From the NCBI GenBank assembly GCA_030681475.1, contig JAUXWT010000004.1, forward strand, positions 1-53,142: a stretch of 53,142 bases of DNA, written 5' to 3'. The translations under genes and the position numbers were made by a program. This document shows, in pieces, positions 1 through 53,142 of the stretch. The notes under the pieces are model-generated. The model was not told the DNA's origin. It saw only the letters and a program-made list of their open reading frames with translations, and searched no databases. The stretch is from Bacteroidales bacterium. Its GTDB lineage: Bacteria > Bacteroidota > Bacteroidia > Bacteroidales > FEN-979. Every line of letters begins with the position of its first letter. Position 1 is the stretch's first letter.

Positions 1-1
1 T

Positions 2-130
2 AAAGTCCGGGATGAGGTTGAAGCCTGGGAGAGGTCTCGTAATGGGCTCGAAAAGAAAATCAACTGGCAGTTCACCACGGATAAAGCTAGAATCAAACTG
101 AGAAGACTTTATCCGTCATATGATTGTTGA
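2..130 (+). mobile_element. C-terminal end of an IS630-family transposase (cut by window edge)
   Basis: An open frame runs in from the window edge and stops at 130. Its last 42 residues contain INWQFTTDKARIKLRRLYP, the typical C-terminal signature of IS630-type DDE transposases (family form: INW-x-FTTE-x-AR-x-KL-x-x-LYP). The N-terminal and catalytic parts lie outside the window, so whether the copy is intact cannot be judged. No inverted repeat could be paired, because only one end is visible. Confidence 0.75.
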
Positions 131-574
131 CATGACACTAGCATATTATGAGATGACTAAAGGCGAACCATCCCTTTTTCCCCGGGGTAATGTTGAAATA
201 AAACAACTTCACCAACAAAGGGAAGCTGTTCATTACCAACGATTACATGTTCCAATGAGCTATCCAAAATGAAGCACCCAAGGATTTGTATTGCTGATAA
301 TATTTACGTAACCCTTTCGATAACAGCGAAGACAATACCACAAAATGAACCTTGTGATTTTTTAATTGCTTAATGTGAATCCGATTCCGATCAGAATCAA
401 TATCACAGGGCATCGCCCATAATAGACCAATAACATTAAAGTTATACTGGTTTAGATGAATTATTCCATTAAATTTTATTAAATTTAGAACGCTTTCAAA
501 TAAACAAATTGAGTATTAATAATGTGATATTTATAATGATTTTCTTACGATCTGATCAAAGATTCAGCTTATTG
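131..574. other. Gap without a recognisable gene
   Basis: About 440 bases of AT-rich DNA between the transposase end and the promoter of the Crp/Fnr gene. I see no open frame with a plausible start, no RNA gene and no obvious terminator. It may include the terminal repeat of the insertion sequence. Confidence 0.5.
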
Positions 575-605
575 TTTGTGATTTGATAAAATCAGATTAA
601 TTTTG
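575..605 (+). promoter_or_regulatory. Bacteroidota-type promoter of the Crp/Fnr gene
   Basis: TTTG at 575-578 and TAATTTTG at 598-605 fit the -33 TTTG / -7 TAnnTTTG pattern with a 19-base spacer. The -7 box overlaps the first three bases of the palindrome at 603-620, so a protein bound there would block polymerase. The start codon follows 30 bases after the -7 box. Confidence 0.6.
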
Positions 606-620
606 TTAAATATTTAACAA
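603..620. promoter_or_regulatory. Rex-type operator, site 1 (perfect palindrome)
   Basis: TTGTTAA-ATAT-TTAACAA is a perfect 18-bp palindrome and matches the Rex box form known from clostridia (TTGTTAA-N4-TTAACAA). A rex gene is present at 27726. The site begins five bases into the -7 box, a geometry also found at 6243 and 7346, which suits repression. Autoregulation by the downstream Crp/Fnr protein is the main alternative, since TGTTA-N6-TAACA also has CRP-like spacing. Confidence 0.7.
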
Positions 621-635
621 TTCGGGGAGACTATT

Positions 636-1346
636 ATGAAACGACTGAGTGAGATCCGTTGTGAGAATTGTCCTGAAGGGTTCCATAGTTTTTTCGATCA
701 ACTTGACAATGCTGATCTGCAGTACATTAATGAGCAGAAGATTCCGAAGCATTATAAAAAGGGTGAAGTAATATTTACCGAAGGGCACAAACCATTGGGA
801 ATTTACTGCCTGCGTGAGGGGAAGGTAAAAGTTTACAAAATCAGTTTCGAAGGCAAAGAGCAGATTACGCGGGTCATTTTTCCCGGTGAACTACTGGGAC
901 TCAAGGCGCTGCTCAGCGGAAAAACATACACGGTTTCATCGGCCACCCTTGACGACTGTGATGTGTGTTTTATCTCTAAAATTGACTTTTTCCAGTTGAT
1001 GCTCAAGTATCCTGAGTTTACCAGGGCAATTATGATATCCTTGAGCCAGCAGTTAGAACAGGCTGAATTCAGGATGATCTCGCTGGCTCATAAACCTGTC
1101 AGGGAGCGGCTGGCAGAAACCCTGCTATTCCTGAATAAAACATTTCATCCCACCGCTCCTGCCTATCCCCAGACCTACCTTAATATAACACGTCAGGATT
1201 ACGCCAATATCATCGGCACTGCGCCGGAAACCGTGATTCGACTGCTTTCTGAGTTCAAGGAAGCCAACCTGATCAAAGTAAAAGGTAGGAAAATATTTCT
1301 TTCTGATATTCCCGGTTTAAGAATAATAGCCAATATTACCGAATGA
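636..1346 (+). CDS. Crp/Fnr-family transcriptional regulator
   Basis: A 236-aa protein with an N-terminal cyclic-nucleotide-binding-type beta roll (about residues 25-140) and a C-terminal winged helix (about 165-230). The helix-turn-helix aligns with CRP: ITRQ is kept and the recognition helix reads TAPETVIRLL, so the CRP residues Glu181 and Arg185 are conserved while Arg180 is Pro. FNR's Ser212 position is Ile. Cysteines at 9, 12, 58, 108 and 111 could hold an iron-sulfur cluster as in FNR, but their spacing differs, so redox sensing is only a possibility. The gene is convergent with the left Hdr cassette, 20 bases away, and has a Rex-type palindrome at its promoter. It is probably a second regulator for anaerobic or hydrogen metabolism. 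Confidence 0.85.
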   Translation: MKRLSEIRCENCPEGFHSFFDQLDNADLQYINEQKIPKHYKKGEVIFTEGHKPLGIYCLREGKVKVYKISFEGKEQITRVIFPGELLGLKALLSGKTYTVSSATLDDCDVCFISKIDFFQLMLKYPEFTRAIMISLSQQLEQAEFRMISLAHKPVRERLAETLLFLNKTFHPTAPAYPQTYLNITRQDYANIIGTAPETVIRLLSEFKEANLIKVKGRKIFLSDIPGLRIIANITE

Positions 1347-1366
1347 AGTGTCCTGCGTGGGGAATT

Positions 1367-3097
1367 TTATACGGGACTCAACAACCCTTCTAGTTGGGCG
1401 AGGATCTGCTGGTCAGTGAAATGCCTGCCTTTAATAGCCGCAGATGGACAAGCGGCCACACAAACACCGCAGGCTTTACACATGGCGCTGATTACATGGC
1501 TCCTTTGGTTTGAGACAAGAAATTCGATGGCGCTGTAAGAACAAACTGTATTACAGATCCGGCAACCTGAACAAAGATTTTCGTTCACTTCTGAATAGAC
1601 CGCATCAACATCAATTTTGCCCTTTGAAATCCTGGCATGTACACGGGCTGCAGCAGCTCTTGCCTGAGCCACGGTGTCGGGAATATCCTTCGGCGCAACA
1701 CAGGTGCCTGCAATGTAGATACCGTCGGTAGTGGTTGCAACCGGTTCAAGTTTGGGATGGCTTTCGATAAACCATCCCTCTTTATCCTGACTTATGTTTA
1801 CCAGGCGGGCAATTTCCGCTGAGTCTTGCTGCGCCTCCATGCCAACCATCAGGATGATCAGGTCAGCAGGAATTTCAATAACCTCACCGGAAAGCCTTTC
1901 ATTGACTTCAATCAGCATATCGCAATCATCCTTTGGTCCGGCTTTCCGGATGACCGGACGGTCATTCTTCTCGTACATCAGAAAAAGTGTTTTTACCTCT
2001 GATGTACGGGAGTAAAAGTCTTCATGTCCTTTTCCGAATGCATGCATATCAATGTACACATCGGAGACATAGCAACCGGGGATGGCGGATTTGACCTCAT
2101 GGGCATATTTCAGCGCCGTCATACAACAAACCCTGGAACAATAAGTATGAAACTCCTGGTTCCGGCTTCCCACGCAATGAATTATTGCCACATAATCAGG
2201 AACTTTGCCATCCTTTGTCACAATCCGTCCTTCTTTTAACATTCCTTCAAACTCGAAAGAGGTTATGACATTTGGAAGTTTTCCATATCCGTAATGTGTG
2301 ATCCGTGAAGCATCAAATTCCTTATAGCCTGTACATACAATGAGATTACCTATTTCTATTTCACGTGCAGTCTCCGAACTGTGGCCATTGATATTTTGTA
2401 TTACGGCAGAAAAATTACCGACATATCCTTTAAGTTCCGTGACTTTCGCTTGATAATGAACCTCAACATGTTTGTTGTTTCTGACCCTGGTTATCCGGTC
2501 TGTAACTAAATCATGTGCCGAATCAAGGTATGGGGCAGTAAGATCAACCCGTGCCAGGTTTCCACCTAACCGGTCTTGTTTTTCAACAAGATATACCTGA
2601 TATCCTGACTCGGCAAGTTCCAACGCAGCAGTCATCCCTGCAATGCCTCCCCCTATGATCAGCGTGCGCGGACACATATTAACCGACATATTTTCGAGGG
2701 GTTCATGGAGTTCTGCTTTTTTAATGGCTGCATGCGTAAGCGCTTTTGCCTTCTCCGTTGCCTCCGGGCGATCGTCGTGAACCCAACTGCATTGTTCCCT
2801 GATATTTGCCATTTCGAACAGGTATTGATTCAAACCTGCTGATTGCAAAGCTTTCCTGAACGTGCGTTCATGCATACGGGGACTGCAGGCCGCAACCACT
2901 ATCCTGTCGAGGTTATGCTCCCGGATATCATTGACGATCATATCCTGGCCGGGATTGGAACACATATATTTATATGTACGTGCAAATGCAACATTGGGTA
3001 AAGATCCAGAGAACTCCTTCACCGCATCAACATCTATGATCCTAGCGATGTTCGTGCCGCAACTGCATATATAAACACCTGTTTTGCATGTCTTCAT
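1367..3097 (-). CDS. hdrA: HdrA-like flavoprotein, C-terminal ferredoxin form (left cassette)
   Basis: A 576-aa HdrA homologue. The N-terminal HdrA domain keeps Cys11, Cys13, Cys46, Cys71 and Cys103, followed by a FAD Rossmann motif GGGIAG at 149-154, the HdrA cluster pattern C-x11-C-x3-CC after the HCVGSR motif, and a C-terminal 2[4Fe-4S] ferredoxin (CSGCRICNTVC and CKACGVCVAACP). The C-terminal HFTDQQILAQ is typical of HdrA. Unlike canonical HdrA, it has no ferredoxin inserted inside the flavin domain and no LDC-type cysteine pair; the 600-aa paralogue upstream has those. It is third in a three-gene operon (11-bp gap) with the QmoC-like gene. Probable role: flavin-based electron transfer in a Qmo-like complex. 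Confidence 0.85.
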   Translation of the reverse strand: MKTCKTGVYICSCGTNIARIIDVDAVKEFSGSLPNVAFARTYKYMCSNPGQDMIVNDIREHNLDRIVVAACSPRMHERTFRKALQSAGLNQYLFEMANIREQCSWVHDDRPEATEKAKALTHAAIKKAELHEPLENMSVNMCPRTLIIGGGIAGMTAALELAESGYQVYLVEKQDRLGGNLARVDLTAPYLDSAHDLVTDRITRVRNNKHVEVHYQAKVTELKGYVGNFSAVIQNINGHSSETAREIEIGNLIVCTGYKEFDASRITHYGYGKLPNVITSFEFEGMLKEGRIVTKDGKVPDYVAIIHCVGSRNQEFHTYCSRVCCMTALKYAHEVKSAIPGCYVSDVYIDMHAFGKGHEDFYSRTSEVKTLFLMYEKNDRPVIRKAGPKDDCDMLIEVNERLSGEVIEIPADLIILMVGMEAQQDSAEIARLVNISQDKEGWFIESHPKLEPVATTTDGIYIAGTCVAPKDIPDTVAQARAAAARVHARISKGKIDVDAVYSEVNENLCSGCRICNTVCSYSAIEFLVSNQRSHVISAMCKACGVCVAACPSAAIKGRHFTDQQILAQLEGLLSPV

Positions 3098-3108
3098 AAG
3101 AATATGAT

Positions 3109-4272
3109 TTAGATGGGTTGAAGGTCAGGGGAAAATGAACGCTGTTTTTTTTCCTGCCAGGCATAAGCGTTTTTCCTGACAGCAGCAAAATACATGGCCA
3201 ACGGGCGATAAACCAAATGCGCCCATTTGCTGAATGGCATTCTCAAAAGCCACGGTACCACGACCATCAGATGAAGAAGATAGGTAATATTCGCCGCGAC
3301 CGGCAAACCGGTACGGTGAAAAATATGTTGAAGGATACCAGTGATGGTAATAAGCGCCAGCAAGATCACGAATACCCAATCAGTGCTGTGTGATTTATGG
3401 TATTGGGCATATTTTCTGATCAGGCGGCTGCGGATAAAATAAAAAACACCGGTTAAAAGGCCGATGCTGGCCAGATACCCGAAAATATGCGCCGGCCAGA
3501 AGATTTCAGGGCCCTTTTGTAAATATGGAAGAAAGACCATCACAAGGACCAGCATCGTTACATAGCCCCACATCAGACCCAGATGAATAATCCAGGGCAT
3601 GTAAAGGCCGGATTTTTTGGTGGTAATACATTCAGCATATCTCTTTTGAGTAAAAAAATGAAGTGGCAATTGCAAAATACTTTTGATATACAGCCACCAT
3701 GGAATTGACGCCTCACCACCCTCTTTCATCGTCAGGCTCCACATATGAAGGGCATTTAACAATAGAATTATTCCAAGAACACTTCCAAGGGCGATATCAA
3801 ACATATGAACGATATGGCTGGGTAAGAATGCGTCGGGCCCGTCAACAACGTATATTGATCCACTGAACAAGTGATAACCCAAGGCTGCAAGGGCCGTGAG
3901 TAAGCCCATAATGATTACGGTCCAAACCTCAGTTTGGACCGACCGGAAAAATTTCCCGGCAATGCCTGTAATATCATAACGGTTGATCAGCCAGCGGCGC
4001 AGGCTCATCATGGTCTCACCCGGGTGGGCTTCGCGTGGACATTGGTCAGAACATTGGCCGCAATAATAGCATAACCATGGTTCAAGGGCAGTATCCAGTC
4101 TTTTTTCAAGCCCCATCTGCAGTTGTCGCATCGATTTTCGCGGGAACCTGAACATGTCATCGGTATGAACGCAAACTGCCGAGCAGTCGCCGCAATGATA
4201 GCACATTTGAACATCGGCGGCGCCAAACCGGTTCAGATCTTCAATCAATCTCGGGTTTACACGTATAGCCAT
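3109..4272 (-). CDS. QmoC-like protein: HdrC iron-sulfur domain fused to cytochrome b membrane domain
   Basis: 387 aa. Residues 20-110 are HdrC-like, with two [4Fe-4S] motifs (CYHCGDCSAVC and LCYYCGQCSDQCPRE). The remaining part has about six membrane helices with several intramembrane histidines and the ending PFSKWAHLVYRPL, as in QmoC/DsrM/NarI-like cytochromes b. In sulfate reducers QmoC links HdrA-like flavoproteins to menaquinone, and the same role is inferred here. It lies between the two HdrA-like genes with 11- and 12-base gaps, so all three are probably co-transcribed and form one complex. No HdrB (CCG-domain) gene is nearby, which argues against heterodisulfide reduction. Confidence 0.82.
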   Translation of the reverse strand: MAIRVNPRLIEDLNRFGAADVQMCYHCGDCSAVCVHTDDMFRFPRKSMRQLQMGLEKRLDTALEPWLCYYCGQCSDQCPREAHPGETMMSLRRWLINRYDITGIAGKFFRSVQTEVWTVIIMGLLTALAALGYHLFSGSIYVVDGPDAFLPSHIVHMFDIALGSVLGIILLLNALHMWSLTMKEGGEASIPWWLYIKSILQLPLHFFTQKRYAECITTKKSGLYMPWIIHLGLMWGYVTMLVLVMVFLPYLQKGPEIFWPAHIFGYLASIGLLTGVFYFIRSRLIRKYAQYHKSHSTDWVFVILLALITITGILQHIFHRTGLPVAANITYLLHLMVVVPWLLRMPFSKWAHLVYRPLAMYFAAVRKNAYAWQEKKQRSFSPDLQPI

Positions 4273-4283
4273 GGTTTTACAGA

Positions 4284-6086
4284 TTAAAAGGTGTGAATAC
4301 TCTTTGCCCTTGCTTCGATTTCGCTCAGCATTAGATTACTGTGATGACCGATTCCCCTCCCGCTGGTGATGCTGCGAAGGACGCCGGCCGCGACGGCAGA
4401 TCCTTGGGCAACCGTGTCAGGGATGTCCTTGGGACCCTGGCACATTCCCGCCACGTATATTCCACCTCGCTCAGTGTCGGTAGGATTTCCATTATAATCG
4501 AGTTCGGAAAACCAACCGTCAGGGTCGCGGGTAAGTCCCAGTAAAGTGCATAGTTCAACGGTTCCTTTGGCGGGGACCAAACCCACCGCCAGAACGACCA
4601 AATCAACCGGAAATTCAACGACCTTGTCCTGAACGATATCTTCTCCCTTGACAACCATGTTGCCGTTGTCCATCGAAACAGTCGCCGAACGTCCCCTGAC
4701 CACGAAGGTTCCCTCTTCACGTATGCGTTCGGCAAATTCCTCGTATCCCTTTCCAAAGGCCCGCATATCAATATAGAACTCGTAACAGTTCACCTCAGGG
4801 ATCTTTTCCTTGACCAGATGTGAAAACTTGAGGGAATACATGCAACAAACCCTGGAACAGTAACCGTTATATTTTTTATCTCTGGAGCCCACACAATGAA
4901 TGATCGCAACATTTTTAGGGGATGGCCCCGTGCTGTCGAAAATCCACTCTTTCTCTCCGGTCCGTTTGTTCACCTGCATTGTTTTTGTAACAATTTTTCC
5001 TCCGGTCGTTCCTGAAGCATTTGTTAAACGCTCAAATTCAATCGCTGTGATAACATTTGGATAGATGCCATATCCATATTGTGGAATGATTGAGGCATCG
5101 AGAATATCATAACCAGTAGCAAGTATGATATTTCCGACTTCAATCTCTTCTACCAGATCAGATTCATTCAGGTTGATGCATTCTTTTGGACATTTTTTAA
5201 GGCATACGCCGCATTTTTTACCATCCGACTGAATATAGGTGCAGTGGTCTGCGTCAACCATATACACATTAGGCACAGCCTGTGGAAACGGGATGTAAAT
5301 TGCCTTGCGCTGTGAAATCCCGGCATCGAACTCACTGATTACTTTTACCGGACAGACTTCTGAACATAACCCGCATGATATACACGATGTAAGATCGACG
5401 CATCGTGCCCTGGTACGCACCTTGACCTTATAAGAGCCCGGTATGCCACTCACACCTTCAACAGCAGCGTTTGTCAGGAGCCGGATCATGTCATGCTGAC
5501 CAACGGCAACCATCTTAGGCGTAAGTATACATGCAGCACAATCCAGCGTTGGAAATGTTTTATCGAACATCGCCATATGACCACCAATAGTGCCGGTGCG
5601 CTCAACGAGATAAACAGGCTTTCCCGCGTCGGCAAGTTCCAGGGCTGCCTGGATTCCTGCAACCCCTCCCCCGATGATCAAAGTGGAGGGATGAACGGGC
5701 GCTCCTTTTGGTATGGCGGCAAGGGAATAGGGTACCGCATATGAAGCACAAGCAAGTATCCCTTTCGCACGTTCAACAGCCTCCTCTCCCCGGGCGCCAT
5801 GTTCACGGAAAGATGCCAGTTGAACCTCGTGTGGATTCCCTCCTGCCAAAGCCATGGCTTTCGCGAAAACAGGTTTGAAATAACCGGGAGAATCTCCCGC
5901 TATGACGATCCGTTCAAATGCATACTCCTTAAGTAAAATCGAGAGTTCTTCAGGATTCAATTTAGGTTTAACGCCAAAAATCCGGGTGTACACAACCCCT
6001 GGCAGATTATCGGCATATTTTATAATTTGATCCAAATTGATTAACTTCTCCTGATCTACCTGGCAAAAAAATACACCAATCCGCAT
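4284..6086 (-). CDS. hdrA: HdrA-like flavoprotein, inserted-ferredoxin form (left cassette)
   Basis: 600 aa. FAD motif GGGVAG at 139-144, LDCAACILTPK at 181-191, an inserted 2[4Fe-4S] ferredoxin (cysteines from 235 to 245 and 282 to 299) and the HdrA-specific cluster set Cys398, Cys410, Cys414, Cys415. The N-terminal HdrA fold is present but lacks the cysteines seen in the 576-aa partner, and there is no C-terminal ferredoxin. The two HdrA proteins therefore share out the clusters of one canonical HdrA. It is the first gene of the left cassette; ATG is preceded by a strong GGAGGAG ribosome site. Likely role: electron transfer, possibly flavin-based bifurcation, within a quinone-linked complex. 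Confidence 0.85.
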   Translation of the reverse strand: MRIGVFFCQVDQEKLINLDQIIKYADNLPGVVYTRIFGVKPKLNPEELSILLKEYAFERIVIAGDSPGYFKPVFAKAMALAGGNPHEVQLASFREHGARGEEAVERAKGILACASYAVPYSLAAIPKGAPVHPSTLIIGGGVAGIQAALELADAGKPVYLVERTGTIGGHMAMFDKTFPTLDCAACILTPKMVAVGQHDMIRLLTNAAVEGVSGIPGSYKVKVRTRARCVDLTSCISCGLCSEVCPVKVISEFDAGISQRKAIYIPFPQAVPNVYMVDADHCTYIQSDGKKCGVCLKKCPKECINLNESDLVEEIEVGNIILATGYDILDASIIPQYGYGIYPNVITAIEFERLTNASGTTGGKIVTKTMQVNKRTGEKEWIFDSTGPSPKNVAIIHCVGSRDKKYNGYCSRVCCMYSLKFSHLVKEKIPEVNCYEFYIDMRAFGKGYEEFAERIREEGTFVVRGRSATVSMDNGNMVVKGEDIVQDKVVEFPVDLVVLAVGLVPAKGTVELCTLLGLTRDPDGWFSELDYNGNPTDTERGGIYVAGMCQGPKDIPDTVAQGSAVAAGVLRSITSGRGIGHHSNLMLSEIEARAKSIHTF

Positions 6087-6153
6087 ATCTCCTCCTTTTT
6101 CTAGGTCATTAATTGTATTGTTTTATATTTCACACAAAAAAATGAATTTATTA

Positions 6154-6161
6154 CAAAGTTA
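6154..6161 (-). promoter_or_regulatory. Possible -7 box for the left hdr cassette
   Basis: The minus strand reads TAACTTTG, a full match to TAnnTTTG, 68 bases upstream of the 600-aa HdrA start. No clear TTTG lies at the -33 position. It does not overlap the Rex-type site at 6243, so control of this cassette may differ from that of the right-hand one. Confidence 0.4.
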
Positions 6162-6237
6162 TGCCTTGAATATGTAATTTATACAGATTAATACAATAAA
6201 ATAAGAAAATAACTTCATATTATACGCCCAAATTTGT

Positions 6238-6245
6238 TATATTTG
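6238..6245 (+). promoter_or_regulatory. -7 box before the recombinase gene
   Basis: TATATTTG matches TAnnTTTG exactly. Its last three bases are the first three bases of the Rex-type site at 6243. No TTTG is seen at the -33 position. It suits transcription of the gene starting at 6291. Confidence 0.5.
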
Positions 6246-6260
6246 CTAATTTATTAACAA
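6243..6260. promoter_or_regulatory. Rex-type operator, site 2
   Basis: TTGCTAA-TTTA-TTAACAA, one mismatch from the perfect palindrome. It overlaps the -7 box at 6238-6245 with the same five-base offset as site 1. It lies in the intergenic region between the divergent left hdr cassette and the recombinase gene, about 100 bases upstream of the predicted start of leftward transcription, so it probably acts mainly on the rightward promoter. Confidence 0.65.
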
Positions 6261-6290
6261 ACACTATCGAAGTTGTCGCTGGCAAAAATA

Positions 6291-7232
6291 ATGGTTGCTG
6301 CAAGACAGGAAATCAGAAACCGGAGATTAAGTGAACATACGGAAAAGGCCTATCTTGACTGGATGTATCGGTTTCTTACGTTTCATCATACCCTCTTGCC
6401 GGATGAATTAACCGAAAAAGAGATCGGTACATTTCTTTCATTTCAGGCCGTCAGCAAACAGGCTCCCTCTTCAACTCAGAATCTGGCATTGCATGCTGTT
6501 TTATTTCTTTATCGTCATGTATTCAAGCGCACAGCCAAAAAAATCAGGTTTATCCGTGTAAAAAGAACAACAGGTAATCTCACAGTTTTTAGCCGTGAAG
6601 AGATCAGGCAGCTTCTTTTGCAGTTAACCGGAGAAAAAAAATTGATCATATCCCTGTTATACGGTTGTGGTTTGAATTTAAATGAATGTTTATCACTCAG
6701 GATTCAGGATGTTGATTTTGAAGACAACATCCTCTTTATCAGAAAAACATCAACAGAGGAGACCCGAACACTTCGCATTCCGGATAAACTCAGGGAGGAG
6801 ATGATTTCGAGGGTGGAAGCGCTGAGATACAGGTTTATGCATTTATCGATCCATGGTTATTGCGGGGTATCAATCCCTGAATCGGTAAAAAACAGCCAGC
6901 CTGAAGCGGAAAAATCGTTTTCATGGTTTTTTCTGTTTCCAACAATGAAACCTGTCAGACTTGTAGGGAAAGGAAGTGAACGTTTTCATCACAGAAGTGA
7001 AACCTATGTACAAAAAGCGCTAAGAAATGTCTTGAAAAAAGCCGGAATAAAAAAAAAGGCCTCCTGCCGTTCGCTCCGTCATAGTTACGCCGTACACTTA
7101 TTAAAAGAAGGGCGCGATATTTATGATGTTCAGAAGTTACTTGGACATAAAAATATCAGAAATACCCTGGTCTATAAACAGTTCATCAAGACACAATCAG
7201 GAGTTCCGGATAGTCCGCTTGACAATTTGTAA
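6291..7232 (+). CDS. Integron-integrase-like tyrosine recombinase with altered catalytic residues
   Basis: About 313 aa from ATG at 6291; a TTG at 6273 would add six residues, but ATG is preferred. It follows IntI over its whole length: a SAM-like core-binding domain, the IntI-specific insert (GYCGVSIPES ... SWFFLFPT), LLGH, the Tyr in NTLVYKQF, and the IntI-like ending SPLDNL. However, the first catalytic Arg (YGTGLR in IntI1) is Asn in YGCGLN, and the His of H-x-x-R is Arg (CRSLRHS). The second Arg, the last His and the Tyr remain. Strand exchange is therefore doubtful. It may be a DNA-binding relic or a regulator of the hdr cassettes on either side. No attC-like cassette array follows. Confidence 0.8.
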   Translation: MVAARQEIRNRRLSEHTEKAYLDWMYRFLTFHHTLLPDELTEKEIGTFLSFQAVSKQAPSSTQNLALHAVLFLYRHVFKRTAKKIRFIRVKRTTGNLTVFSREEIRQLLLQLTGEKKLIISLLYGCGLNLNECLSLRIQDVDFEDNILFIRKTSTEETRTLRIPDKLREEMISRVEALRYRFMHLSIHGYCGVSIPESVKNSQPEAEKSFSWFFLFPTMKPVRLVGKGSERFHHRSETYVQKALRNVLKKAGIKKKASCRSLRHSYAVHLLKEGRDIYDVQKLLGHKNIRNTLVYKQFIKTQSGVPDSPLDNL

Positions 7233-7251
7233 ATATTTCAATAAGTACATA

Positions 7252-7269
7252 TTTTGTCATTTGACAAAA
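7252..7269. promoter_or_regulatory. Palindrome TTTTGTCA-TT-TGACAAAA
   Basis: Perfect 8-base arms around a 2-base centre, in the 135-base space between the recombinase and the right hdr operon. It may be an operator upstream of the hdr promoter, for example for the Crp/Fnr protein. A terminator is less likely because no T-run follows directly. The core TGACAAA is unlike the Rex site. Confidence 0.35.
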
Positions 7270-7340
7270 ATTATTATTAATGAAATCAGAAATTCCTTCA
7301 AAACATGATAAATGTCATTTTTTGGTGGATTTTTTTTTAC

Positions 7341-7363
7341 GACTTTTGTTAATAAATTAACAA
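7341..7363 (+). promoter_or_regulatory. Rex-type operator, site 3, with overlapping weak -7 box
   Basis: TTGTTAA-TAAA-TTAACAA at 7346-7363 has perfect half-sites. GACTTTTG at 7341-7348 matches TAnnTTTG except for the first base and overlaps the operator with the same offset as sites 1 and 2. The operator ends four bases before the ATG of the right HdrA gene, so bound protein would block initiation. It should control the entire hdr-mvh operon. Confidence 0.7.
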
Positions 7364-7367
7364 GATT

Positions 7368-9170
7368 ATGAACGACAAGGATTCTATCGGTATATTTTTC
7401 TACAACTTACCTGTATCGATGGGTGAACCCATCGACTACACCGAGTTAACCAGATATGTTCAGTCAATGCCGCAGGTTACAAAGACCTGGTTATATACCG
7501 ACTTTCAGTGGAACGAAGATACCATAAGAAAAAAGGTCGAGAGTCACAACCTTACCAGGATCATCATTGCCGGTGCCTTGCCAGGAACAGTTAAGGGATT
7601 GTTTTCCAAAGCAATGGCAATGTCAGGCAAAGATTCTCAATCTGTTATGCTGGCCTCCTTCAATCAATATGGTATTTGGTCGGGGAAAGATTCAGAACGC
7701 GCCAGAGCTTTGCTTCTATGCGCCATCAGGGATATTCCTTATGAGATTGCAGCAACTCCGGATGACACAACCGTTAACCCGGTCACGCTTATCATCGGGG
7801 CTGGTATTGCAGGTATTCAGGCAGCGCTTGAAATTGCCGGTGGAAACAACCTTGTTTATCTTCTTGAAAAAACCGGTACCATTGGCGGTAAAATGGCTAC
7901 TTTCGACAAGACCTTCCCTACGCTCGACTGCGCAGCATGCATCCTGACACCTAAAATGGTCGAAGTAAACCAGCATCCCAACATTAGGCTGATGACCTAT
8001 TGTGAGGTAAAGGAGGTGAAAGGCGAAGCCGGGAATTTTAATGTCAGGATCCTCCAAAAAGCAAGAAAGGTCAACGTCACTACTTGTATCGGTTGCGGTA
8101 CCTGCGCTGAGAAATGTCCGGCCTCCGCCCCCAGTGAATTTGATGCCGGAACAACCATGCGAAAAGCAATTTATATGCCTTTTCCACAAGCTGTACCAAA
8201 TAAATACATGATTGATGCTGAGTCGTGTATCTACCTTAAAACCGGCAAATGCAAAGCATGTGTGAAGGCTTGTCCGGTTCCCGATTGCATTAACCTCGAT
8301 GAGCAGGACAAGGAGGTTTCCCTGAATGTTGGAAATATCATCATCGCCACAGGCTACAAAACCTTCGACGCTATGAAGATGGAACAATACGGGTATGGTA
8401 AATATCCCAACGTTCTGAATGCCCTTGAATTTGAAAGACTTCTTAATGCATCCGGACCTACAAGTGGGAACATCCATTTCCGCAGCCAGGATAAAAAAGG
8501 CAACTGGATTTTTACAACCGAATCTGATAAACCGGAAAAACTTGCGATTATCCATTGTGTGGGCAGCAGGGATAAAAACCATAACAAGCACTGTTCACGA
8601 GTTTGCTGCATGTACTCCTTGAAATTTGCCCATCTGATCCTTGAAAAAATACCTGAGGCAGAGGTTTATGAATATTTTATCGATATGCGGGCCTTTGGGA
8701 AGGGTTATGAAGAATTTTATCAACGCATCAAAGAAGAAGGTGTTTCGATCATTCGCGGAAAAACTGCCAAGGTCGAAGAAAAAAACGGAAAACTGCTGAT
8801 CCGGGGTGAAGATATTGTTAATTCAACCCTGATCGAAAACTCGGTCGATATGGTTATCCTGTCAACAGGACTAGAACCAGGAGAAGACACAAAAAGGATC
8901 GGTGAAATGCTGAGGATCCCTTCAACGGCCGACGGCTGGTTCGAAGAGGCCAACTACAATACAAATCCCACGGGAACATTCCGCGGAGGAATCATGCTCG
9001 CAGGTAGCTGTCAGGGGCCAAAAGACATCCCCGACTCCGTTGCACAGGGCTCTGCCGCAGCAGCACGGGTTCTGCAAAGCATCATCAGAGGACATGTCTC
9101 AAAAGATGTTTCAGCCTTGTCGTTGCATGATATCGAAAAACGCATCAATGAGCTTTCACCGGTTATATAA
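7368..9170 (+). CDS. hdrA: HdrA-like flavoprotein, inserted-ferredoxin form (right cassette)
   Basis: 600 aa, collinear with the protein at 4284-6086. It has FAD motif GAGIAG, LDCAACILTPK, an inserted 2[4Fe-4S] ferredoxin (CIGCGTCAEKCP, then CKACVKACP) and the HdrA cluster cysteines (HCVGSRD ... CSRVCC). The N-terminal domain lacks the cluster cysteines and there is no C-terminal ferredoxin. It is the first gene of a seven-gene operon that ends in the hydrogenase. Its ATG lies four bases after a perfect Rex-type operator and no clear ribosome site is seen, so the leader is very short. Probably receives or delivers electrons through FAD in a complex with MvhADG and QmoC. Confidence 0.87.
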   Translation: MNDKDSIGIFFYNLPVSMGEPIDYTELTRYVQSMPQVTKTWLYTDFQWNEDTIRKKVESHNLTRIIIAGALPGTVKGLFSKAMAMSGKDSQSVMLASFNQYGIWSGKDSERARALLLCAIRDIPYEIAATPDDTTVNPVTLIIGAGIAGIQAALEIAGGNNLVYLLEKTGTIGGKMATFDKTFPTLDCAACILTPKMVEVNQHPNIRLMTYCEVKEVKGEAGNFNVRILQKARKVNVTTCIGCGTCAEKCPASAPSEFDAGTTMRKAIYMPFPQAVPNKYMIDAESCIYLKTGKCKACVKACPVPDCINLDEQDKEVSLNVGNIIIATGYKTFDAMKMEQYGYGKYPNVLNALEFERLLNASGPTSGNIHFRSQDKKGNWIFTTESDKPEKLAIIHCVGSRDKNHNKHCSRVCCMYSLKFAHLILEKIPEAEVYEYFIDMRAFGKGYEEFYQRIKEEGVSIIRGKTAKVEEKNGKLLIRGEDIVNSTLIENSVDMVILSTGLEPGEDTKRIGEMLRIPSTADGWFEEANYNTNPTGTFRGGIMLAGSCQGPKDIPDSVAQGSAAAARVLQSIIRGHVSKDVSALSLHDIEKRINELSPVI

Positions 9171-9185
9171 TATGGAGGAATAATT

Positions 9186-10316
9186 ATGAGTGTCCGTTTA
9201 AATCCAGATCTCAGGAATGAACTGGTTCAATATGGGATCGGCGATTGGAATGCGTGTTACCATTGCGGGACATGCACCGCCATGTGCCCTTTGTCGGAGG
9301 AAGGATTTCTGTTCCCGCGCAAAAAGATCAGACTGATGCAGATGGGGCTCGGAGATCAACTCGAAGCGAGTGTTGAACCATGGCTTTGCTATTACTGCGG
9401 CGATTGTACCACTACCTGCCCACGGGATGCAAACCCCGGCGAACTGATGATGTCGCTCCGCCGGTTTATGACTTCAAGGTATGACTGGACAGGGCTTTCC
9501 AAGAAGTTCTACACCTCTGAAGTATGGGAACTGGCATGGATCATTTTCTTCGCAATTTTGGTTGTGCTCTCTTTCGTAATCGTACTTCCTTCCTTCGGAT
9601 TTCATTATACTTCAGAACTGACGGCAGACGGAGGCGTCAAGGTGAACTCCTTCGCCCCGATCCGCATCATCGAAACATTCGACTGGGCAATGGCCATCAT
9701 CGTGGCTACGCTTCTGATGTCAAACATACTCCGGATGTACTACGCAATCATTTGGAAACACACCAATACAAAAGTCTCCCTGTGGGTTCACATCCGGGAA
9801 TTATGGCTGTTGATCTACAATTTTATGGTCCAACCCAAATTTTCAAAATGCGACAGTAAAGGGTATTGGGTCTCTCACTGGTTTCTGATGTCGGGTTATA
9901 CCATTATGTTCATTGTCATTGTTGTCTTTCTGCCCTGGTTCCAAACCGAGGAAATACTTCCGGTTTATGATCCGCAACGTTTGCTTGGTTATTATGCCAC
10001 TTTTGGCCTGCTTTTCGGTCTGTTTATTGCCATTGTCGGACGGGTAAAGAAAAAGGAGGTCAAATTTCAATTTTCTCATATAAGCGACTGGCTGTTCTTA
10101 GCCATGCTGACCCTTACAGTTATAACAGGGATCCTGATCCATATATTCAGGATCAATGGAATGCCGATGGCAACTTATATTTCCTACATAGCACACATGG
10201 CCATACTCGTTCCCATGATCCTGATCGAGGTGCCATTTTCGAAATGGTCACACCTCGCTTACCGGCCATTTGCCGTTTACATTGCACAACTGAAAAAAAA
10301 TGCGGTACCAAGATAA
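9186..10316 (+). CDS. QmoC-like HdrC-cytochrome b fusion (right cassette)
   Basis: 376 aa. The N-terminal HdrC-like part has CYHCGTCTAMCP and LCYYCGDCTTTCPRD, giving two [4Fe-4S] clusters. It is followed by about six membrane helices and the family ending PFSKWSHLAYRPF. It is a close paralogue of the protein at 3109-4272. A strong GGAGG ribosome site lies 15 bases after the preceding gene. It is expected to anchor the HdrA/Mvh proteins to the membrane and exchange electrons with menaquinone through heme b. Confidence 0.83.
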   Translation: MSVRLNPDLRNELVQYGIGDWNACYHCGTCTAMCPLSEEGFLFPRKKIRLMQMGLGDQLEASVEPWLCYYCGDCTTTCPRDANPGELMMSLRRFMTSRYDWTGLSKKFYTSEVWELAWIIFFAILVVLSFVIVLPSFGFHYTSELTADGGVKVNSFAPIRIIETFDWAMAIIVATLLMSNILRMYYAIIWKHTNTKVSLWVHIRELWLLIYNFMVQPKFSKCDSKGYWVSHWFLMSGYTIMFIVIVVFLPWFQTEEILPVYDPQRLLGYYATFGLLFGLFIAIVGRVKKKEVKFQFSHISDWLFLAMLTLTVITGILIHIFRINGMPMATYISYIAHMAILVPMILIEVPFSKWSHLAYRPFAVYIAQLKKNAVPR

Positions 10317-10348
10317 TTGATTTCAACAGGTAAAGTAATACAAACCCC

Positions 10349-12082
10349 ATGGAAGAACCAAGAATAGGCGTTTACGTTTGCTGGTGCGGTACCAACATCG
10401 CGAAAATGGTCGATGTCGAACAAGTTGCCGATGAAGTTAGTAAGCTTCCGCATGTCACCATCTCCAAAACCTATAAATATATGTGTTCGGATCCTGGCCA
10501 GGAGCTGATCATCAAGGACATTCGTGGCCACAAACTGAACCGGGTCGTGGTTGCGGCATGCTCTCCCCGTATCCATGAACTGACTTTCAGGAAAGCAGTT
10601 GAGAAAGCCGGGATCAATCCGTACCTATTTGAAATGGCCAACATCCGTGAGCAGAATTCATGGGTACACACCGACCGGACAGAAGCCACATCAAAAGCCC
10701 TTGACCTGGTTGTTGCGGCCATCCGTCGGGTGCAATATCATGAACCACTGCAGAAGCGTTCGGTGAATGTTGATCCGGCTACCCTTGTCCTGGGAGGCGG
10801 CATCGCCGGAATGGCTGCTGCACTGGAGATCGCCAACGCAGGGAAACAGGTTTATCTGGTCGAGAAAACTGACCGGCTTGGCGGCCAGGTCGCGAAATTC
10901 GATCTGACATTTCCGTACCTGTCGAGCGCCAGACAGTTAATCCAACCTTTTATTCAGCGTACCGAAAACCATCCGAACATCGATCTGTTCCTCAACACGG
11001 AGATCAAAGAGGTTACAGGGTACATCGGTAATTTTAAATCAAAAGTTGAGACAGCAGAAAACGGAACCATTGAACTGAACTTTGGAAACATAATCGTAGC
11101 TGTCGGACTAAAGCCTTTTAACCCGACAGTCATCAGTGAATACGGATATGGACAATTCCCTGATGTGATCACTTCACTGGAATTTGAAGAGATGTTATCC
11201 AACGGGCACCTCCTGACAAAGTATGGCAAAGAGCCCAGAAACATTGCCATCATCCATTGTGTCGGAAGCAGGAATAAAAAATATCATGAATATTGTTCCC
11301 GGGTATGCTGCATGGCTGCGCTTAAATTTGTTCATGAAATCAGGGCCTGCCTTTCATCAGCCAATATTTTCGAGATCTATGCCGATATGCGCGCATATGG
11401 CAAAGGTCATGAAGAGTTCTATGCACTGACCACACACAAGCAGATCATATTCCTGATGTATGATCAGCAGGAATCGCTCCCGGTTATCCGTCAGGCGAAC
11501 CGGAATGACAATTGCAACATGATCATCGAAATGGATGAAAAGTTGTCGGGAGAATCGATCGAGGTTCCGGTTGATATGGTCGTCCTGATGGTTAACATGG
11601 AGGCACACGAAAATGTTAAAGAGGTCGTTCGTGCCGTTGGGGTGAGTTTGTGCGGAAATCAGTTTTTTATAGAAAAACATCCGAAACTCGATCCTGTCGC
11701 AACTACGACAGGTGGTGTTTTTATTGTAGGTTCATGCCAGGGACCGAAGGATATTCCTGATTCGGTTGCCCAGGCAAGGGCTGCGGCAGCCCGGATACTG
11801 GCTTCTATCGCACAGGGTTCAGTAGCCGTTGAAGTTACCACTGCCAGTGTTATTGAGCACTTGTGTTGTGGTTGCCAGACCTGTATAAGGGTTTGTCCAT
11901 ACGATGCAATATCATACAACGAAGAAAAACAGGCGTCGGAGATCAACGAGGTGCTTTGTAAAGGTTGCGGGACATGTGGTTCTGCCTGTCCTGCCGGAGC
12001 GATCCTCAGCAAGCATTTCACCGACACCCAAATTCTTGCTGAAATTACAGGAATCATGTCAATGTCATATAAAGGAGCATAA
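10349..12082 (+). CDS. hdrA: HdrA-like flavoprotein, C-terminal ferredoxin form (right cassette)
   Basis: 577 aa, paralogue of the protein at 1367-3097. The N-terminal cluster domain has Cys11, Cys13, Cys46 and Cys71, but the conserved cysteine at 103 is Asn (REQNSWVH). There is a FAD Rossmann motif GGGIAG, the C-x11-C-x3-CC cluster motif, and a C-terminal ferredoxin ([24 protein letters not shown]) followed by [10 protein letters not shown]. In methanogens the C-terminal part of HdrA docks MvhD, and the mvhD gene follows after two bases, so this HdrA is the likely hydrogenase partner. Confidence 0.87.
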
Positions 12083-12084
12083 CT

Positions 12085-12519
12085 ATGAGCTACAGACCAA
12101 CAATCGTCGCTTTCCTCTGCAACTGGTGTGCATATACCGGCGCCGACCTTGCGGGGACCTCCAGGTTGCATTACGCACCCAACATCAGGATCATACGTGT
12201 GATGTGTTCGGGCAGGGTAGAACCAACGTTCATACTTAAAGCATTTCAGCAGGGCGCCGATGGTGTTCTGGTTTGCGGATGCCATCCGGGAGATTGTCAC
12301 TATCATGAAGGAAACTATAAATGCCTGCGCCGGTTTAAACTGATTCAAAAATATGTCGATCAGATGGGAATTGAAAAAGACCGTCTCCGGCTTGAATGGA
12401 TCAGCGCAAGCGAAGGACAACAGTTTGCCGAGTTGGTCAACAACATGACCAAAACGCTACTTTTGCTCGGCCCCGTTAAAATACAACGTTCACTGGAAGT
12501 TCAACATTTAAAACAATAA
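12085..12519 (+). CDS. mvhD: MvhD-like hydrogenase iron-sulfur subunit
   Basis: 144 aa, full length for MvhD. It begins with the family pattern [15 protein letters not shown], followed by VMCSGRVEP and [11 protein letters not shown], supplying cysteines for a [2Fe-2S] cluster. In methanogens MvhD passes electrons from the MvhAG hydrogenase to HdrA. It has a GGAG ribosome site and sits directly between HdrA and the hydrogenase small subunit, as expected for that role. Confidence 0.92.
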
Positions 12520-12522
12520 CAA

Positions 12523-13506
12523 ATGTCTGACTCATCAATTCCGAATCCCAAAATCAAACTCGCAGTTTACTGGGGATCAGCATGTGGTGGCTGTTGCGTA
12601 TCGGTGCTTGATACCCATGAAAAACTGTTGGATATCGTCAACGCTGCCGACCTGGTGTTTTGGCCGATTGCCATGGACATCAAATACAAGGATGTGGAAG
12701 CCATGGCAGATCAATCCATTGACCTGACCCTTTTCAATGGCGCTGTCAGGAACAGCGAAAATAAACATATGGCTGAAGTGCTTAGAAAAAAATCAAAGGT
12801 ACTCGTAGCCTATGGCGCTTGTGCTTACATGGGAGGCATCCCGGGCCTGGCAAATTTTCATTCCAGGGAGGAGATTTTCAAACGGGTCTATGAAGAGAGT
12901 GAATCCACCCTGAACCCTGATAAGGTCCGGCCTGTTGAGGAATTCGAGGTAAAAGAGGGAGTGCTTAAAATTCCGGAGTTCTTCAACGACGTTTACACCC
13001 TGAATCAGGTCGTTGATGTGGATTATTTTATCCCGGGATGTCCGCCTCAGAGTGAACGCCTTGTTGAGGTGTTCACCGCAGTAATTACCGGCATCGGCCT
13101 TCCGCCGAAGGGCTCGGTGGTAGGCGCGCTCGAAAAAACCAACTGCGATGAGTGCCTTCGGAAAAAAACCGACAACAAAGTAATTAAGCGGTTCTACCGC
13201 CCCTGGGAGATCGAGGACGATAAGGAGACCTGTTTTCTGGAACAGGGTGTAATTTGTATGGGCCCTGCCACTCGCGGAGGCTGCGGCGTAAGATGTGTCA
13301 CAGGCCATTCTCCGTGTCGGGGATGTTACGGACCACCACCAAATTCAACCGACCCCGGCGCAAAAATGATGTCTTCAATAGGCACAATGATCGATGCCGA
13401 CAGCCCGGAAGAAATTGATGAAATTATTGAAACCATTGTGGATCCCGCCGGACTATTTTACCGTTTTAGCCTGCCCGGCTCAATTTTAGGGAGGAAAGTC
13501 TTATGA
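12523..13506 (+). CDS. mvhG: [NiFe] hydrogenase small subunit, group 3c (MvhG-like)
   Basis: 327 aa. It starts with the small-subunit motif WGSACGGCC for the proximal [4Fe-4S] cluster. Later come YGACAYMGG, PGCPPQ, and a C-terminal cysteine-rich part (CMGPATRGGCG, CRGCYG) for the medial and distal clusters. It has no Tat signal, so it is cytoplasmic. Its stop overlaps the ATG of the large subunit by four bases. It relays electrons between the NiFe site and MvhD. Confidence 0.92.
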   Translation: MSDSSIPNPKIKLAVYWGSACGGCCVSVLDTHEKLLDIVNAADLVFWPIAMDIKYKDVEAMADQSIDLTLFNGAVRNSENKHMAEVLRKKSKVLVAYGACAYMGGIPGLANFHSREEIFKRVYEESESTLNPDKVRPVEEFEVKEGVLKIPEFFNDVYTLNQVVDVDYFIPGCPPQSERLVEVFTAVITGIGLPPKGSVVGALEKTNCDECLRKKTDNKVIKRFYRPWEIEDDKETCFLEQGVICMGPATRGGCGVRCVTGHSPCRGCYGPPPNSTDPGAKMMSSIGTMIDADSPEEIDEIIETIVDPAGLFYRFSLPGSILGRKVL

Positions 13507-14966
13507 GTAAAATAACGATCGACCCGATAACCCGGCTTGAAGGCCATGGAAAGATAGAGATCTTTCTGACCCCGGATGGTGGCGTTGAAAATGTCTATTT
13601 TCAGGTGCCTGAATTGAGAGGATTTGAAAAATTCTGCGAAGGAAGGCCCGTTGAAGAACTGCCTTCGATTGTAACTAAAATTTGCGGGGTTTGTCCCGGG
13701 TGCCACCATATGGCATCAGGCAAAGCTGTCGATGCTGTTTTTGGCCTGACACCACCCCCTACTGCATTGAAGCTGCGTGAACTTTTTTATATGGCCCATT
13801 TTGTGCACAGCCATATCGCCCATTTCTACGCGTTAGCTGCCCCTGACTTTGTGGTCGGGCCAACCGCGAATCCCGCGGAAAGGAATATTTTGGGAGTAAT
13901 TGCCAAGGTGGGTCTCGAAATCGGAGGAGAGGTAATCAAGCAACGCCGGATCGCCCAGGAGATCCAGGCACTGATCGGGGGACACCAGACCCATGTGGTC
14001 ATGAATACGCCCGGTGGCGTTAAAAAGGGAATCAACGAGGAGCAGCGCGATGATATCGTTAAAAAAGCCGAAGGCTTTATCGAATTTTCGAAATTTTCGA
14101 TCCAGTTATTCAAGGATGTCGTTCTTGGAAATACTGAGTACGTTGATCTCATCCTGAAAGGCCCCTATGCGCTGAAGTTACACTCCATGGGCCTGGTGGA
14201 TGACCAAAATAAGGTGAATTTCTATGATGGCAAGGTGCGGGTGGTTGACACCGAAGGGAAAGAATTATTCAAATACTCCCCAAATGAATATACTGACTTT
14301 GTGGAGGAACGTGTTGAACCATGGAGTTATCTGAAATTTCCATACCTGAAGAAAATTGGCTGGAAAGGATTTGTGGAAGGTCAGGACTCCGGTGTTTACC
14401 AGGCAACGCCACTCTCCAGGCTGAATGCTGCCGATGGCATGGCTACACCGGTTGCACAAAAGGAGTACGATGCCATGTTTGCCATTCTTGGAGGAAAACC
14501 TGTACATGCAACGCTGGCAATGCATTGGGCCCGTCTGGTGGAATTGATCTATTCGGCAGAGCGCTGTCTTGAACTTGCCCAGGACCCAGATATTACCGGA
14601 ACTGAACTCAGGGCGCCCATTGGAAAAATTGTCGGAGAGGGCGTCGGTATCGTGGAGGCACAGCGCGGAACCCTGACACACCATTATTGGACCGATGAGA
14701 AAGGAATGGTCAAAAAGGTTAACCTTATCGTAGGAACAACCAATAATCATGCAGCAATCTGCATGTCGCTTAAAAAGGCTGCGCAAGGATTGATTAAAAA
14801 AGACACGGAAATTACCGAAGGAACCCTGAACATGATCGAAATGGCTTTCCGGGCGTATGATCCCTGTTTTTCATGTGCCACACACTCATTGCCGGGACAG
14901 ATGAGAATGGAACTGATCCTGAAAGACCTTGAAGGAAATATCATCCGTAAGATAAAAAGAAGGTAA
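13503..14966 (+). CDS. mvhA: [NiFe] hydrogenase large subunit, group 3c (MvhA-like)
   Basis: 487 aa. The NiFe site ligands are intact: KICGVCPGCHH (Cys61, Cys64) near the N-terminus and DPCFSCATH (Cys455, Cys458, His461) near the C-terminus. Twenty-six residues follow His461 and would be removed by the protease encoded next. It lacks export signals. The order MvhD-MvhG-MvhA and the linked HdrA genes place it in the HdrA-coupled group 3c. Likely reaction: reversible H2 oxidation feeding the Hdr/Qmo-type complex. GGAGGA lies before the ATG. Confidence 0.93.
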   Translation: MSKITIDPITRLEGHGKIEIFLTPDGGVENVYFQVPELRGFEKFCEGRPVEELPSIVTKICGVCPGCHHMASGKAVDAVFGLTPPPTALKLRELFYMAHFVHSHIAHFYALAAPDFVVGPTANPAERNILGVIAKVGLEIGGEVIKQRRIAQEIQALIGGHQTHVVMNTPGGVKKGINEEQRDDIVKKAEGFIEFSKFSIQLFKDVVLGNTEYVDLILKGPYALKLHSMGLVDDQNKVNFYDGKVRVVDTEGKELFKYSPNEYTDFVEERVEPWSYLKFPYLKKIGWKGFVEGQDSGVYQATPLSRLNAADGMATPVAQKEYDAMFAILGGKPVHATLAMHWARLVELIYSAERCLELAQDPDITGTELRAPIGKIVGEGVGIVEAQRGTLTHHYWTDEKGMVKKVNLIVGTTNNHAAICMSLKKAAQGLIKKDTEITEGTLNMIEMAFRAYDPCFSCATHSLPGQMRMELILKDLEGNIIRKIKRR

Positions 14967-14967
14967 T

Positions 14968-15483
14968 TTGACCAGATTCGCAGAACGATCAGGAAAGGTT
15001 TTAGTGCTCGGGATCGGAAATGAGATATTGACCGACGATGGTATCGGGGTCAGACTCGTTGACGACCTTAAGGATAAAGGATTCCCACCAGAAGTAGTCT
15101 TTGAAAAAGGAACTGTGGGCGGATTGGAAATTCTTGAGTTTATTCAGGGATACCAGGAAGTTCTTTTTCTTGATGCCATTAAAACAACAGACGGTAAGGC
15201 GGGAGACGTCTATCACATGGATCTATCTGATTTTCTGGAAACATTGCATCTTTCCAACCTCCATGACGTCAGTTTTATCCAGGCAATCCGTCTCGGAAAG
15301 GAACTTGGATTCGATTTGCCGGCGAGACTCCGTATCTTCGCGGTGGAGATTGTGGAGGACCGCGTATTCAGCAGAAATTTTACATGCGAAATTGAAAAAC
15401 AATATCCCAGAATACTAAAGGAGGCCGAACATTTTATTCGTTCCAGAACGAAACAATATATGCTTGAAAATTCGCCTGGTTAG
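14968..15483 (+). CDS. Hydrogenase maturation protease
   Basis: 171 aa. It has GIGNEILTDDGIGV near the start, the nickel-sensing endopeptidase motif of the HycI/HyaD/FrcD family, with Glu and Asp ligands. It should cleave the C-terminal tail of MvhA after nickel insertion. Initiation is at TTG, two bases after the MvhA stop, with AGAAGG upstream. It ends the operon and overlaps the convergent fusion gene by four bases, so the two stop codons interlock. Confidence 0.88.
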   Translation: MTRFAERSGKVLVLGIGNEILTDDGIGVRLVDDLKDKGFPPEVVFEKGTVGGLEILEFIQGYQEVLFLDAIKTTDGKAGDVYHMDLSDFLETLHLSNLHDVSFIQAIRLGKELGFDLPARLRIFAVEIVEDRVFSRNFTCEIEKQYPRILKEAEHFIRSRTKQYMLENSPG

Positions 15484-18400
15484 TATGATTTTCTTTTGGT
15501 ATAATGTGTATGCAATAATTCTTCAGCTTTATTACCTTCAAGTTCATTTAAAAAATCCTTATAGATACTAATCACTTCAGGGTTTTCATGTGCCTTCCTG
15601 ATCTCCATTCCCATCTCTTCCGCATACAGTGCCTGAACCCTTTTCAACCTGATTTCAGGATTCGTGGGAATTGGTTGTCCCCCACCACCCAGGCAACCGC
15701 CCAGACAGGCCATGACCTCAACAAAATGTAATTGAGACGGCTTATTCCTGACATCCTCTATGAGGAATCTTGCATTTGCCAATCCGTGCGCGACTGCAAG
15801 ATGCAGCTCAACGCCGTTTAAAAACGACCATTGCTCAAGGCAATCTTTAAGTTTAAGTTTAATTTCCTTGATCCCAGCCATTCCTCGAACAGGTTGTATC
15901 ACGAGGTTCTCAAACGGGACATCCCTTCCGGTAACTTTTTCGTGGACGGTCCTCAATACAGATTCCATCACACCCCCGGTTGCTCCGTATATGACACCTG
16001 CGCCGGAAGCCTTGCCCATCAGTGTATCATAATGATCATTGGGCAGTGACCTGAAATCGATTCCTGCCTGGATGATCATAATTGCTAATTCCCTTGTAGT
16101 CAACACATAATCGATGTCCTTATATCCGCTGGAACGCATTTCGGGGCGGTCGGCCTCAAATTTCTTTGCGGTACAGGGCATAATTGAAACTGTGACAATA
16201 TTCTCAGGTTTCAAACCACACGTTTTTGCATAATAGGTTTTGGCCAAAACTCCGAACATCTGCTGTGGTGATTTACATGTTGACAGATGTTCCAGGGAAT
16301 CCGGAAATGCATGTTCCATAAATTTGATCCAGGCCGGAGAACAGGAGGTGATTATCGGCAATGAAACTGATTGATCGTTTAAGAGATAACGCCGGCGCAA
16401 CCGATCCAGAAACTCATCACCCTCTTCAATTGTGGTTACATCAGCGGAAAATGCAGTATCCAGTACCGTGTCAAAGCCCAACCTTCGCAATGCCGTAACC
16501 AATTTTCCGGTGACTCGTTTACCGGGTTCAATTCCGAGATCCTCACCAATGGCAACTCTTACTGCAGGTGCGGTTTGTACAATGACATGCTTCTCTTTAC
16601 TCCAGATCGCATTCCATACTTCTTCAATGTAGTTCTTTTCAACAAGGGCACCTGTTGGACATCTGTCGATGCACTGTCCGCAATTGGTACAAAATACTTC
16701 ATACAGGGACTTTCCCAAATAGGTGGAGATTTTCATTTCGCCACCTTTGTGGGCAACCCACACCGCACTTACCCCCTGAATTTGAGAACAAGTCCTCACG
16801 CAACGCTGGCAACGTATGCATTTGCGATCATCCTTGACAAGGGCAGGCGAAATAATATCAAGTGTAGCTTTTTCCTCTTTATGTAAATTGAGGTAGGTTG
16901 GATTGATAATCTTGAATTCGGAGGCAAGGTTCTGAAGTTCGCATTTCCCGTTTTTATAACAATTTGTGCAATCGGTAAAATGTTCAGAGAGCAACAATTC
17001 CAACATTGCCCTCCTTGCCGTTCTTACCTTAAGGCTGCTTGTATGAATCACCATTCCCTCCTCGACCGGGGTAGCACAGGAGGCGATCAATTGTTTGGTG
17101 TTTTCAAGTTCGACGAGGCACACCCGGCAATTCCCGGCGATCATTAAATCTTTGTGATAACACAGGGTAGGTATATGAATATTTTGTGAACGGGCTGCAT
17201 CAAGGATTGACAAATCCGCTTCAACAGAAACATCAATTCCATCCATCCTGATCTTTACCATTTTTTTAGCAGAGGTGTACCTTACCGCCCTGACGTAACT
17301 TTCATATTTTTCCTCTATCTCATCCTGGGCAAGTTGTATCGGAATGCTGATATAATCGTACAAATCCTGCCTTGTAAATTGGTGGACTTCAGATTTCTGG
17401 AGGTTTGCAGTTATGTGCTCACTATAGAGGGACAGCAATGCTGAAATCTCTGCCGCCGTAAAACCTTCATCAAATCGGGGAAAGGCAATATCATCTATAT
17501 AACTTATCAACAAGCTCCGGTTTGTATTTAAGATGGTAGAAGCCACCACATTGTATAATGTATGGAGTACCAGGTTTAATTCCGGTTGCTCCATCTGCTG
17601 ATAATGGGATAGCGCTTCACTATTCCTTGACGAAAAAACACTGGCATTAATGGTTGACAGGAGCCGTTCCTTTTCGGTGGTGAGTATCTCGTATATTAAA
17701 AGATTTGTTCTGACAGAAATGTGTTTTAAAGCAGCTTCGTTCCTCATATGCCATTCCATCGGGCTGCTTTTCATCCGGGCAAGGAGGAAAAGCAGTCTGC
17801 GGTTTATATGAAGTCTGTTAAGTGGTTCCCATCCTAAAGCGCTTCGTGTATAAGATGAATCGGTATCAAGTTTAAGGTCTATATACTTCAGCATCCAGAA
17901 ACGCTCAAACGGAGGAGGTGTGATTTTGAGTTTACCCAACAGAATCCTCAAAGCAATACCGGGGTAAGCCAACACACGGGGTAGGAAAATGGGCTTCACA
18001 GGTAAACCGAAGAAATCTTTTGTTGCGATGCTAAAAAGATCCCGGTGAGAGGTACTCCCGTCAGGACTGGCAGCATACACATCATAGGAAGGCAGGACAT
18101 GGCTGTTTTGCAATATTGTTAAAATCTGTCTGACGACGTCGTGAATATGAATGTATGGAACTGCTGAATTACCTTTACCACCCAGTATGCGGGAATCATA
18201 CCCTTTTGACAGCCAGGTGCCAAGAAACTTATATAAGGGAGGATATTCGCACCAATCACTGAAAACAGCCGCAAATCGGATCACTGTTGCCGGGACATCT
18301 TTAGATAATTCCAGCAACATGGCTTCTCCGGCCTTTTTAGTATTTGCATAAGCGTAATTTGCATCTGCCGGCGTTTTCTCACAAATCGTTTCGCCGGAAC

Positions 18401-18794
18401 GCGGAAAATTGCAAGCGGCAAGAGAACTTGAAAAGAGGAACCGTTTTACCTTTAATACCCGCGCAACCTCAATCATATTCTTCGTGCCTTCAATGTTCGT
18501 CCGGTGATAGGCCACATCGTCATTAAAGTTAAAATCATAATATGCAGCAAGGTGCAACAGAAAATCTGCTCCTCCTCTCCGTTGAATGTTTAGGGTAACC
18601 TCGTGTATCTGTGTTGGATTGGAAATGTCCCATTGAATCCAGTGAATATTAGGATGATCTGAAATATTTGCCTCCTTCGCGGTTCTTCGGGCAATGGCAA
18701 ACACGGTATATTGCTCTTTGATATAATCAAGAAAATATCTGCCAATAAATCCCGATGCCCCGGTAACAATTATGGATGGAAGTGTCGCGCTCAT
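15480..18794 (-). CDS. Fusion protein: SDR epimerase-like domain, helical linker, [FeFe] hydrogenase
   Basis: A single uninterrupted 1104-codon frame. Residues 1 to about 325 form an extended SDR/NAD-dependent epimerase-like domain (GASGFIG at 12-18; catalytic pattern Y-ANT-K). About 340-500 is helical and resembles RsbR/RsbRD-type N-terminal domains, but that match is weak. From about 512 it is a full HydA: [2Fe-2S] (CYHKDLMIAGNCRVC), a His/Cys cluster (CTNCYKNGKC), 2[4Fe-4S] (CIRCQRCVRTC, CTNCGQCIDRCP), and H-cluster motifs TSCSPAW, MPCTAKKFEA and EVMACLGGCLGGGGQP. All cluster ligands are present. It is a close paralogue of HydA at 21183. The gene is divergent from hydCBA and overlaps the membrane-protein gene by four bases. 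It could be an H2 or redox sensor, or an enzyme; the sequence does not decide. Confidence 0.85.
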   Translation of the reverse strand: MSATLPSIIVTGASGFIGRYFLDYIKEQYTVFAIARRTAKEANISDHPNIHWIQWDISNPTQIHEVTLNIQRRGGADFLLHLAAYYDFNFNDDVAYHRTNIEGTKNMIEVARVLKVKRFLFSSSLAACNFPRSGETICEKTPADANYAYANTKKAGEAMLLELSKDVPATVIRFAAVFSDWCEYPPLYKFLGTWLSKGYDSRILGGKGNSAVPYIHIHDVVRQILTILQNSHVLPSYDVYAASPDGSTSHRDLFSIATKDFFGLPVKPIFLPRVLAYPGIALRILLGKLKITPPPFERFWMLKYIDLKLDTDSSYTRSALGWEPLNRLHINRRLLFLLARMKSSPMEWHMRNEAALKHISVRTNLLIYEILTTEKERLLSTINASVFSSRNSEALSHYQQMEQPELNLVLHTLYNVVASTILNTNRSLLISYIDDIAFPRFDEGFTAAEISALLSLYSEHITANLQKSEVHQFTRQDLYDYISIPIQLAQDEIEEKYESYVRAVRYTSAKKMVKIRMDGIDVSVEADLSILDAARSQNIHIPTLCYHKDLMIAGNCRVCLVELENTKQLIASCATPVEEGMVIHTSSLKVRTARRAMLELLLSEHFTDCTNCYKNGKCELQNLASEFKIINPTYLNLHKEEKATLDIISPALVKDDRKCIRCQRCVRTCSQIQGVSAVWVAHKGGEMKISTYLGKSLYEVFCTNCGQCIDRCPTGALVEKNYIEEVWNAIWSKEKHVIVQTAPAVRVAIGEDLGIEPGKRVTGKLVTALRRLGFDTVLDTAFSADVTTIEEGDEFLDRLRRRYLLNDQSVSLPIITSCSPAWIKFMEHAFPDSLEHLSTCKSPQQMFGVLAKTYYAKTCGLKPENIVTVSIMPCTAKKFEADRPEMRSSGYKDIDYVLTTRELAIMIIQAGIDFRSLPNDHYDTLMGKASGAGVIYGATGGVMESVLRTVHEKVTGRDVPFENLVIQPVRGMAGIKEIKLKLKDCLEQWSFLNGVELHLAVAHGLANARFLIEDVRNKPSQLHFVEVMACLGGCLGGGGQPIPTNPEIRLKRVQALYAEEMGMEIRKAHENPEVISIYKDFLNELEGNKAEELLHTHYTKRKSY

Positions 18795-19207
18795 GCGGTT
18801 GTCTTTTCAACAGAAAGGGTTTCAAATTTCCTAAATAGTATGTATGTAATGAGTATCGCCAGTCCCATCAAAAGATCTCCCGCCCCGGCAATGAATACCA
18901 TGAAAATCTGTTTTTCAAAGGCAAAATAGGAAAAAAGAAAAATGGCGGCTGAAAATTTTGTAAAACAGGACAAGAAGATGAGTCTTCCTGAATCTTCCGG
19001 TTTCAAGGCGGCCATAATATAGGCAACGCTGATGATCAGGTGAAACATGCCACCCTGTACAGCGAAAAACTTTTCGTAGAGTTGAAATCCGAATAATTCG
19101 ATGATGTTAATTGGTAAAATGATCAGCGCCAGACCAAAGCCAATTGAATGGAGTGCAATCAGGACGAGAACCCATTGCATCAATTTCCGATAATTTATAT
19201 GTTTCAT
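18791..19207 (-). CDS. Small four-helix membrane protein
   Basis: About 138 aa from ATG at 19207 (MKHINYRK); an upstream ATG at 19294 would add 29 residues without obvious value. Four hydrophobic segments are visible, with short charged loops (for example KPEDSGR) and a charged C-terminus. I recognise no family. Its stop overlaps the start of the SDR-hydrogenase fusion by four bases (ATGA), so the two are translationally coupled and may work together, the membrane protein perhaps tethering or signalling for the fusion protein. Confidence 0.65.
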   Translation of the reverse strand: MKHINYRKLMQWVLVLIALHSIGFGLALIILPINIIELFGFQLYEKFFAVQGGMFHLIISVAYIMAALKPEDSGRLIFLSCFTKFSAAIFLFSYFAFEKQIFMVFIAGAGDLLMGLAILITYILFRKFETLSVEKTTA

Positions 19208-19404
19208 GGCCCGATATTGTAATTCAGTAAAATTAATAAATCTTTGTGAAATAATAAACAATAGATTGTGGGATGTAAAACAAAAAATTGACATTCTGCA
19301 TGTTTATTATAATTTTGATCATCAAACTATTAATCGATATTTTCACAATTTCAGTTATTTAGACCGGGTTTAAATATCAGGTTTATTCTTGATTTTTTAT
19401 TCTA

Positions 19405-19422
19405 CTGTTAGTTTATTAACAA
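19405..19422. promoter_or_regulatory. Rex-type operator, site 4 (imperfect)
   Basis: CTGTTAG-TTTA-TTAACAA: the right half-site is perfect and the left has two mismatches, in its outermost and innermost bases. It lies between the divergent membrane protein/fusion genes and hydCBA, upstream of a TAATTTTG box at 19431, so it covers the -33 region rather than the -7 box. Confidence 0.5.
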
Positions 19423-19430
19423 AGAAATTG

Positions 19431-19438
19431 TAATTTTG
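19431..19438 (+). promoter_or_regulatory. -7 box of the hydCBA operon
   Basis: TAATTTTG matches TAnnTTTG exactly and leaves an untranslated leader of roughly 45 bases before the ATG at 19491. The -33 position falls inside the Rex-type site, and no separate TTTG is present. Confidence 0.5.
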
Positions 19439-19490
19439 CATTCTGAATTGACACCAGCGTAAAAAAATAAATCACTAAATATCAATCACA

Positions 19491-19958
19491 ATGGTACCAA
19501 CCGAAAGCAATTACATCAATGAATTGGTTGAGATTCACGGCAGGAGCAGAACGAGTTTAATGCCAATACTCCAGGGAGTTGTAGCTTTAAAGAATTACAT
19601 TTCCGACCAGGATATGACCGAAATAGCCAATGAACTTGATCTTTCCGCAGCCCAGGTTTACGGAACGGCAACATTTTATTCGTTCCTGGATACGATACCG
19701 CGTGGGGAGTATGTCATAAGGGTTTGTAAAACAATTACCTGCGACATGCATGGTAAAAGAACGATCATTCAGACCATGGAGGACATGCTGAAGATCAAAG
19801 TTGGAGAAACCACACCGAATAAAAAGTTTACACTTCTTGAGACAAACTGTCTGGGATGGTGTCACGAAGGTCCGGCTATGCTGATCAACGATACGCCTTA
19901 TAGCGGTCTAACTGTCGAAAAGGTGCATGATATCATCAGTGAATACATGAATAAATAA
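19491..19958 (+). CDS. hydC: HydC/NuoE-like [2Fe-2S] subunit of trimeric [FeFe] hydrogenase
   Basis: 155 aa, the usual size of NuoE/HydC. It has an N-terminal helical part and a thioredoxin-like domain with the [2Fe-2S] ligands in CKTITC and CLGWC. First gene of a three-gene operon with NuoF-like and HydA proteins, the HydABC layout. In HydABC enzymes this subunit exchanges electrons with the FMN subunit. Confidence 0.9.
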   Translation: MVPTESNYINELVEIHGRSRTSLMPILQGVVALKNYISDQDMTEIANELDLSAAQVYGTATFYSFLDTIPRGEYVIRVCKTITCDMHGKRTIIQTMEDMLKIKVGETTPNKKFTLLETNCLGWCHEGPAMLINDTPYSGLTVEKVHDIISEYMNK

Positions 19959-19983
19959 CAGTATATATTTAGGAGAAACAGTC

Positions 19984-21150
19984 ATGTCAGAACAAACCCT
20001 AAAACGAGTTGATTTAATCTTCGGGGAATATTCAAACGAAAAATATAAGGTTTTAGCCACCTCACTGGAGCGGACCAATGAGGATATCCTTACAGATCTT
20101 TTGGAGTCAGGGCTTCGTGGCCGTGGCGGTGCAGGTTTCCCTACAGCCATGAAATGGAAGTATGCGGCAGAGGCTCCCGGCGATGAAAAATTTGTCGTGT
20201 GCAATGCCGATGAAGGCGAACCTGGTACTTTCAAAGACCGTGAAATCCTTTATCGCGTTCCGCGAAAAGTATTTTCAGGAATGGCTATTTGTGGACGCGT
20301 GATCGGCGCCGCAAAAGGTTACATTTACCTTCGTGGTGAATACAAATTCATGGTTCCGGAACTGAAGAAAGAACTGGAATCGTATCATGAACACATAAAA
20401 GAACTTGGTCTTGACTTTACCATCGAAATAAAAATGGGATCAGGCGCCTATATTTGCGGCGAGGAGAGCGCCTTGTTCGAATCGATGGAAGGCGGACGCG
20501 GTGAACCCCGTAACAAGCCCCCATACCCTACCACCAGTGGGTTTATGAAAAAACCAACCGTGATCAACAATGTGGAAACCTTTGTGAATGTTGTCATGAT
20601 TATGCGTCTCGGTCCCGATCAATATAAAAAGCTCGGCACCAGCGACTCACGTGGTTCAAAAGTTTTCTCTGTCTCCGGCGATACTCCTATTCCCGGTATT
20701 TATGAACTTGAACTCGGAATGCCCCTTGACCGGTTCGTAGACGAATTCGGAGATGGCGACACAAAAGCAGTTCAGGTTGGAGGAGCTTCAGGTTTCTGCG
20801 TTCCACGAAAAAAATTCAATGATACTGTCATTGGCTTTGAAGGCGTTCCTACCGGAGGTTCCATGATGATCTTTAACAGCTCACGATCCATGTACAATGT
20901 GTTGCACAATTATCTTGAGTTCTTTGAAGAAGAATCTTGCGGACAATGCACACCCTGCCGCGTTGGATGCCAGCAACTGCTTAAAGGAATTGTTGCCGTA
21001 AAAAAAGGCGAAAAGAAAGCGGTTTACCTTGACCAACTCATGAAACTGAGCGAAAGTATGAAAATTACTGCTAAATGCGGCCTTGGTCAATCGGTTGCCA
21101 ATTCATTTTCCTCCATTGTCAATAACTTCAAGGAAGAGATGATTTACTAA
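19984..21150 (+). CDS. hydB: HydB/NuoF-like FMN and NAD(H)-binding subunit
   Basis: 388 aa. GRGGAGFPTAMKW (FMN/NAD fold), the glycine-rich ESMEGGRGEPR segment, and the [4Fe-4S] motif ESCGQCTPCRVGC with a later Cys in AKCGLG. It lacks the N-terminal thioredoxin-like domain and C-terminal ferredoxins that some HydB proteins carry, so this is a core-only version. NAD(H) is the expected partner. With HydA and HydC it should form a soluble complex, possibly electron-bifurcating between NADH, ferredoxin and H2. Confidence 0.9.
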   Translation: MSEQTLKRVDLIFGEYSNEKYKVLATSLERTNEDILTDLLESGLRGRGGAGFPTAMKWKYAAEAPGDEKFVVCNADEGEPGTFKDREILYRVPRKVFSGMAICGRVIGAAKGYIYLRGEYKFMVPELKKELESYHEHIKELGLDFTIEIKMGSGAYICGEESALFESMEGGRGEPRNKPPYPTTSGFMKKPTVINNVETFVNVVMIMRLGPDQYKKLGTSDSRGSKVFSVSGDTPIPGIYELELGMPLDRFVDEFGDGDTKAVQVGGASGFCVPRKKFNDTVIGFEGVPTGGSMMIFNSSRSMYNVLHNYLEFFEEESCGQCTPCRVGCQQLLKGIVAVKKGEKKAVYLDQLMKLSESMKITAKCGLGQSVANSFSSIVNNFKEEMIY

Positions 21151-21182
21151 ACAAGTATTAACCTGATTTATAACAACAAGTC

Positions 21183-22976
21183 ATGACCAAAAAAATAAAT
21201 CTCACTATAGACGGTATCCATGTGGGCGTTGATGAGGGCGCTACGATCCTTGAAGCTGCCAGTAGCCTCAACATCCACATTCCTTCTCTATGTTATCACG
21301 AGGATCTTTGTGTAGCCGGGAATTGCCGTGTTTGTGTCGTAGAACAGGAGAATTCCAAAAACCTCCCTGCTTCCTGTGCGACACCTGTCGCCGAAGGAAT
21401 GGTCATCCTCACCAACAGCATGAAAGTACGCATGGCGCGTAAGCATATTGTTGAGCTTCTCCTTTCAGAACATAATGCCGATTGCACCAAGTGCTATAAA
21501 AACGGACTTTGCGAACTCCAGGGACTGGCATCACAAATGCTTACGGGCGATCACCTGTTTCTCGACCTGGTGCCCGATAAAAAATATACGATTGACATGT
21601 TCAATACGGCAATCATCAAAGATGACAGCCGCTGTATCCGTTGTCAACGCTGCGTGCGTACCTGCGAAGAATTACAAAGTGTCAGCGCCCTTGGCGTTGC
21701 TCACAAGGGTAATAAAATGAAAATATCCACCTTTTTTGAACATTCATTATTTGAAGTGGTTTGCACCAATTGCGGACAATGCGTGAACCGCTGTCCGACA
21801 GGCGCTTTGATCGAACGAAATTACATCGACCAGGTATGGGATGCTATTTATGACCCTGGCAAACATGTGGTTGTACAAACTGCTCCTGCAGTTCGTGTTG
21901 CACTCGGCGAATCGCTTGGAATGGCTACAGGAAGAATCGTCACGGGTAAAATGGTGGCCGCGCTCAGACGACTGGGCTTCGATTCAGTGCTGGATACCGA
22001 CTTTACTGCCGACCTGACCATTATCGAAGAGGGACACGAATTGCTCACCCGTTTAAAAAAGGCGCTGGTTGACAAAGACCCGACTGTCTCTTTACCAATG
22101 TTCACCTCCTGTTCACCGGGTTGGATCAAGTTTATTGAACATACTTTTCCTGATTACCTGCCCAATCTTTCAACCTGTAAATCCCCGCAACAAATGTTTG
22201 GTGCGCTGGCAAAGACTTATTACGCACAAAAAAGGAAACTTGATCCGAAGAATGTGGTCTCAGTGTCAATTATGCCTTGTACAGCGAAAAAATTCGAGGC
22301 AAACCGCCCCGAAATGCGTTCAAGTGGGTACAAAGATGTCGATTTTGTTTTGACAACCCGTGAGCTTGGGATCATGATCAAACAGGTAGGTCTGGATTTT
22401 GAAGCATTGCCTGAAGAGAAATTTGACAGTTTCATGGGCTCATCCACCGGAGCTGGAGTAATATTCGGCTCTACCGGCGGTGTAATGGAAGCTGCCTTGC
22501 GCACGGCATACGAAATCGTTACCGGTCGTGAAGTTCCATTTGAAGGGCTGAACATTTTACCTGTCCGGGGAACAGAAGGTGAAGTTCGTGAAGCCACCAT
22601 TAAAATTGAGAAAGTAAAACCCGAATGGGGTTTCCTGGAAGGTGTTGAATTAAAGTGTGCTGTGGCAAATGGACTTGCTCACGCGAAAACCATCATGCAA
22701 AACGTAAGGGATGGCAAGGCAAATTACCATTTCATTGAAGTAATGGCTTGCCCGGGTGGTTGCCTTGGCGGTGGTGGCCAGCCGATCCCTACCAATAAGG
22801 AAATAAGGACTAAGCGAAAAGCTGCAATTTATCAGGAAGATATGGGCATGCCCATTCGCAAATCCCATGAAAATCCCGAAATTGTAGAGATATATAAAGA
22901 ATTTCTCGAACATCCACTGGGTCATAAATCACACGAATTACTCCACACTAGCTACACTCCTCGAAAGAGATACTAA
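21183..22976 (+). CDS. hydA: [FeFe] hydrogenase catalytic subunit HydA (group A3 type)
   Basis: 597 aa. In order: N-terminal [2Fe-2S] (CYHEDLCVAGNCRVC), a His/Cys-ligated cluster (CTKCYKNGLC), 2[4Fe-4S] (CIRCQRCVRTC, CTNCGQCVNRCP), then the H-cluster domain with TSCSPGW, MPCTAKKFEA and EVMACPGGCLGGGGQP. It ends soon after the small-subunit-like tail (HTSYTPRKRY) and has no extra C-terminal [2Fe-2S] domain. The position after TSC is Ser, where CpI-type enzymes have the proton-relay Cys. Maturases HydE, HydF and HydG are not in this window. The operon ends at the terminator at 22997. Confidence 0.93.
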   Translation: MTKKINLTIDGIHVGVDEGATILEAASSLNIHIPSLCYHEDLCVAGNCRVCVVEQENSKNLPASCATPVAEGMVILTNSMKVRMARKHIVELLLSEHNADCTKCYKNGLCELQGLASQMLTGDHLFLDLVPDKKYTIDMFNTAIIKDDSRCIRCQRCVRTCEELQSVSALGVAHKGNKMKISTFFEHSLFEVVCTNCGQCVNRCPTGALIERNYIDQVWDAIYDPGKHVVVQTAPAVRVALGESLGMATGRIVTGKMVAALRRLGFDSVLDTDFTADLTIIEEGHELLTRLKKALVDKDPTVSLPMFTSCSPGWIKFIEHTFPDYLPNLSTCKSPQQMFGALAKTYYAQKRKLDPKNVVSVSIMPCTAKKFEANRPEMRSSGYKDVDFVLTTRELGIMIKQVGLDFEALPEEKFDSFMGSSTGAGVIFGSTGGVMEAALRTAYEIVTGREVPFEGLNILPVRGTEGEVREATIKIEKVKPEWGFLEGVELKCAVANGLAHAKTIMQNVRDGKANYHFIEVMACPGGCLGGGGQPIPTNKEIRTKRKAAIYQEDMGMPIRKSHENPEIVEIYKEFLEHPLGHKSHELLHTSYTPRKRY

Positions 22977-22996
22977 AATTGCTGCCAATACTCAAG

Positions 22997-23031
22997 AAAG
23001 CTGTTCCTGTAAACCGGAGCAGCTTTTTTTT
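22997..23031. terminator. Bidirectional intrinsic terminator after hydA
   Basis: AAAGCTGTTCC pairs with GGAGCAGCTTT (11 base pairs, one G-T wobble) around an 8-base loop, followed by a T-run on the plus strand. On the minus strand it can also end transcription of the convergent MBL-fold gene. Confidence 0.75.
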
Positions 23032-23048
23032 ATGTCGCCATAACCAGG

Positions 23049-23813
23049 TCATCGGATACAAAAAACTTCCGACTCCTCATACCGTGAAGCAACGATGATT
23101 TTAGTCCCGTTTGCATGCCGGGCAAACAGATCATGTACCAGTTGAGGGTGGTTGTTCTCGGCCGAAAGATGTGAGAGCACCAGCAATTCCATGAATGGCG
23201 CCCGGTGCGTGGTGAAGAGTTCAAGCGCCTGGTAGTTCGACAGGTGTCCTTCATCACCCCTGATACGTCGTTTCAGATAAAGAGGATAACGGCCTCTTTC
23301 AAGCATTTTTTCATCGTAATTTGATTCCAGAAAAACTGCATGGCAAAGGCTAAGATGATATCCGACTTGTTCACAAACCGAACCTATATCGGTGAAAACG
23401 CCGGCTGTTGTTCCGTTTGTGCTAACAGTAAAGCTATGGGGTTCAGATGCATCATGACGTTTGGGAAATGGAAATATACGGAGGCTCCCTATGTCAACCG
23501 GAATTCCCGACATATAGGGATTCACAAGATGAGGAACCAGTTTTAAACGGCTGTGTTTATGGGTAGTGCCGGTAATATAAACCGGGATACTATATTTTCG
23601 TGAAAGGACTTCCGTACCACGGGTATGATCGGTATGCTCGTGAGTGATGAATATCGCTTTTACTTTCCTGATCGATAACCCGAGCCGGAGCATTCTCCGT
23701 TCAGTTTCCCTGCAGGAGATACCTGCATCAATAAGTACAGCTTCGTGTTCATTGCCAATATAATAGCAATTTCCATTGCTGCCCGAATTGAGTGAAGCGA
23801 GATATAGCGGCAT
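23049..23813 (-). CDS. MBL-fold metallo-hydrolase (YycJ-like)
   Basis: 254 aa. It starts with LNSGSNGNCYYI and has the metal motif THEHTDH and DAGISC, as in YycJ/WalJ-type proteins of the metallo-beta-lactamase fold. It is likely a cytoplasmic nuclease or phosphodiesterase of housekeeping type; the substrate is not evident. It is convergent with hydA across a terminator. Confidence 0.85.
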   Translation of the reverse strand: MPLYLASLNSGSNGNCYYIGNEHEAVLIDAGISCRETERRMLRLGLSIRKVKAIFITHEHTDHTRGTEVLSRKYSIPVYITGTTHKHSRLKLVPHLVNPYMSGIPVDIGSLRIFPFPKRHDASEPHSFTVSTNGTTAGVFTDIGSVCEQVGYHLSLCHAVFLESNYDEKMLERGRYPLYLKRRIRGDEGHLSNYQALELFTTHRAPFMELLVLSHLSAENNHPQLVHDLFARHANGTKIIVASRYEESEVFCIR

Positions 23814-23859
23814 GAGTGCAAAGGTCGGAAATTATTGCAATCAATCCCGGCTTAGTTTT

Positions 23860-24483
23860 CTATTTTTCAGAAGGCTGTGGAGGTGGAGGTGTTACCTGGT
23901 AATTCCTGTGACGCTTAATTTTTCCCGGCTCGCGGATTACAATGATCTTTTTTTGTCTTTCAAATACCGGTGTATTATTAAGGTCAATAATAATACGTCT
24001 GCCATTTTTTCGTTCCCTGATCGAATATCCTGTCACCCTGTCCATCGGGATATCACCCAGAACATCACTTAAAGTCCGACCTTCATTACCTGACCGCATA
24101 TTCATTCCTTCCCACTCGATTTCCTTTAATTCGTCCAAATCCTTCAGACAGTCTGAGGACGACGAAACATCAAAATCATAATCAAAGGCCCTGGGCATGT
24201 TACGAAATTTTAATTGATGACGCCTGCCATCTTTGCCAACCCTGAAAACCTTTCGTATTTCCCTGCGTACTGAATCCATATTGGCATCATCATTAAATTC
24301 CATTGTCGTATCAATAACTGTCTTTGTTCCATTGTCGTCACTGATGATTTTCAGTATGATTTTTTTATTGGATTCCTTTTTGGGATTATCCTGCGAAATG
24401 GCCGGTCTGGTGATAAAGATGGCGAGAATCATCACTGTCATTAGAACTAAGAAATTTTTCAGGTTGAAGGAAGATGTTTTCAT
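23860..24483 (-). CDS. Secreted protein of unknown function
   Basis: 207 aa with an N-terminal signal peptide (hydrophobic stretch about residues 10-29, probable cleavage near AISQ). The mature part is highly charged, with many Lys, Asp and Arg, and ends in a proline run (TPPPPQPSEK). No family recognised. It is divergent from the histidine kinase gene with promoters back to back, so it may be a target or periplasmic partner of that two-component system. Confidence 0.65.
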   Translation of the reverse strand: MKTSSFNLKNFLVLMTVMILAIFITRPAISQDNPKKESNKKIILKIISDDNGTKTVIDTTMEFNDDANMDSVRREIRKVFRVGKDGRRHQLKFRNMPRAFDYDFDVSSSSDCLKDLDELKEIEWEGMNMRSGNEGRTLSDVLGDIPMDRVTGYSIRERKNGRRIIIDLNNTPVFERQKKIIVIREPGKIKRHRNYQVTPPPPQPSEK

Positions 24484-24509
24484 CGGTTTTCTGGTTAAAG
24501 TTTACAGTG

Positions 24510-24517
24510 CAAATCTA
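24510..24517 (-). promoter_or_regulatory. -7 box of the secreted-protein gene
   Basis: The minus strand reads TAGATTTG, a full TAnnTTTG match, 27 bases upstream of the ATG. The -33 element is unclear. Confidence 0.4.
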
Positions 24518-24603
24518 AGCCGGATAAGTGGCTGAGAATGTTAATAAAACGTTAAATTTGGTTAATGATAAGTTAATCTTGTACGTTGGCCATTTCCTTT
24601 CCT

Positions 24604-24611
24604 TAATTTTG
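24604..24611 (+). promoter_or_regulatory. -7 box of the histidine kinase gene
   Basis: TAATTTTG lies only four bases before the ATG at 24616. Since Bacteroidota transcripts usually start a few bases after this box, the mRNA would be leaderless or nearly so. Confidence 0.45.
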
Positions 24612-24615
24612 CAAT

Positions 24616-26514
24616 ATGAACAAAAGAATATTATACATTCTGATCGCGGGCATCTGTATTTCGTTGATTGGTGTCATTGCGGTACAATTCTTTTGGATCC
24701 GAAACGCTATCCAGGTCAAAGAGGCACAGTTTGCACGCAGTGTCAACGATGCGCTTGGCAGTGTAGTGAGCAAAATTGAAGCGCGTGAAAATATGTCGTT
24801 CATCAGCCGGAACTATGAAGGTGACAGTATCATGCGAATTGTTCAGGCTTTCACCAGGGATACAAACACTTCCGTTAAAAACAGGCTTGATTCGCTGCTC
24901 CTGATGAACGAGTTACCTGTGACAAAAAATATTTCGACACCTCCATCCCGACCTACGGCAACTCCACCACGCGATCGCCAACCTGGCGGTGTTATTCACT
25001 ATTCCTATCAGTATAATGTATTTCCCGTTCAGCATGGGCAGGATTCGGTCAACGTGCAGTTGGATGGATTTTTCAGCGAGTTGCAGTTCGTGGAACAGGA
25101 AGTGATGAATTTTGAATGGGATGACCAACTGGCCCGGCTTGACTCGATGGTAAACCTGAATTCTCCTCATTCCCGATTCGAATTCGAGGGTCAACCCATT
25201 GGACCTGAAAATTTTGATGCAGGTGAAATCCTCATTGAAACACCAACTATTTCAGGTCCCCGATTTCTCCGGTACAGGGTACCGCAATTCTCACAAAATG
25301 TCCCTTTTCAGCGTCGGCGACAGGAAAACCGGAACAAACAAAAGAAAAGGGAAACCAACATACAGAAACTAGATAACAAGGCGCGAAAGATCCAGGAGGT
25401 GATCAAACAGATGGCCATTGCACTTGAAACCAAACCTGCACCGATCCAACAACGTATCAACAAAAAAAGTCTACAGGCCGCACTCAGCAAATCATTTAAA
25501 GATAAAGGAATTGACCTTCCTTTTGAATTTGCCGTATTCTCACCTTCCAGCGACAGCAACCATATCCCTATCCGGTCGGCCGATTTTCAATGTGATTACG
25601 AAAAATCCGGGCACCGGATTTCGCTCTTCCCGAATGACCTGTTTCAGAAACCTGATATGTTGCTTGTTTTTTTTCCGGGCCAGAAATCTCAGGTATTAAG
25701 ATCGCTTTCATGGTTATTTATTGGTTCCATTCTGTTCACATTGGTTATAATGCTTTCTTCGGGGGGCAGTATAATTGTCATGATCCGTCAGAAGAAAATA
25801 TCAGACATTAAGACTGATTTTATCAACAACATGACCCATGAGTTTAAAACACCAATTGCAACCATCTCAATTGCAGCCGATTCTATCACTAATTCCAAGG
25901 TTATCTCTGAACCTGAAACGATAAAAAATTTCACACGAATTATCAAGGAGGAGAATAACCGCATGAATACCCGTGTGGAGCAAGTACTTCAGATGGCGCT
26001 CCTGGACAGCCGTGATTTTAAACTCCGCCCGGAGTTAACAGACATGAATCATCTGATTGAGAAGACTGTCGAGCATTACCGGTTGCAAATTGAACAACGG
26101 GAAGGTTTTATCACCACCAGGCTTGATGCCGGACATTCAGTGGCATATGCCGACGTTGACCATATGCGTAATGTACTGTTGAATTTACTGGATAACGCAA
26201 ATAAATACTCGATCATCAGGCCTGAAATAGAAGTGTTTTCTTTCAACAGGTCAGGGAGTTACACCTTTGGCATTCAGGATAAAGGTGTTGGCATGAGCCA
26301 GGAAGCCCAGCGGAAGGTATTTGACAAGTTTTTCAGAGTAACATCCGGCAATATTCACAACATCAAAGGATTCGGACTTGGGCTTAGTTATGTTAAAGCC
26401 ATCGTTCTGGCTCATCATGGCAACATTCGCATACAAAGTGAATTGGGTAAAGGCAGCAGGTTTGAGATCAGTTTACCTGGTGTTCCACAGCAGGAACAAG
26501 GACAATTGAGTTAA
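24616..26514 (+). CDS. Sensor histidine kinase (RprX-like)
   Basis: 632 aa. One N-terminal membrane helix (about 5-28), a long periplasmic domain (about 30-360) with a Pro-rich segment and a basic coiled-coil-like stretch near 230-270, a second helix (about 370-392), HisKA with the phospho-acceptor in MTHEFKTP, and a HATPase domain (N box NLLDNANKY, then DKGVGM and GFGLGLSYV). It pairs with the response regulator 21 bases downstream. The layout resembles RprX of Bacteroides. The signal sensed cannot be told. Confidence 0.88.
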   Translation: MNKRILYILIAGICISLIGVIAVQFFWIRNAIQVKEAQFARSVNDALGSVVSKIEARENMSFISRNYEGDSIMRIVQAFTRDTNTSVKNRLDSLLLMNELPVTKNISTPPSRPTATPPRDRQPGGVIHYSYQYNVFPVQHGQDSVNVQLDGFFSELQFVEQEVMNFEWDDQLARLDSMVNLNSPHSRFEFEGQPIGPENFDAGEILIETPTISGPRFLRYRVPQFSQNVPFQRRRQENRNKQKKRETNIQKLDNKARKIQEVIKQMAIALETKPAPIQQRINKKSLQAALSKSFKDKGIDLPFEFAVFSPSSDSNHIPIRSADFQCDYEKSGHRISLFPNDLFQKPDMLLVFFPGQKSQVLRSLSWLFIGSILFTLVIMLSSGGSIIVMIRQKKISDIKTDFINNMTHEFKTPIATISIAADSITNSKVISEPETIKNFTRIIKEENNRMNTRVEQVLQMALLDSRDFKLRPELTDMNHLIEKTVEHYRLQIEQREGFITTRLDAGHSVAYADVDHMRNVLLNLLDNANKYSIIRPEIEVFSFNRSGSYTFGIQDKGVGMSQEAQRKVFDKFFRVTSGNIHNIKGFGLGLSYVKAIVLAHHGNIRIQSELGKGSRFEISLPGVPQQEQGQLS

Positions 26515-26535
26515 ATATATAGAATGGAGGAGTTG

Positions 26536-27231
26536 ATGAATCAAAAAATAAAAATATTACTGGTCGAAGATGATCCTAATTTTGGATCCATCATGAAGTC
26601 ATATCTCGAGTTGAATGATTATAATGTAACCTTGAAAGCCGACGGCAGACAAGGCTTAGCTGCATTCAGGTCAGAAATGTTTGATATCTGCATACTGGAT
26701 GTGATGATGCCTGAAATGGATGGCTTTACGCTGGCCAGGGAGATCAGAAAGACGAATCAGGAGACACCATTTATCTTTTTGACAGCCAAATCATTGAAAG
26801 AAGACATCCTCGAAGGGTTTAAAACGGGTGCCGATGATTACGTTACCAAGCCATTTGACTCGGAGGTATTGCTTTTTAAATTACACGCGATCCTTAAACG
26901 TAAAATTCAGCGATCGGAGAATGATTCATTCGTCAATGAAATGAAAGTCGGGAAATTTTTGTTTAATTACAACCTGCGCACCTTGGCGCACGATAAAATC
27001 ACACAACAACTTTCGCCAAAGGAGGCGAACCTGCTCAAAATGTTGTGCACTGCCAAGGATGGGATATTGCTGAGAAAAGATGCCCTGGAAAAAATATGGG
27101 GAAATGACAATTACTTCAATGGCCGAAGCATGGATGTCTTCATTGCCCGACTACGCAAATGCCTTAAGTCCGATCCAACCATCGAAATTGCCAATATCCA
27201 TGGCAATGGGTTCAGGATCATATTTAGTTAA
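26536..27231 (+). CDS. OmpR-family response regulator (RprY-like)
   Basis: About 231 aa. A receiver domain (LLVEDDPN, phospho-acceptor Asp in CILDVMMP, Lys in VTKPFD) is followed by a winged-helix output domain (SPKEANLLKMLC; DVFIARLRKCL; IHGNGFRI). ATG at 26536 is chosen because GGAGGAG lies directly before it; an ATG at 26524 overlaps that ribosome site. It is cognate to the upstream kinase. Confidence 0.9.
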   Translation: MNQKIKILLVEDDPNFGSIMKSYLELNDYNVTLKADGRQGLAAFRSEMFDICILDVMMPEMDGFTLAREIRKTNQETPFIFLTAKSLKEDILEGFKTGADDYVTKPFDSEVLLFKLHAILKRKIQRSENDSFVNEMKVGKFLFNYNLRTLAHDKITQQLSPKEANLLKMLCTAKDGILLRKDALEKIWGNDNYFNGRSMDVFIARLRKCLKSDPTIEIANIHGNGFRIIFS

Positions 27232-27457
27232 CCTTCTTCCCTCCCACTAACCTCAATTTTTATTCCCCTTTACCCCTCACTTTTTCTAAAAGAAGATTAT
27301 GGGACGGAGCATCCGTCCTTATGGGAATGGTGGATCTAAGCCGATCGTTTTGTTGATAAAGGTATCTGATGAGAGAATAGGAATGAAGAAATTGAAAATT
27401 TACTGTTAAAAACTAACAGGTGATGTAATAATATCGTCTTTTCTGCTTAAATTTGGC

Positions 27458-27720
27458 GTGAAATATCAATTTGTCAACACTGAATATTCTTTTTCGAGGA
27501 TGAACATGTTGTCAGATACGGGGATTGGCGTGAATCTGGCTGAAATTGAAAAAATATTTGACGATTTTATGTTGATAAAGAGCGATAAAACTAAAGATAT
27601 ATCAGGAAGCGGACTTGGACTCTCCTTCATTAAAAAATTGATTTGCAATTACAATGGGACAGTCGAAGTAAGCATAATTCCTGCCACTGTCATATTTTTA
27701 ACATCAGTCTTCCAATTGAC
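27458..27720 (+). pseudogene. Remnant of a histidine kinase ATPase domain
   Basis: A short frame encodes SDTGIGVNLAEIEKIFDDF and then GSGLGLSFIKKLI, the G1 and G2 boxes of a HATPase domain. The N box, HisKA and sensor parts are absent, and the end diverges from the usual kinase tail. It lies in the 490-base space between the response regulator and rex, so it is probably a decayed second kinase or duplication relic. Confidence 0.6.
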
Positions 27721-27725
27721 AAGCC

Positions 27726-28367
27726 ATGTTTATAAAAAATTTACCACATAAAACTGTCGAGCGGTTAAGCCAGTACCGCCGTGCATTGTTAATGATCCTT
27801 TCAAAAGAGAAGACCTATGTCTTCTCACATGAAATCGCCCAGATGCTTCATATTACCCCTGTTCAGGTGCGACGCGATCTGATGCTGATCGGGTATTCAG
27901 GGAACCTGCGCAAAGGATATGACATCAAGGAACTCATTGAGCTGATAGGGAAAATCATTGATTCTGACCGCGGACAGCGTGTCGCCGTAGTCGGACTGGG
28001 CAATTTAGGGAAGGCGATCATCAGCTACTTCAAAGGTAAACGATCAAAACTGGCGATCATTGCCGCGTTTGATGTCAATCCCGAAAAAATAAACAGGGTC
28101 TATGATGGGGTGGCGTGTCATCACATCAGCCATATGAGCGATATCATCAAACAACATAATATCTCCATTGGTATCATTGCAGTTCCTGCCGAACAGGCCC
28201 CGGATATCGCTGAAGCCATGGTGGATGCAGGGATAAAAGGCATCCTGAATTTTACGCCTAAACCTTTGAATGTATCTCCATTCGTTTACCTTGAGGAATA
28301 TGACATGATCACATCGCTGGAAAAGGTCGCCTTTTTCGCAAAAAAGAATGATGAACGATTTAAGTAG
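27726..28367 (+). CDS. rex: Redox-sensing transcriptional repressor Rex
   Basis: 213 aa, normal length. An N-terminal winged helix (RLSQYRRALLMIL ... ITPVQVRRDLMLIGYSG) is followed by a Rossmann NAD(H) domain (VAVVGLGNLGKAI) and the family segment GIKGILNFTP. Rex represses fermentative and hydrogenase genes while NAD+ is high and leaves DNA when NADH rises. The palindromes at 603, 6243, 7346 and 19405 match the clostridial form of its site. No such site lies before rex itself. ribF follows after ten bases. Confidence 0.93.
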   Translation: MFIKNLPHKTVERLSQYRRALLMILSKEKTYVFSHEIAQMLHITPVQVRRDLMLIGYSGNLRKGYDIKELIELIGKIIDSDRGQRVAVVGLGNLGKAIISYFKGKRSKLAIIAAFDVNPEKINRVYDGVACHHISHMSDIIKQHNISIGIIAVPAEQAPDIAEAMVDAGIKGILNFTPKPLNVSPFVYLEEYDMITSLEKVAFFAKKNDERFK

Positions 28368-28377
28368 CAGGAACTAA

Positions 28378-29307
28378 GTGAAAATTTTTTATGATTTTGA
28401 TCATGTTGATGAAATCCGTAATGCGGTTGTAACCACAGGGTCATTCGACGGTGTTCATATCGGACACAAAGTCATTCTGCAACGGCTTAAAAAACATGCA
28501 ACCGAAATTGGCGGGGAAACCGTTGTAATCACCTTCCATCCGCATCCCAGAAAAGTATTATACCCTGATACTGCCGGAAAAGAGCTGTTTCTGATCAATT
28601 CACAGCGGGAGAAGATCCATTTACTTCAAAAATCAGGGCTCGACAACCTGATCATCGTTGAATTTACACTCGACTTTTCCAGGATGACATCCATTGATTT
28701 TGTGAAGAATATCCTTCTGAACAAGCTTCATGCAAAGGTGATCATCGTCGGGTTTAATCATCATTTCGGGTACAACCGGGAAGGTGATAGCATGGAGCTT
28801 CGAAACCTTGGCAGTAAAAATGGATTTGAAGTGGTAGAGATCCCCGAGCAGGACATCCAAAACGAATCCGTAAGTTCGGCAAAAATCAGAAAAGCCATTC
28901 AGGACGGCGATATTCAAAAGGCGAACGCTTATCTTGATCATCAGTATATCATGATGGGATTGTTGCATAAAAGCAGCGCAACATTGGAAGAGATCGGCTT
29001 TCCGGGCTACACGCTGAGTGTTGAGGAGGACAGTAAACTGGTACCGCCCAACGGCGTTTATGCCGTGACGGTGATCGGAGATGATAGTATTTCACGCGCC
29101 ATGTGCTTTATCAGGAAAAATGAAGGAGCGCCCCTGGAAACCCTTGTAGAAGTTCATCTTTTAGAGAATTACGGCAGCATTGAAGGACAAACCGGAACCC
29201 TGCTTTTTCACAAAAGGATACGCGGAGAGCGGATTCTGACTACCCCGGGCGACTTAAAGAGGCAACTCACCATCGATCGAAATAAGGTGGATGAACTCCT
29301 TTTCTAG
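28378..29307 (+). CDS. ribF: Bifunctional riboflavin kinase/FMN adenylyltransferase
   Basis: 309 aa from a GTG start. The N-terminal nucleotidyltransferase domain is typical (TTGSFDGVHIGHK; ITFHPHPR; GFNHHFGYNREG; SSAKIRKAI). The C-terminal flavokinase domain is recognisable (GVYAV, Glu in EVHLLE, IRGE) but its usual GFPTAN motif reads GFPGYT, so kinase activity may be weak or lost. FAD supply is relevant to the many flavoproteins here, but the gene is a common housekeeping one. Confidence 0.88.
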   Translation: MKIFYDFDHVDEIRNAVVTTGSFDGVHIGHKVILQRLKKHATEIGGETVVITFHPHPRKVLYPDTAGKELFLINSQREKIHLLQKSGLDNLIIVEFTLDFSRMTSIDFVKNILLNKLHAKVIIVGFNHHFGYNREGDSMELRNLGSKNGFEVVEIPEQDIQNESVSSAKIRKAIQDGDIQKANAYLDHQYIMMGLLHKSSATLEEIGFPGYTLSVEEDSKLVPPNGVYAVTVIGDDSISRAMCFIRKNEGAPLETLVEVHLLENYGSIEGQTGTLLFHKRIRGERILTTPGDLKRQLTIDRNKVDELLF

Positions 29308-29336
29308 AAATGGCAAGGTAACCGAATTGTGAAATT

Positions 29337-30017
29337 ATGAAAATGCAGATTGATATTTTGACCTTGTTTCCTGAGATGTTTAACGGTCCTTTCAGCCATT
29401 CCATTTTAAAACGGGCACAGGCCAAGGGACATGCGGTCATTCATCTCCATAATATCCGTGACTGGTCTGAAAATAAACATAAAACGGTTGATGATTACCC
29501 GTATGGAGGCGGAGCCGGAATGGTCATGATGGTAGAACCGGTGGTAAAATGTATCGAAGAATTAAAATCCAAAACGACCTATGACGAGATCATCTACCTC
29601 AGTCCTGACGGGGAACTGCTTACCCAACGCATTGCCAACCAGCTATCGGTCAAACACAATCTGCTGATTCTTTGTGGTCATTATAAGGGAATTGACGAAC
29701 GCATCCGGACTCACTTCATCACACGCGAAATCTCAATTGGCGATTATGTAATGTCTGGCGGTGAGCTCGCGGCCATGATCCTGACAGATGCCATTGTGCG
29801 CATTATCCCGGGTGTTCTGAACGATGAAACATCAGCGCTTTCTGACTCTTTCCAGGACAATCTTTTATCTCCTCCGGTTTATACCCGCCCTTACGATTTC
29901 CGTGGCATACAGGTTCCCGACATTCTCCTTTCGGGCAATGACAAGGAGATTGCAAAATGGAAACATGAACAATCTCTGGAACGCACAAAAGCTCGGAGAC
30001 CAGAATTGCTGGAATAG
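29337..30017 (+). CDS. trmD: tRNA (guanine37-N1)-methyltransferase
   Basis: 226 aa. It starts with [13 protein letters not shown] and contains the SPOUT knot segments [25 protein letters not shown] and [13 protein letters not shown], all typical of TrmD. It methylates G37 of tRNAs using S-adenosylmethionine. It follows ribF closely and is probably co-transcribed with it. Confidence 0.95.
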
Positions 30018-30031
30018 TGACATTTTTCTGT

Positions 30032-30039
30032 TATTTTTG
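30032..30039 (+). promoter_or_regulatory. -7 box of the ketosynthase operon
   Basis: TATTTTTG, a full TAnnTTTG match, 24 bases before the ATG at 30064. No convincing -33 TTTG is seen. Confidence 0.45.
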
Positions 30040-30063
30040 CACGGAAATTGATACCTGAACTTA

Positions 30064-31281
30064 ATGCCAAAACGCGTCTTTATAACCGGCATCGGCATCA
30101 TCTGTGCCATTGGAAACAATGTTAACGAAACCCTGCACTCGCTCCTGGCCGAGCAATCGGGGATTGGAGAAATTACTCTTTTCAAAACCGTACACAAAGG
30201 CGTTATTCCGATGGCCGAAGTGAAGTTGAGCACGGAATCATTACTGGAAGAATCGGGACATGGAGGTAACAGGAGCTTCACCCGCACTGCCTTGCTTGGG
30301 ATGAAAGCGGCCAGGGAAGCGATGGTATCTGCAGGGATCCACGATGTGCAACAATATAAAACCGGGCTGGTCTCTGCAACTACAGTTGGCGGGATGGAAC
30401 GAAGTGAAGATTTTTATGCATCCTTTCTCGCCGATCCCGGAAAGGGCAGGTTGATCAATATCGTGAACCATGATTGCGGAGACAGTACCGAACGCATCGC
30501 AGTCAGTCTCGGTATCAGCGACTTTGTCACCACGATCAGCACTGCTTGTTCATCGTCGGTTAATGCGCTTATGCTCGGTGCGAACCTGATCAAAACAGGG
30601 CAGTTGGACCGAGTGGTTGTGGGGGGTGCAGATTCGGTAACCAAATTCACCCTTAATGGATTCAACACCCTGATGATCCTGGATAAAACTGGATGCCATC
30701 CGTTTGATGAAAACCGCGCCGGTCTTACGCTGGGTGAGGGCGCTGCCTTTTTGGTCCTTGAATCGGAAGACGTAGTTTTAAAAGAACAGAAGAAAATCCT
30801 TGCAGAAGTTTCAGGCTATGGCAATGCCAATGATGCTTTTCATCAAACAGCATCCTCCCCAGATGGCGCCGGAGCATACCTTGCCATGTCCAAAGCCTTG
30901 AAGATGAGCGGCCTTCAGCCGGGTGAGATCGATTACATCAACGTTCATGGCACAGGCACCCAAAACAATGACCTTTCAGAGGGAGTAGCCATAGAAAGGA
31001 TCTTTGGGGATCATGTACCTCCATTCAGTTCTACGAAAGGTTTTACCGGCCATACGCTTGGCGCGGCAGGGGCTGTGGAAGCGGTGATATCGGTACTGGC
31101 TATTCAAAACCAGGTGATCTTTCCCAACCTGGGTTTTACGACTCCGATGAAGGAACTACAAATACAACCAATCAATAAATTGACGAATAATGTTGAAATT
31201 AAAAATGTGTTATCTAATTCGTTTGGATTCGGGGGGAATAATTCGACAGTTATATTGGCAGGGATGGGAAGTGACAAATGA
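30064..31281 (+). CDS. Beta-ketoacyl-ACP synthase (KAS II/FabF family)
   Basis: 405 aa. The catalytic triad is intact: Cys162 in STACSSS, His295 in HGTGTQ and His330 in GHTLGAAG. It should perform decarboxylative Claisen condensation on ACP-bound substrates. It heads an overlapping set of five genes that also includes a Cys-less ketosynthase, a deacetylase and LolA, suggesting a specialised polyene or lipid pathway rather than housekeeping fatty-acid synthesis. The stop lies inside a heptamer repeat. Confidence 0.88.
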   Translation: MPKRVFITGIGIICAIGNNVNETLHSLLAEQSGIGEITLFKTVHKGVIPMAEVKLSTESLLEESGHGGNRSFTRTALLGMKAAREAMVSAGIHDVQQYKTGLVSATTVGGMERSEDFYASFLADPGKGRLINIVNHDCGDSTERIAVSLGISDFVTTISTACSSSVNALMLGANLIKTGQLDRVVVGGADSVTKFTLNGFNTLMILDKTGCHPFDENRAGLTLGEGAAFLVLESEDVVLKEQKKILAEVSGYGNANDAFHQTASSPDGAGAYLAMSKALKMSGLQPGEIDYINVHGTGTQNNDLSEGVAIERIFGDHVPPFSSTKGFTGHTLGAAGAVEAVISVLAIQNQVIFPNLGFTTPMKELQIQPINKLTNNVEIKNVLSNSFGFGGNNSTVILAGMGSDK

Positions 31282-31313
31282 CAAGTGACAAATGACAAGT
31301 GACAAGTGACAAA
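31272..31313 (+). repeat. Heptamer repeat TGACAAR, six units
   Basis: Six tandem units alternating TGACAAA and TGACAAG span the end of one ketosynthase gene and the start of the next. The TGA stop of the first gene lies in the second unit and the ATG of the next gene is formed at the end of the last unit. Slippage would change the intercistronic spacing by seven bases. Confidence 0.85.
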
Positions 31314-32449
31314 TGAGTGATTCTTCTATCTATATAAACGGTTTGGGAAATGTTTCACCGCAGAAAACGTTTGAAAACAACAATTTTCTGGGTGATCCTA
31401 TTTCTTGTGAGAGTAACCGGCTGAAGTGTATCGAACCGGTATACAAGGACTTCATTCCTGCAGAAATGATCCGCAGGATGGGCAGGATCATTAAAATGGG
31501 TGTAGCTGCATCGAAATTGTGTTTGAGTGATGCCGGTAGCAGCCCTGAAGCAGGTAACATGAGAAAGATCATACCCGATGCGATCATCACAGGAACCGGT
31601 TTGGGATGTCTTGAGGATACCGAGAAGTTCCTCACCTCAATGATCAAAAACGACGAGGAGTTCCTTACACCCACTTCGTTTATCCAGAGCACCCACAACA
31701 CGGTAGCGGGTCAGATCGCCTTGCTCCTCGGATGTCATGGTTATAATTTCACCTATGTTCACCGCGGAATATCATTTGAAAGCGCACTCATCGACGCCAT
31801 TACGCAGATGAAGATGGGAGAATTAACGAATGTGCTTGTTGGCGGCTCCGATGAATTAACCGCCAACTCATTTACCATTACTTCCCGGCTGGGTTTTTGG
31901 AAGCAAAAACCCGTTGAGACGATTCACTTGCTGGATGACCTGCAACGTGGGACAATCGCCGGTGAAGGAGCTGCATTTTTTTTCCTGGACAACAAAAAAT
32001 CCAATCATACTTATGCCAGGTTAAGCGCCGTGACGACCTTTCTTAAACCGGCGTCGGTTCTGAAGTTGAGTGAGCGGTTACATGAATTTCTATCTGCTGC
32101 CGGACTGAATGTCAGCGATATCGGCCTTGTCATCCTTGGATTGAATGGAGATCCACGAACCGACAGGATTTACCATCACCTTGCTAAAAAGGATCTGACG
32201 GGCATCCCGCTTGCTTATTTCAAGCATTTATGCGGTGAATACCACACTGCTTCGGCTTTTGCCACATGGCTTGCTGCGATGGTATTAAAAAAACAATCGG
32301 TTCCGGAAGCGATAAAGGTTCAACGGTTATCCGGACAGGAGCCGGCCGGTGTTAAAAAAAACCAATCTGCAGGACTTGAGCATGTGCTCATTTACAACCA
32401 TTTCCGTGAAAACAACCATGCGTTTATTTTGTTAAGCCGCCCATCATGA
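31313..32449 (+). CDS. Ketosynthase-like protein without the active-site Cys (chain-length-factor type)
   Basis: 378 aa, with the thiolase-fold layout of the upstream KAS. The nucleophile segment (TACSSS in active enzymes) reads TYVHRGISFESAL, so the Cys is missing, and the His motifs are not preserved in standard form. This resembles chain-length factors that pair with an active KAS in polyketide and aryl-polyene pathways. Its likely role is as a heterodimer partner of the enzyme at 30064. It overlaps the next gene by four bases. Confidence 0.75.
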   Translation: MSDSSIYINGLGNVSPQKTFENNNFLGDPISCESNRLKCIEPVYKDFIPAEMIRRMGRIIKMGVAASKLCLSDAGSSPEAGNMRKIIPDAIITGTGLGCLEDTEKFLTSMIKNDEEFLTPTSFIQSTHNTVAGQIALLLGCHGYNFTYVHRGISFESALIDAITQMKMGELTNVLVGGSDELTANSFTITSRLGFWKQKPVETIHLLDDLQRGTIAGEGAAFFFLDNKKSNHTYARLSAVTTFLKPASVLKLSERLHEFLSAAGLNVSDIGLVILGLNGDPRTDRIYHHLAKKDLTGIPLAYFKHLCGEYHTASAFATWLAAMVLKKQSVPEAIKVQRLSGQEPAGVKKNQSAGLEHVLIYNHFRENNHAFILLSRPS

Positions 32450-33249
32450 TCACATTTCACCGATTTAACCTGTTGTTTTTCATCATGTTGCTGATGTTGA
32501 ATATATTGGGTCTTTTATTCGGCAAAACAACCACGGGATTTATTCAAACTCATGCCACCCTGTTCTACATCATATTGTTTGGCATTTATTTCGGGATCGT
32601 AATTGCCATGGCTTTCTTTCCATGTACCAATTTTTACCACCCGGTATTATGCAGCAGTAAGACGGATGAAAATTCAGTTTCCATCACGTTCGACGACGGG
32701 CCAGATCCGGTAAAAACTCCCCTGATCCTTAAGGCGCTTAAGAAACATGGAGCAAGCGCTGCCTTTTTCTGCATAGGTAAAAACATTGCAGGGAATGAGC
32801 ACCTGCTGAAGCAAATGAGTGAAGAAGGACATCTGATAGGAAACCATTCTTTCTCCCATTCCAACTTGTTTGATCTTTTTTCAGTCAAAAGAATGAGGCA
32901 GGAATTGGTAAAGACAGACAGCCTCATCAGCAAAATTACCGGGAAATCACCACTGTTTTTCCGTCCGCCTTTCGGCGTCATCAATCCACTGGTCAGCATC
33001 ACGTTGAAAAAATTTCCCATGCAGGTAATCTGCTGGAATATCCGTTCATTGGATACACTGAAGTTGGATCCGGTGAAAACAAAAAATAAAATATTAAGGC
33101 AGTTGCAACCGGGAGCGATCATCCTGTTGCACGATCACACTGAGTTTACCGAACATCATTTGGATGGTCTCCTGTCAGAGATACGGGATGCAGGATACAA
33201 TATCATACTTTTAGATAAACTGCTGAAATTACCGGCCTATGCAATATAG
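32446..33249 (+). CDS. Polysaccharide deacetylase-family protein (NodB domain)
   Basis: 267 aa. Two N-terminal membrane helices (about 5-25 and 35-55) are followed by a NodB domain: TFDDGPD (metal Asp), GNHSFSHSN (His-x3-His) and FFRPPFGV. Such proteins remove acetyl groups from sugars in carbohydrate polymers or lipids. Overlaps on both sides show it belongs to the ketosynthase operon. Confidence 0.85.
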   Translation: MITFHRFNLLFFIMLLMLNILGLLFGKTTTGFIQTHATLFYIILFGIYFGIVIAMAFFPCTNFYHPVLCSSKTDENSVSITFDDGPDPVKTPLILKALKKHGASAAFFCIGKNIAGNEHLLKQMSEEGHLIGNHSFSHSNLFDLFSVKRMRQELVKTDSLISKITGKSPLFFRPPFGVINPLVSITLKKFPMQVICWNIRSLDTLKLDPVKTKNKILRQLQPGAIILLHDHTEFTEHHLDGLLSEIRDAGYNIILLDKLLKLPAYAI

Positions 33250-33958
33250 AACCTCATTGGTAATACAGGTTGTTTCCGGGTTGATCCGATCAGGTTTCAG
33301 GAGATCAGGAAGACGTTTTATCCCAAAATATTTTATTATTGTTGTGCTGATATCATGGCTACCCGGCCAGTCAGCAGCGCAGAACAGGCCGATGGATGAA
33401 GCATCAATTGAATCGTTTAAGCGCCGTGTGAAGGACGTGGCAGACAATACAGGTACAATTTCATGTGACTTTTTACAGGAAAAAGAGATGAGCATGATCA
33501 AGGAAAAGATCATATCCAGGGGAAAATTCTATCTGAAGAAAGAAAAAATGCTCCGATGGGAATATATCCACCCCTTTTCTTATACAATCGTCATTAAGAA
33601 TGACCAGATATCCATCCGGGATGAGAATAAAGTGAACCATTTCAATATACAGTCAAACCCTGTTTTTTTAGAAATCAACCGCGTTATCCTGGGCAGCATC
33701 CAGGGAACTTTGCTCAACGACGATAAGAATTTCATGGCCACCTTTTTTGAGAATCCGACATCCTGGGTGGTAAAACTGCAAACACTTTCACCAAGACTGA
33801 AGGAGTCGTTGTCAGAAATCGTTATCTGGTTTGACCGCAAAGATTATACTATCAACAGGCTGGACATGAACGAACCGGCCGGCGATTTCACAAAGCTCGA
33901 GTTTTCATCCAAGAAACTTAACAAACCAATTGCCGATGAGATGTTTGTGTTGCATTAG
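33239..33958 (+). CDS. LolA-like outer-membrane lipoprotein carrier
   Basis: 239 aa. A basic N-terminus and a hydrophobic stretch (about 32-45, ending GQSAAQ) act as signal peptide; the rest has the LolA beta-sheet pattern (ISRGKFYLKKEKMLRWEY; VIWFDRKDYTINRL). Specialised LolA copies are regular members of aryl-polyene and resorcinol clusters in Bacteroidota. It overlaps the deacetylase by 11 bases and the next gene by 29. Confidence 0.8.
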   Translation: MQYRTSLVIQVVSGLIRSGFRRSGRRFIPKYFIIVVLISWLPGQSAAQNRPMDEASIESFKRRVKDVADNTGTISCDFLQEKEMSMIKEKIISRGKFYLKKEKMLRWEYIHPFSYTIVIKNDQISIRDENKVNHFNIQSNPVFLEINRVILGSIQGTLLNDDKNFMATFFENPTSWVVKLQTLSPRLKESLSEIVIWFDRKDYTINRLDMNEPAGDFTKLEFSSKKLNKPIADEMFVLH

Positions 33959-34637
33959 CATCCTTTTCCTTCTGGCCGTTGGTTGTGTTTCCATTAAACC
34001 GTTACACGTGACACGTGACACGTTACACTTGACACGTCGCGGGTTACCCGTCACGAAATACCATCCGCCGGCCACCATCCATCTTTTTAAGGCATCACTC
34101 CATTTAAAGAAACACCATATTACAGGGCTTTTAGTAATTAAGCGGATGGAAACCCCTCCCTTCTCCGGGAATACCCCACCCCCGACCCCTCCCCAAACAG
34201 GGAGGGGAGATTGCCCTGCTGTGTATAGGATTGTCTTTATGAATGAGGTGGGGATGACATTTTTCGATATGGAGATGAAAACCGACAGTTTTACAGTAAT
34301 CTCCTGCTTTGAATCGTTGAATAAGCAGGCCCTGGTAAAAATTCTTGAAACAGATTTCAGGATGCTGGTCGGGATGGATTCTTTGAATACAGGAAAGGTA
34401 TTTCGTCAGAAAGGTACCAACCGCATGGTTGTTTCAGGCACAGCCGGAAAATATAAAATCTGGCAGACCTTTTCCTCCTCGGGCGATACACTGTACACAA
34501 CCGCAGCAAAATCAACCATCGCCGATCCTGTTATCATCGATTATAATAATTATGCGAAGGGAGTACCTTTGAAAATAACTATCTCTAATCCTTTTATCGG
34601 TATGAAATTGTCCCTGAGAAAACTTGCATCAGACTGA
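33930..34637 (+). CDS. Lipoprotein of the ketosynthase operon, with in-frame repeat insertions
   Basis: 235 aa. The signal peptide has a lipobox (LLAVGC), making it an exported lipoprotein. The body (from about residue 95) resembles the small outer-membrane lipoproteins next to LolA in aryl-polyene clusters, but I cannot name a family. Two low-complexity DNA insertions disturb the N-terminal half: a heptamer repeat (34001) and a C-rich palindromic element (34148) encoding a Pro-rich loop. Both keep the frame open. Confidence 0.65.
   Translation: MPMRCLCCISILFLLAVGCVSIKPLHVTRDTLHLTRRGLPVTKYHPPATIHLFKASLHLKKHHITGLLVIKRMETPPFSGNTPPPTPPQTGRGDCPAVYRIVFMNEVGMTFFDMEMKTDSFTVISCFESLNKQALVKILETDFRMLVGMDSLNTGKVFRQKGTNRMVVSGTAGKYKIWQTFSSSGDTLYTTAAKSTIADPVIIDYNNYAKGVPLKITISNPFIGMKLSLRKLASD
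34001..34035 (+). repeat. Heptamer repeat GTGACAC-like, five units
   Basis: Units GTTACAC, GTGACAC, GTGACAC, GTTACAC and TTGACAC, followed by decayed units up to about 34054. The period and core (TGACA) match the repeat at 31272, 2.7 kb away. It is translated within the lipoprotein gene. Confidence 0.7.
34148..34211 (+). repeat. C/G-rich palindromic element inserted in the lipoprotein gene
   Basis: A pyrimidine-rich stretch (CCCCTCCC occurs as 34186-34193) pairs with GGGAGGGG at 34200-34207. Composition differs sharply from the surroundings and it encodes a Pro/Thr/Gly-rich loop. It looks like the short dispersed palindromic elements often found in Bacteroidota genomes. Confidence 0.55.
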
Positions 34638-34664
34638 ATCGAAACATCCGTTGAAGCTTAGCGC

Positions 34665-35309
34665 TTACTCATCAGGAATGTTCAGATCATAAATCTTTCG
34701 GATACTGGAGAAATAGGCCTCCAGGTTCATATCCAGTTCTTTAAGCAGACCGTTGTGAAGATCGTAAACCCATGCATGTATTTTCGGATAACCGGTTTTG
34801 AACCATTTTCGCTGGACATGGTCTATCTTGGCAATATTCACGCACTGTTCAATCACATTCAACTCGACAAGGCGGTCATATTTCCGGTGTGAATCCTCAA
34901 TGCCATCCAATTCCTTCTGGTGAATACGGTAAACATCTCGTATGTGCTGAAGCCAACTGTTCAGTTGCCCCATGTCGGTAGGATGCATAGCGGCCTTCAC
35001 CCCCCCGCAATCATAATGGCCGCAAACGATGATGTGCTGAATCTTCAGGAATTCAACGCCAAACTGGATCACTGCATTGATATTGTTGTCGGCCCCAACG
35101 ACCAGATTGGCCACATTACGGTGCACAAACACTTCGCCTTCATCAAGCCCCATCATTACATTGGCCGGTACCCGGCTGTCGGAACACCCGATATAGAGAT
35201 AATGTGGCTTCTGATCCTTTGCCAGATTCCTAAAAAACTGTTTATCAACCGCAAGCTTGGATTGCACCCAGGCTTTGTTGTTTTCGAAAATTTGAACGTA
35301 GGGATCCAT
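34665..35309 (-). CDS. Beta-class carbonic anhydrase
   Basis: 214 aa. The zinc ligands and active site are clear: YIGCSDSRVP (Cys, Asp, Arg), then HYDCGG (His, Cys). It interconverts CO2 and bicarbonate in the cytoplasm. A TATTTTTG -7 box lies upstream at 35336. It is convergent with the lipoprotein operon. Confidence 0.93.
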   Translation of the reverse strand: MDPYVQIFENNKAWVQSKLAVDKQFFRNLAKDQKPHYLYIGCSDSRVPANVMMGLDEGEVFVHRNVANLVVGADNNINAVIQFGVEFLKIQHIIVCGHYDCGGVKAAMHPTDMGQLNSWLQHIRDVYRIHQKELDGIEDSHRKYDRLVELNVIEQCVNIAKIDHVQRKWFKTGYPKIHAWVYDLHNGLLKELDMNLEAYFSSIRKIYDLNIPDE

Positions 35310-35335
35310 GGGATTTTAAATTTTGTTTAAAAGTA

Positions 35336-35343
35336 CAAAAATA
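35336..35343 (-). promoter_or_regulatory. -7 box of the carbonic anhydrase gene
   Basis: The minus strand reads TATTTTTG, 26 bases before the ATG. It matches TAnnTTTG fully; the -33 region is weak. Confidence 0.4.
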
Positions 35344-35394
35344 GCAGCATTTCCCAATGAGAGGTAATTAAACTTTTGAGTATCTTTAACCGCA

Positions 35395-36318
35395 ACCTCC
35401 AAGGCTCAACTCATATTTACTGCCTCAGAACTTACCATGGCAGGCCTTGTGGCAGGGAATATCACAGGGGTGCGGTTTAAATTTTCTGAGGTTGGCAGGT
35501 GATCCCTTTTACCTATCCGTTTGAATGGGATGGGGCATCGAACATCCTTATTGACATCAGTTATGAACAACAGCTTGGTATTGGTTTAAATACTACCTTT
35601 TCAGGGATTCTGGGATATGGATTTTATCGAGGTTCCTGAGTCTGTTTTTTCGTCGCTAAACAGCATGGTAACGGTTGCATTCTGGCAATACGGAGATCCG
35701 CTGCTTCAGCCGCAGGATAATTCGATCTTTGAAGGAATCGACAGTGCGGGAAGCAGGGTTTTAAACGTACACCTGCCATGGAGCAACGGAAAAGTGTATT
35801 GGGATGCGGGTCGTGATTCCACCGGGTACGACCGGATCAACCAGTCTGTAAGCGATCCTTCGAAATACCGCGGGAAGTGGAATCATTGGGCTTTTACGAA
35901 AGATGCAGGTACAGGCCGGATGAAGATCTATCTTAACGGTCAACTTTGGTTTAATCAGGGGTCGAGGTATCGTAAGATGAACGGGATAAAAAAGTTCAGG
36001 ATCGGAAGCGGCGGAACAGGTACCAACAATTTCTACGATGGATTTATTGATGAATTCTCAATTTGGGACAAAGCGCTCAGCGACAGTGCCGTCAGGGAGT
36101 TCATGTATAAGGACATTACAAGCAACCACACGGATTATCAGCACCTGCTGGCCTATTATAAATTCAATTCCACCAATGGTTTTACTGCAACAGATGCCAC
36201 TCCGGCCGGGCATCATGCATCCTTAGTTGGTTATCCCGAATGGCAATCCTACAAGGGTAAGGAAGCTACTTTTGATAATCAGGCACATATCTCTGAAAAG
36301 CCTTTAAACAGTGAATAG
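35395..36318 (+). pseudogene. Decayed secreted protein with LamG/concanavalin-like domain
   Basis: The reading frame is broken at least twice. One frame gives TASELTMAGLVAGNITGVRF, a motif of Bacteroidota secreted proteins. A second gives PFTYPFEWDGASNILIDI. A third, open from 35617 to 36318, encodes a LamG-like domain (GKWNHWAFTKDAGTGRMKIY and IDEFSIWDKAL). Together they follow one former gene, with its N-terminus and C-terminal sorting domain lost. The decay abuts the prophage. Confidence 0.65.
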
Positions 36319-36363
36319 TTGTTCATAATTGTTACATGGTGTTACAGCCTGTTTATAACTTTT

Positions 36364-36414
36364 ACTGACAAGTTTGTCAGTTATATTGACAGTTCCGTAT
36401 CTTTGCACTGACAA
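36364..36414. promoter_or_regulatory. ACTGACAA sites at the integrase promoter
   Basis: ACTGACAA-GT-TTGTCAGT at 36364-36381 is an inverted pair, and a third ACTGACAA lies at 36407-36414. They flank and overlap the promoter: TTTG at 36373-36376 and TATCTTTG at 36398-36405, with a 21-base spacer. They may be operator sites for autoregulation or arm-type integrase sites. Confidence 0.5.
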
Positions 36415-36431
36415 ATTATACCCCCAAAGAT

Positions 36432-37628
36432 ATGGCTTCAATAATCTTCTATCCAGACAAGGAAAAGAATGAAAAATCTCTTTTACTTCTTTCATTTACT
36501 TTTAATCATGCACGCTTAAGACTTTCAACCGGCCTGCATGTTCCTAAAAACGATTGGGACCAGCAGGCCCAGAAGGCAAAACCGGCGAAGGACTATAGCG
36601 AGGTCAACACTCGTTTACGGGAAACTGCCAATTTTTTTCTCGATAAATACGATGAACTTTTTCCAAAAGGCATTAAACTGTCAAAAGAGGAAGTCAAAGT
36701 GAAATCGGCAGAAATGGTTAATGAGTTTAAAGTATTTACCGGCAGAAGCAAAGCTGTTGATGCCTCCAGAGTTTCTCTTTTATCTTTCTTTGCAGTTTTT
36801 CAGCAAAGATATATAAACAAAATCAGTCCGGGTCATTTACAACAGTATTCGAGTCTCAAGAAGCAACTGGAATCTTTCCAAACCAAAAAGGAATTCAGGG
36901 TCGATTTTGACACCATAGGAAAAGATTTCTATATCCAGTTCACTGACCATTTAAAGGAAATTGGTTTAAAACCAAACTCCATTGGTTCATATATCAAGAA
37001 ATTGAAACGGCTGATGAATGAAGCCGTTGAAGATAAACTGACCAAAAACCAGGAGCACTGTAAGCGGGATTTCAAGATTATTTCGGAAAATGTGGATACT
37101 GTGTACCTGAATGAAAATGAAATCAAGGCACTATATGAAATGCCCCTTGATCTGCCCGCTCACAGAAACATCCGGGACATTTTTGTAATCAACTGCTATA
37201 CAGGGCTTCGTCATTCGGACTGGTCAAAAGTTTCCAACGAACATATACACGAAGGAAATTTATATGTACGTACGCAAAAAACCGATGAACCTGTAATTAT
37301 GCCCATTAAACCATTGGTTTGGGAAATTCTTAAGAGATATGGAACTCTCCAGGTACCTCATATCAGGCAAACAAATGGAGCATTGAAACTGATTGGGCAA
37401 AAAGCGCATGATGAAAAAATCAGCAAAGGGGATCTGAAAAAATGGCTGGTGATCAGGACCCACACTGCCAGAAGGTCTTTTGCAACAAATGCTTATCTGG
37501 CAGGCATTCCAATGCGTGACATAATGCAAATTACCGGTCACCATACCACTGAATCATTTTTGAGATATATCAGAGTGACAAAGATGGAGACAGCTCAGAA
37601 ACTAAAGGATCACCCGTTTTTCAGTTAG
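36432..37628 (+). CDS. Tyrosine-type recombinase/integrase of the prophage
   Basis: 398 aa. An arm-binding N-terminal domain (about 1-95), a SAM-like core domain (about 105-210) and a catalytic domain with Arg in CYTGLRHSDW, HTARRSF for H-x-x-R, GHH, and the Tyr in FLRYIRV. Catalytic residues are intact, in contrast to the IntI-like protein at 6291. It marks the left end of the element and is convergent with the phage structural genes. Confidence 0.9.
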   Translation: MASIIFYPDKEKNEKSLLLLSFTFNHARLRLSTGLHVPKNDWDQQAQKAKPAKDYSEVNTRLRETANFFLDKYDELFPKGIKLSKEEVKVKSAEMVNEFKVFTGRSKAVDASRVSLLSFFAVFQQRYINKISPGHLQQYSSLKKQLESFQTKKEFRVDFDTIGKDFYIQFTDHLKEIGLKPNSIGSYIKKLKRLMNEAVEDKLTKNQEHCKRDFKIISENVDTVYLNENEIKALYEMPLDLPAHRNIRDIFVINCYTGLRHSDWSKVSNEHIHEGNLYVRTQKTDEPVIMPIKPLVWEILKRYGTLQVPHIRQTNGALKLIGQKAHDEKISKGDLKKWLVIRTHTARRSFATNAYLAGIPMRDIMQITGHHTTESFLRYIRVTKMETAQKLKDHPFFS

Positions 37629-37648
37629 GTGCCAGGGTAGATGTATCA

Positions 37649-37682
37649 ATAACGATCACCTGGTTACGCAGGTGATCGTTAT
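37649..37682. terminator. Strong hairpin between integrase and tail-fibre gene
   Basis: A perfect 14-bp stem (ATAACGATCACCTG and its complement) with loop GTTACG. It lies just after the integrase stop and includes the last codons and stop of the convergent tail gene. There is no long T-run, so it may act as a bidirectional block or weak terminator. Confidence 0.55.
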
Positions 37683-38285
37683 CGTTAACAAACCAAGTAT
37701 CTCCCCATCAACCGCAGCAGGTGGCTCTGTTTCACCAGGGGGAACTGCTGGCTCCTCTTCTTTAGGTGTAACCACCGGATCGCCTTCTGCAGGAACAATA
37801 ATTATAGCATCCTTTTGAATAATCCCAAGATAAAGCCAGTAGTCAGCCGGGAGATATGAATTTGCAAAAGCAGTCGTTTCTGTTCCAGCAAAGACTGCCT
37901 GAATAGGCCTGTCGGTCAATGAAAAGCCCGGGTCATTTACTGACTGTCGGCACTCAACAATAAAATCAACAGTTTCGGAAGTACTGAAATGAGAATCGAT
38001 TCTTACCACATCCTGATTCTCAAACAATCGAACGAAAACCCCCGATAATTTTATGGACGGGTTAAGAATATTCAACAAATACTGTTTGACCGTCGGGGAC
38101 GGGCCTGCCGAATATTCTCCCCAAGGCATCCACCAACTCCCATTATACAGATATGCTGTGTGCTTTCCATCATTGTAATACAACTGCCCTTCAACCGGAT
38201 TTTGTGGTAAATCCGGTTGATTTTGCAGGACAGCATTGAGCAGTTGATTTTGTTGTAAATCCAGGTTTGTCTTAAATGAAGGCAT
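37656..38285 (-). CDS. Phage tail-fibre-like protein, short
   Basis: 209 aa. Its first 40 residues (LDLQQNQLLNAVLQNQ ... GQLYYN) share the pattern of the next tail protein upstream ([16 protein letters not shown] ... GQKYFD), suggesting a common tail-attachment head. The rest has no recognised domain; a Pro/Glu-rich linker (about 165-190) precedes a hydrophobic end. It is the last gene of the phage operon. Confidence 0.65.
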   Translation of the reverse strand: MPSFKTNLDLQQNQLLNAVLQNQPDLPQNPVEGQLYYNDGKHTAYLYNGSWWMPWGEYSAGPSPTVKQYLLNILNPSIKLSGVFVRLFENQDVVRIDSHFSTSETVDFIVECRQSVNDPGFSLTDRPIQAVFAGTETTAFANSYLPADYWLYLGIIQKDAIIIVPAEGDPVVTPKEEEPAVPPGETEPPAAVDGEILGLLTITITCVTR

Positions 38286-38308
38286 AAGGACTTTTTAAGT
38301 TTGCCAGG

Positions 38309-39400
38309 TTAACCGATGATTACGATTTGTCCAGTGATGGCTGTTGCGGAAGTCCAGGTAACATCACCGGCAGCATTTACAACAACATCCACTTCGACCA
38401 CGTAACGGATCGTCGCAATTGTTTCGTAAACAGCAACGATAACATCGGTGCCACCTCCGTGAGTAGCTGCGGTAATGATCTGGGTTGCCAAGGCAGTAAT
38501 TGCACCCACGTATTTTTTGGTACGTGTGGTGATTTTGCCATCAACATACGTTTTGGTTGCCTTCTGGGTAGCCAGCTTTGCATCACTGTTGGCTGTCAGG
38601 GCACCATCAGTATCAATGACACCGGCCTTGAAATTGTCGGTTTCAAGGTTGCTGATCGTGTTGGAATCAGCATCAATGGTTTTGGAAGTGAGCGTCTGGG
38701 CACCTGCCAAACGGACCAGGTCAGAAGATTCCGTGTTGTCAACGCCGTCGAAGTCGGCAGCAGTGATGGTGGCGCTTTTAGTGATGTTGGCAATGACCAT
38801 GTCACCTACACTTACCCCGGTGCCTGAAGGAGTGTTCACCCCCGAAACGGTACCGGCCACTGTAACTTTCCAGAACCATCCTTTTTGAATGTTGGTGATT
38901 CCCTGGGCGACAATAGTCTGACTGCCATCAAAGGTGCCTTTGTAAACCATGCCTGCAGTGATCTGCCCCTGAATCGCAGCAACCTGACCGTCTACATAGG
39001 TCTTGGTGGCTTTCTGGCTGGCCACTTTGACATCGGAATTTGCAGTCAGAGCTGCATCGGTATCCAAATACGCCAGCGGCATCTGTTTGATGTCGTCCAC
39101 GTTTGAAAGACCAACCTGTGACTTGGTCGTGGCGTGGGGATTTGACGTCGATGCAATGTGGGTATCAATGGCCCCATGGGTATTGGTTCCCCTGTTGAGC
39201 AGGGAATTGTGGTCAATCGCGGTGGGATCAGCAGATTTCACCCAGATCGTACCATTCCAGTACTTTTCATAATTGTCCGTCGTATCGAAATACTTCTGGC
39301 CTTTGATCGGACTTGACGGAGCCGATGCCAGATTTTGAATTACAGCATTCTGCAATTCGTTTTTGTTCAGGTCGAGCGCGACCAACACTTTTTTTGCCAT
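38309..39400 (-). CDS. Phage tail-fibre protein
   Basis: 363 aa. After the shared attachment head it has the tail-fibre motif [19 protein letters not shown] and beta-rich, Thr/Ala-rich sequence. Two internal copies of a 27-residue unit ending in [10 protein letters not shown] are seen (about 107-133 and 264-291). Role: probably receptor binding or fibre shaft. Confidence 0.75.
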
Positions 39401-39430
39401 GATTTGATGTTTAAGTGTTTATAGAAATGG

Positions 39431-40186
39431 TTAACTGTAAATTATCTTTCCGCTGGCCGCAGGATTGAGCCGGATCACCATCTGATCGGTCGATTCATGC
39501 GTTATTTCTGTTATGAGTTCACGTCCGGTGGTGTCGACAACTACCACCGTGGGATATTTCTGAAGGTTGTGCTGAATAGTAATCTCACTTTGGTTGACAA
39601 TAGACTGAACGACCTGAATCACGGCATTGCCACCGCCGGGGGTTCCTGAAGCTGCCGGGTCAATAATCCGGTACAAATAGAAAAGCTCAATTTTTGAACA
39701 TCCTGATTTGGGGTTTTCTCCACCGGAAAGGCAAACATAAACAGGCGTATTTTCAAAGAGGATCGTCGAGAATACCGGTGTCATGCGCTGAATTGTCTCA
39801 GCCGATGACATCAGAAATAGTGCCGGAAAATAGCCCCAATCCTGCGTTTCGGTGTCGCCGTCCGTTGTCACGTTCAACGTCTGACTTGGGTAAATCTGCA
39901 ACCCACCCGTTGGCGGCAATGCCGGGGTGACCCTGGCAATCAAAGAGATCAAATCAATGAACTTCCCTGCGCCCGGTGCAGGAATGATTATATTGATATC
40001 CGTCAGCCGGTTGCTTTCATCTTCGGTGATCACATGCTTTGCTGCAATGACAGGCGAAGACTGGCCGGAAGTCTGATTATTGTAAAGCTCTGTGAAGTTT
40101 TCGTTGATTTTCCTACCACCTACCCTGAGCTTGTCTCCCCTTTTATCACCCGGTACAATGCCGAGATTGATCTCTTGTCTTGCCAT
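39431..40186 (-). CDS. Phage structural protein of unknown function
   Basis: 251 aa. N-terminal RQEINLGIVPGDKRGDKLR followed by GGRKINENFTELYN is a pattern often found in distal tail or baseplate proteins of Bacteroidota phages. The C-terminus (TIQHNLQKYPTVVVVDTTG) looks like a small beta domain seen at the end of receptor-binding proteins. Three bases separate it from the next gene upstream. Confidence 0.6.
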   Translation of the reverse strand: MARQEINLGIVPGDKRGDKLRVGGRKINENFTELYNNQTSGQSSPVIAAKHVITEDESNRLTDINIIIPAPGAGKFIDLISLIARVTPALPPTGGLQIYPSQTLNVTTDGDTETQDWGYFPALFLMSSAETIQRMTPVFSTILFENTPVYVCLSGGENPKSGCSKIELFYLYRIIDPAASGTPGGGNAVIQVVQSIVNQSEITIQHNLQKYPTVVVVDTTGRELITEITHESTDQMVIRLNPAASGKIIYS

Positions 40187-40188
40187 AA

Positions 40189-41862
40189 TTAAAATTCTAT
40201 CTGATCAAATGTTATTTCCATATCGTCAAAACTGACCTCCATGTTATCCCAGGTAAGAGGCTCAGGAAGCAAAATCGTATTGGCTGAACTTTCAGGGATG
40301 TGAACCGAGAAGAAAGCGTTCTGATAAGACCGCTCATATTCAATTTCGAGGTTATAGAGATATTCTCCACCCTTGAGGAATGGGGTCACTTTTGTCGATT
40401 TGACTATGATCTGGAACAGTTCTTTGCCAATCTGTTCGTAAGCTTCGGTGGATAAAAGAAGTTCCCTGAGGCAATTCTTTTCTGCAAGTGAAATCCATCC
40501 TGAATTTGCTTTGCAGTTTTCAGTTTCTTTGGCGCTGAACTGTTTGGATGGGGCATTAAAAAAGGTATCCTTTTCTTCCCTCGCGGTTGATCCGATTAAG
40601 CGCTCGTATTCCAGGTTGATATCCGACTTTCCGGTAAACCTGAAAGTATCATAGGCTGAAAAAGAGTTCCTGTAAAAGAACACCTTCTCGTTCTCAAAAA
40701 ACCGCTCATCATTAATGAATATCCGGCGTTCTGAAAGGAAATCATCGTTGCTATCCATTAAAAACACCTCCCACGACTGAACAGTTTTTCCGTACTGGGC
40801 ATTCACCAGGTCAAGGTGATCAAACCCAACCTTGAATTCCATTACCGAAAAGGCAGTAAATGCCACCTGTTCGGTAGCGTTGACTACCTTATGAGTTCCA
40901 TCGGTGAAATTGATGATCACAACAAGACGATAGTGAACTGACGAAGGGTTGTCCTGGAATAGAAAGAACAGTTTTTCCATCACTCCGGAGCGGGAATATT
41001 TTGTGGTAGGAAGCCATGAAAGGAACCCAAGTTTGTTGGCTGGAATGGAAAAATATTCCAGGTACTTTTCATTGAGCGAAGTCAGCAGTTCATGGTTAAG
41101 GCCTCCTGCAATTGCATAATTCCACCCAGTCGATTGCAGCCCTTTGACATTGCCTGCAATGCTTTCAGCAAAGGAAACCCGGTATTTAAGAAGGTAATCC
41201 CAGCCATGAGCTTTTGCGTTACCAGTCAGCTCAGGAAATTCAAAACGTTGCATATCCCAGGATGCAAACTTTGCCCTGATGTAATCCGATATATCGAACC
41301 TTGCACTGCCAACGAAATCAGCGGGTTTGATATCCTCCCCGATCGGGTTGCCAAGCGTATCGCGGATCAGGCAAAGGAGGCCAAAGTAATCCCTGTACTG
41401 ATCATCCGTTCCTGGAGTGTTAACCCCCTGAGTAACTCCTGTAACCCCATTATTTGACAGCACAACGGTGCCAACGGCTCCGGACTGCTTTGCAGCAAGT
41501 TTTATTTTCCGCTGGCTCGCCCCTGGAGGGTCCAGCGTTACATTGAAATATCTCTGGATGTCGTAATTTTCTTGAAAACACTGATAGATATTACCAGCGA
41601 AGTCATTGAATGTCTGACCGAGATACGCAATTTCAAAAAGCAATCCGTCAAAACCTGTGAAACCCGCTGATTGAAAAACCAGGGTTTTTCCTGCAAACTG
41701 AATATGAAAGGAATGACCGGTGGTGGTATCGATACCGGACACCACCAATTCAAAGTAAGCCCGATCGCCAAGGGTGACCATGTAATTATCTGAGCACGCT
41801 TCAAATAACACAGGATTTCCGGCAAAGGATATGAGATCGGGCGTTTGGGTGATGTCAATCAT
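40189..41862 (-). CDS. Phage tail protein, unknown
   Basis: About 557 aa from ATG at 41862; a GTG at 41886 would add eight residues. Beta-rich, without a recognised domain. The position between the fibre-type genes and the tape measure suggests a tail-tip or baseplate component. Confidence 0.6.
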   Translation of the reverse strand: MIDITQTPDLISFAGNPVLFEACSDNYMVTLGDRAYFELVVSGIDTTTGHSFHIQFAGKTLVFQSAGFTGFDGLLFEIAYLGQTFNDFAGNIYQCFQENYDIQRYFNVTLDPPGASQRKIKLAAKQSGAVGTVVLSNNGVTGVTQGVNTPGTDDQYRDYFGLLCLIRDTLGNPIGEDIKPADFVGSARFDISDYIRAKFASWDMQRFEFPELTGNAKAHGWDYLLKYRVSFAESIAGNVKGLQSTGWNYAIAGGLNHELLTSLNEKYLEYFSIPANKLGFLSWLPTTKYSRSGVMEKLFFLFQDNPSSVHYRLVVIINFTDGTHKVVNATEQVAFTAFSVMEFKVGFDHLDLVNAQYGKTVQSWEVFLMDSNDDFLSERRIFINDERFFENEKVFFYRNSFSAYDTFRFTGKSDINLEYERLIGSTAREEKDTFFNAPSKQFSAKETENCKANSGWISLAEKNCLRELLLSTEAYEQIGKELFQIIVKSTKVTPFLKGGEYLYNLEIEYERSYQNAFFSVHIPESSANTILLPEPLTWDNMEVSFDDMEITFDQIEF

Positions 41863-41905
41863 GGTGCAATAGTACCATGAGATCACAGGGAAATAAAGGA
41901 CAGTA

Positions 41906-43537
41906 TCAGGGTGCCGAGAAGCACTTAAGCTGAGCAGATTTGATCGAGGATTTGTTCAGGGTGACGGTAATTTCACTGATCAGGTAATTGATCCCATTTA
42001 TGCGGTAACGCTTTGTGAAATCAATCGATTTTAGTTCAATGAAATCCATCTGTTTTTCGATCTTCACACTCTTGCGGTCATCCATGATCCAGTTTACCCA
42101 GTCTTTCCAGTAAAGATTGAACAAGCCATTGCCACCGGTGTACCGGAGAGAAAAATTGCTGTTGTTTGCAAAACCTCTGAGCCGAACCGGGGTTCCCCAA
42201 CCTCCGGCCATTCCTACCCAAAACAAACGAGGGGTGATTTTCTGATTGTCTGCTCCAAGGTTACCGCAATTGACCACGATGTATTTATCGGAAAGTGAAG
42301 AGAAAATCGTTTCGTATTTGTTTTTATCATCCCCCCATTTATAGAAAAACTTGTCGGTCAGTGATGGCCCGTTTGGCAATTGCTGCCACTCAATGAGAAA
42401 TGAAATGCCATTGACTCCCAACTGCCACCAGGTGTTTGTATCGACGATATAATAGATATCCCCAAGCCAGGTGAAAGGATACGGCGGAATTTCCGCAAAA
42501 CTTCCCACAGCACCTTTGATCATTTCTGTAATCCCTTTTTCCGAATCCAGCTGCTCCTGGTAGACCTTATCCCCGCCATCGGGACCAAGCAGAAACCGAA
42601 AGCCGGTGACCTGCTCCGGAATCTCTTGCGTGATGGAAAGAATATTCTTGGAAAACTCAACAACTTCTGAGCGAAGCAACACTTCTTTGTTGCTCACTAT
42701 CCTTACAACCCGTTGCTTGGAATCCACATGAAAGCTGCAATTGAACCACTTCTCCAGTCCTGATATGAATTCACTCACCTTCACACTGGGCACCAGGCGG
42801 CAGTAGAATAGTTGCTGCAGCCCGAATATAACTTCGCTCAGGTTTACCGAATGGTAAATTACCAGGCGGGAAAGCTCGATGCTGGAAGTAAAGAATTCAT
42901 CTTGCAACCGATAGCCGAAGTTCTCTGCCAGTTTATTCAGGACATATTTCAGGTAAAGAAAAGGGATCAGGATGGTTCTGCTTTGACCGTCAGAGGTGGT
43001 TTTGTGCAGCCAGCCATCCGGGAAAATATGGTTGTAAGCCATCAACTCGGGATTGGTTGCCTGCGGATCAAAAAAGTCAAGGTTGCCGATCTCCGGCACT
43101 GAAAAATCAACCTCCGGATAAAAATGGGTCAACGACCAGTTGAAGTAATTGACAGCATCCTGATCATTTGGAAAACTTTTCATGCCCAAATCCACCCGGT
43201 TTAAAAGAAGGTCTTTGATCTCATAGTTGAAGTTTCCTTTGTTTATGTAAAGGGTGCCTTCAAATGATTTGTTATTTGCTGTTTTGATCTTTATCTGACC
43301 GGTGTAAAGGACCATCCCGTTCCAGCGGATACTGCCTTCATAAGTTTCATAAATACTCCGTTTCGACGCCAACCGGTTTTTCCATCCCAGGATTGACATA
43401 TTCCTTGGCGTTGAAGGTACTTTAAAAGGAAAGGAATAATCGCCAACATCGTTGAAGATCGGAGATTTGAGGTTCAATGAAACCGAAAAATCATCGGAAA
43501 GGTCAAGGGATTGGTCGGCAATCTGGATGGACAGCAT
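41906..43537 (-). CDS. Phage tail protein, unknown
   Basis: 543 aa. The N-terminal part (IADQSLDLSDDFSVSLNLKS ... FPFKVPSTPRN) resembles the distal-tail or tail-hub proteins next to the tape measure in Bacteroidota prophages. No catalytic motif. Twelve bases separate its start from the tape-measure stop. Confidence 0.6.
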   Translation of the reverse strand: MLSIQIADQSLDLSDDFSVSLNLKSPIFNDVGDYSFPFKVPSTPRNMSILGWKNRLASKRSIYETYEGSIRWNGMVLYTGQIKIKTANNKSFEGTLYINKGNFNYEIKDLLLNRVDLGMKSFPNDQDAVNYFNWSLTHFYPEVDFSVPEIGNLDFFDPQATNPELMAYNHIFPDGWLHKTTSDGQSRTILIPFLYLKYVLNKLAENFGYRLQDEFFTSSIELSRLVIYHSVNLSEVIFGLQQLFYCRLVPSVKVSEFISGLEKWFNCSFHVDSKQRVVRIVSNKEVLLRSEVVEFSKNILSITQEIPEQVTGFRFLLGPDGGDKVYQEQLDSEKGITEMIKGAVGSFAEIPPYPFTWLGDIYYIVDTNTWWQLGVNGISFLIEWQQLPNGPSLTDKFFYKWGDDKNKYETIFSSLSDKYIVVNCGNLGADNQKITPRLFWVGMAGGWGTPVRLRGFANNSNFSLRYTGGNGLFNLYWKDWVNWIMDDRKSVKIEKQMDFIELKSIDFTKRYRINGINYLISEITVTLNKSSIKSAQLKCFSAP

Positions 43538-43549
43538 AAGGAGTTACAT

Positions 43550-46500
43550 TTATTTGGATACTTCAGCCTCAATTTGGTTGACACGGTTGGTTGTCTCCCT
43601 TAAGTGTTCGAATGAAATGAAAGCAGGGATACCGCCTTCAATCAATGAATTCAGTTTGTTGATGCTGGCCATGAACTCTGGATCAACGACATTGGGGATT
43701 CCTGCCGGAGGCGCAACCGGTGTATCAACATACCGGCCAACGGCCCTTTGTGGAACCCTTGCAAAATTGATCGCATCAATTACATGGGGGTAGTTTACCA
43801 TTAGGTTCTTTGTGGTTTTGGGATCAATGACAATCTCCTGGCCGGTCTCACTAATCAAAGTGGGAGTTGAATATAAACCGGTCTGAGGAGAACTGACTAG
43901 CGGAACATCTTTATAGAGTTTATTGTCATCCTGACCAATCACCGAATAGCGGCCTTTGGCTGCTTCCGGTACTTTCTGGCTCAAGATGTAACCGATCTGG
44001 ACTGCCCCCAGGGCAGCAGTGATCACGCTCATGACAATGCCGATCACCGGGCCTCCGGACAGCGCTGATGCCACGGCTTGAGCGACACTGATAATCGCAT
44101 TGAACAGGGCCATTTCCTTGGCACGGACAGCTTGGTCATGTTCTATTTTTTTCTTTTTCTTATCCAGGTCGGTATCCATTTTGCCAACCATGGAATCATA
44201 TTGCGATTTTGAAATGAGCTTGGCATCAAGCTGCGCCTTTAAATTTGCTTTTTTCTTATTGTTTGCATCTTCATCCTGCTTTAACTGCTGGTTTTCAGAA
44301 TCGTTTTGCATGGAGAAGATTGAGCCAAGTGCATCTACAGCCCCTTTAGCCAGAGAAATAGCATTGTCAGCGACCTGTAATGCGGTCTCCTTTGAAAGCT
44401 GAATTTGTTTGGCAGCAACCTCTTCTGCCATTTGCTTTTTAATTTCGGCAGTCCGGGCTTCATCCTTGATGTTATCTTCAAGAATCTTCCGGTACTTCGC
44501 ATCAACCTCAAGGCGAATTTTGACCTGTTTTTCCGCCAGGTCGATATCAGACTTCAGGCGCAGACTCTTTAACTGCTCCTGGTAATCGAAAAGGTTCTTG
44601 TCATCATTATCAACATGCTTTGAGACTACATTTGCACCTTTCTGTGCGAATGTCTCCTTGATGGCTTGTTTCTGCTGCTCGGTTGCCTTGGTAACCGACA
44701 GCGTATATTCCATTTCCAATTGAAGCGAATCAAGGACTGCCTGCAAGTACTCATCAGAATCCTTATCCATGGATGCCATTTTTGCATCCGCTTTTTCCTT
44801 GTCGATTTTGTACTGGGACTGAATTTCCTTTTCAGCATATTTGGCTCGTATCTCGTCTTGCTTTTCAATAAGCTGATCTGTAAGAACTCGCCTGAGTTCT
44901 ACTTCATCGGCTGAATTACCCTTGATTTTGTCGAGACGTTCACCCAGTTTCTCTTCCTCGATGGCCAGTTCCCTGTCCATTTCTCCTTCGGTGACAGCCG
45001 CTCTGGCCTGGGCCAGTTGCTTCTTAATATCGAGAAGGTAATCGGCCTGTTTTTTTGCCTTAGATTCAGCTTCCGCCGGAGATCCGGTGGATGGATCTGA
45101 TTTATCGAACGACTGAATCTTTTTATTCAAATCCTTGATCTTGCCCTGAACCCGGATAAAATCCTCTGAACCGGCCACGGATGCTTTCAGGGCAATCTGG
45201 TATTTTGAAAGTTTTGCTTCCAGGTTATCGAGCGATTCACCGACGATTTTATCCCCGATGGTTTCCGCATTGAGCACATCGCTCAGTGATTGCTTCGCAT
45301 CCTTGAATTGAGAGATTTTATCCTGAAGCTTTTTATTTCCTTCATCATAGGGTTTTGTTGCCTCGACCCGGTTATCCTGGGCATCAATGGCATTATCTGC
45401 AACGGCCATTGCAGCTCCGCCCGGGCTGGCGGCACCTTTTACCGTATTCCAAACTCTTTGCAGGATTGTCGGTTTTGCTGCTGCTTCACCAATTGACTTC
45501 TGTTTTGTCTGCATCAAAAGCAGTTCTGCTTCTGCCTGTTTTATGGTCAGGTCGATTTTTTCCTGAAGGTCCTTTTTCTCCTGGACTGAGAGCAGGTTCA
45601 GGTTTCTAACGGTACCGGCAACTTTTTCGTAGGCATCTTCAAGCTTTTTATTGGCCTCGGCCAGTAAAACAGTGGTTGAAGCTTTTAATTTCTCCAGGGC
45701 AATAGCCTGACTATTGTACGTTTCGTATGTCTTGATCCCGGCAACCAAAGCAGTAATGGCTGCAATGACCAGTCCAATTGGGTTAGCGGCCATGGCTGCG
45801 TTCCAGAGCCATTGGGCAGTGGTTGCCAGCTTGGTGGCGATCGTGCCGTTTCCTTTCCAAATGGCAAGCAACTGCTCTTTGACGATCAGGTATTCTAGAA
45901 CCACGGCATCTTTCATTTTCAGAAGGATGCCTTCCTTTAAAGTCAGGTTGTTCAAAATTGCAACCTGGATTGATCTTGTCTGAGCTGCAATGTAAACCCC
46001 AATGGCACCGGTGAGTGCGATAAGAGCGATACGGTATTTGTCGATCCATTCGGGCAGTGCCTTCAGCCATGCCACCAGGTTTACCACTGCGCCGACCATT
46101 GATTTGAGAAACTCCGTCACACCCGGCAAGGTGATCAGCCGATAAAACTCTTTCCCCAGTTTATCCAGCGTGGCGCCCAGGGTTGTATTCTTGTCGTTGA
46201 ACTGCCTTAGAATCTCATCGGTACCTTGTAAGGATTTTCCAGCAAGGAGAACTTTCTGTTGGAGCATGTCGGTATTGTTGCCCAATTTGGCAAAGACTTC
46301 GGAGGCACCGGCACCGGAAATTTCCAGCTCCCGGATCAATGTTCCTAATATTGTTGCACCCTCACCACCTCTTTTGGAACCTTCGACAACTTTAACGAAA
46401 GCGCCATAGAGATCGGTATTTACCAGTGTGGTAAAGTCTTTCAATGGAATTCCGGCCACCTTAGCGAAGTCGGCGGTGTTGTATGTCATCTTCATGAGGA

Positions 46501-47338
46501 TCTTCGTCATTGCCGTGCCGCCCCTTTCGGTGGAAACTGCAAGCTCCTGGAGGGTGGCAGAAATGCCCATCACTTCAGCAGAAGATAAGCCTAGCGACAT
46601 ACCTACGCCGCCAATTCTGTTTGAAAGATCGACCAGTACCGGCGCCGTGGCGAATCCGTCGGCTCCCAGCACATTGATTGCATTACCCAACCGGAGCATA
46701 TCGTCGGAAACCGCTGAAGTCTTCATGTCTGTAAGGACATTCCGGAGGGTTCCCATCTGGGTTGCGACTTCGCTGGCTCCGCCTTGTATTTCAGCGCCAA
46801 GAGCGACATTTAATTTATCAATCGAATCGACAAACGGAAGGATATCTTTCTGAGCGATCCCAAGTTGCCCGGCAACCACAGCCATTTCACGAAGGTCGCT
46901 CCGGGAAGTTCGGGTGTCGATCTTACCCAGTTCTGTATTCAGTTTCTTTACTTCATCAACCGTCAGTTTGGTGGTTTTACGAATATCGGCCAGCGAATCC
47001 TCCAGTTTCGCATTGCCTTTGATAATACCGACCACGGCAGCGCCGAACCCTATAACTCCCACGGTGATCATCTGAAGGACCTGCTGGTACTTGTTGGCCT
47101 GGTCGGCTAGTTTAGAAAAGGCACCGCCCGTTTGGTTTATCTCTCCCCTGAGGTCTTTTAGCCTGCCATTTACTTTCTGAAACTCTCTTTCCTTTTCGCC
47201 AAATTCCTTTGAATTGACATTCAATTGGCGCAGTTCTGCGTTTAGTTTCCGTGCTTCTGCCTCTAATTGTTTGAGGGTGGCATTGGCTTTTTCCCCGTTG
47301 AAAATGACGGTGGCGGTGGACGTTTCGTTTTTAGCCAT
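43550..47338 (-). CDS. Phage tail tape-measure protein
   Basis: About 1262 aa from ATG at 47338 (MAKNETSTATVIF); the alternative at 47362 overlaps the upstream gene more. Coiled-coil N-terminus, the TP901-type core (about 90-420, with GIGMSLGLSSAEVMGI-like segments), hydrophobic stretches (about 80-100, 440-460, 520-545 and near 1130), and long Lys/Glu-rich coiled coils (about 740-1080). Its length sets tail length, so it implies a long-tailed phage. Confidence 0.85.
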   Translation of the reverse strand: MAKNETSTATVIFNGEKANATLKQLEAEARKLNAELRQLNVNSKEFGEKEREFQKVNGRLKDLRGEINQTGGAFSKLADQANKYQQVLQMITVGVIGFGAAVVGIIKGNAKLEDSLADIRKTTKLTVDEVKKLNTELGKIDTRTSRSDLREMAVVAGQLGIAQKDILPFVDSIDKLNVALGAEIQGGASEVATQMGTLRNVLTDMKTSAVSDDMLRLGNAINVLGADGFATAPVLVDLSNRIGGVGMSLGLSSAEVMGISATLQELAVSTERGGTAMTKILMKMTYNTADFAKVAGIPLKDFTTLVNTDLYGAFVKVVEGSKRGGEGATILGTLIRELEISGAGASEVFAKLGNNTDMLQQKVLLAGKSLQGTDEILRQFNDKNTTLGATLDKLGKEFYRLITLPGVTEFLKSMVGAVVNLVAWLKALPEWIDKYRIALIALTGAIGVYIAAQTRSIQVAILNNLTLKEGILLKMKDAVVLEYLIVKEQLLAIWKGNGTIATKLATTAQWLWNAAMAANPIGLVIAAITALVAGIKTYETYNSQAIALEKLKASTTVLLAEANKKLEDAYEKVAGTVRNLNLLSVQEKKDLQEKIDLTIKQAEAELLLMQTKQKSIGEAAAKPTILQRVWNTVKGAASPGGAAMAVADNAIDAQDNRVEATKPYDEGNKKLQDKISQFKDAKQSLSDVLNAETIGDKIVGESLDNLEAKLSKYQIALKASVAGSEDFIRVQGKIKDLNKKIQSFDKSDPSTGSPAEAESKAKKQADYLLDIKKQLAQARAAVTEGEMDRELAIEEEKLGERLDKIKGNSADEVELRRVLTDQLIEKQDEIRAKYAEKEIQSQYKIDKEKADAKMASMDKDSDEYLQAVLDSLQLEMEYTLSVTKATEQQKQAIKETFAQKGANVVSKHVDNDDKNLFDYQEQLKSLRLKSDIDLAEKQVKIRLEVDAKYRKILEDNIKDEARTAEIKKQMAEEVAAKQIQLSKETALQVADNAISLAKGAVDALGSIFSMQNDSENQQLKQDEDANNKKKANLKAQLDAKLISKSQYDSMVGKMDTDLDKKKKKIEHDQAVRAKEMALFNAIISVAQAVASALSGGPVIGIVMSVITAALGAVQIGYILSQKVPEAAKGRYSVIGQDDNKLYKDVPLVSSPQTGLYSTPTLISETGQEIVIDPKTTKNLMVNYPHVIDAINFARVPQRAVGRYVDTPVAPPAGIPNVVDPEFMASINKLNSLIEGGIPAFISFEHLRETTNRVNQIEAEVSK

Positions 47339-47771
47339 TGGTAATTGATTTATCAGATACATTCTCGGTGATAGCGATCACACCTCTATGGCTATACTCT
47401 TTGGCGAAGATTTCGCTGAGCTTCATGACTTCGGCATGAAATGTTTTGGAATACCATTTCTTTGGTCGTCTCCGGTTTCCAAGCATTTTCCCGGAAAGTC
47501 GGCGTGATGTCGCAGATTCTTTCACATCCCCGATCTTGACACCCCTGCCGACTCCCATATCGACAAAGCGACCGTAATACTCAAAAAGCAGGGTGATTTT
47601 CAGCACATTTCCCTGTGCCGATGCAAGGACATTGTATTTGAAACTTTTCAGGAGATTACCAGTGTCACCGATTTTATTGGAAGCAAGTTTCTTCTTCCAT
47701 TTGATAATGGTGATTTTAGCCCAGGCTTCGGCTATTTCACGTTCGGAAAGTTTGGTTGGGGGGCTTTGCAT
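47331..47771 (-). CDS. Phage virion-morphogenesis/HK97 gp10-like protein
   Basis: 146 aa, basic. It has a gp10/minor-tail pattern (DTGNLLKSFKYNV, FEYYGRFVDMGVGRG). It lies between tail genes and the tape measure and overlaps the latter by eight bases. The assignment is by pattern and place only. Confidence 0.55.
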   Translation of the reverse strand: MQSPPTKLSEREIAEAWAKITIIKWKKKLASNKIGDTGNLLKSFKYNVLASAQGNVLKITLLFEYYGRFVDMGVGRGVKIGDVKESATSRRLSGKMLGNRRRPKKWYSKTFHAEVMKLSEIFAKEYSHRGVIAITENVSDKSITNG

Positions 47772-47807
47772 TGGTAGAAATTTTTAAATTTTGTTTTAAA
47801 TTAAATA

Positions 47808-48299
47808 TCATGCGTTAACCCATTTCGAAACATCAAAATCAAAATCAAGACAATCCAGAAATTTGAATGAATACATCATCCCATAATCATTATCAAACAC
47901 AGGCCCAAGCATTTCATAGCTTACAGAATTGATATTGAAGCCCGGAATGGCTTTCACGGTAAGTAGTTCGCATTTGAGATAATCATTCAGCATTCTGGCA
48001 ATGATATCTGTCCCGATCTGCTTCATTTTTGACAGAAGCACTAACTCACCGGAAAAATCATCAATTTGATCGAGGTGGCCGATGATCAGGAACCCTGCAT
48101 TGATTGAATCCAGGATATTATCCAGGTTTGAAGCTTCAAAATTCCCGGAAAGACTGGTCATGATTAGTGCAGGGTATTTAATGTTTGATCGCAGGGCAGC
48201 AAGCGGTTCATTGATATCCATCAGGTAGAAATCATTGATTTCTTTGTGCTCCCTGGCAATGGTACGGAAATACTCAACGTAGCTGTTAATGTCGGTCAT
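47808..48299 (-). CDS. Phage protein, unknown (tail region)
   Basis: 163 aa, acidic, no recognised motif. It overlaps the preceding gene by 14 bases. Its place before the gp10-like gene suggests a tail-completion or tail-tube associated protein. Confidence 0.5.
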   Translation of the reverse strand: MTDINSYVEYFRTIAREHKEINDFYLMDINEPLAALRSNIKYPALIMTSLSGNFEASNLDNILDSINAGFLIIGHLDQIDDFSGELVLLSKMKQIGTDIIARMLNDYLKCELLTVKAIPGFNINSVSYEMLGPVFDNDYGMMYSFKFLDCLDFDFDVSKWVNA

Positions 48300-49092
48300 A
48301 GGAATCGATCTTGTGCATATACTCGTGATACTCTTTTGCTTTCTTGTTTAACCCGATGAACACGTTGTAAAGGTTTGAATTCATTACCGTTTCGAGGCTT
48401 CTATCATCGGTCTTGCCATCGGCAAGGGAAATGATAAGCGAAGCCCAGCCGTTATCTTCACTCCCGATGCCATCTTGTTGCTCGTAAACATAAGGATACA
48501 ACTGTGGCAATGAATTCAAAACACCGGAAAAGAATAGGAATATGGAGTACTTGACTTCATAATCCAGTCCGGCAATTCTTCGGCAACGGCGTTTCAGCGA
48601 TCGGTTGACAAGCTTTTTCCGGGGATCCTGATTGTCGGAATAGGCCTTCCGGATGAACCAGAACCATTTCTTTGGCCGGTAAAAAACTGCAACCATTTCA
48701 TCGAGGTATTTCTGCTCCTTGGTTTTTGAAAATGAATCGAGCAGGGAATTGGCAATGGTGAATTCGCCGAAGGTGCAGTTCATCATGGCATCTGCCGGAC
48801 CAAAGTATTTTCTTCTGCCGGTTCGTAAAACAGGGAGAAGATTTTTTGTCAGGGAGACCTCCTTGAATAGGAAATCGAGGCTTTCGCATAGGAAATAAAT
48901 ATCCTCATGGTCAATGCGCTTCATTACTTTCTGCCGGATCGTAAGGATTTTTAAAAGCACCCTGAGCTTAAAATCCATCATGGTTAGTTGCCCTTGAAAC
49001 TGGCGGCTGACAAACAAAATTTGTTTTTTTGTCAGTTCATTCCAGTCGGAAGGCATGAAATATATTTTACCATCTATTTCAACCTTATTCAT
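48286..49092 (-). CDS. Phage protein, unknown
   Basis: About 268 aa from ATG at 49092, which overlaps the stop of the spanin-like gene (ATGA). A longer start at 49170 is less likely because of that coupling. The sequence is basic and helical, with aromatic-rich PKKWFWFIRKAY. It may be a tail assembly protein given its place upstream of the tape measure; no family recognised. Confidence 0.55.
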   Translation of the reverse strand: MNKVEIDGKIYFMPSDWNELTKKQILFVSRQFQGQLTMMDFKLRVLLKILTIRQKVMKRIDHEDIYFLCESLDFLFKEVSLTKNLLPVLRTGRRKYFGPADAMMNCTFGEFTIANSLLDSFSKTKEQKYLDEMVAVFYRPKKWFWFIRKAYSDNQDPRKKLVNRSLKRRCRRIAGLDYEVKYSIFLFFSGVLNSLPQLYPYVYEQQDGIGSEDNGWASLIISLADGKTDDRSLETVMNSNLYNVFIGLNKKAKEYHEYMHKIDSYDRH

Positions 49093-49601
49093 GGCAGCAA
49101 TTTTCTTTTGAGATAGAAACGGATCAGTTTTATTGCAACCAACATGACAATGACCGCCCAGGCAATCCATCCGGACCAGATCAGGAAGTTCTGAAAACCC
49201 GAAACCCTGTATACAGTCGTTTCAATCGTCCTGGATTCAATCCTGGATTCCCTGATGTGAGTTTCTTTCCAGGCAAAGTAGATCGAACTGCTGTCGATCT
49301 TGGCGCCGGTGGTCAGAACATTATTCTGAACCGAAAAGAAAGGAACAACCCGGCTTCCAGGCTTCACTTCTAAAATCTGTTTTACAACAACTTTCCCGTC
49401 CTGACATTCCAACAGCGCTTTGATCAACCCACTGTCTGCCGGTAAGGGGATCAGGGAATCTTTCACGGAAGTGATGGTATCGTGCTGAACAAAAACAGTC
49501 GATCGCTCTGCAACAGGATATCTTTCAGAACATCTTTTTTCAGTAATACAGCCGGACATGAAGGCGGCCAGGAGCAGAATCAGAAAACCCGGTTTTATCA
49601 T
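49089..49601 (-). CDS. Spanin-like lipoprotein with C-terminal membrane helix
   Basis: 170 aa. A lipoprotein signal (LLAAFMSGC) sits at one end and a membrane helix (about 138-160) followed by a basic tail at the other. Attachment to the outer membrane by lipid and to the inner membrane by a helix is the layout of unimolecular spanins, which fuse the membranes at lysis. It directly follows the endolysin gene with a four-base overlap. Confidence 0.65.
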   Translation of the reverse strand: MIKPGFLILLLAAFMSGCITEKRCSERYPVAERSTVFVQHDTITSVKDSLIPLPADSGLIKALLECQDGKVVVKQILEVKPGSRVVPFFSVQNNVLTTGAKIDSSSIYFAWKETHIRESRIESRTIETTVYRVSGFQNFLIWSGWIAWAVIVMLVAIKLIRFYLKRKLLP

Positions 49602-50119
49602 GCGATGAATTTAAAATTGTTCAATCGGTTCATCCATCCATTGAAAAATTTGAGCTGGTCCGGATGATTTTTTACCAGTTCTTCAATAAAGACCTTCCTT
49701 GCCTGGAATATGGCAGCATGTAGCCCGCGCTGGTTGACGTTGTTGACGGAAAACAGAGTAGCGGTTCCTACGATCCCGTCATCGGGAACCTTCAACAATC
49801 GTTGCGGAATGACAATGCCCCATTTTCCGCTGCCCCAGACCCAGTCAACCAGAATTTCCGCAATGCTTTGATTGGTAACCTGGTCACCTTTCCACCGGTT
49901 CCAGTAATTCAATCTCAGGACTTTCACCGCATCTGCTTTGGAAAGCAGCTTGATATCTTCAGCGTCAATGTCGCCATCACCGTCTTTATCATAACCTACC
50001 ATTCGCCAGGTAGCAAGGGTTACACCCATATTTGTAGCGCCTCCCTTGTCTTTGGGATCATTGACAAACCCGCCTTCAAATCGAAGGATCTTCGGGGCAA
50101 ATAATTCGAGTTTTGCCAT
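49598..50119 (-). CDS. Endolysin, glycoside hydrolase family 108-type
   Basis: 173 aa from ATG at 50119; a start at 50149 would run through the stop of the holin-like gene. The N-terminus has the GH108 motif RFEGGFVNDPKDKGGATNMG with the catalytic Glu. An insert, DKDGDGDIDAED, is a near-perfect EF-hand loop, so activity may depend on calcium. The C-terminal half is the peptidoglycan-binding part of the family. It degrades the cell wall at lysis. Confidence 0.85.
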   Translation of the reverse strand: MAKLELFAPKILRFEGGFVNDPKDKGGATNMGVTLATWRMVGYDKDGDGDIDAEDIKLLSKADAVKVLRLNYWNRWKGDQVTNQSIAEILVDWVWGSGKWGIVIPQRLLKVPDDGIVGTATLFSVNNVNQRGLHAAIFQARKVFIEELVKNHPDQLKFFNGWMNRLNNFKFIA

Positions 50120-50120
50120 A

Positions 50121-50291
50121 CTACTTTTTAAATGATGGGTCTTTGACAAAGATCAGGGCAAAGCAAACCGGGGCAAATACCACGTATTCACTCAATGTTG
50201 CCTTGCCGATTACGACCAGCGATAAACCACCGGCCAGCATCAAGATGCCGGTCAGGGTGGTTTTCCAATTCTTAAAAATTCTCTCTTTCAT
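50121..50291 (-). CDS. Small holin-like membrane protein (56 aa)
   Basis: ATG at 50291, TAG at 50121-50123. It starts MKERIFKNWKTTLTGILML, with a basic N-terminus and two hydrophobic segments (about 12-28 and 37-50) separated by a short polar turn, ending in KDPSFKK. It is flanked by the endolysin (one base apart) and another membrane protein. Size, topology and place fit a holin, although similar small proteins can be accessory. Confidence 0.65.
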   Translation of the reverse strand: MKERIFKNWKTTLTGILMLAGGLSLVVIGKATLSEYVVFAPVCFALIFVKDPSFKK

Positions 50292-50297
50292 AATTTT

Positions 50298-50588
50298 CTA
50301 TTTTAAAAGTTGACCTTCGACTTTGGAAATTCTCTCACCATGATCGCCCAGGGTTGCCTTCATTTCATCAATCCCGGTATCATGGCGGCACAGGTGTTCG
50401 CCAATTTCTTTGTGCTTTTCGGTGCAGTAGGTTTCCCTGCATTGCATCTGGACGATGAGCTTATCGACAGATTTTTTCAGGGCAATCACACTCATGTAAA
50501 ACTGGTGCAGGAAAAACCCGATGACCGGAATGGCAATGATTTTGATGATGTCAAAGACATCCTGGAGGATAAAATCAAGTGGCTTCAT
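50298..50588 (-). CDS. Membrane-anchored coiled-coil protein of the lysis cassette
   Basis: 96 aa. One hydrophobic segment (about 10-32) followed by a charged heptad-rich C-terminus (GIDEMKATLGDHGERISKVE). It could be an antiholin or holin partner. It overlaps the upstream gene by four bases. Confidence 0.55.
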   Translation of the reverse strand: MKPLDFILQDVFDIIKIIAIPVIGFFLHQFYMSVIALKKSVDKLIVQMQCRETYCTEKHKEIGEHLCRHDTGIDEMKATLGDHGERISKVEGQLLK

Positions 50589-51595
50589 GCGAGGAAAAAT
50601 GAGTTATCGGATTTGTTTATGAATTCGCTGCGTGTTTCTGCTATTGCTTTTCCGACGTACCGGGTCGAATGAAAATAGGTCGGGTAAGCATCTTCACTGG
50701 CGGTTTCATCAAGATACTGCTGCAGGGCTTTCAATTCGGATTCTCCATCCCTCTGATTGGCTTCAGCCATGATGGAGATTCGGTCTTTGTTGGATGCCTG
50801 TTTAGAAGAGACATTGGCAAACGTGTTGCCGGCAGTATCGAAAATGCCCCAATCGAGAATGTCAATAGAGATTTCCAGCAGTGCCCTGGCCATGGTAAGA
50901 TGAGCCAATGCCGGGCGGATCAAGTCCAGCAGAACCAACTGTGGGGTTGTCAAATCATCATCGGATTTCCAGGCATTTTTAAGCTCATCGAACAATTCCG
51001 CCGAAAGTGTCGGTCGTATATACTTTTTTTCGACAGAGCGGATGATCGGTTTGAGGCTTACGAAAACCCGTCTGCTCTCGCGTATATCCACCTCACTGTT
51101 GAACTCAAGGGTACCACGGATAAACAGGTCTGCGTCCTGAGGCTCGTATCCGGGGTAATCTTCCTTGTGTTCATCCAGGAATTTAAGAACAAGGTCCAGC
51201 GCCGTGTTGGCCCGTCTTATCCAGTTCTCCTTCAGGTTCTGAACCCGGTACTGGGGAGCAGTCTTATGGGTAGGCGTTTCGATGACCTGAATGCCCTGGG
51301 ATGAAATGCTCACACCGAATTCATCAGCGCCAAGCCACAAAGCATAAAGTGCCAGAGGTTTGCGGAGCATAGCGAGTAGTTCAGCCAGATTTTCCGTGGT
51401 AGTTCCATCATCCGGAGGAACCGGATCAAGGGCCATCAGGTCTTGTAGCTGATTATAAAGTACATTGCCAAGCACCGGTTTGATAAAAGTTTCCTGGGCT
51501 TCATCAATATACGGGAACCAATTTTCGATTGAGTTGCTTACATTGATGGAGGCAGCAGTCAAAACCTGTGAAAGATTATCAATGAGTCTTGTCAT
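50585..51595 (-). CDS. Phage structural protein (head-tail region), unknown
   Basis: 336 aa, helical. N-terminal part (FPYIDEAQETFIKPVLGNVLY) and a central RPALAHLTMARALLEI segment resemble an uncharacterised family of Bacteroidota phage proteins that follow portal genes. A head-tail joining role is guessed from position. Four-base overlaps on both sides. Confidence 0.5.
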   Translation of the reverse strand: MTRLIDNLSQVLTAASINVSNSIENWFPYIDEAQETFIKPVLGNVLYNQLQDLMALDPVPPDDGTTTENLAELLAMLRKPLALYALWLGADEFGVSISSQGIQVIETPTHKTAPQYRVQNLKENWIRRANTALDLVLKFLDEHKEDYPGYEPQDADLFIRGTLEFNSEVDIRESRRVFVSLKPIIRSVEKKYIRPTLSAELFDELKNAWKSDDDLTTPQLVLLDLIRPALAHLTMARALLEISIDILDWGIFDTAGNTFANVSSKQASNKDRISIMAEANQRDGESELKALQQYLDETASEDAYPTYFHSTRYVGKAIAETRSEFINKSDNSFFLA

Positions 51596-52686
51596 GCGAT
51601 GTTCTTGTCTATGCGTTTATCAATCTTTGTTGGATGGTCCTGCATGGTCTGGGAGGTGTCAACCGTTACATAATCAAACTCGATGTCAGGCGACCATTTG
51701 TTGAAATCCCGGATAAAATACAATGGTTCCAAACTGATTTGCCGGTAAATGCCCATCTCGGCATTGAGTTGCCAGAAAGCTTCCCGTTTGTCCGATCCGC
51801 TTCCTGCTCCCAGGTTCCCCCCGGGAAGCCCGGAACCCACCAGGCAGGGGTCAACCCCGATTGCAAAGAGGATTTCCGAATTTGCAGCCTGAGAATCTGG
51901 CAGATAAGCATCGTCTTTCAGCTTATTATCGATGACGTTAATTTTCCATCCTGCCAGGTACTCACCTTTGAACTTGTTGAAGAAAGTGAATGTGAGAAAG
52001 GCTTTCCCGGTATTCTCGACATCTGACAGAAAATCGTTCATTTCCGAAAGCACCTTCGTTCTTGCCGACTCACGCTGTTCGCGGGTGTAATCCGGAGAAG
52101 GATACCGGTTCATGAAATAATCATCGGGTATCTCAATGTGATACTTGATGGTCATCTGGTTTTTCATGATGGCCTGCTTGAGCTGGGGCACCTTGTTGGC
52201 AATGCCGAGCCACCCACTTTGGCGGATTCCGTTCCAGACTGAAAGATGGTAGTAGGATTTATTGAACGACCGGTAAAAAACCGGATATGCAAACTGCGGG
52301 TCCTGGTATCGTTTACCATCATATTTAAACGGATCATACATCGGAATTTTAACCAATGACCCGTCGGCTTCATTCGGAGATAGATCCCACTGAGCAGAAA
52401 AGAAAAGGTAAGGAATACGGGACGGATGGTCAATATCCATCTTTGCATTGCGGCAATAAGCCGGGTCTTTCACAAAAACCTTGTTGATCTTGTCTTTTCC
52501 CTTGTTCAGGATAAATTCCACCCATCCGTTTGCAAATATTTCCAGACTGCCGATAAGATCAATCCATTGAAAATTCAACCGGTTGATGCGAAGAAACTCG
52601 ACAATTTCCGGATCAGTGACCAGCTCACGGATCGGCGCTCCCAGGTTGTCCTTGCCTTTATCGCGATAGATAATACTAATTTTGCC
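51592..52686 (-). pseudogene. 5'-truncated portal-like phage gene
   Basis: The frame is open from a stop near 52687 down to 51592 but has no proper start; it begins mid-domain at GKISIIYRDKGKDNLG. A TTG at 52576-52578 could start a shortened protein of 328 aa. The C-terminal half (GSGSDKREAFWQL, then RQISLEPLYFI) looks like a portal protein. Further upstream, another frame continues with NNDGDVFVITRAEKLTDF, so the gene was broken by frameshift and stop. Confidence 0.5.
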
Positions 52687-53042
52687 TCACCAGGCGGGAA
52701 TGTTAAAAATCAGTCAACTTTTCAGCCCTGGTTATTACAAATACATCGCCGTCGTTATTGCCGTAGGTCAGCCAATGAAATCCAACCCAATCTTACATTC
52801 ATAAACGATGGAAATATCAATGAGTTCAGGCATTCAAAAGTTTTCAAATAACCGCTGATAGCAAAAAAAAATAGTTACTTTTGCAACCTGAATGATTAGT
52901 TTGAACATTTTTTAAGTTTAGGGTTTGCCTTAATATTCTAAAAATCGAGTGATGAATAATTTCAAATCACTGAAACAATCAATGAAAAGTAAACTTTACA
53001 GAGATCATATCACTGTAATCACTGATAACATTGATGTTTTAA
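52687..53042. other. Decayed prophage edge without intact gene
   Basis: The first part holds broken remains of the portal-like gene. A plus-strand TACTTTTG box at 52876-52883 has no open frame after it and could drive the tRNA or a small RNA. No att repeat or capsid gene is visible. Confidence 0.4.
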
Positions 53043-53066
53043 CATTTTGGGGCACATTTTGGGGCA
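53043..53066 (+). repeat. 12-bp tandem repeat, two copies
   Basis: CATTTTGGGGCA occurs twice in direct succession, 54 bases before the tRNA. The two G-tracts are unusual in this AT-rich stretch. It may be a recombinase-binding or attachment-related sequence. Confidence 0.6.
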
Positions 53067-53119
53067 CATGACCTTTAAACCAGTTCATATACAAACATAA
53101 ATAATTGATATTCAATGAT

Positions 53120-53142
53120 GGTCCCGTAGCTCAGTTGGATAG
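53120..53142 (+). tRNA. 5' part of a tRNA gene, cut by the window edge
   Basis: GGTCCCG followed by TAGCTCAGTTGGATAG is the acceptor 5' strand and D arm of a tRNA (box A pattern TAGCTCAGTTGG). The anticodon lies beyond the window, so the isotype cannot be called. Confidence 0.85.

Follow-up and report, generated by a model that had tools for sequence, protein, structure and literature searches.

Can an SDR and an [FeFe] hydrogenase form one working protein, and what would one half do for the other? The question is raised by a gene of a Bacteroidales bacterium that lies between Hdr-Mvh and HydCBA genes in the window (the whole 53,142-nucleotide stretch of DNA analysed):

7368..12082 (+), HdrA-like (600 aa), HdrC/QmoC-like (376 aa), and HdrA-like (577 aa) genes (best NCBIfam matches, under family cut-offs)
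12085..12519 (+), MvhD/FlpD
12523..13506 (+), MvhG/VhuG-like [NiFe] small subunit (Pfam, NCBIfam)
13503..14966 (+), MvhA/VhuA-like [NiFe] large subunit (Pfam, NCBIfam)
14968..15483 (+), HycI-family hydrogenase maturation protease (convergent with the fusion gene)
15480..18794 (-), SDR-RsbRD-HydA fusion gene, a single ATG-to-stop frame of 1104 codons (1104 aa)
15483..17270 (-), HydA part, residues 509–1104: 2Fe-2S, Cys3His 4Fe-4S, two 4Fe-4S, H-cluster domain, SSU
17280..17774 (-), middle helical domain, residues ~341–505, predicted globin fold, RsbRD_N-like
17775..18794 (-), extended SDR domain, residues ~1–340
18791..19294 (-), gene of a small membrane protein (listed at 167 aa), sharing 4 bases (ATGA) with the fusion start
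19491..19958 (+), hydC (NuoE-like; Pfam)
19984..21150 (+), hydB (NuoF-like, 388 aa; Pfam)
21183..22976 (+), hydA, group A6 (NCBIfam)

One Reading Frame, Three Domains

The fusion protein consists of an NADP(H)-type extended SDR (residues ~1–340), a helical domain (~341–505), and a group A6 [FeFe] hydrogenase (~511–1104). Pfam matches by residue are:

8–239, Epimerase (E 1.6e-30, 106.7 bits, cut-off 20.9)
511–586, Fer2_4
594–629, NADH-G_4Fe-4S_3
652–717, Fer4_Nqo3
735–1038, Fe_hyd_lg_C (E 1.9e-89)
1047–1101, Fe_hyd_SSU

The NCBIfam model FeFe_hydrog_A6 (NF040763) scores 803.3 bits against a cut-off of 765, with residues 513–1101 spanning the full model (1–571). The initial annotation had described one 1104-codon frame joining an SDR, a helical middle, and a full HydA, and the frame itself, both sets of domain matches, and 14 full-length fusions bear this out. 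It had also placed the gene divergent from hydCBA with a shared intergenic region. The two-gene unit is indeed divergent, but the membrane-protein gene, whose start, judged from its homologues, is likely the ATG at 19207, sits between fusion and hydCBA. The 3′ end of the fusion overlaps the protease gene (14968–15483, +) by 4 bases. One MvhA-type match at E ≤ 1e-100 is present in the 4.24 Mb of this genome. The full-length AF2 model (40 rows) has a pLDDT of 74.5 and predicts the SDR and middle domains well; because its pTM is 0.43 and the Fe-S region is poor, we make no claim about domain arrangement.

The same architecture recurs in other genomes. We found 14 full-length fusions (1103–1105 aa) and one truncated at a contig end; they come from two or more Bacteroidales families and from seven or more genera, six in family f1 and one in another. 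Contigs were scanned with two peptide patterns, SD[WFL]CEYPP and [HQF]WIQWDI, and conservation of these two motifs is partly a product of selection because the scan used them. Of 107 confirmed places, 80 were kept, giving 78 SDR-RsbRD loci: 13 fused, 2 broken (L079 = G036 and L087 = G024), 1 truncated at a contig end (L124), and 62 unfused. A 996-aa form in L110 was judged an upstream open stretch and not a fusion.

It is extremely improbable that the gene encodes two separate proteins or is an assembly artefact. For such a reading speak G036, with its two halves in different frames, G024, where pieces only are present, and an ATG at codon 512 of the window copy. Against it, the frame is full length in 14 fusions from different assemblies, which together with the cut copy rules out a join error, and among the 14 fusions examined the ATG at codon 512 occurs in the window copy only. 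Across codons 485–525 of the 14 fusions, no junction start codon is common to more than four, and two fusions have none whatever.

A Complete Group A6 HydA That Follows Hdr-Mvh in Family f1

The HydA part retains the residues expected of its family. In 10 aligned fusions the Cys/His residues of the 2Fe-2S, Cys3His, and two 4Fe-4S sites, together with C818, C874, C1030, and C1034, are invariant (the assignment of each residue to its cluster follows general background on such sites). The H-cluster motifs read TSCSPAW (L1), MPCTAK (L2), and EVMACLGGC (L3). An earlier statement that all cluster ligands are present stands for the accessory Fe-S ligands and the H-cluster motifs, but the Ser in L1 aligns with CpI residue 300, a cubane ligand in CpI. 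TSCSP is also found in the HydA next door and in the solved HydA1 chain of A. woodii type, so we consider it normal for this HydA subfamily. The genome holds HydF and HydG maturases, with one match each above cut-off. Like NADH-dependent HydA of group A6 (NF040763), the HydA part has a full-model match, shared L1–L3 motif forms, and 63% identity to the adjacent hydA product; unlike them, it has ~510 extra N-terminal residues, its own tree group (16 fused HydA rows), and linkage to Hdr-Mvh in family f1. A sensory [FeFe] hydrogenase (HydS, groups C/D) was rejected: no PAS or kinase part was matched in the fusion protein (Pfam, 1e-3), and the group A6 score is above cut-off.

Substitution rates indicate that the fusion is under purifying selection. 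In hand-picked pairs (7 fusion, 4 HydA) with dS saturated or high throughout, dN/dS of the fusion is 0.02–0.08 wherever dS is estimable, which for the SDR is one pair of seven. In two matched genome pairs, dN of fused HydA is ~2x that of HydABC HydA. Fused and unfused HydA differ systematically at 20 positions, including 627–630 and 709–710 near Fe-S sites, and these differences could mean another partner.

Within family f1, presence of the fusion goes with that of Hdr-Mvh and not with that of HydABC. A fusion, cut copy, or remnant is present in 13/14 MvhA-bearing and 0/23 MvhA-lacking genomes (kinship ignored), whereas HydA of HydABC is present in 35/37. As an exception, G021 retains Hdr-Mvh without the fusion. 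Outside f1, MvhA occurs in 3/24 relatives: G050 has the unfused form, and neither form was seen in G048 and G058. Inheritance as a cassette could explain the co-occurrence of fusion and Hdr-Mvh. HydB of A6 type was found in all five fusion genomes tested, all picked because no HydABC was visible next to the fusion; it lies ~25 kb away in G130 and on another contig in G425, and it may yet be adjacent in G034, G023, and G028, where contigs end.

The SDR-RsbRD Half Is Mostly a Stand-Alone Protein

The N-terminal domain belongs to the extended SDRs (PF01370) by family score, glycine motif, Ser, and YxxxK. Its motifs are TGASGFIG, Arg36-Arg37 (NADP-type), S123/S124, Y149, and K153. Among 79 aligned proteins, the double Arg is kept in 77, Y149 in 79, K153 in 78, and the catalytic Ser/Tyr/Lys in 78–79. 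It shares TGASGFIG, Ser, and YxxxK with PF01370 (106.7 bits), and unlike that family at large it has an extra RsbRD-type domain, a membrane-protein partner gene, and no equivalog. No NCBIfam equivalog cut-off was reached for named functions (GalE, HpnA, dTDP-glucose dehydratase, and others; best 25 of 44 families), the best match being HpnA at 58.3 bits against 367.65, so a named SDR function is out. The A6 model is named NADH-dependent, whereas the SDR motif of the fusion looks NADP-type.

SDRs transfer hydride without flavin, and Pfam matched no flavin domain in the fusion protein. The SDR therefore cannot feed the Fe-S clusters directly, and coupling is conceivable only through NAD(P)H and HydB. 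With neither a flavin domain nor an equivalog found, the original proposal that the SDR couples a nucleotide or sugar substrate to H2 is not supported in the form given.

The middle domain is predicted to have a globin fold of RsbRD_N type. Its AF2 model (pLDDT 90.6) resembles mostly globins and phycobiliproteins among the 50 PDB matches listed by Foldseek, with query TM-scores of 0.51–0.64 and a best E of 0.028 (none ≤0.001 among the matches listed). RsbRD_N (PF14361) is matched by 27 of 77 homologues (best E 2.7e-6) in an alignment that excludes L087 and L124. The window copy has no RsbRD_N match at E 0.1, and a Pfam search with its middle region by itself returned nothing useful. No histidine is conserved at ≥80% across the 79 aligned SDR-RsbRD rows. 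RsbR couples RsbRD_N to STAS; the fusion shares the globin fold with such N-terminal domains in the model, and unlike RsbR it joins the domain to an SDR.

The two-domain protein has a recurrent membrane partner. Its stand-alone form occupies 62 of the 78 loci, across at least 10 phyla, and a membrane-protein homologue is likewise present in 62/78. Of 54 loci having at least 1.2 kb on both sides, 40 have the partner gene no more than 1.5 kb away; in the other 14 it lies at 2.8–6.1 kb in seven and is absent in seven. Ten columns are invariant in 32 aligned rows of the membrane protein, including H22, H58, K86, and D113 (numbered by the first row of the alignment).

SDR-RsbRD loci adjoin several redox systems. 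NAD(P)-handling systems recur nearby, namely HydBC, NuoEF-[NiFe], and Rnf-like genes, and a [NiFe] large subunit is present in 43/78 loci (raw count). Several Bacteroidales carry the unfused protein with Hdr-Mvh on one side and a NuoEF-[NiFe] operon on the other. These NAD-linked operons (Hox-like or NiFe-HydABCSL-like) occupy the place of HydCBA beside unfused SDR-RsbRD, partner gene, and Hdr-Mvh; their active site differs from that of the fusion HydA. A hydrogenase-only role is too narrow: among the 30 loci flanked by 6 kb or more on each side, 13 have no [NiFe] large subunit nearby, and no Hdr-Mvh or hydrogenase subunit was seen in 20 kb at the SDR-RsbRD locus in G180, G134, and G121 (same order). 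Because of these loci, we consider the basic role of SDR-RsbRD not tied to hydrogenases.

What the Fusion May Do

We tentatively favour, at clearly less than an even chance, a reading drawn from sequence in which the fusion is a second HydA subunit that uses HydBC and is tethered or tuned by the SDR-RsbRD-membrane half near Hdr-Mvh. It would have arisen when a duplicated group A6 HydA was joined to an older protein of two domains, an NADP(H)-type SDR and an RsbRD-type globin-fold domain, whose gene is accompanied by that of the small membrane partner. The HydA part would exchange electrons with H2 at the H-cluster through its own Fe-S chain, and probably with HydBC, the NADH-handling module encoded in the HydABC operon. 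The other half may hold the hydrogenase at the membrane near Hdr-Mvh and may tune it to NADP(H) state or an SDR substrate. If the SDR is catalytic, any electron transfer linking such a substrate to H2 would have to run as NAD(P)H via the HydB flavin. We count for the second-HydA reading the 14 full-length fusions, purifying selection, invariant Fe-S ligands, the A6 score, HydF/HydG, HydB in 5/5, the single tree group, MvhA co-occurrence, unfused relatives in the same place, the nearby partner gene (40/54), and the conserved SDR Tyr (79/79) and double Arg (77/79). Against it we count the twenty fused-HydA-specific positions, ~2x dN, pTM of 0.43, loci without [NiFe], G021, and G050/G048/G058.

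Other roles would draw on the same features. The fusion might be a regulatory H2 or redox sensor with little catalytic flux, its HydA reporting H2 or electron pressure and SDR-RsbRD relaying NADP(H) or signal state. The suggestion of a redox-sensing module in the initial annotation fits the NADP-type SDR, with its double Arg, and the RsbRD-type globin-fold domain, but only by inference. That fused HydA evolves faster than its HydABC counterpart in both matched pairs also points this way; the group A6 score without a PAS or kinase match, the retained Fe-S ligands, and the SDR Tyr, kept in all 79 proteins unlike in purely sensing SDRs (of which NmrA is an example), leave a sensor unlikely. Conservation of Ser/Tyr/Lys, the invariant H22, H58, K86, and D113 of the membrane protein, and the recurring NAD(P) systems would suit an H2-coupled dehydrogenase, in which an active NADP(H) SDR acts on a membrane-bound or small substrate presented to it by the membrane partner, and HydA with HydBC supplies or removes NAD(P)H. 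We rate this as distinctly unlikely given that no equivalog cut-off is reached, there is no substrate clue, the A6 model is NADH-dependent by name, and the [NiFe] large subunit is missing from 13/30 well-flanked loci.

That the HydA part works with ferredoxin, or directly with Hdr-Mvh, and not with HydBC would agree with a gene that tracks Hdr-Mvh in f1 and with the non-adjacent HydABC operons of G130 and G425. We find it quite improbable, since HydB accompanies the fusion in 5/5 genomes tested, the fusion keeps intact the clusters that HydBC-dependent HydA has at its N terminus, and the Hdr-Mvh linkage may reflect inheritance of one cassette. NDUFA9 is a structural SDR-type subunit of complex I with bound NADPH, and by analogy the SDR-RsbRD half could be a non-catalytic assembly factor or structural subunit, consistent with its occurrence next to unrelated redox systems of several kinds. 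The catalytic Tyr and Lys, as a rule lost from structural SDR subunits, are conserved here, making such a role very improbable.

Significance

A hydrogenase with this N terminus had been thought undescribed, and we likewise found no hydrogenase with an SDR-RsbRD N terminus, and no SDR-RsbRD module, in open-licence literature. The nearest likeness is HydR of Clostridium perfringens, an [FeFe] hydrogenase-rubrerythrin chimera whose rubrerythrin part is a metal peroxidase (PMC11926857). Both are natural single chains of HydA and a domain of other function; unlike HydR, the fusion has an SDR and a putative globin-fold domain as partner, and no rubrerythrin domain was matched in it (Pfam, 1e-3). 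Few natural [FeFe] hydrogenase chimeras seem to exist, and HydR, the one that has been characterised, brought a new reaction to light.

The fusion points to a widespread, little-studied SDR-RsbRD module with a membrane partner near hydrogenases and Rnf-like genes. It is possible, though doubtful, that SDR-RsbRD and its partner are an undescribed, phylum-crossing redox module that docks to energy-converting complexes of different kinds, namely group 1 [NiFe], NAD-linked [NiFe], Hdr-Mvh, and Rnf systems, and that one Bacteroidales lineage captured an [FeFe] hydrogenase into it. The product would be an enzyme tethered to the membrane, with H2 turnover coupled or tuned to the NADP(H) pool. If true, this would show how H2 metabolism is linked physically with the membrane or the NADP(H) pool; the fusion also offers a ready-made test of which partner feeds which hydrogenase.

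Architecture and conservation of the fusion

The window carries the following features.

636–1346, Crp-type regulator; homologues precede Hdr genes in loci L151 and L156
1367–6086 (−) and 7368–12082 (+), two HdrA-HdrC-HdrA-like sets on opposite strands
6273–7232, phage-type integrase gene separating these two sets
7368–14966 (+), Hdr-like and MvhD/G/A genes (Hdr-Mvh)
14968–15483 (+), protease gene
15480–18794 (−), the fusion: SDR (residues ~1–340), middle domain (~341–505) and HydA part (~511–1104)
18791–19294 (−), partner gene, small membrane protein
19491–22976 (+), HydCBA, a HydABC-type operon
27726–28367, Rex-like regulator (Put_DNA-bind_N and CoA_binding); homologues in loci L080, L093, L095–L097 and L099
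~37600–53142, possibly a prophage, with a minor tail protein gene (43550–47362); four other long frames there matched no Pfam family

The initial annotation's claim of a single frame joining an SDR to an [FeFe] hydrogenase is borne out: 15480–18794 (−) runs uninterrupted from ATG to stop over 1104 codons, and Pfam places an extended SDR at residues 8–239 and a complete HydA domain set ending at 1101, with no match between the SDR and residue 510. Residues 513–1101 exceed the NCBIfam cut-off for NADH-dependent [FeFe] hydrogenase group A6. The top match within the genome is the operon's HydA (21183–22976; 63% identity across the HydA part), and the nearest solved chains are 8a6t and 7q4v, HydA1 of electron-bifurcating enzymes that we take to be those of T. 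kivui and A. woodii, with CpI next. GC is nearly alike across the domains (0.442, 0.417 and 0.446).

The same architecture recurs in more than one family, as 14 full-length fusions and one cut copy. Among 61 genomes (the window's own and 60 relatives), the window and nine relatives of its family, f1, have it at full length, and in genome G006 the contig ends within the copy; three more come from the named collection (L073, L082 and L086), its remaining fused loci being, by length, contigs already counted among the relatives, and G130, from another family of the order (Bacteroidales, going by record titles), adds one more. Lengths are 1104 aa in 12 fusions, 1103 in G019 and 1105 in G130, counting L082 from the shared start (it is listed as 1119 from an earlier one); an alignment of ten spans 1104 columns with a single residue absent, in one row. 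Two copies are broken, in G036 (L039/L079; halves in different frames) and G024 (L040/L087; pieces only), reflecting either decay or assembly faults. As for an internal start that would yield two proteins, none is conserved at junction codons 485–525: any one start codon is common to at most 4 of the 14 fusions, a pair of them lack one altogether, and the ATG at codon 512 belongs to the window only, without counterpart in the others. Across seven fusion pairs dN/dS is 0.02–0.08 where dS could be estimated, dS being high throughout and the SDR ratio estimable in one pair only.

Within the SDR, Tyr149 and Ser123-Ser124 are present in 79/79 aligned proteins, Lys153 in 78/79, and Arg36 and Arg37 in 77/79 each; by known SDR practice, this double arginine suggests NADP(H) as cofactor. 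The domain reaches the NCBIfam cut-off of no named SDR function, and its closest solved relatives are mainly sugar-nucleotide enzymes, with weak matches (best 5.6e-16).

Pfam matched nothing useful in the window's own middle domain. A model built from 77 homologues (pLDDT 90.6) has phycobiliproteins and globins as its top PDB matches (query TM-score 0.51–0.64 among the best 50 listed), with a best E of 0.028 and none at or below 0.001 among the matches listed. RsbRD_N was matched in 27/77 homologues (best 2.7e-6) and a HisK-N-like globin domain in 5/77 (best 0.0031). RsbR N-terminal domains are non-haem globins, and one stressosome appears in a literature listing as an oxygen sensor. Haem is unlikely here, because no His is conserved at 80% or more across 79 rows and His358, invariant in 10/10 aligned fusions, sits before or within the first helix of the model, away from the haem position of globins.

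Unfused homologues and their neighbourhoods

The N-terminal half of the fusion (SDR-RsbRD) also exists as an independent protein. It is unfused in 62/78 named loci, typically at ~550 aa (called lengths 490–724, and 996 in L110 owing to an upstream open stretch), in records titled as Bacteroidota, Acidobacteriota, Krumholzibacteriota, Calditrichota, Zixibacteria, Desulfobacterota, Neomarinimicrobiota, Gemmatimonadota, Myxococcota, Planctomycetota and others. Within the order, the middle domain is encoded in 17 of 393 sampled genomes, in five cases as part of a fusion. Homologues of the partner gene occur in 62/78 loci, at most 1.5 kb away in 40 of the 54 that are flanked by 1.2 kb or more on each side. 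The partner protein has four hydrophobic stretches, judged by eye, and no clear Pfam family (weak DUF4345 resemblance, E 0.38); H22, H58, K86 and D113 are invariant across 32 aligned rows (numbered by the first row of alignment A6, of membrane-protein homologues) and might form a site for quinone, haem or protons.

Of the SDR-RsbRD loci, 43/78 include a [NiFe] large subunit (a raw count, with no background rate; by record title 22 Bacteroidota and 21 others, the latter mostly Acidobacteria-type), as do 17/30 of those flanked by 6 kb or more on each side; the [NiFe] genes of L107 and L112 are of Hyb type by NCBIfam, under cut-off. Rnf-like genes occur instead in L091, L102, L103 and L106, from an RnfB-type match in L091 and by inspection in the rest, and some loci have neither kind of neighbour. 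At 7436–9520 of L091 an RnfB-like part is joined to a GltD-like one. In several Bacteroidales loci (L084, L093, L095–L097, L099, L153, L157 and L159; L153 and L084 are the same genome) the unfused form is flanked by Hdr-Mvh and a NuoEF-type operon, whose NuoEF identity NCBIfam bore out for L093 and L084; the contigs of L096, L097, L099 and L159 stop short of the [NiFe] genes, and in L124 the NuoEF-[NiFe] side alone is visible. In genomes G180, G134 and G121, the surrounding 20 kb showed neither Hdr-Mvh nor any subunit of a hydrogenase; G180 has a protease gene. Near the unfused form or the protease, a ~160-aa protein bearing a CYCPNGHNLVS-like motif is conserved in L093 (1450–1959), L094–L096 and L099 and, by eye, in L154, L156 and L159.

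In the window and nine other loci the fusion stands between Hdr-Mvh and HydCBA, in the same place as the unfused form. The layout of Hdr-Mvh, SDR-RsbRD and hydrogenase operon looks old, and the likely change is replacement of the NuoEF operon by HydCBA together with fusion to HydA.

Distribution and origin

Within f1 the fusion follows MvhA (E ≤ 1e-100; 14/37 genomes): intact, cut or remnant, it is found in 13 of the 14 genomes with MvhA and 0 of the 23 without (Fisher P = 3.9e-9, ignoring kinship). The exception, G021, has no trace of SDR-RsbRD beside its Hdr-Mvh. Since HydABC-type HydA is in 35/37 f1 genomes (two as fragments), HydABC does not explain this distribution. Outside f1, 3/24 relatives have MvhA: G050 carries the unfused form, and neither form was seen in G048 and G058. 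HydB of the A6 operon was present in 5/5 fusion genomes tested, ~25 kb from the fusion in G130 and on a separate contig in G425 (the genome of L082).

Sixteen fused HydA rows, including one cut copy and one from the broken G036 locus, form one group (support 100/100, or 81/85 with G130, whose long branch is unsurely placed); this group, HydABC HydA and two other rows meet in an open fork. Transfer of the cassette from one genus to another is possible, because the fusion of the window falls with the genus g8 fusions (97/89) and its HydABC HydA with its own genus (99/91); the loci concerned are the window's and L073, L074, L086 and L088. In two genome pairs dN is about twice as high for fused as for HydABC HydA (0.080 vs. 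0.038 and 0.060 vs. 0.031).

Known chimeras and proposed function

Natural HydA chimeras are already known: HydR (PMC11926857) joins HydA to rubrerythrin, whereas the window's fusion joins it to an SDR and a globin-fold middle domain. The words 'fused', 'fusion' and 'epimerase' are absent from a review devoted to [FeFe] hydrogenases of multimeric type (PMC6288185) and, together with 'short-chain', from a Hydrogenedentota study (PMC11406978); no SDR-hydrogenase protein of this kind was found in the open-licence literature.

SDRs transfer hydride without flavin and Pfam matched no flavin domain in the fusion, which makes it unlikely that the Fe-S chain receives electrons straight from the SDR; any coupling of SDR to H2 would run via NAD(P)H and HydB's flavin. 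H2-coupled dehydrogenation by the fusion is a less likely reading. A sensor role is fairly unlikely, the intact relay and group A6 score favouring an enzyme over a group C/D sensor. That the HydA part works directly with ferredoxin or Hdr-Mvh seems quite improbable. Overall we tentatively favour the reading that the fusion is a second HydA, which would use HydBC and be tethered and tuned by its SDR-RsbRD-membrane half.
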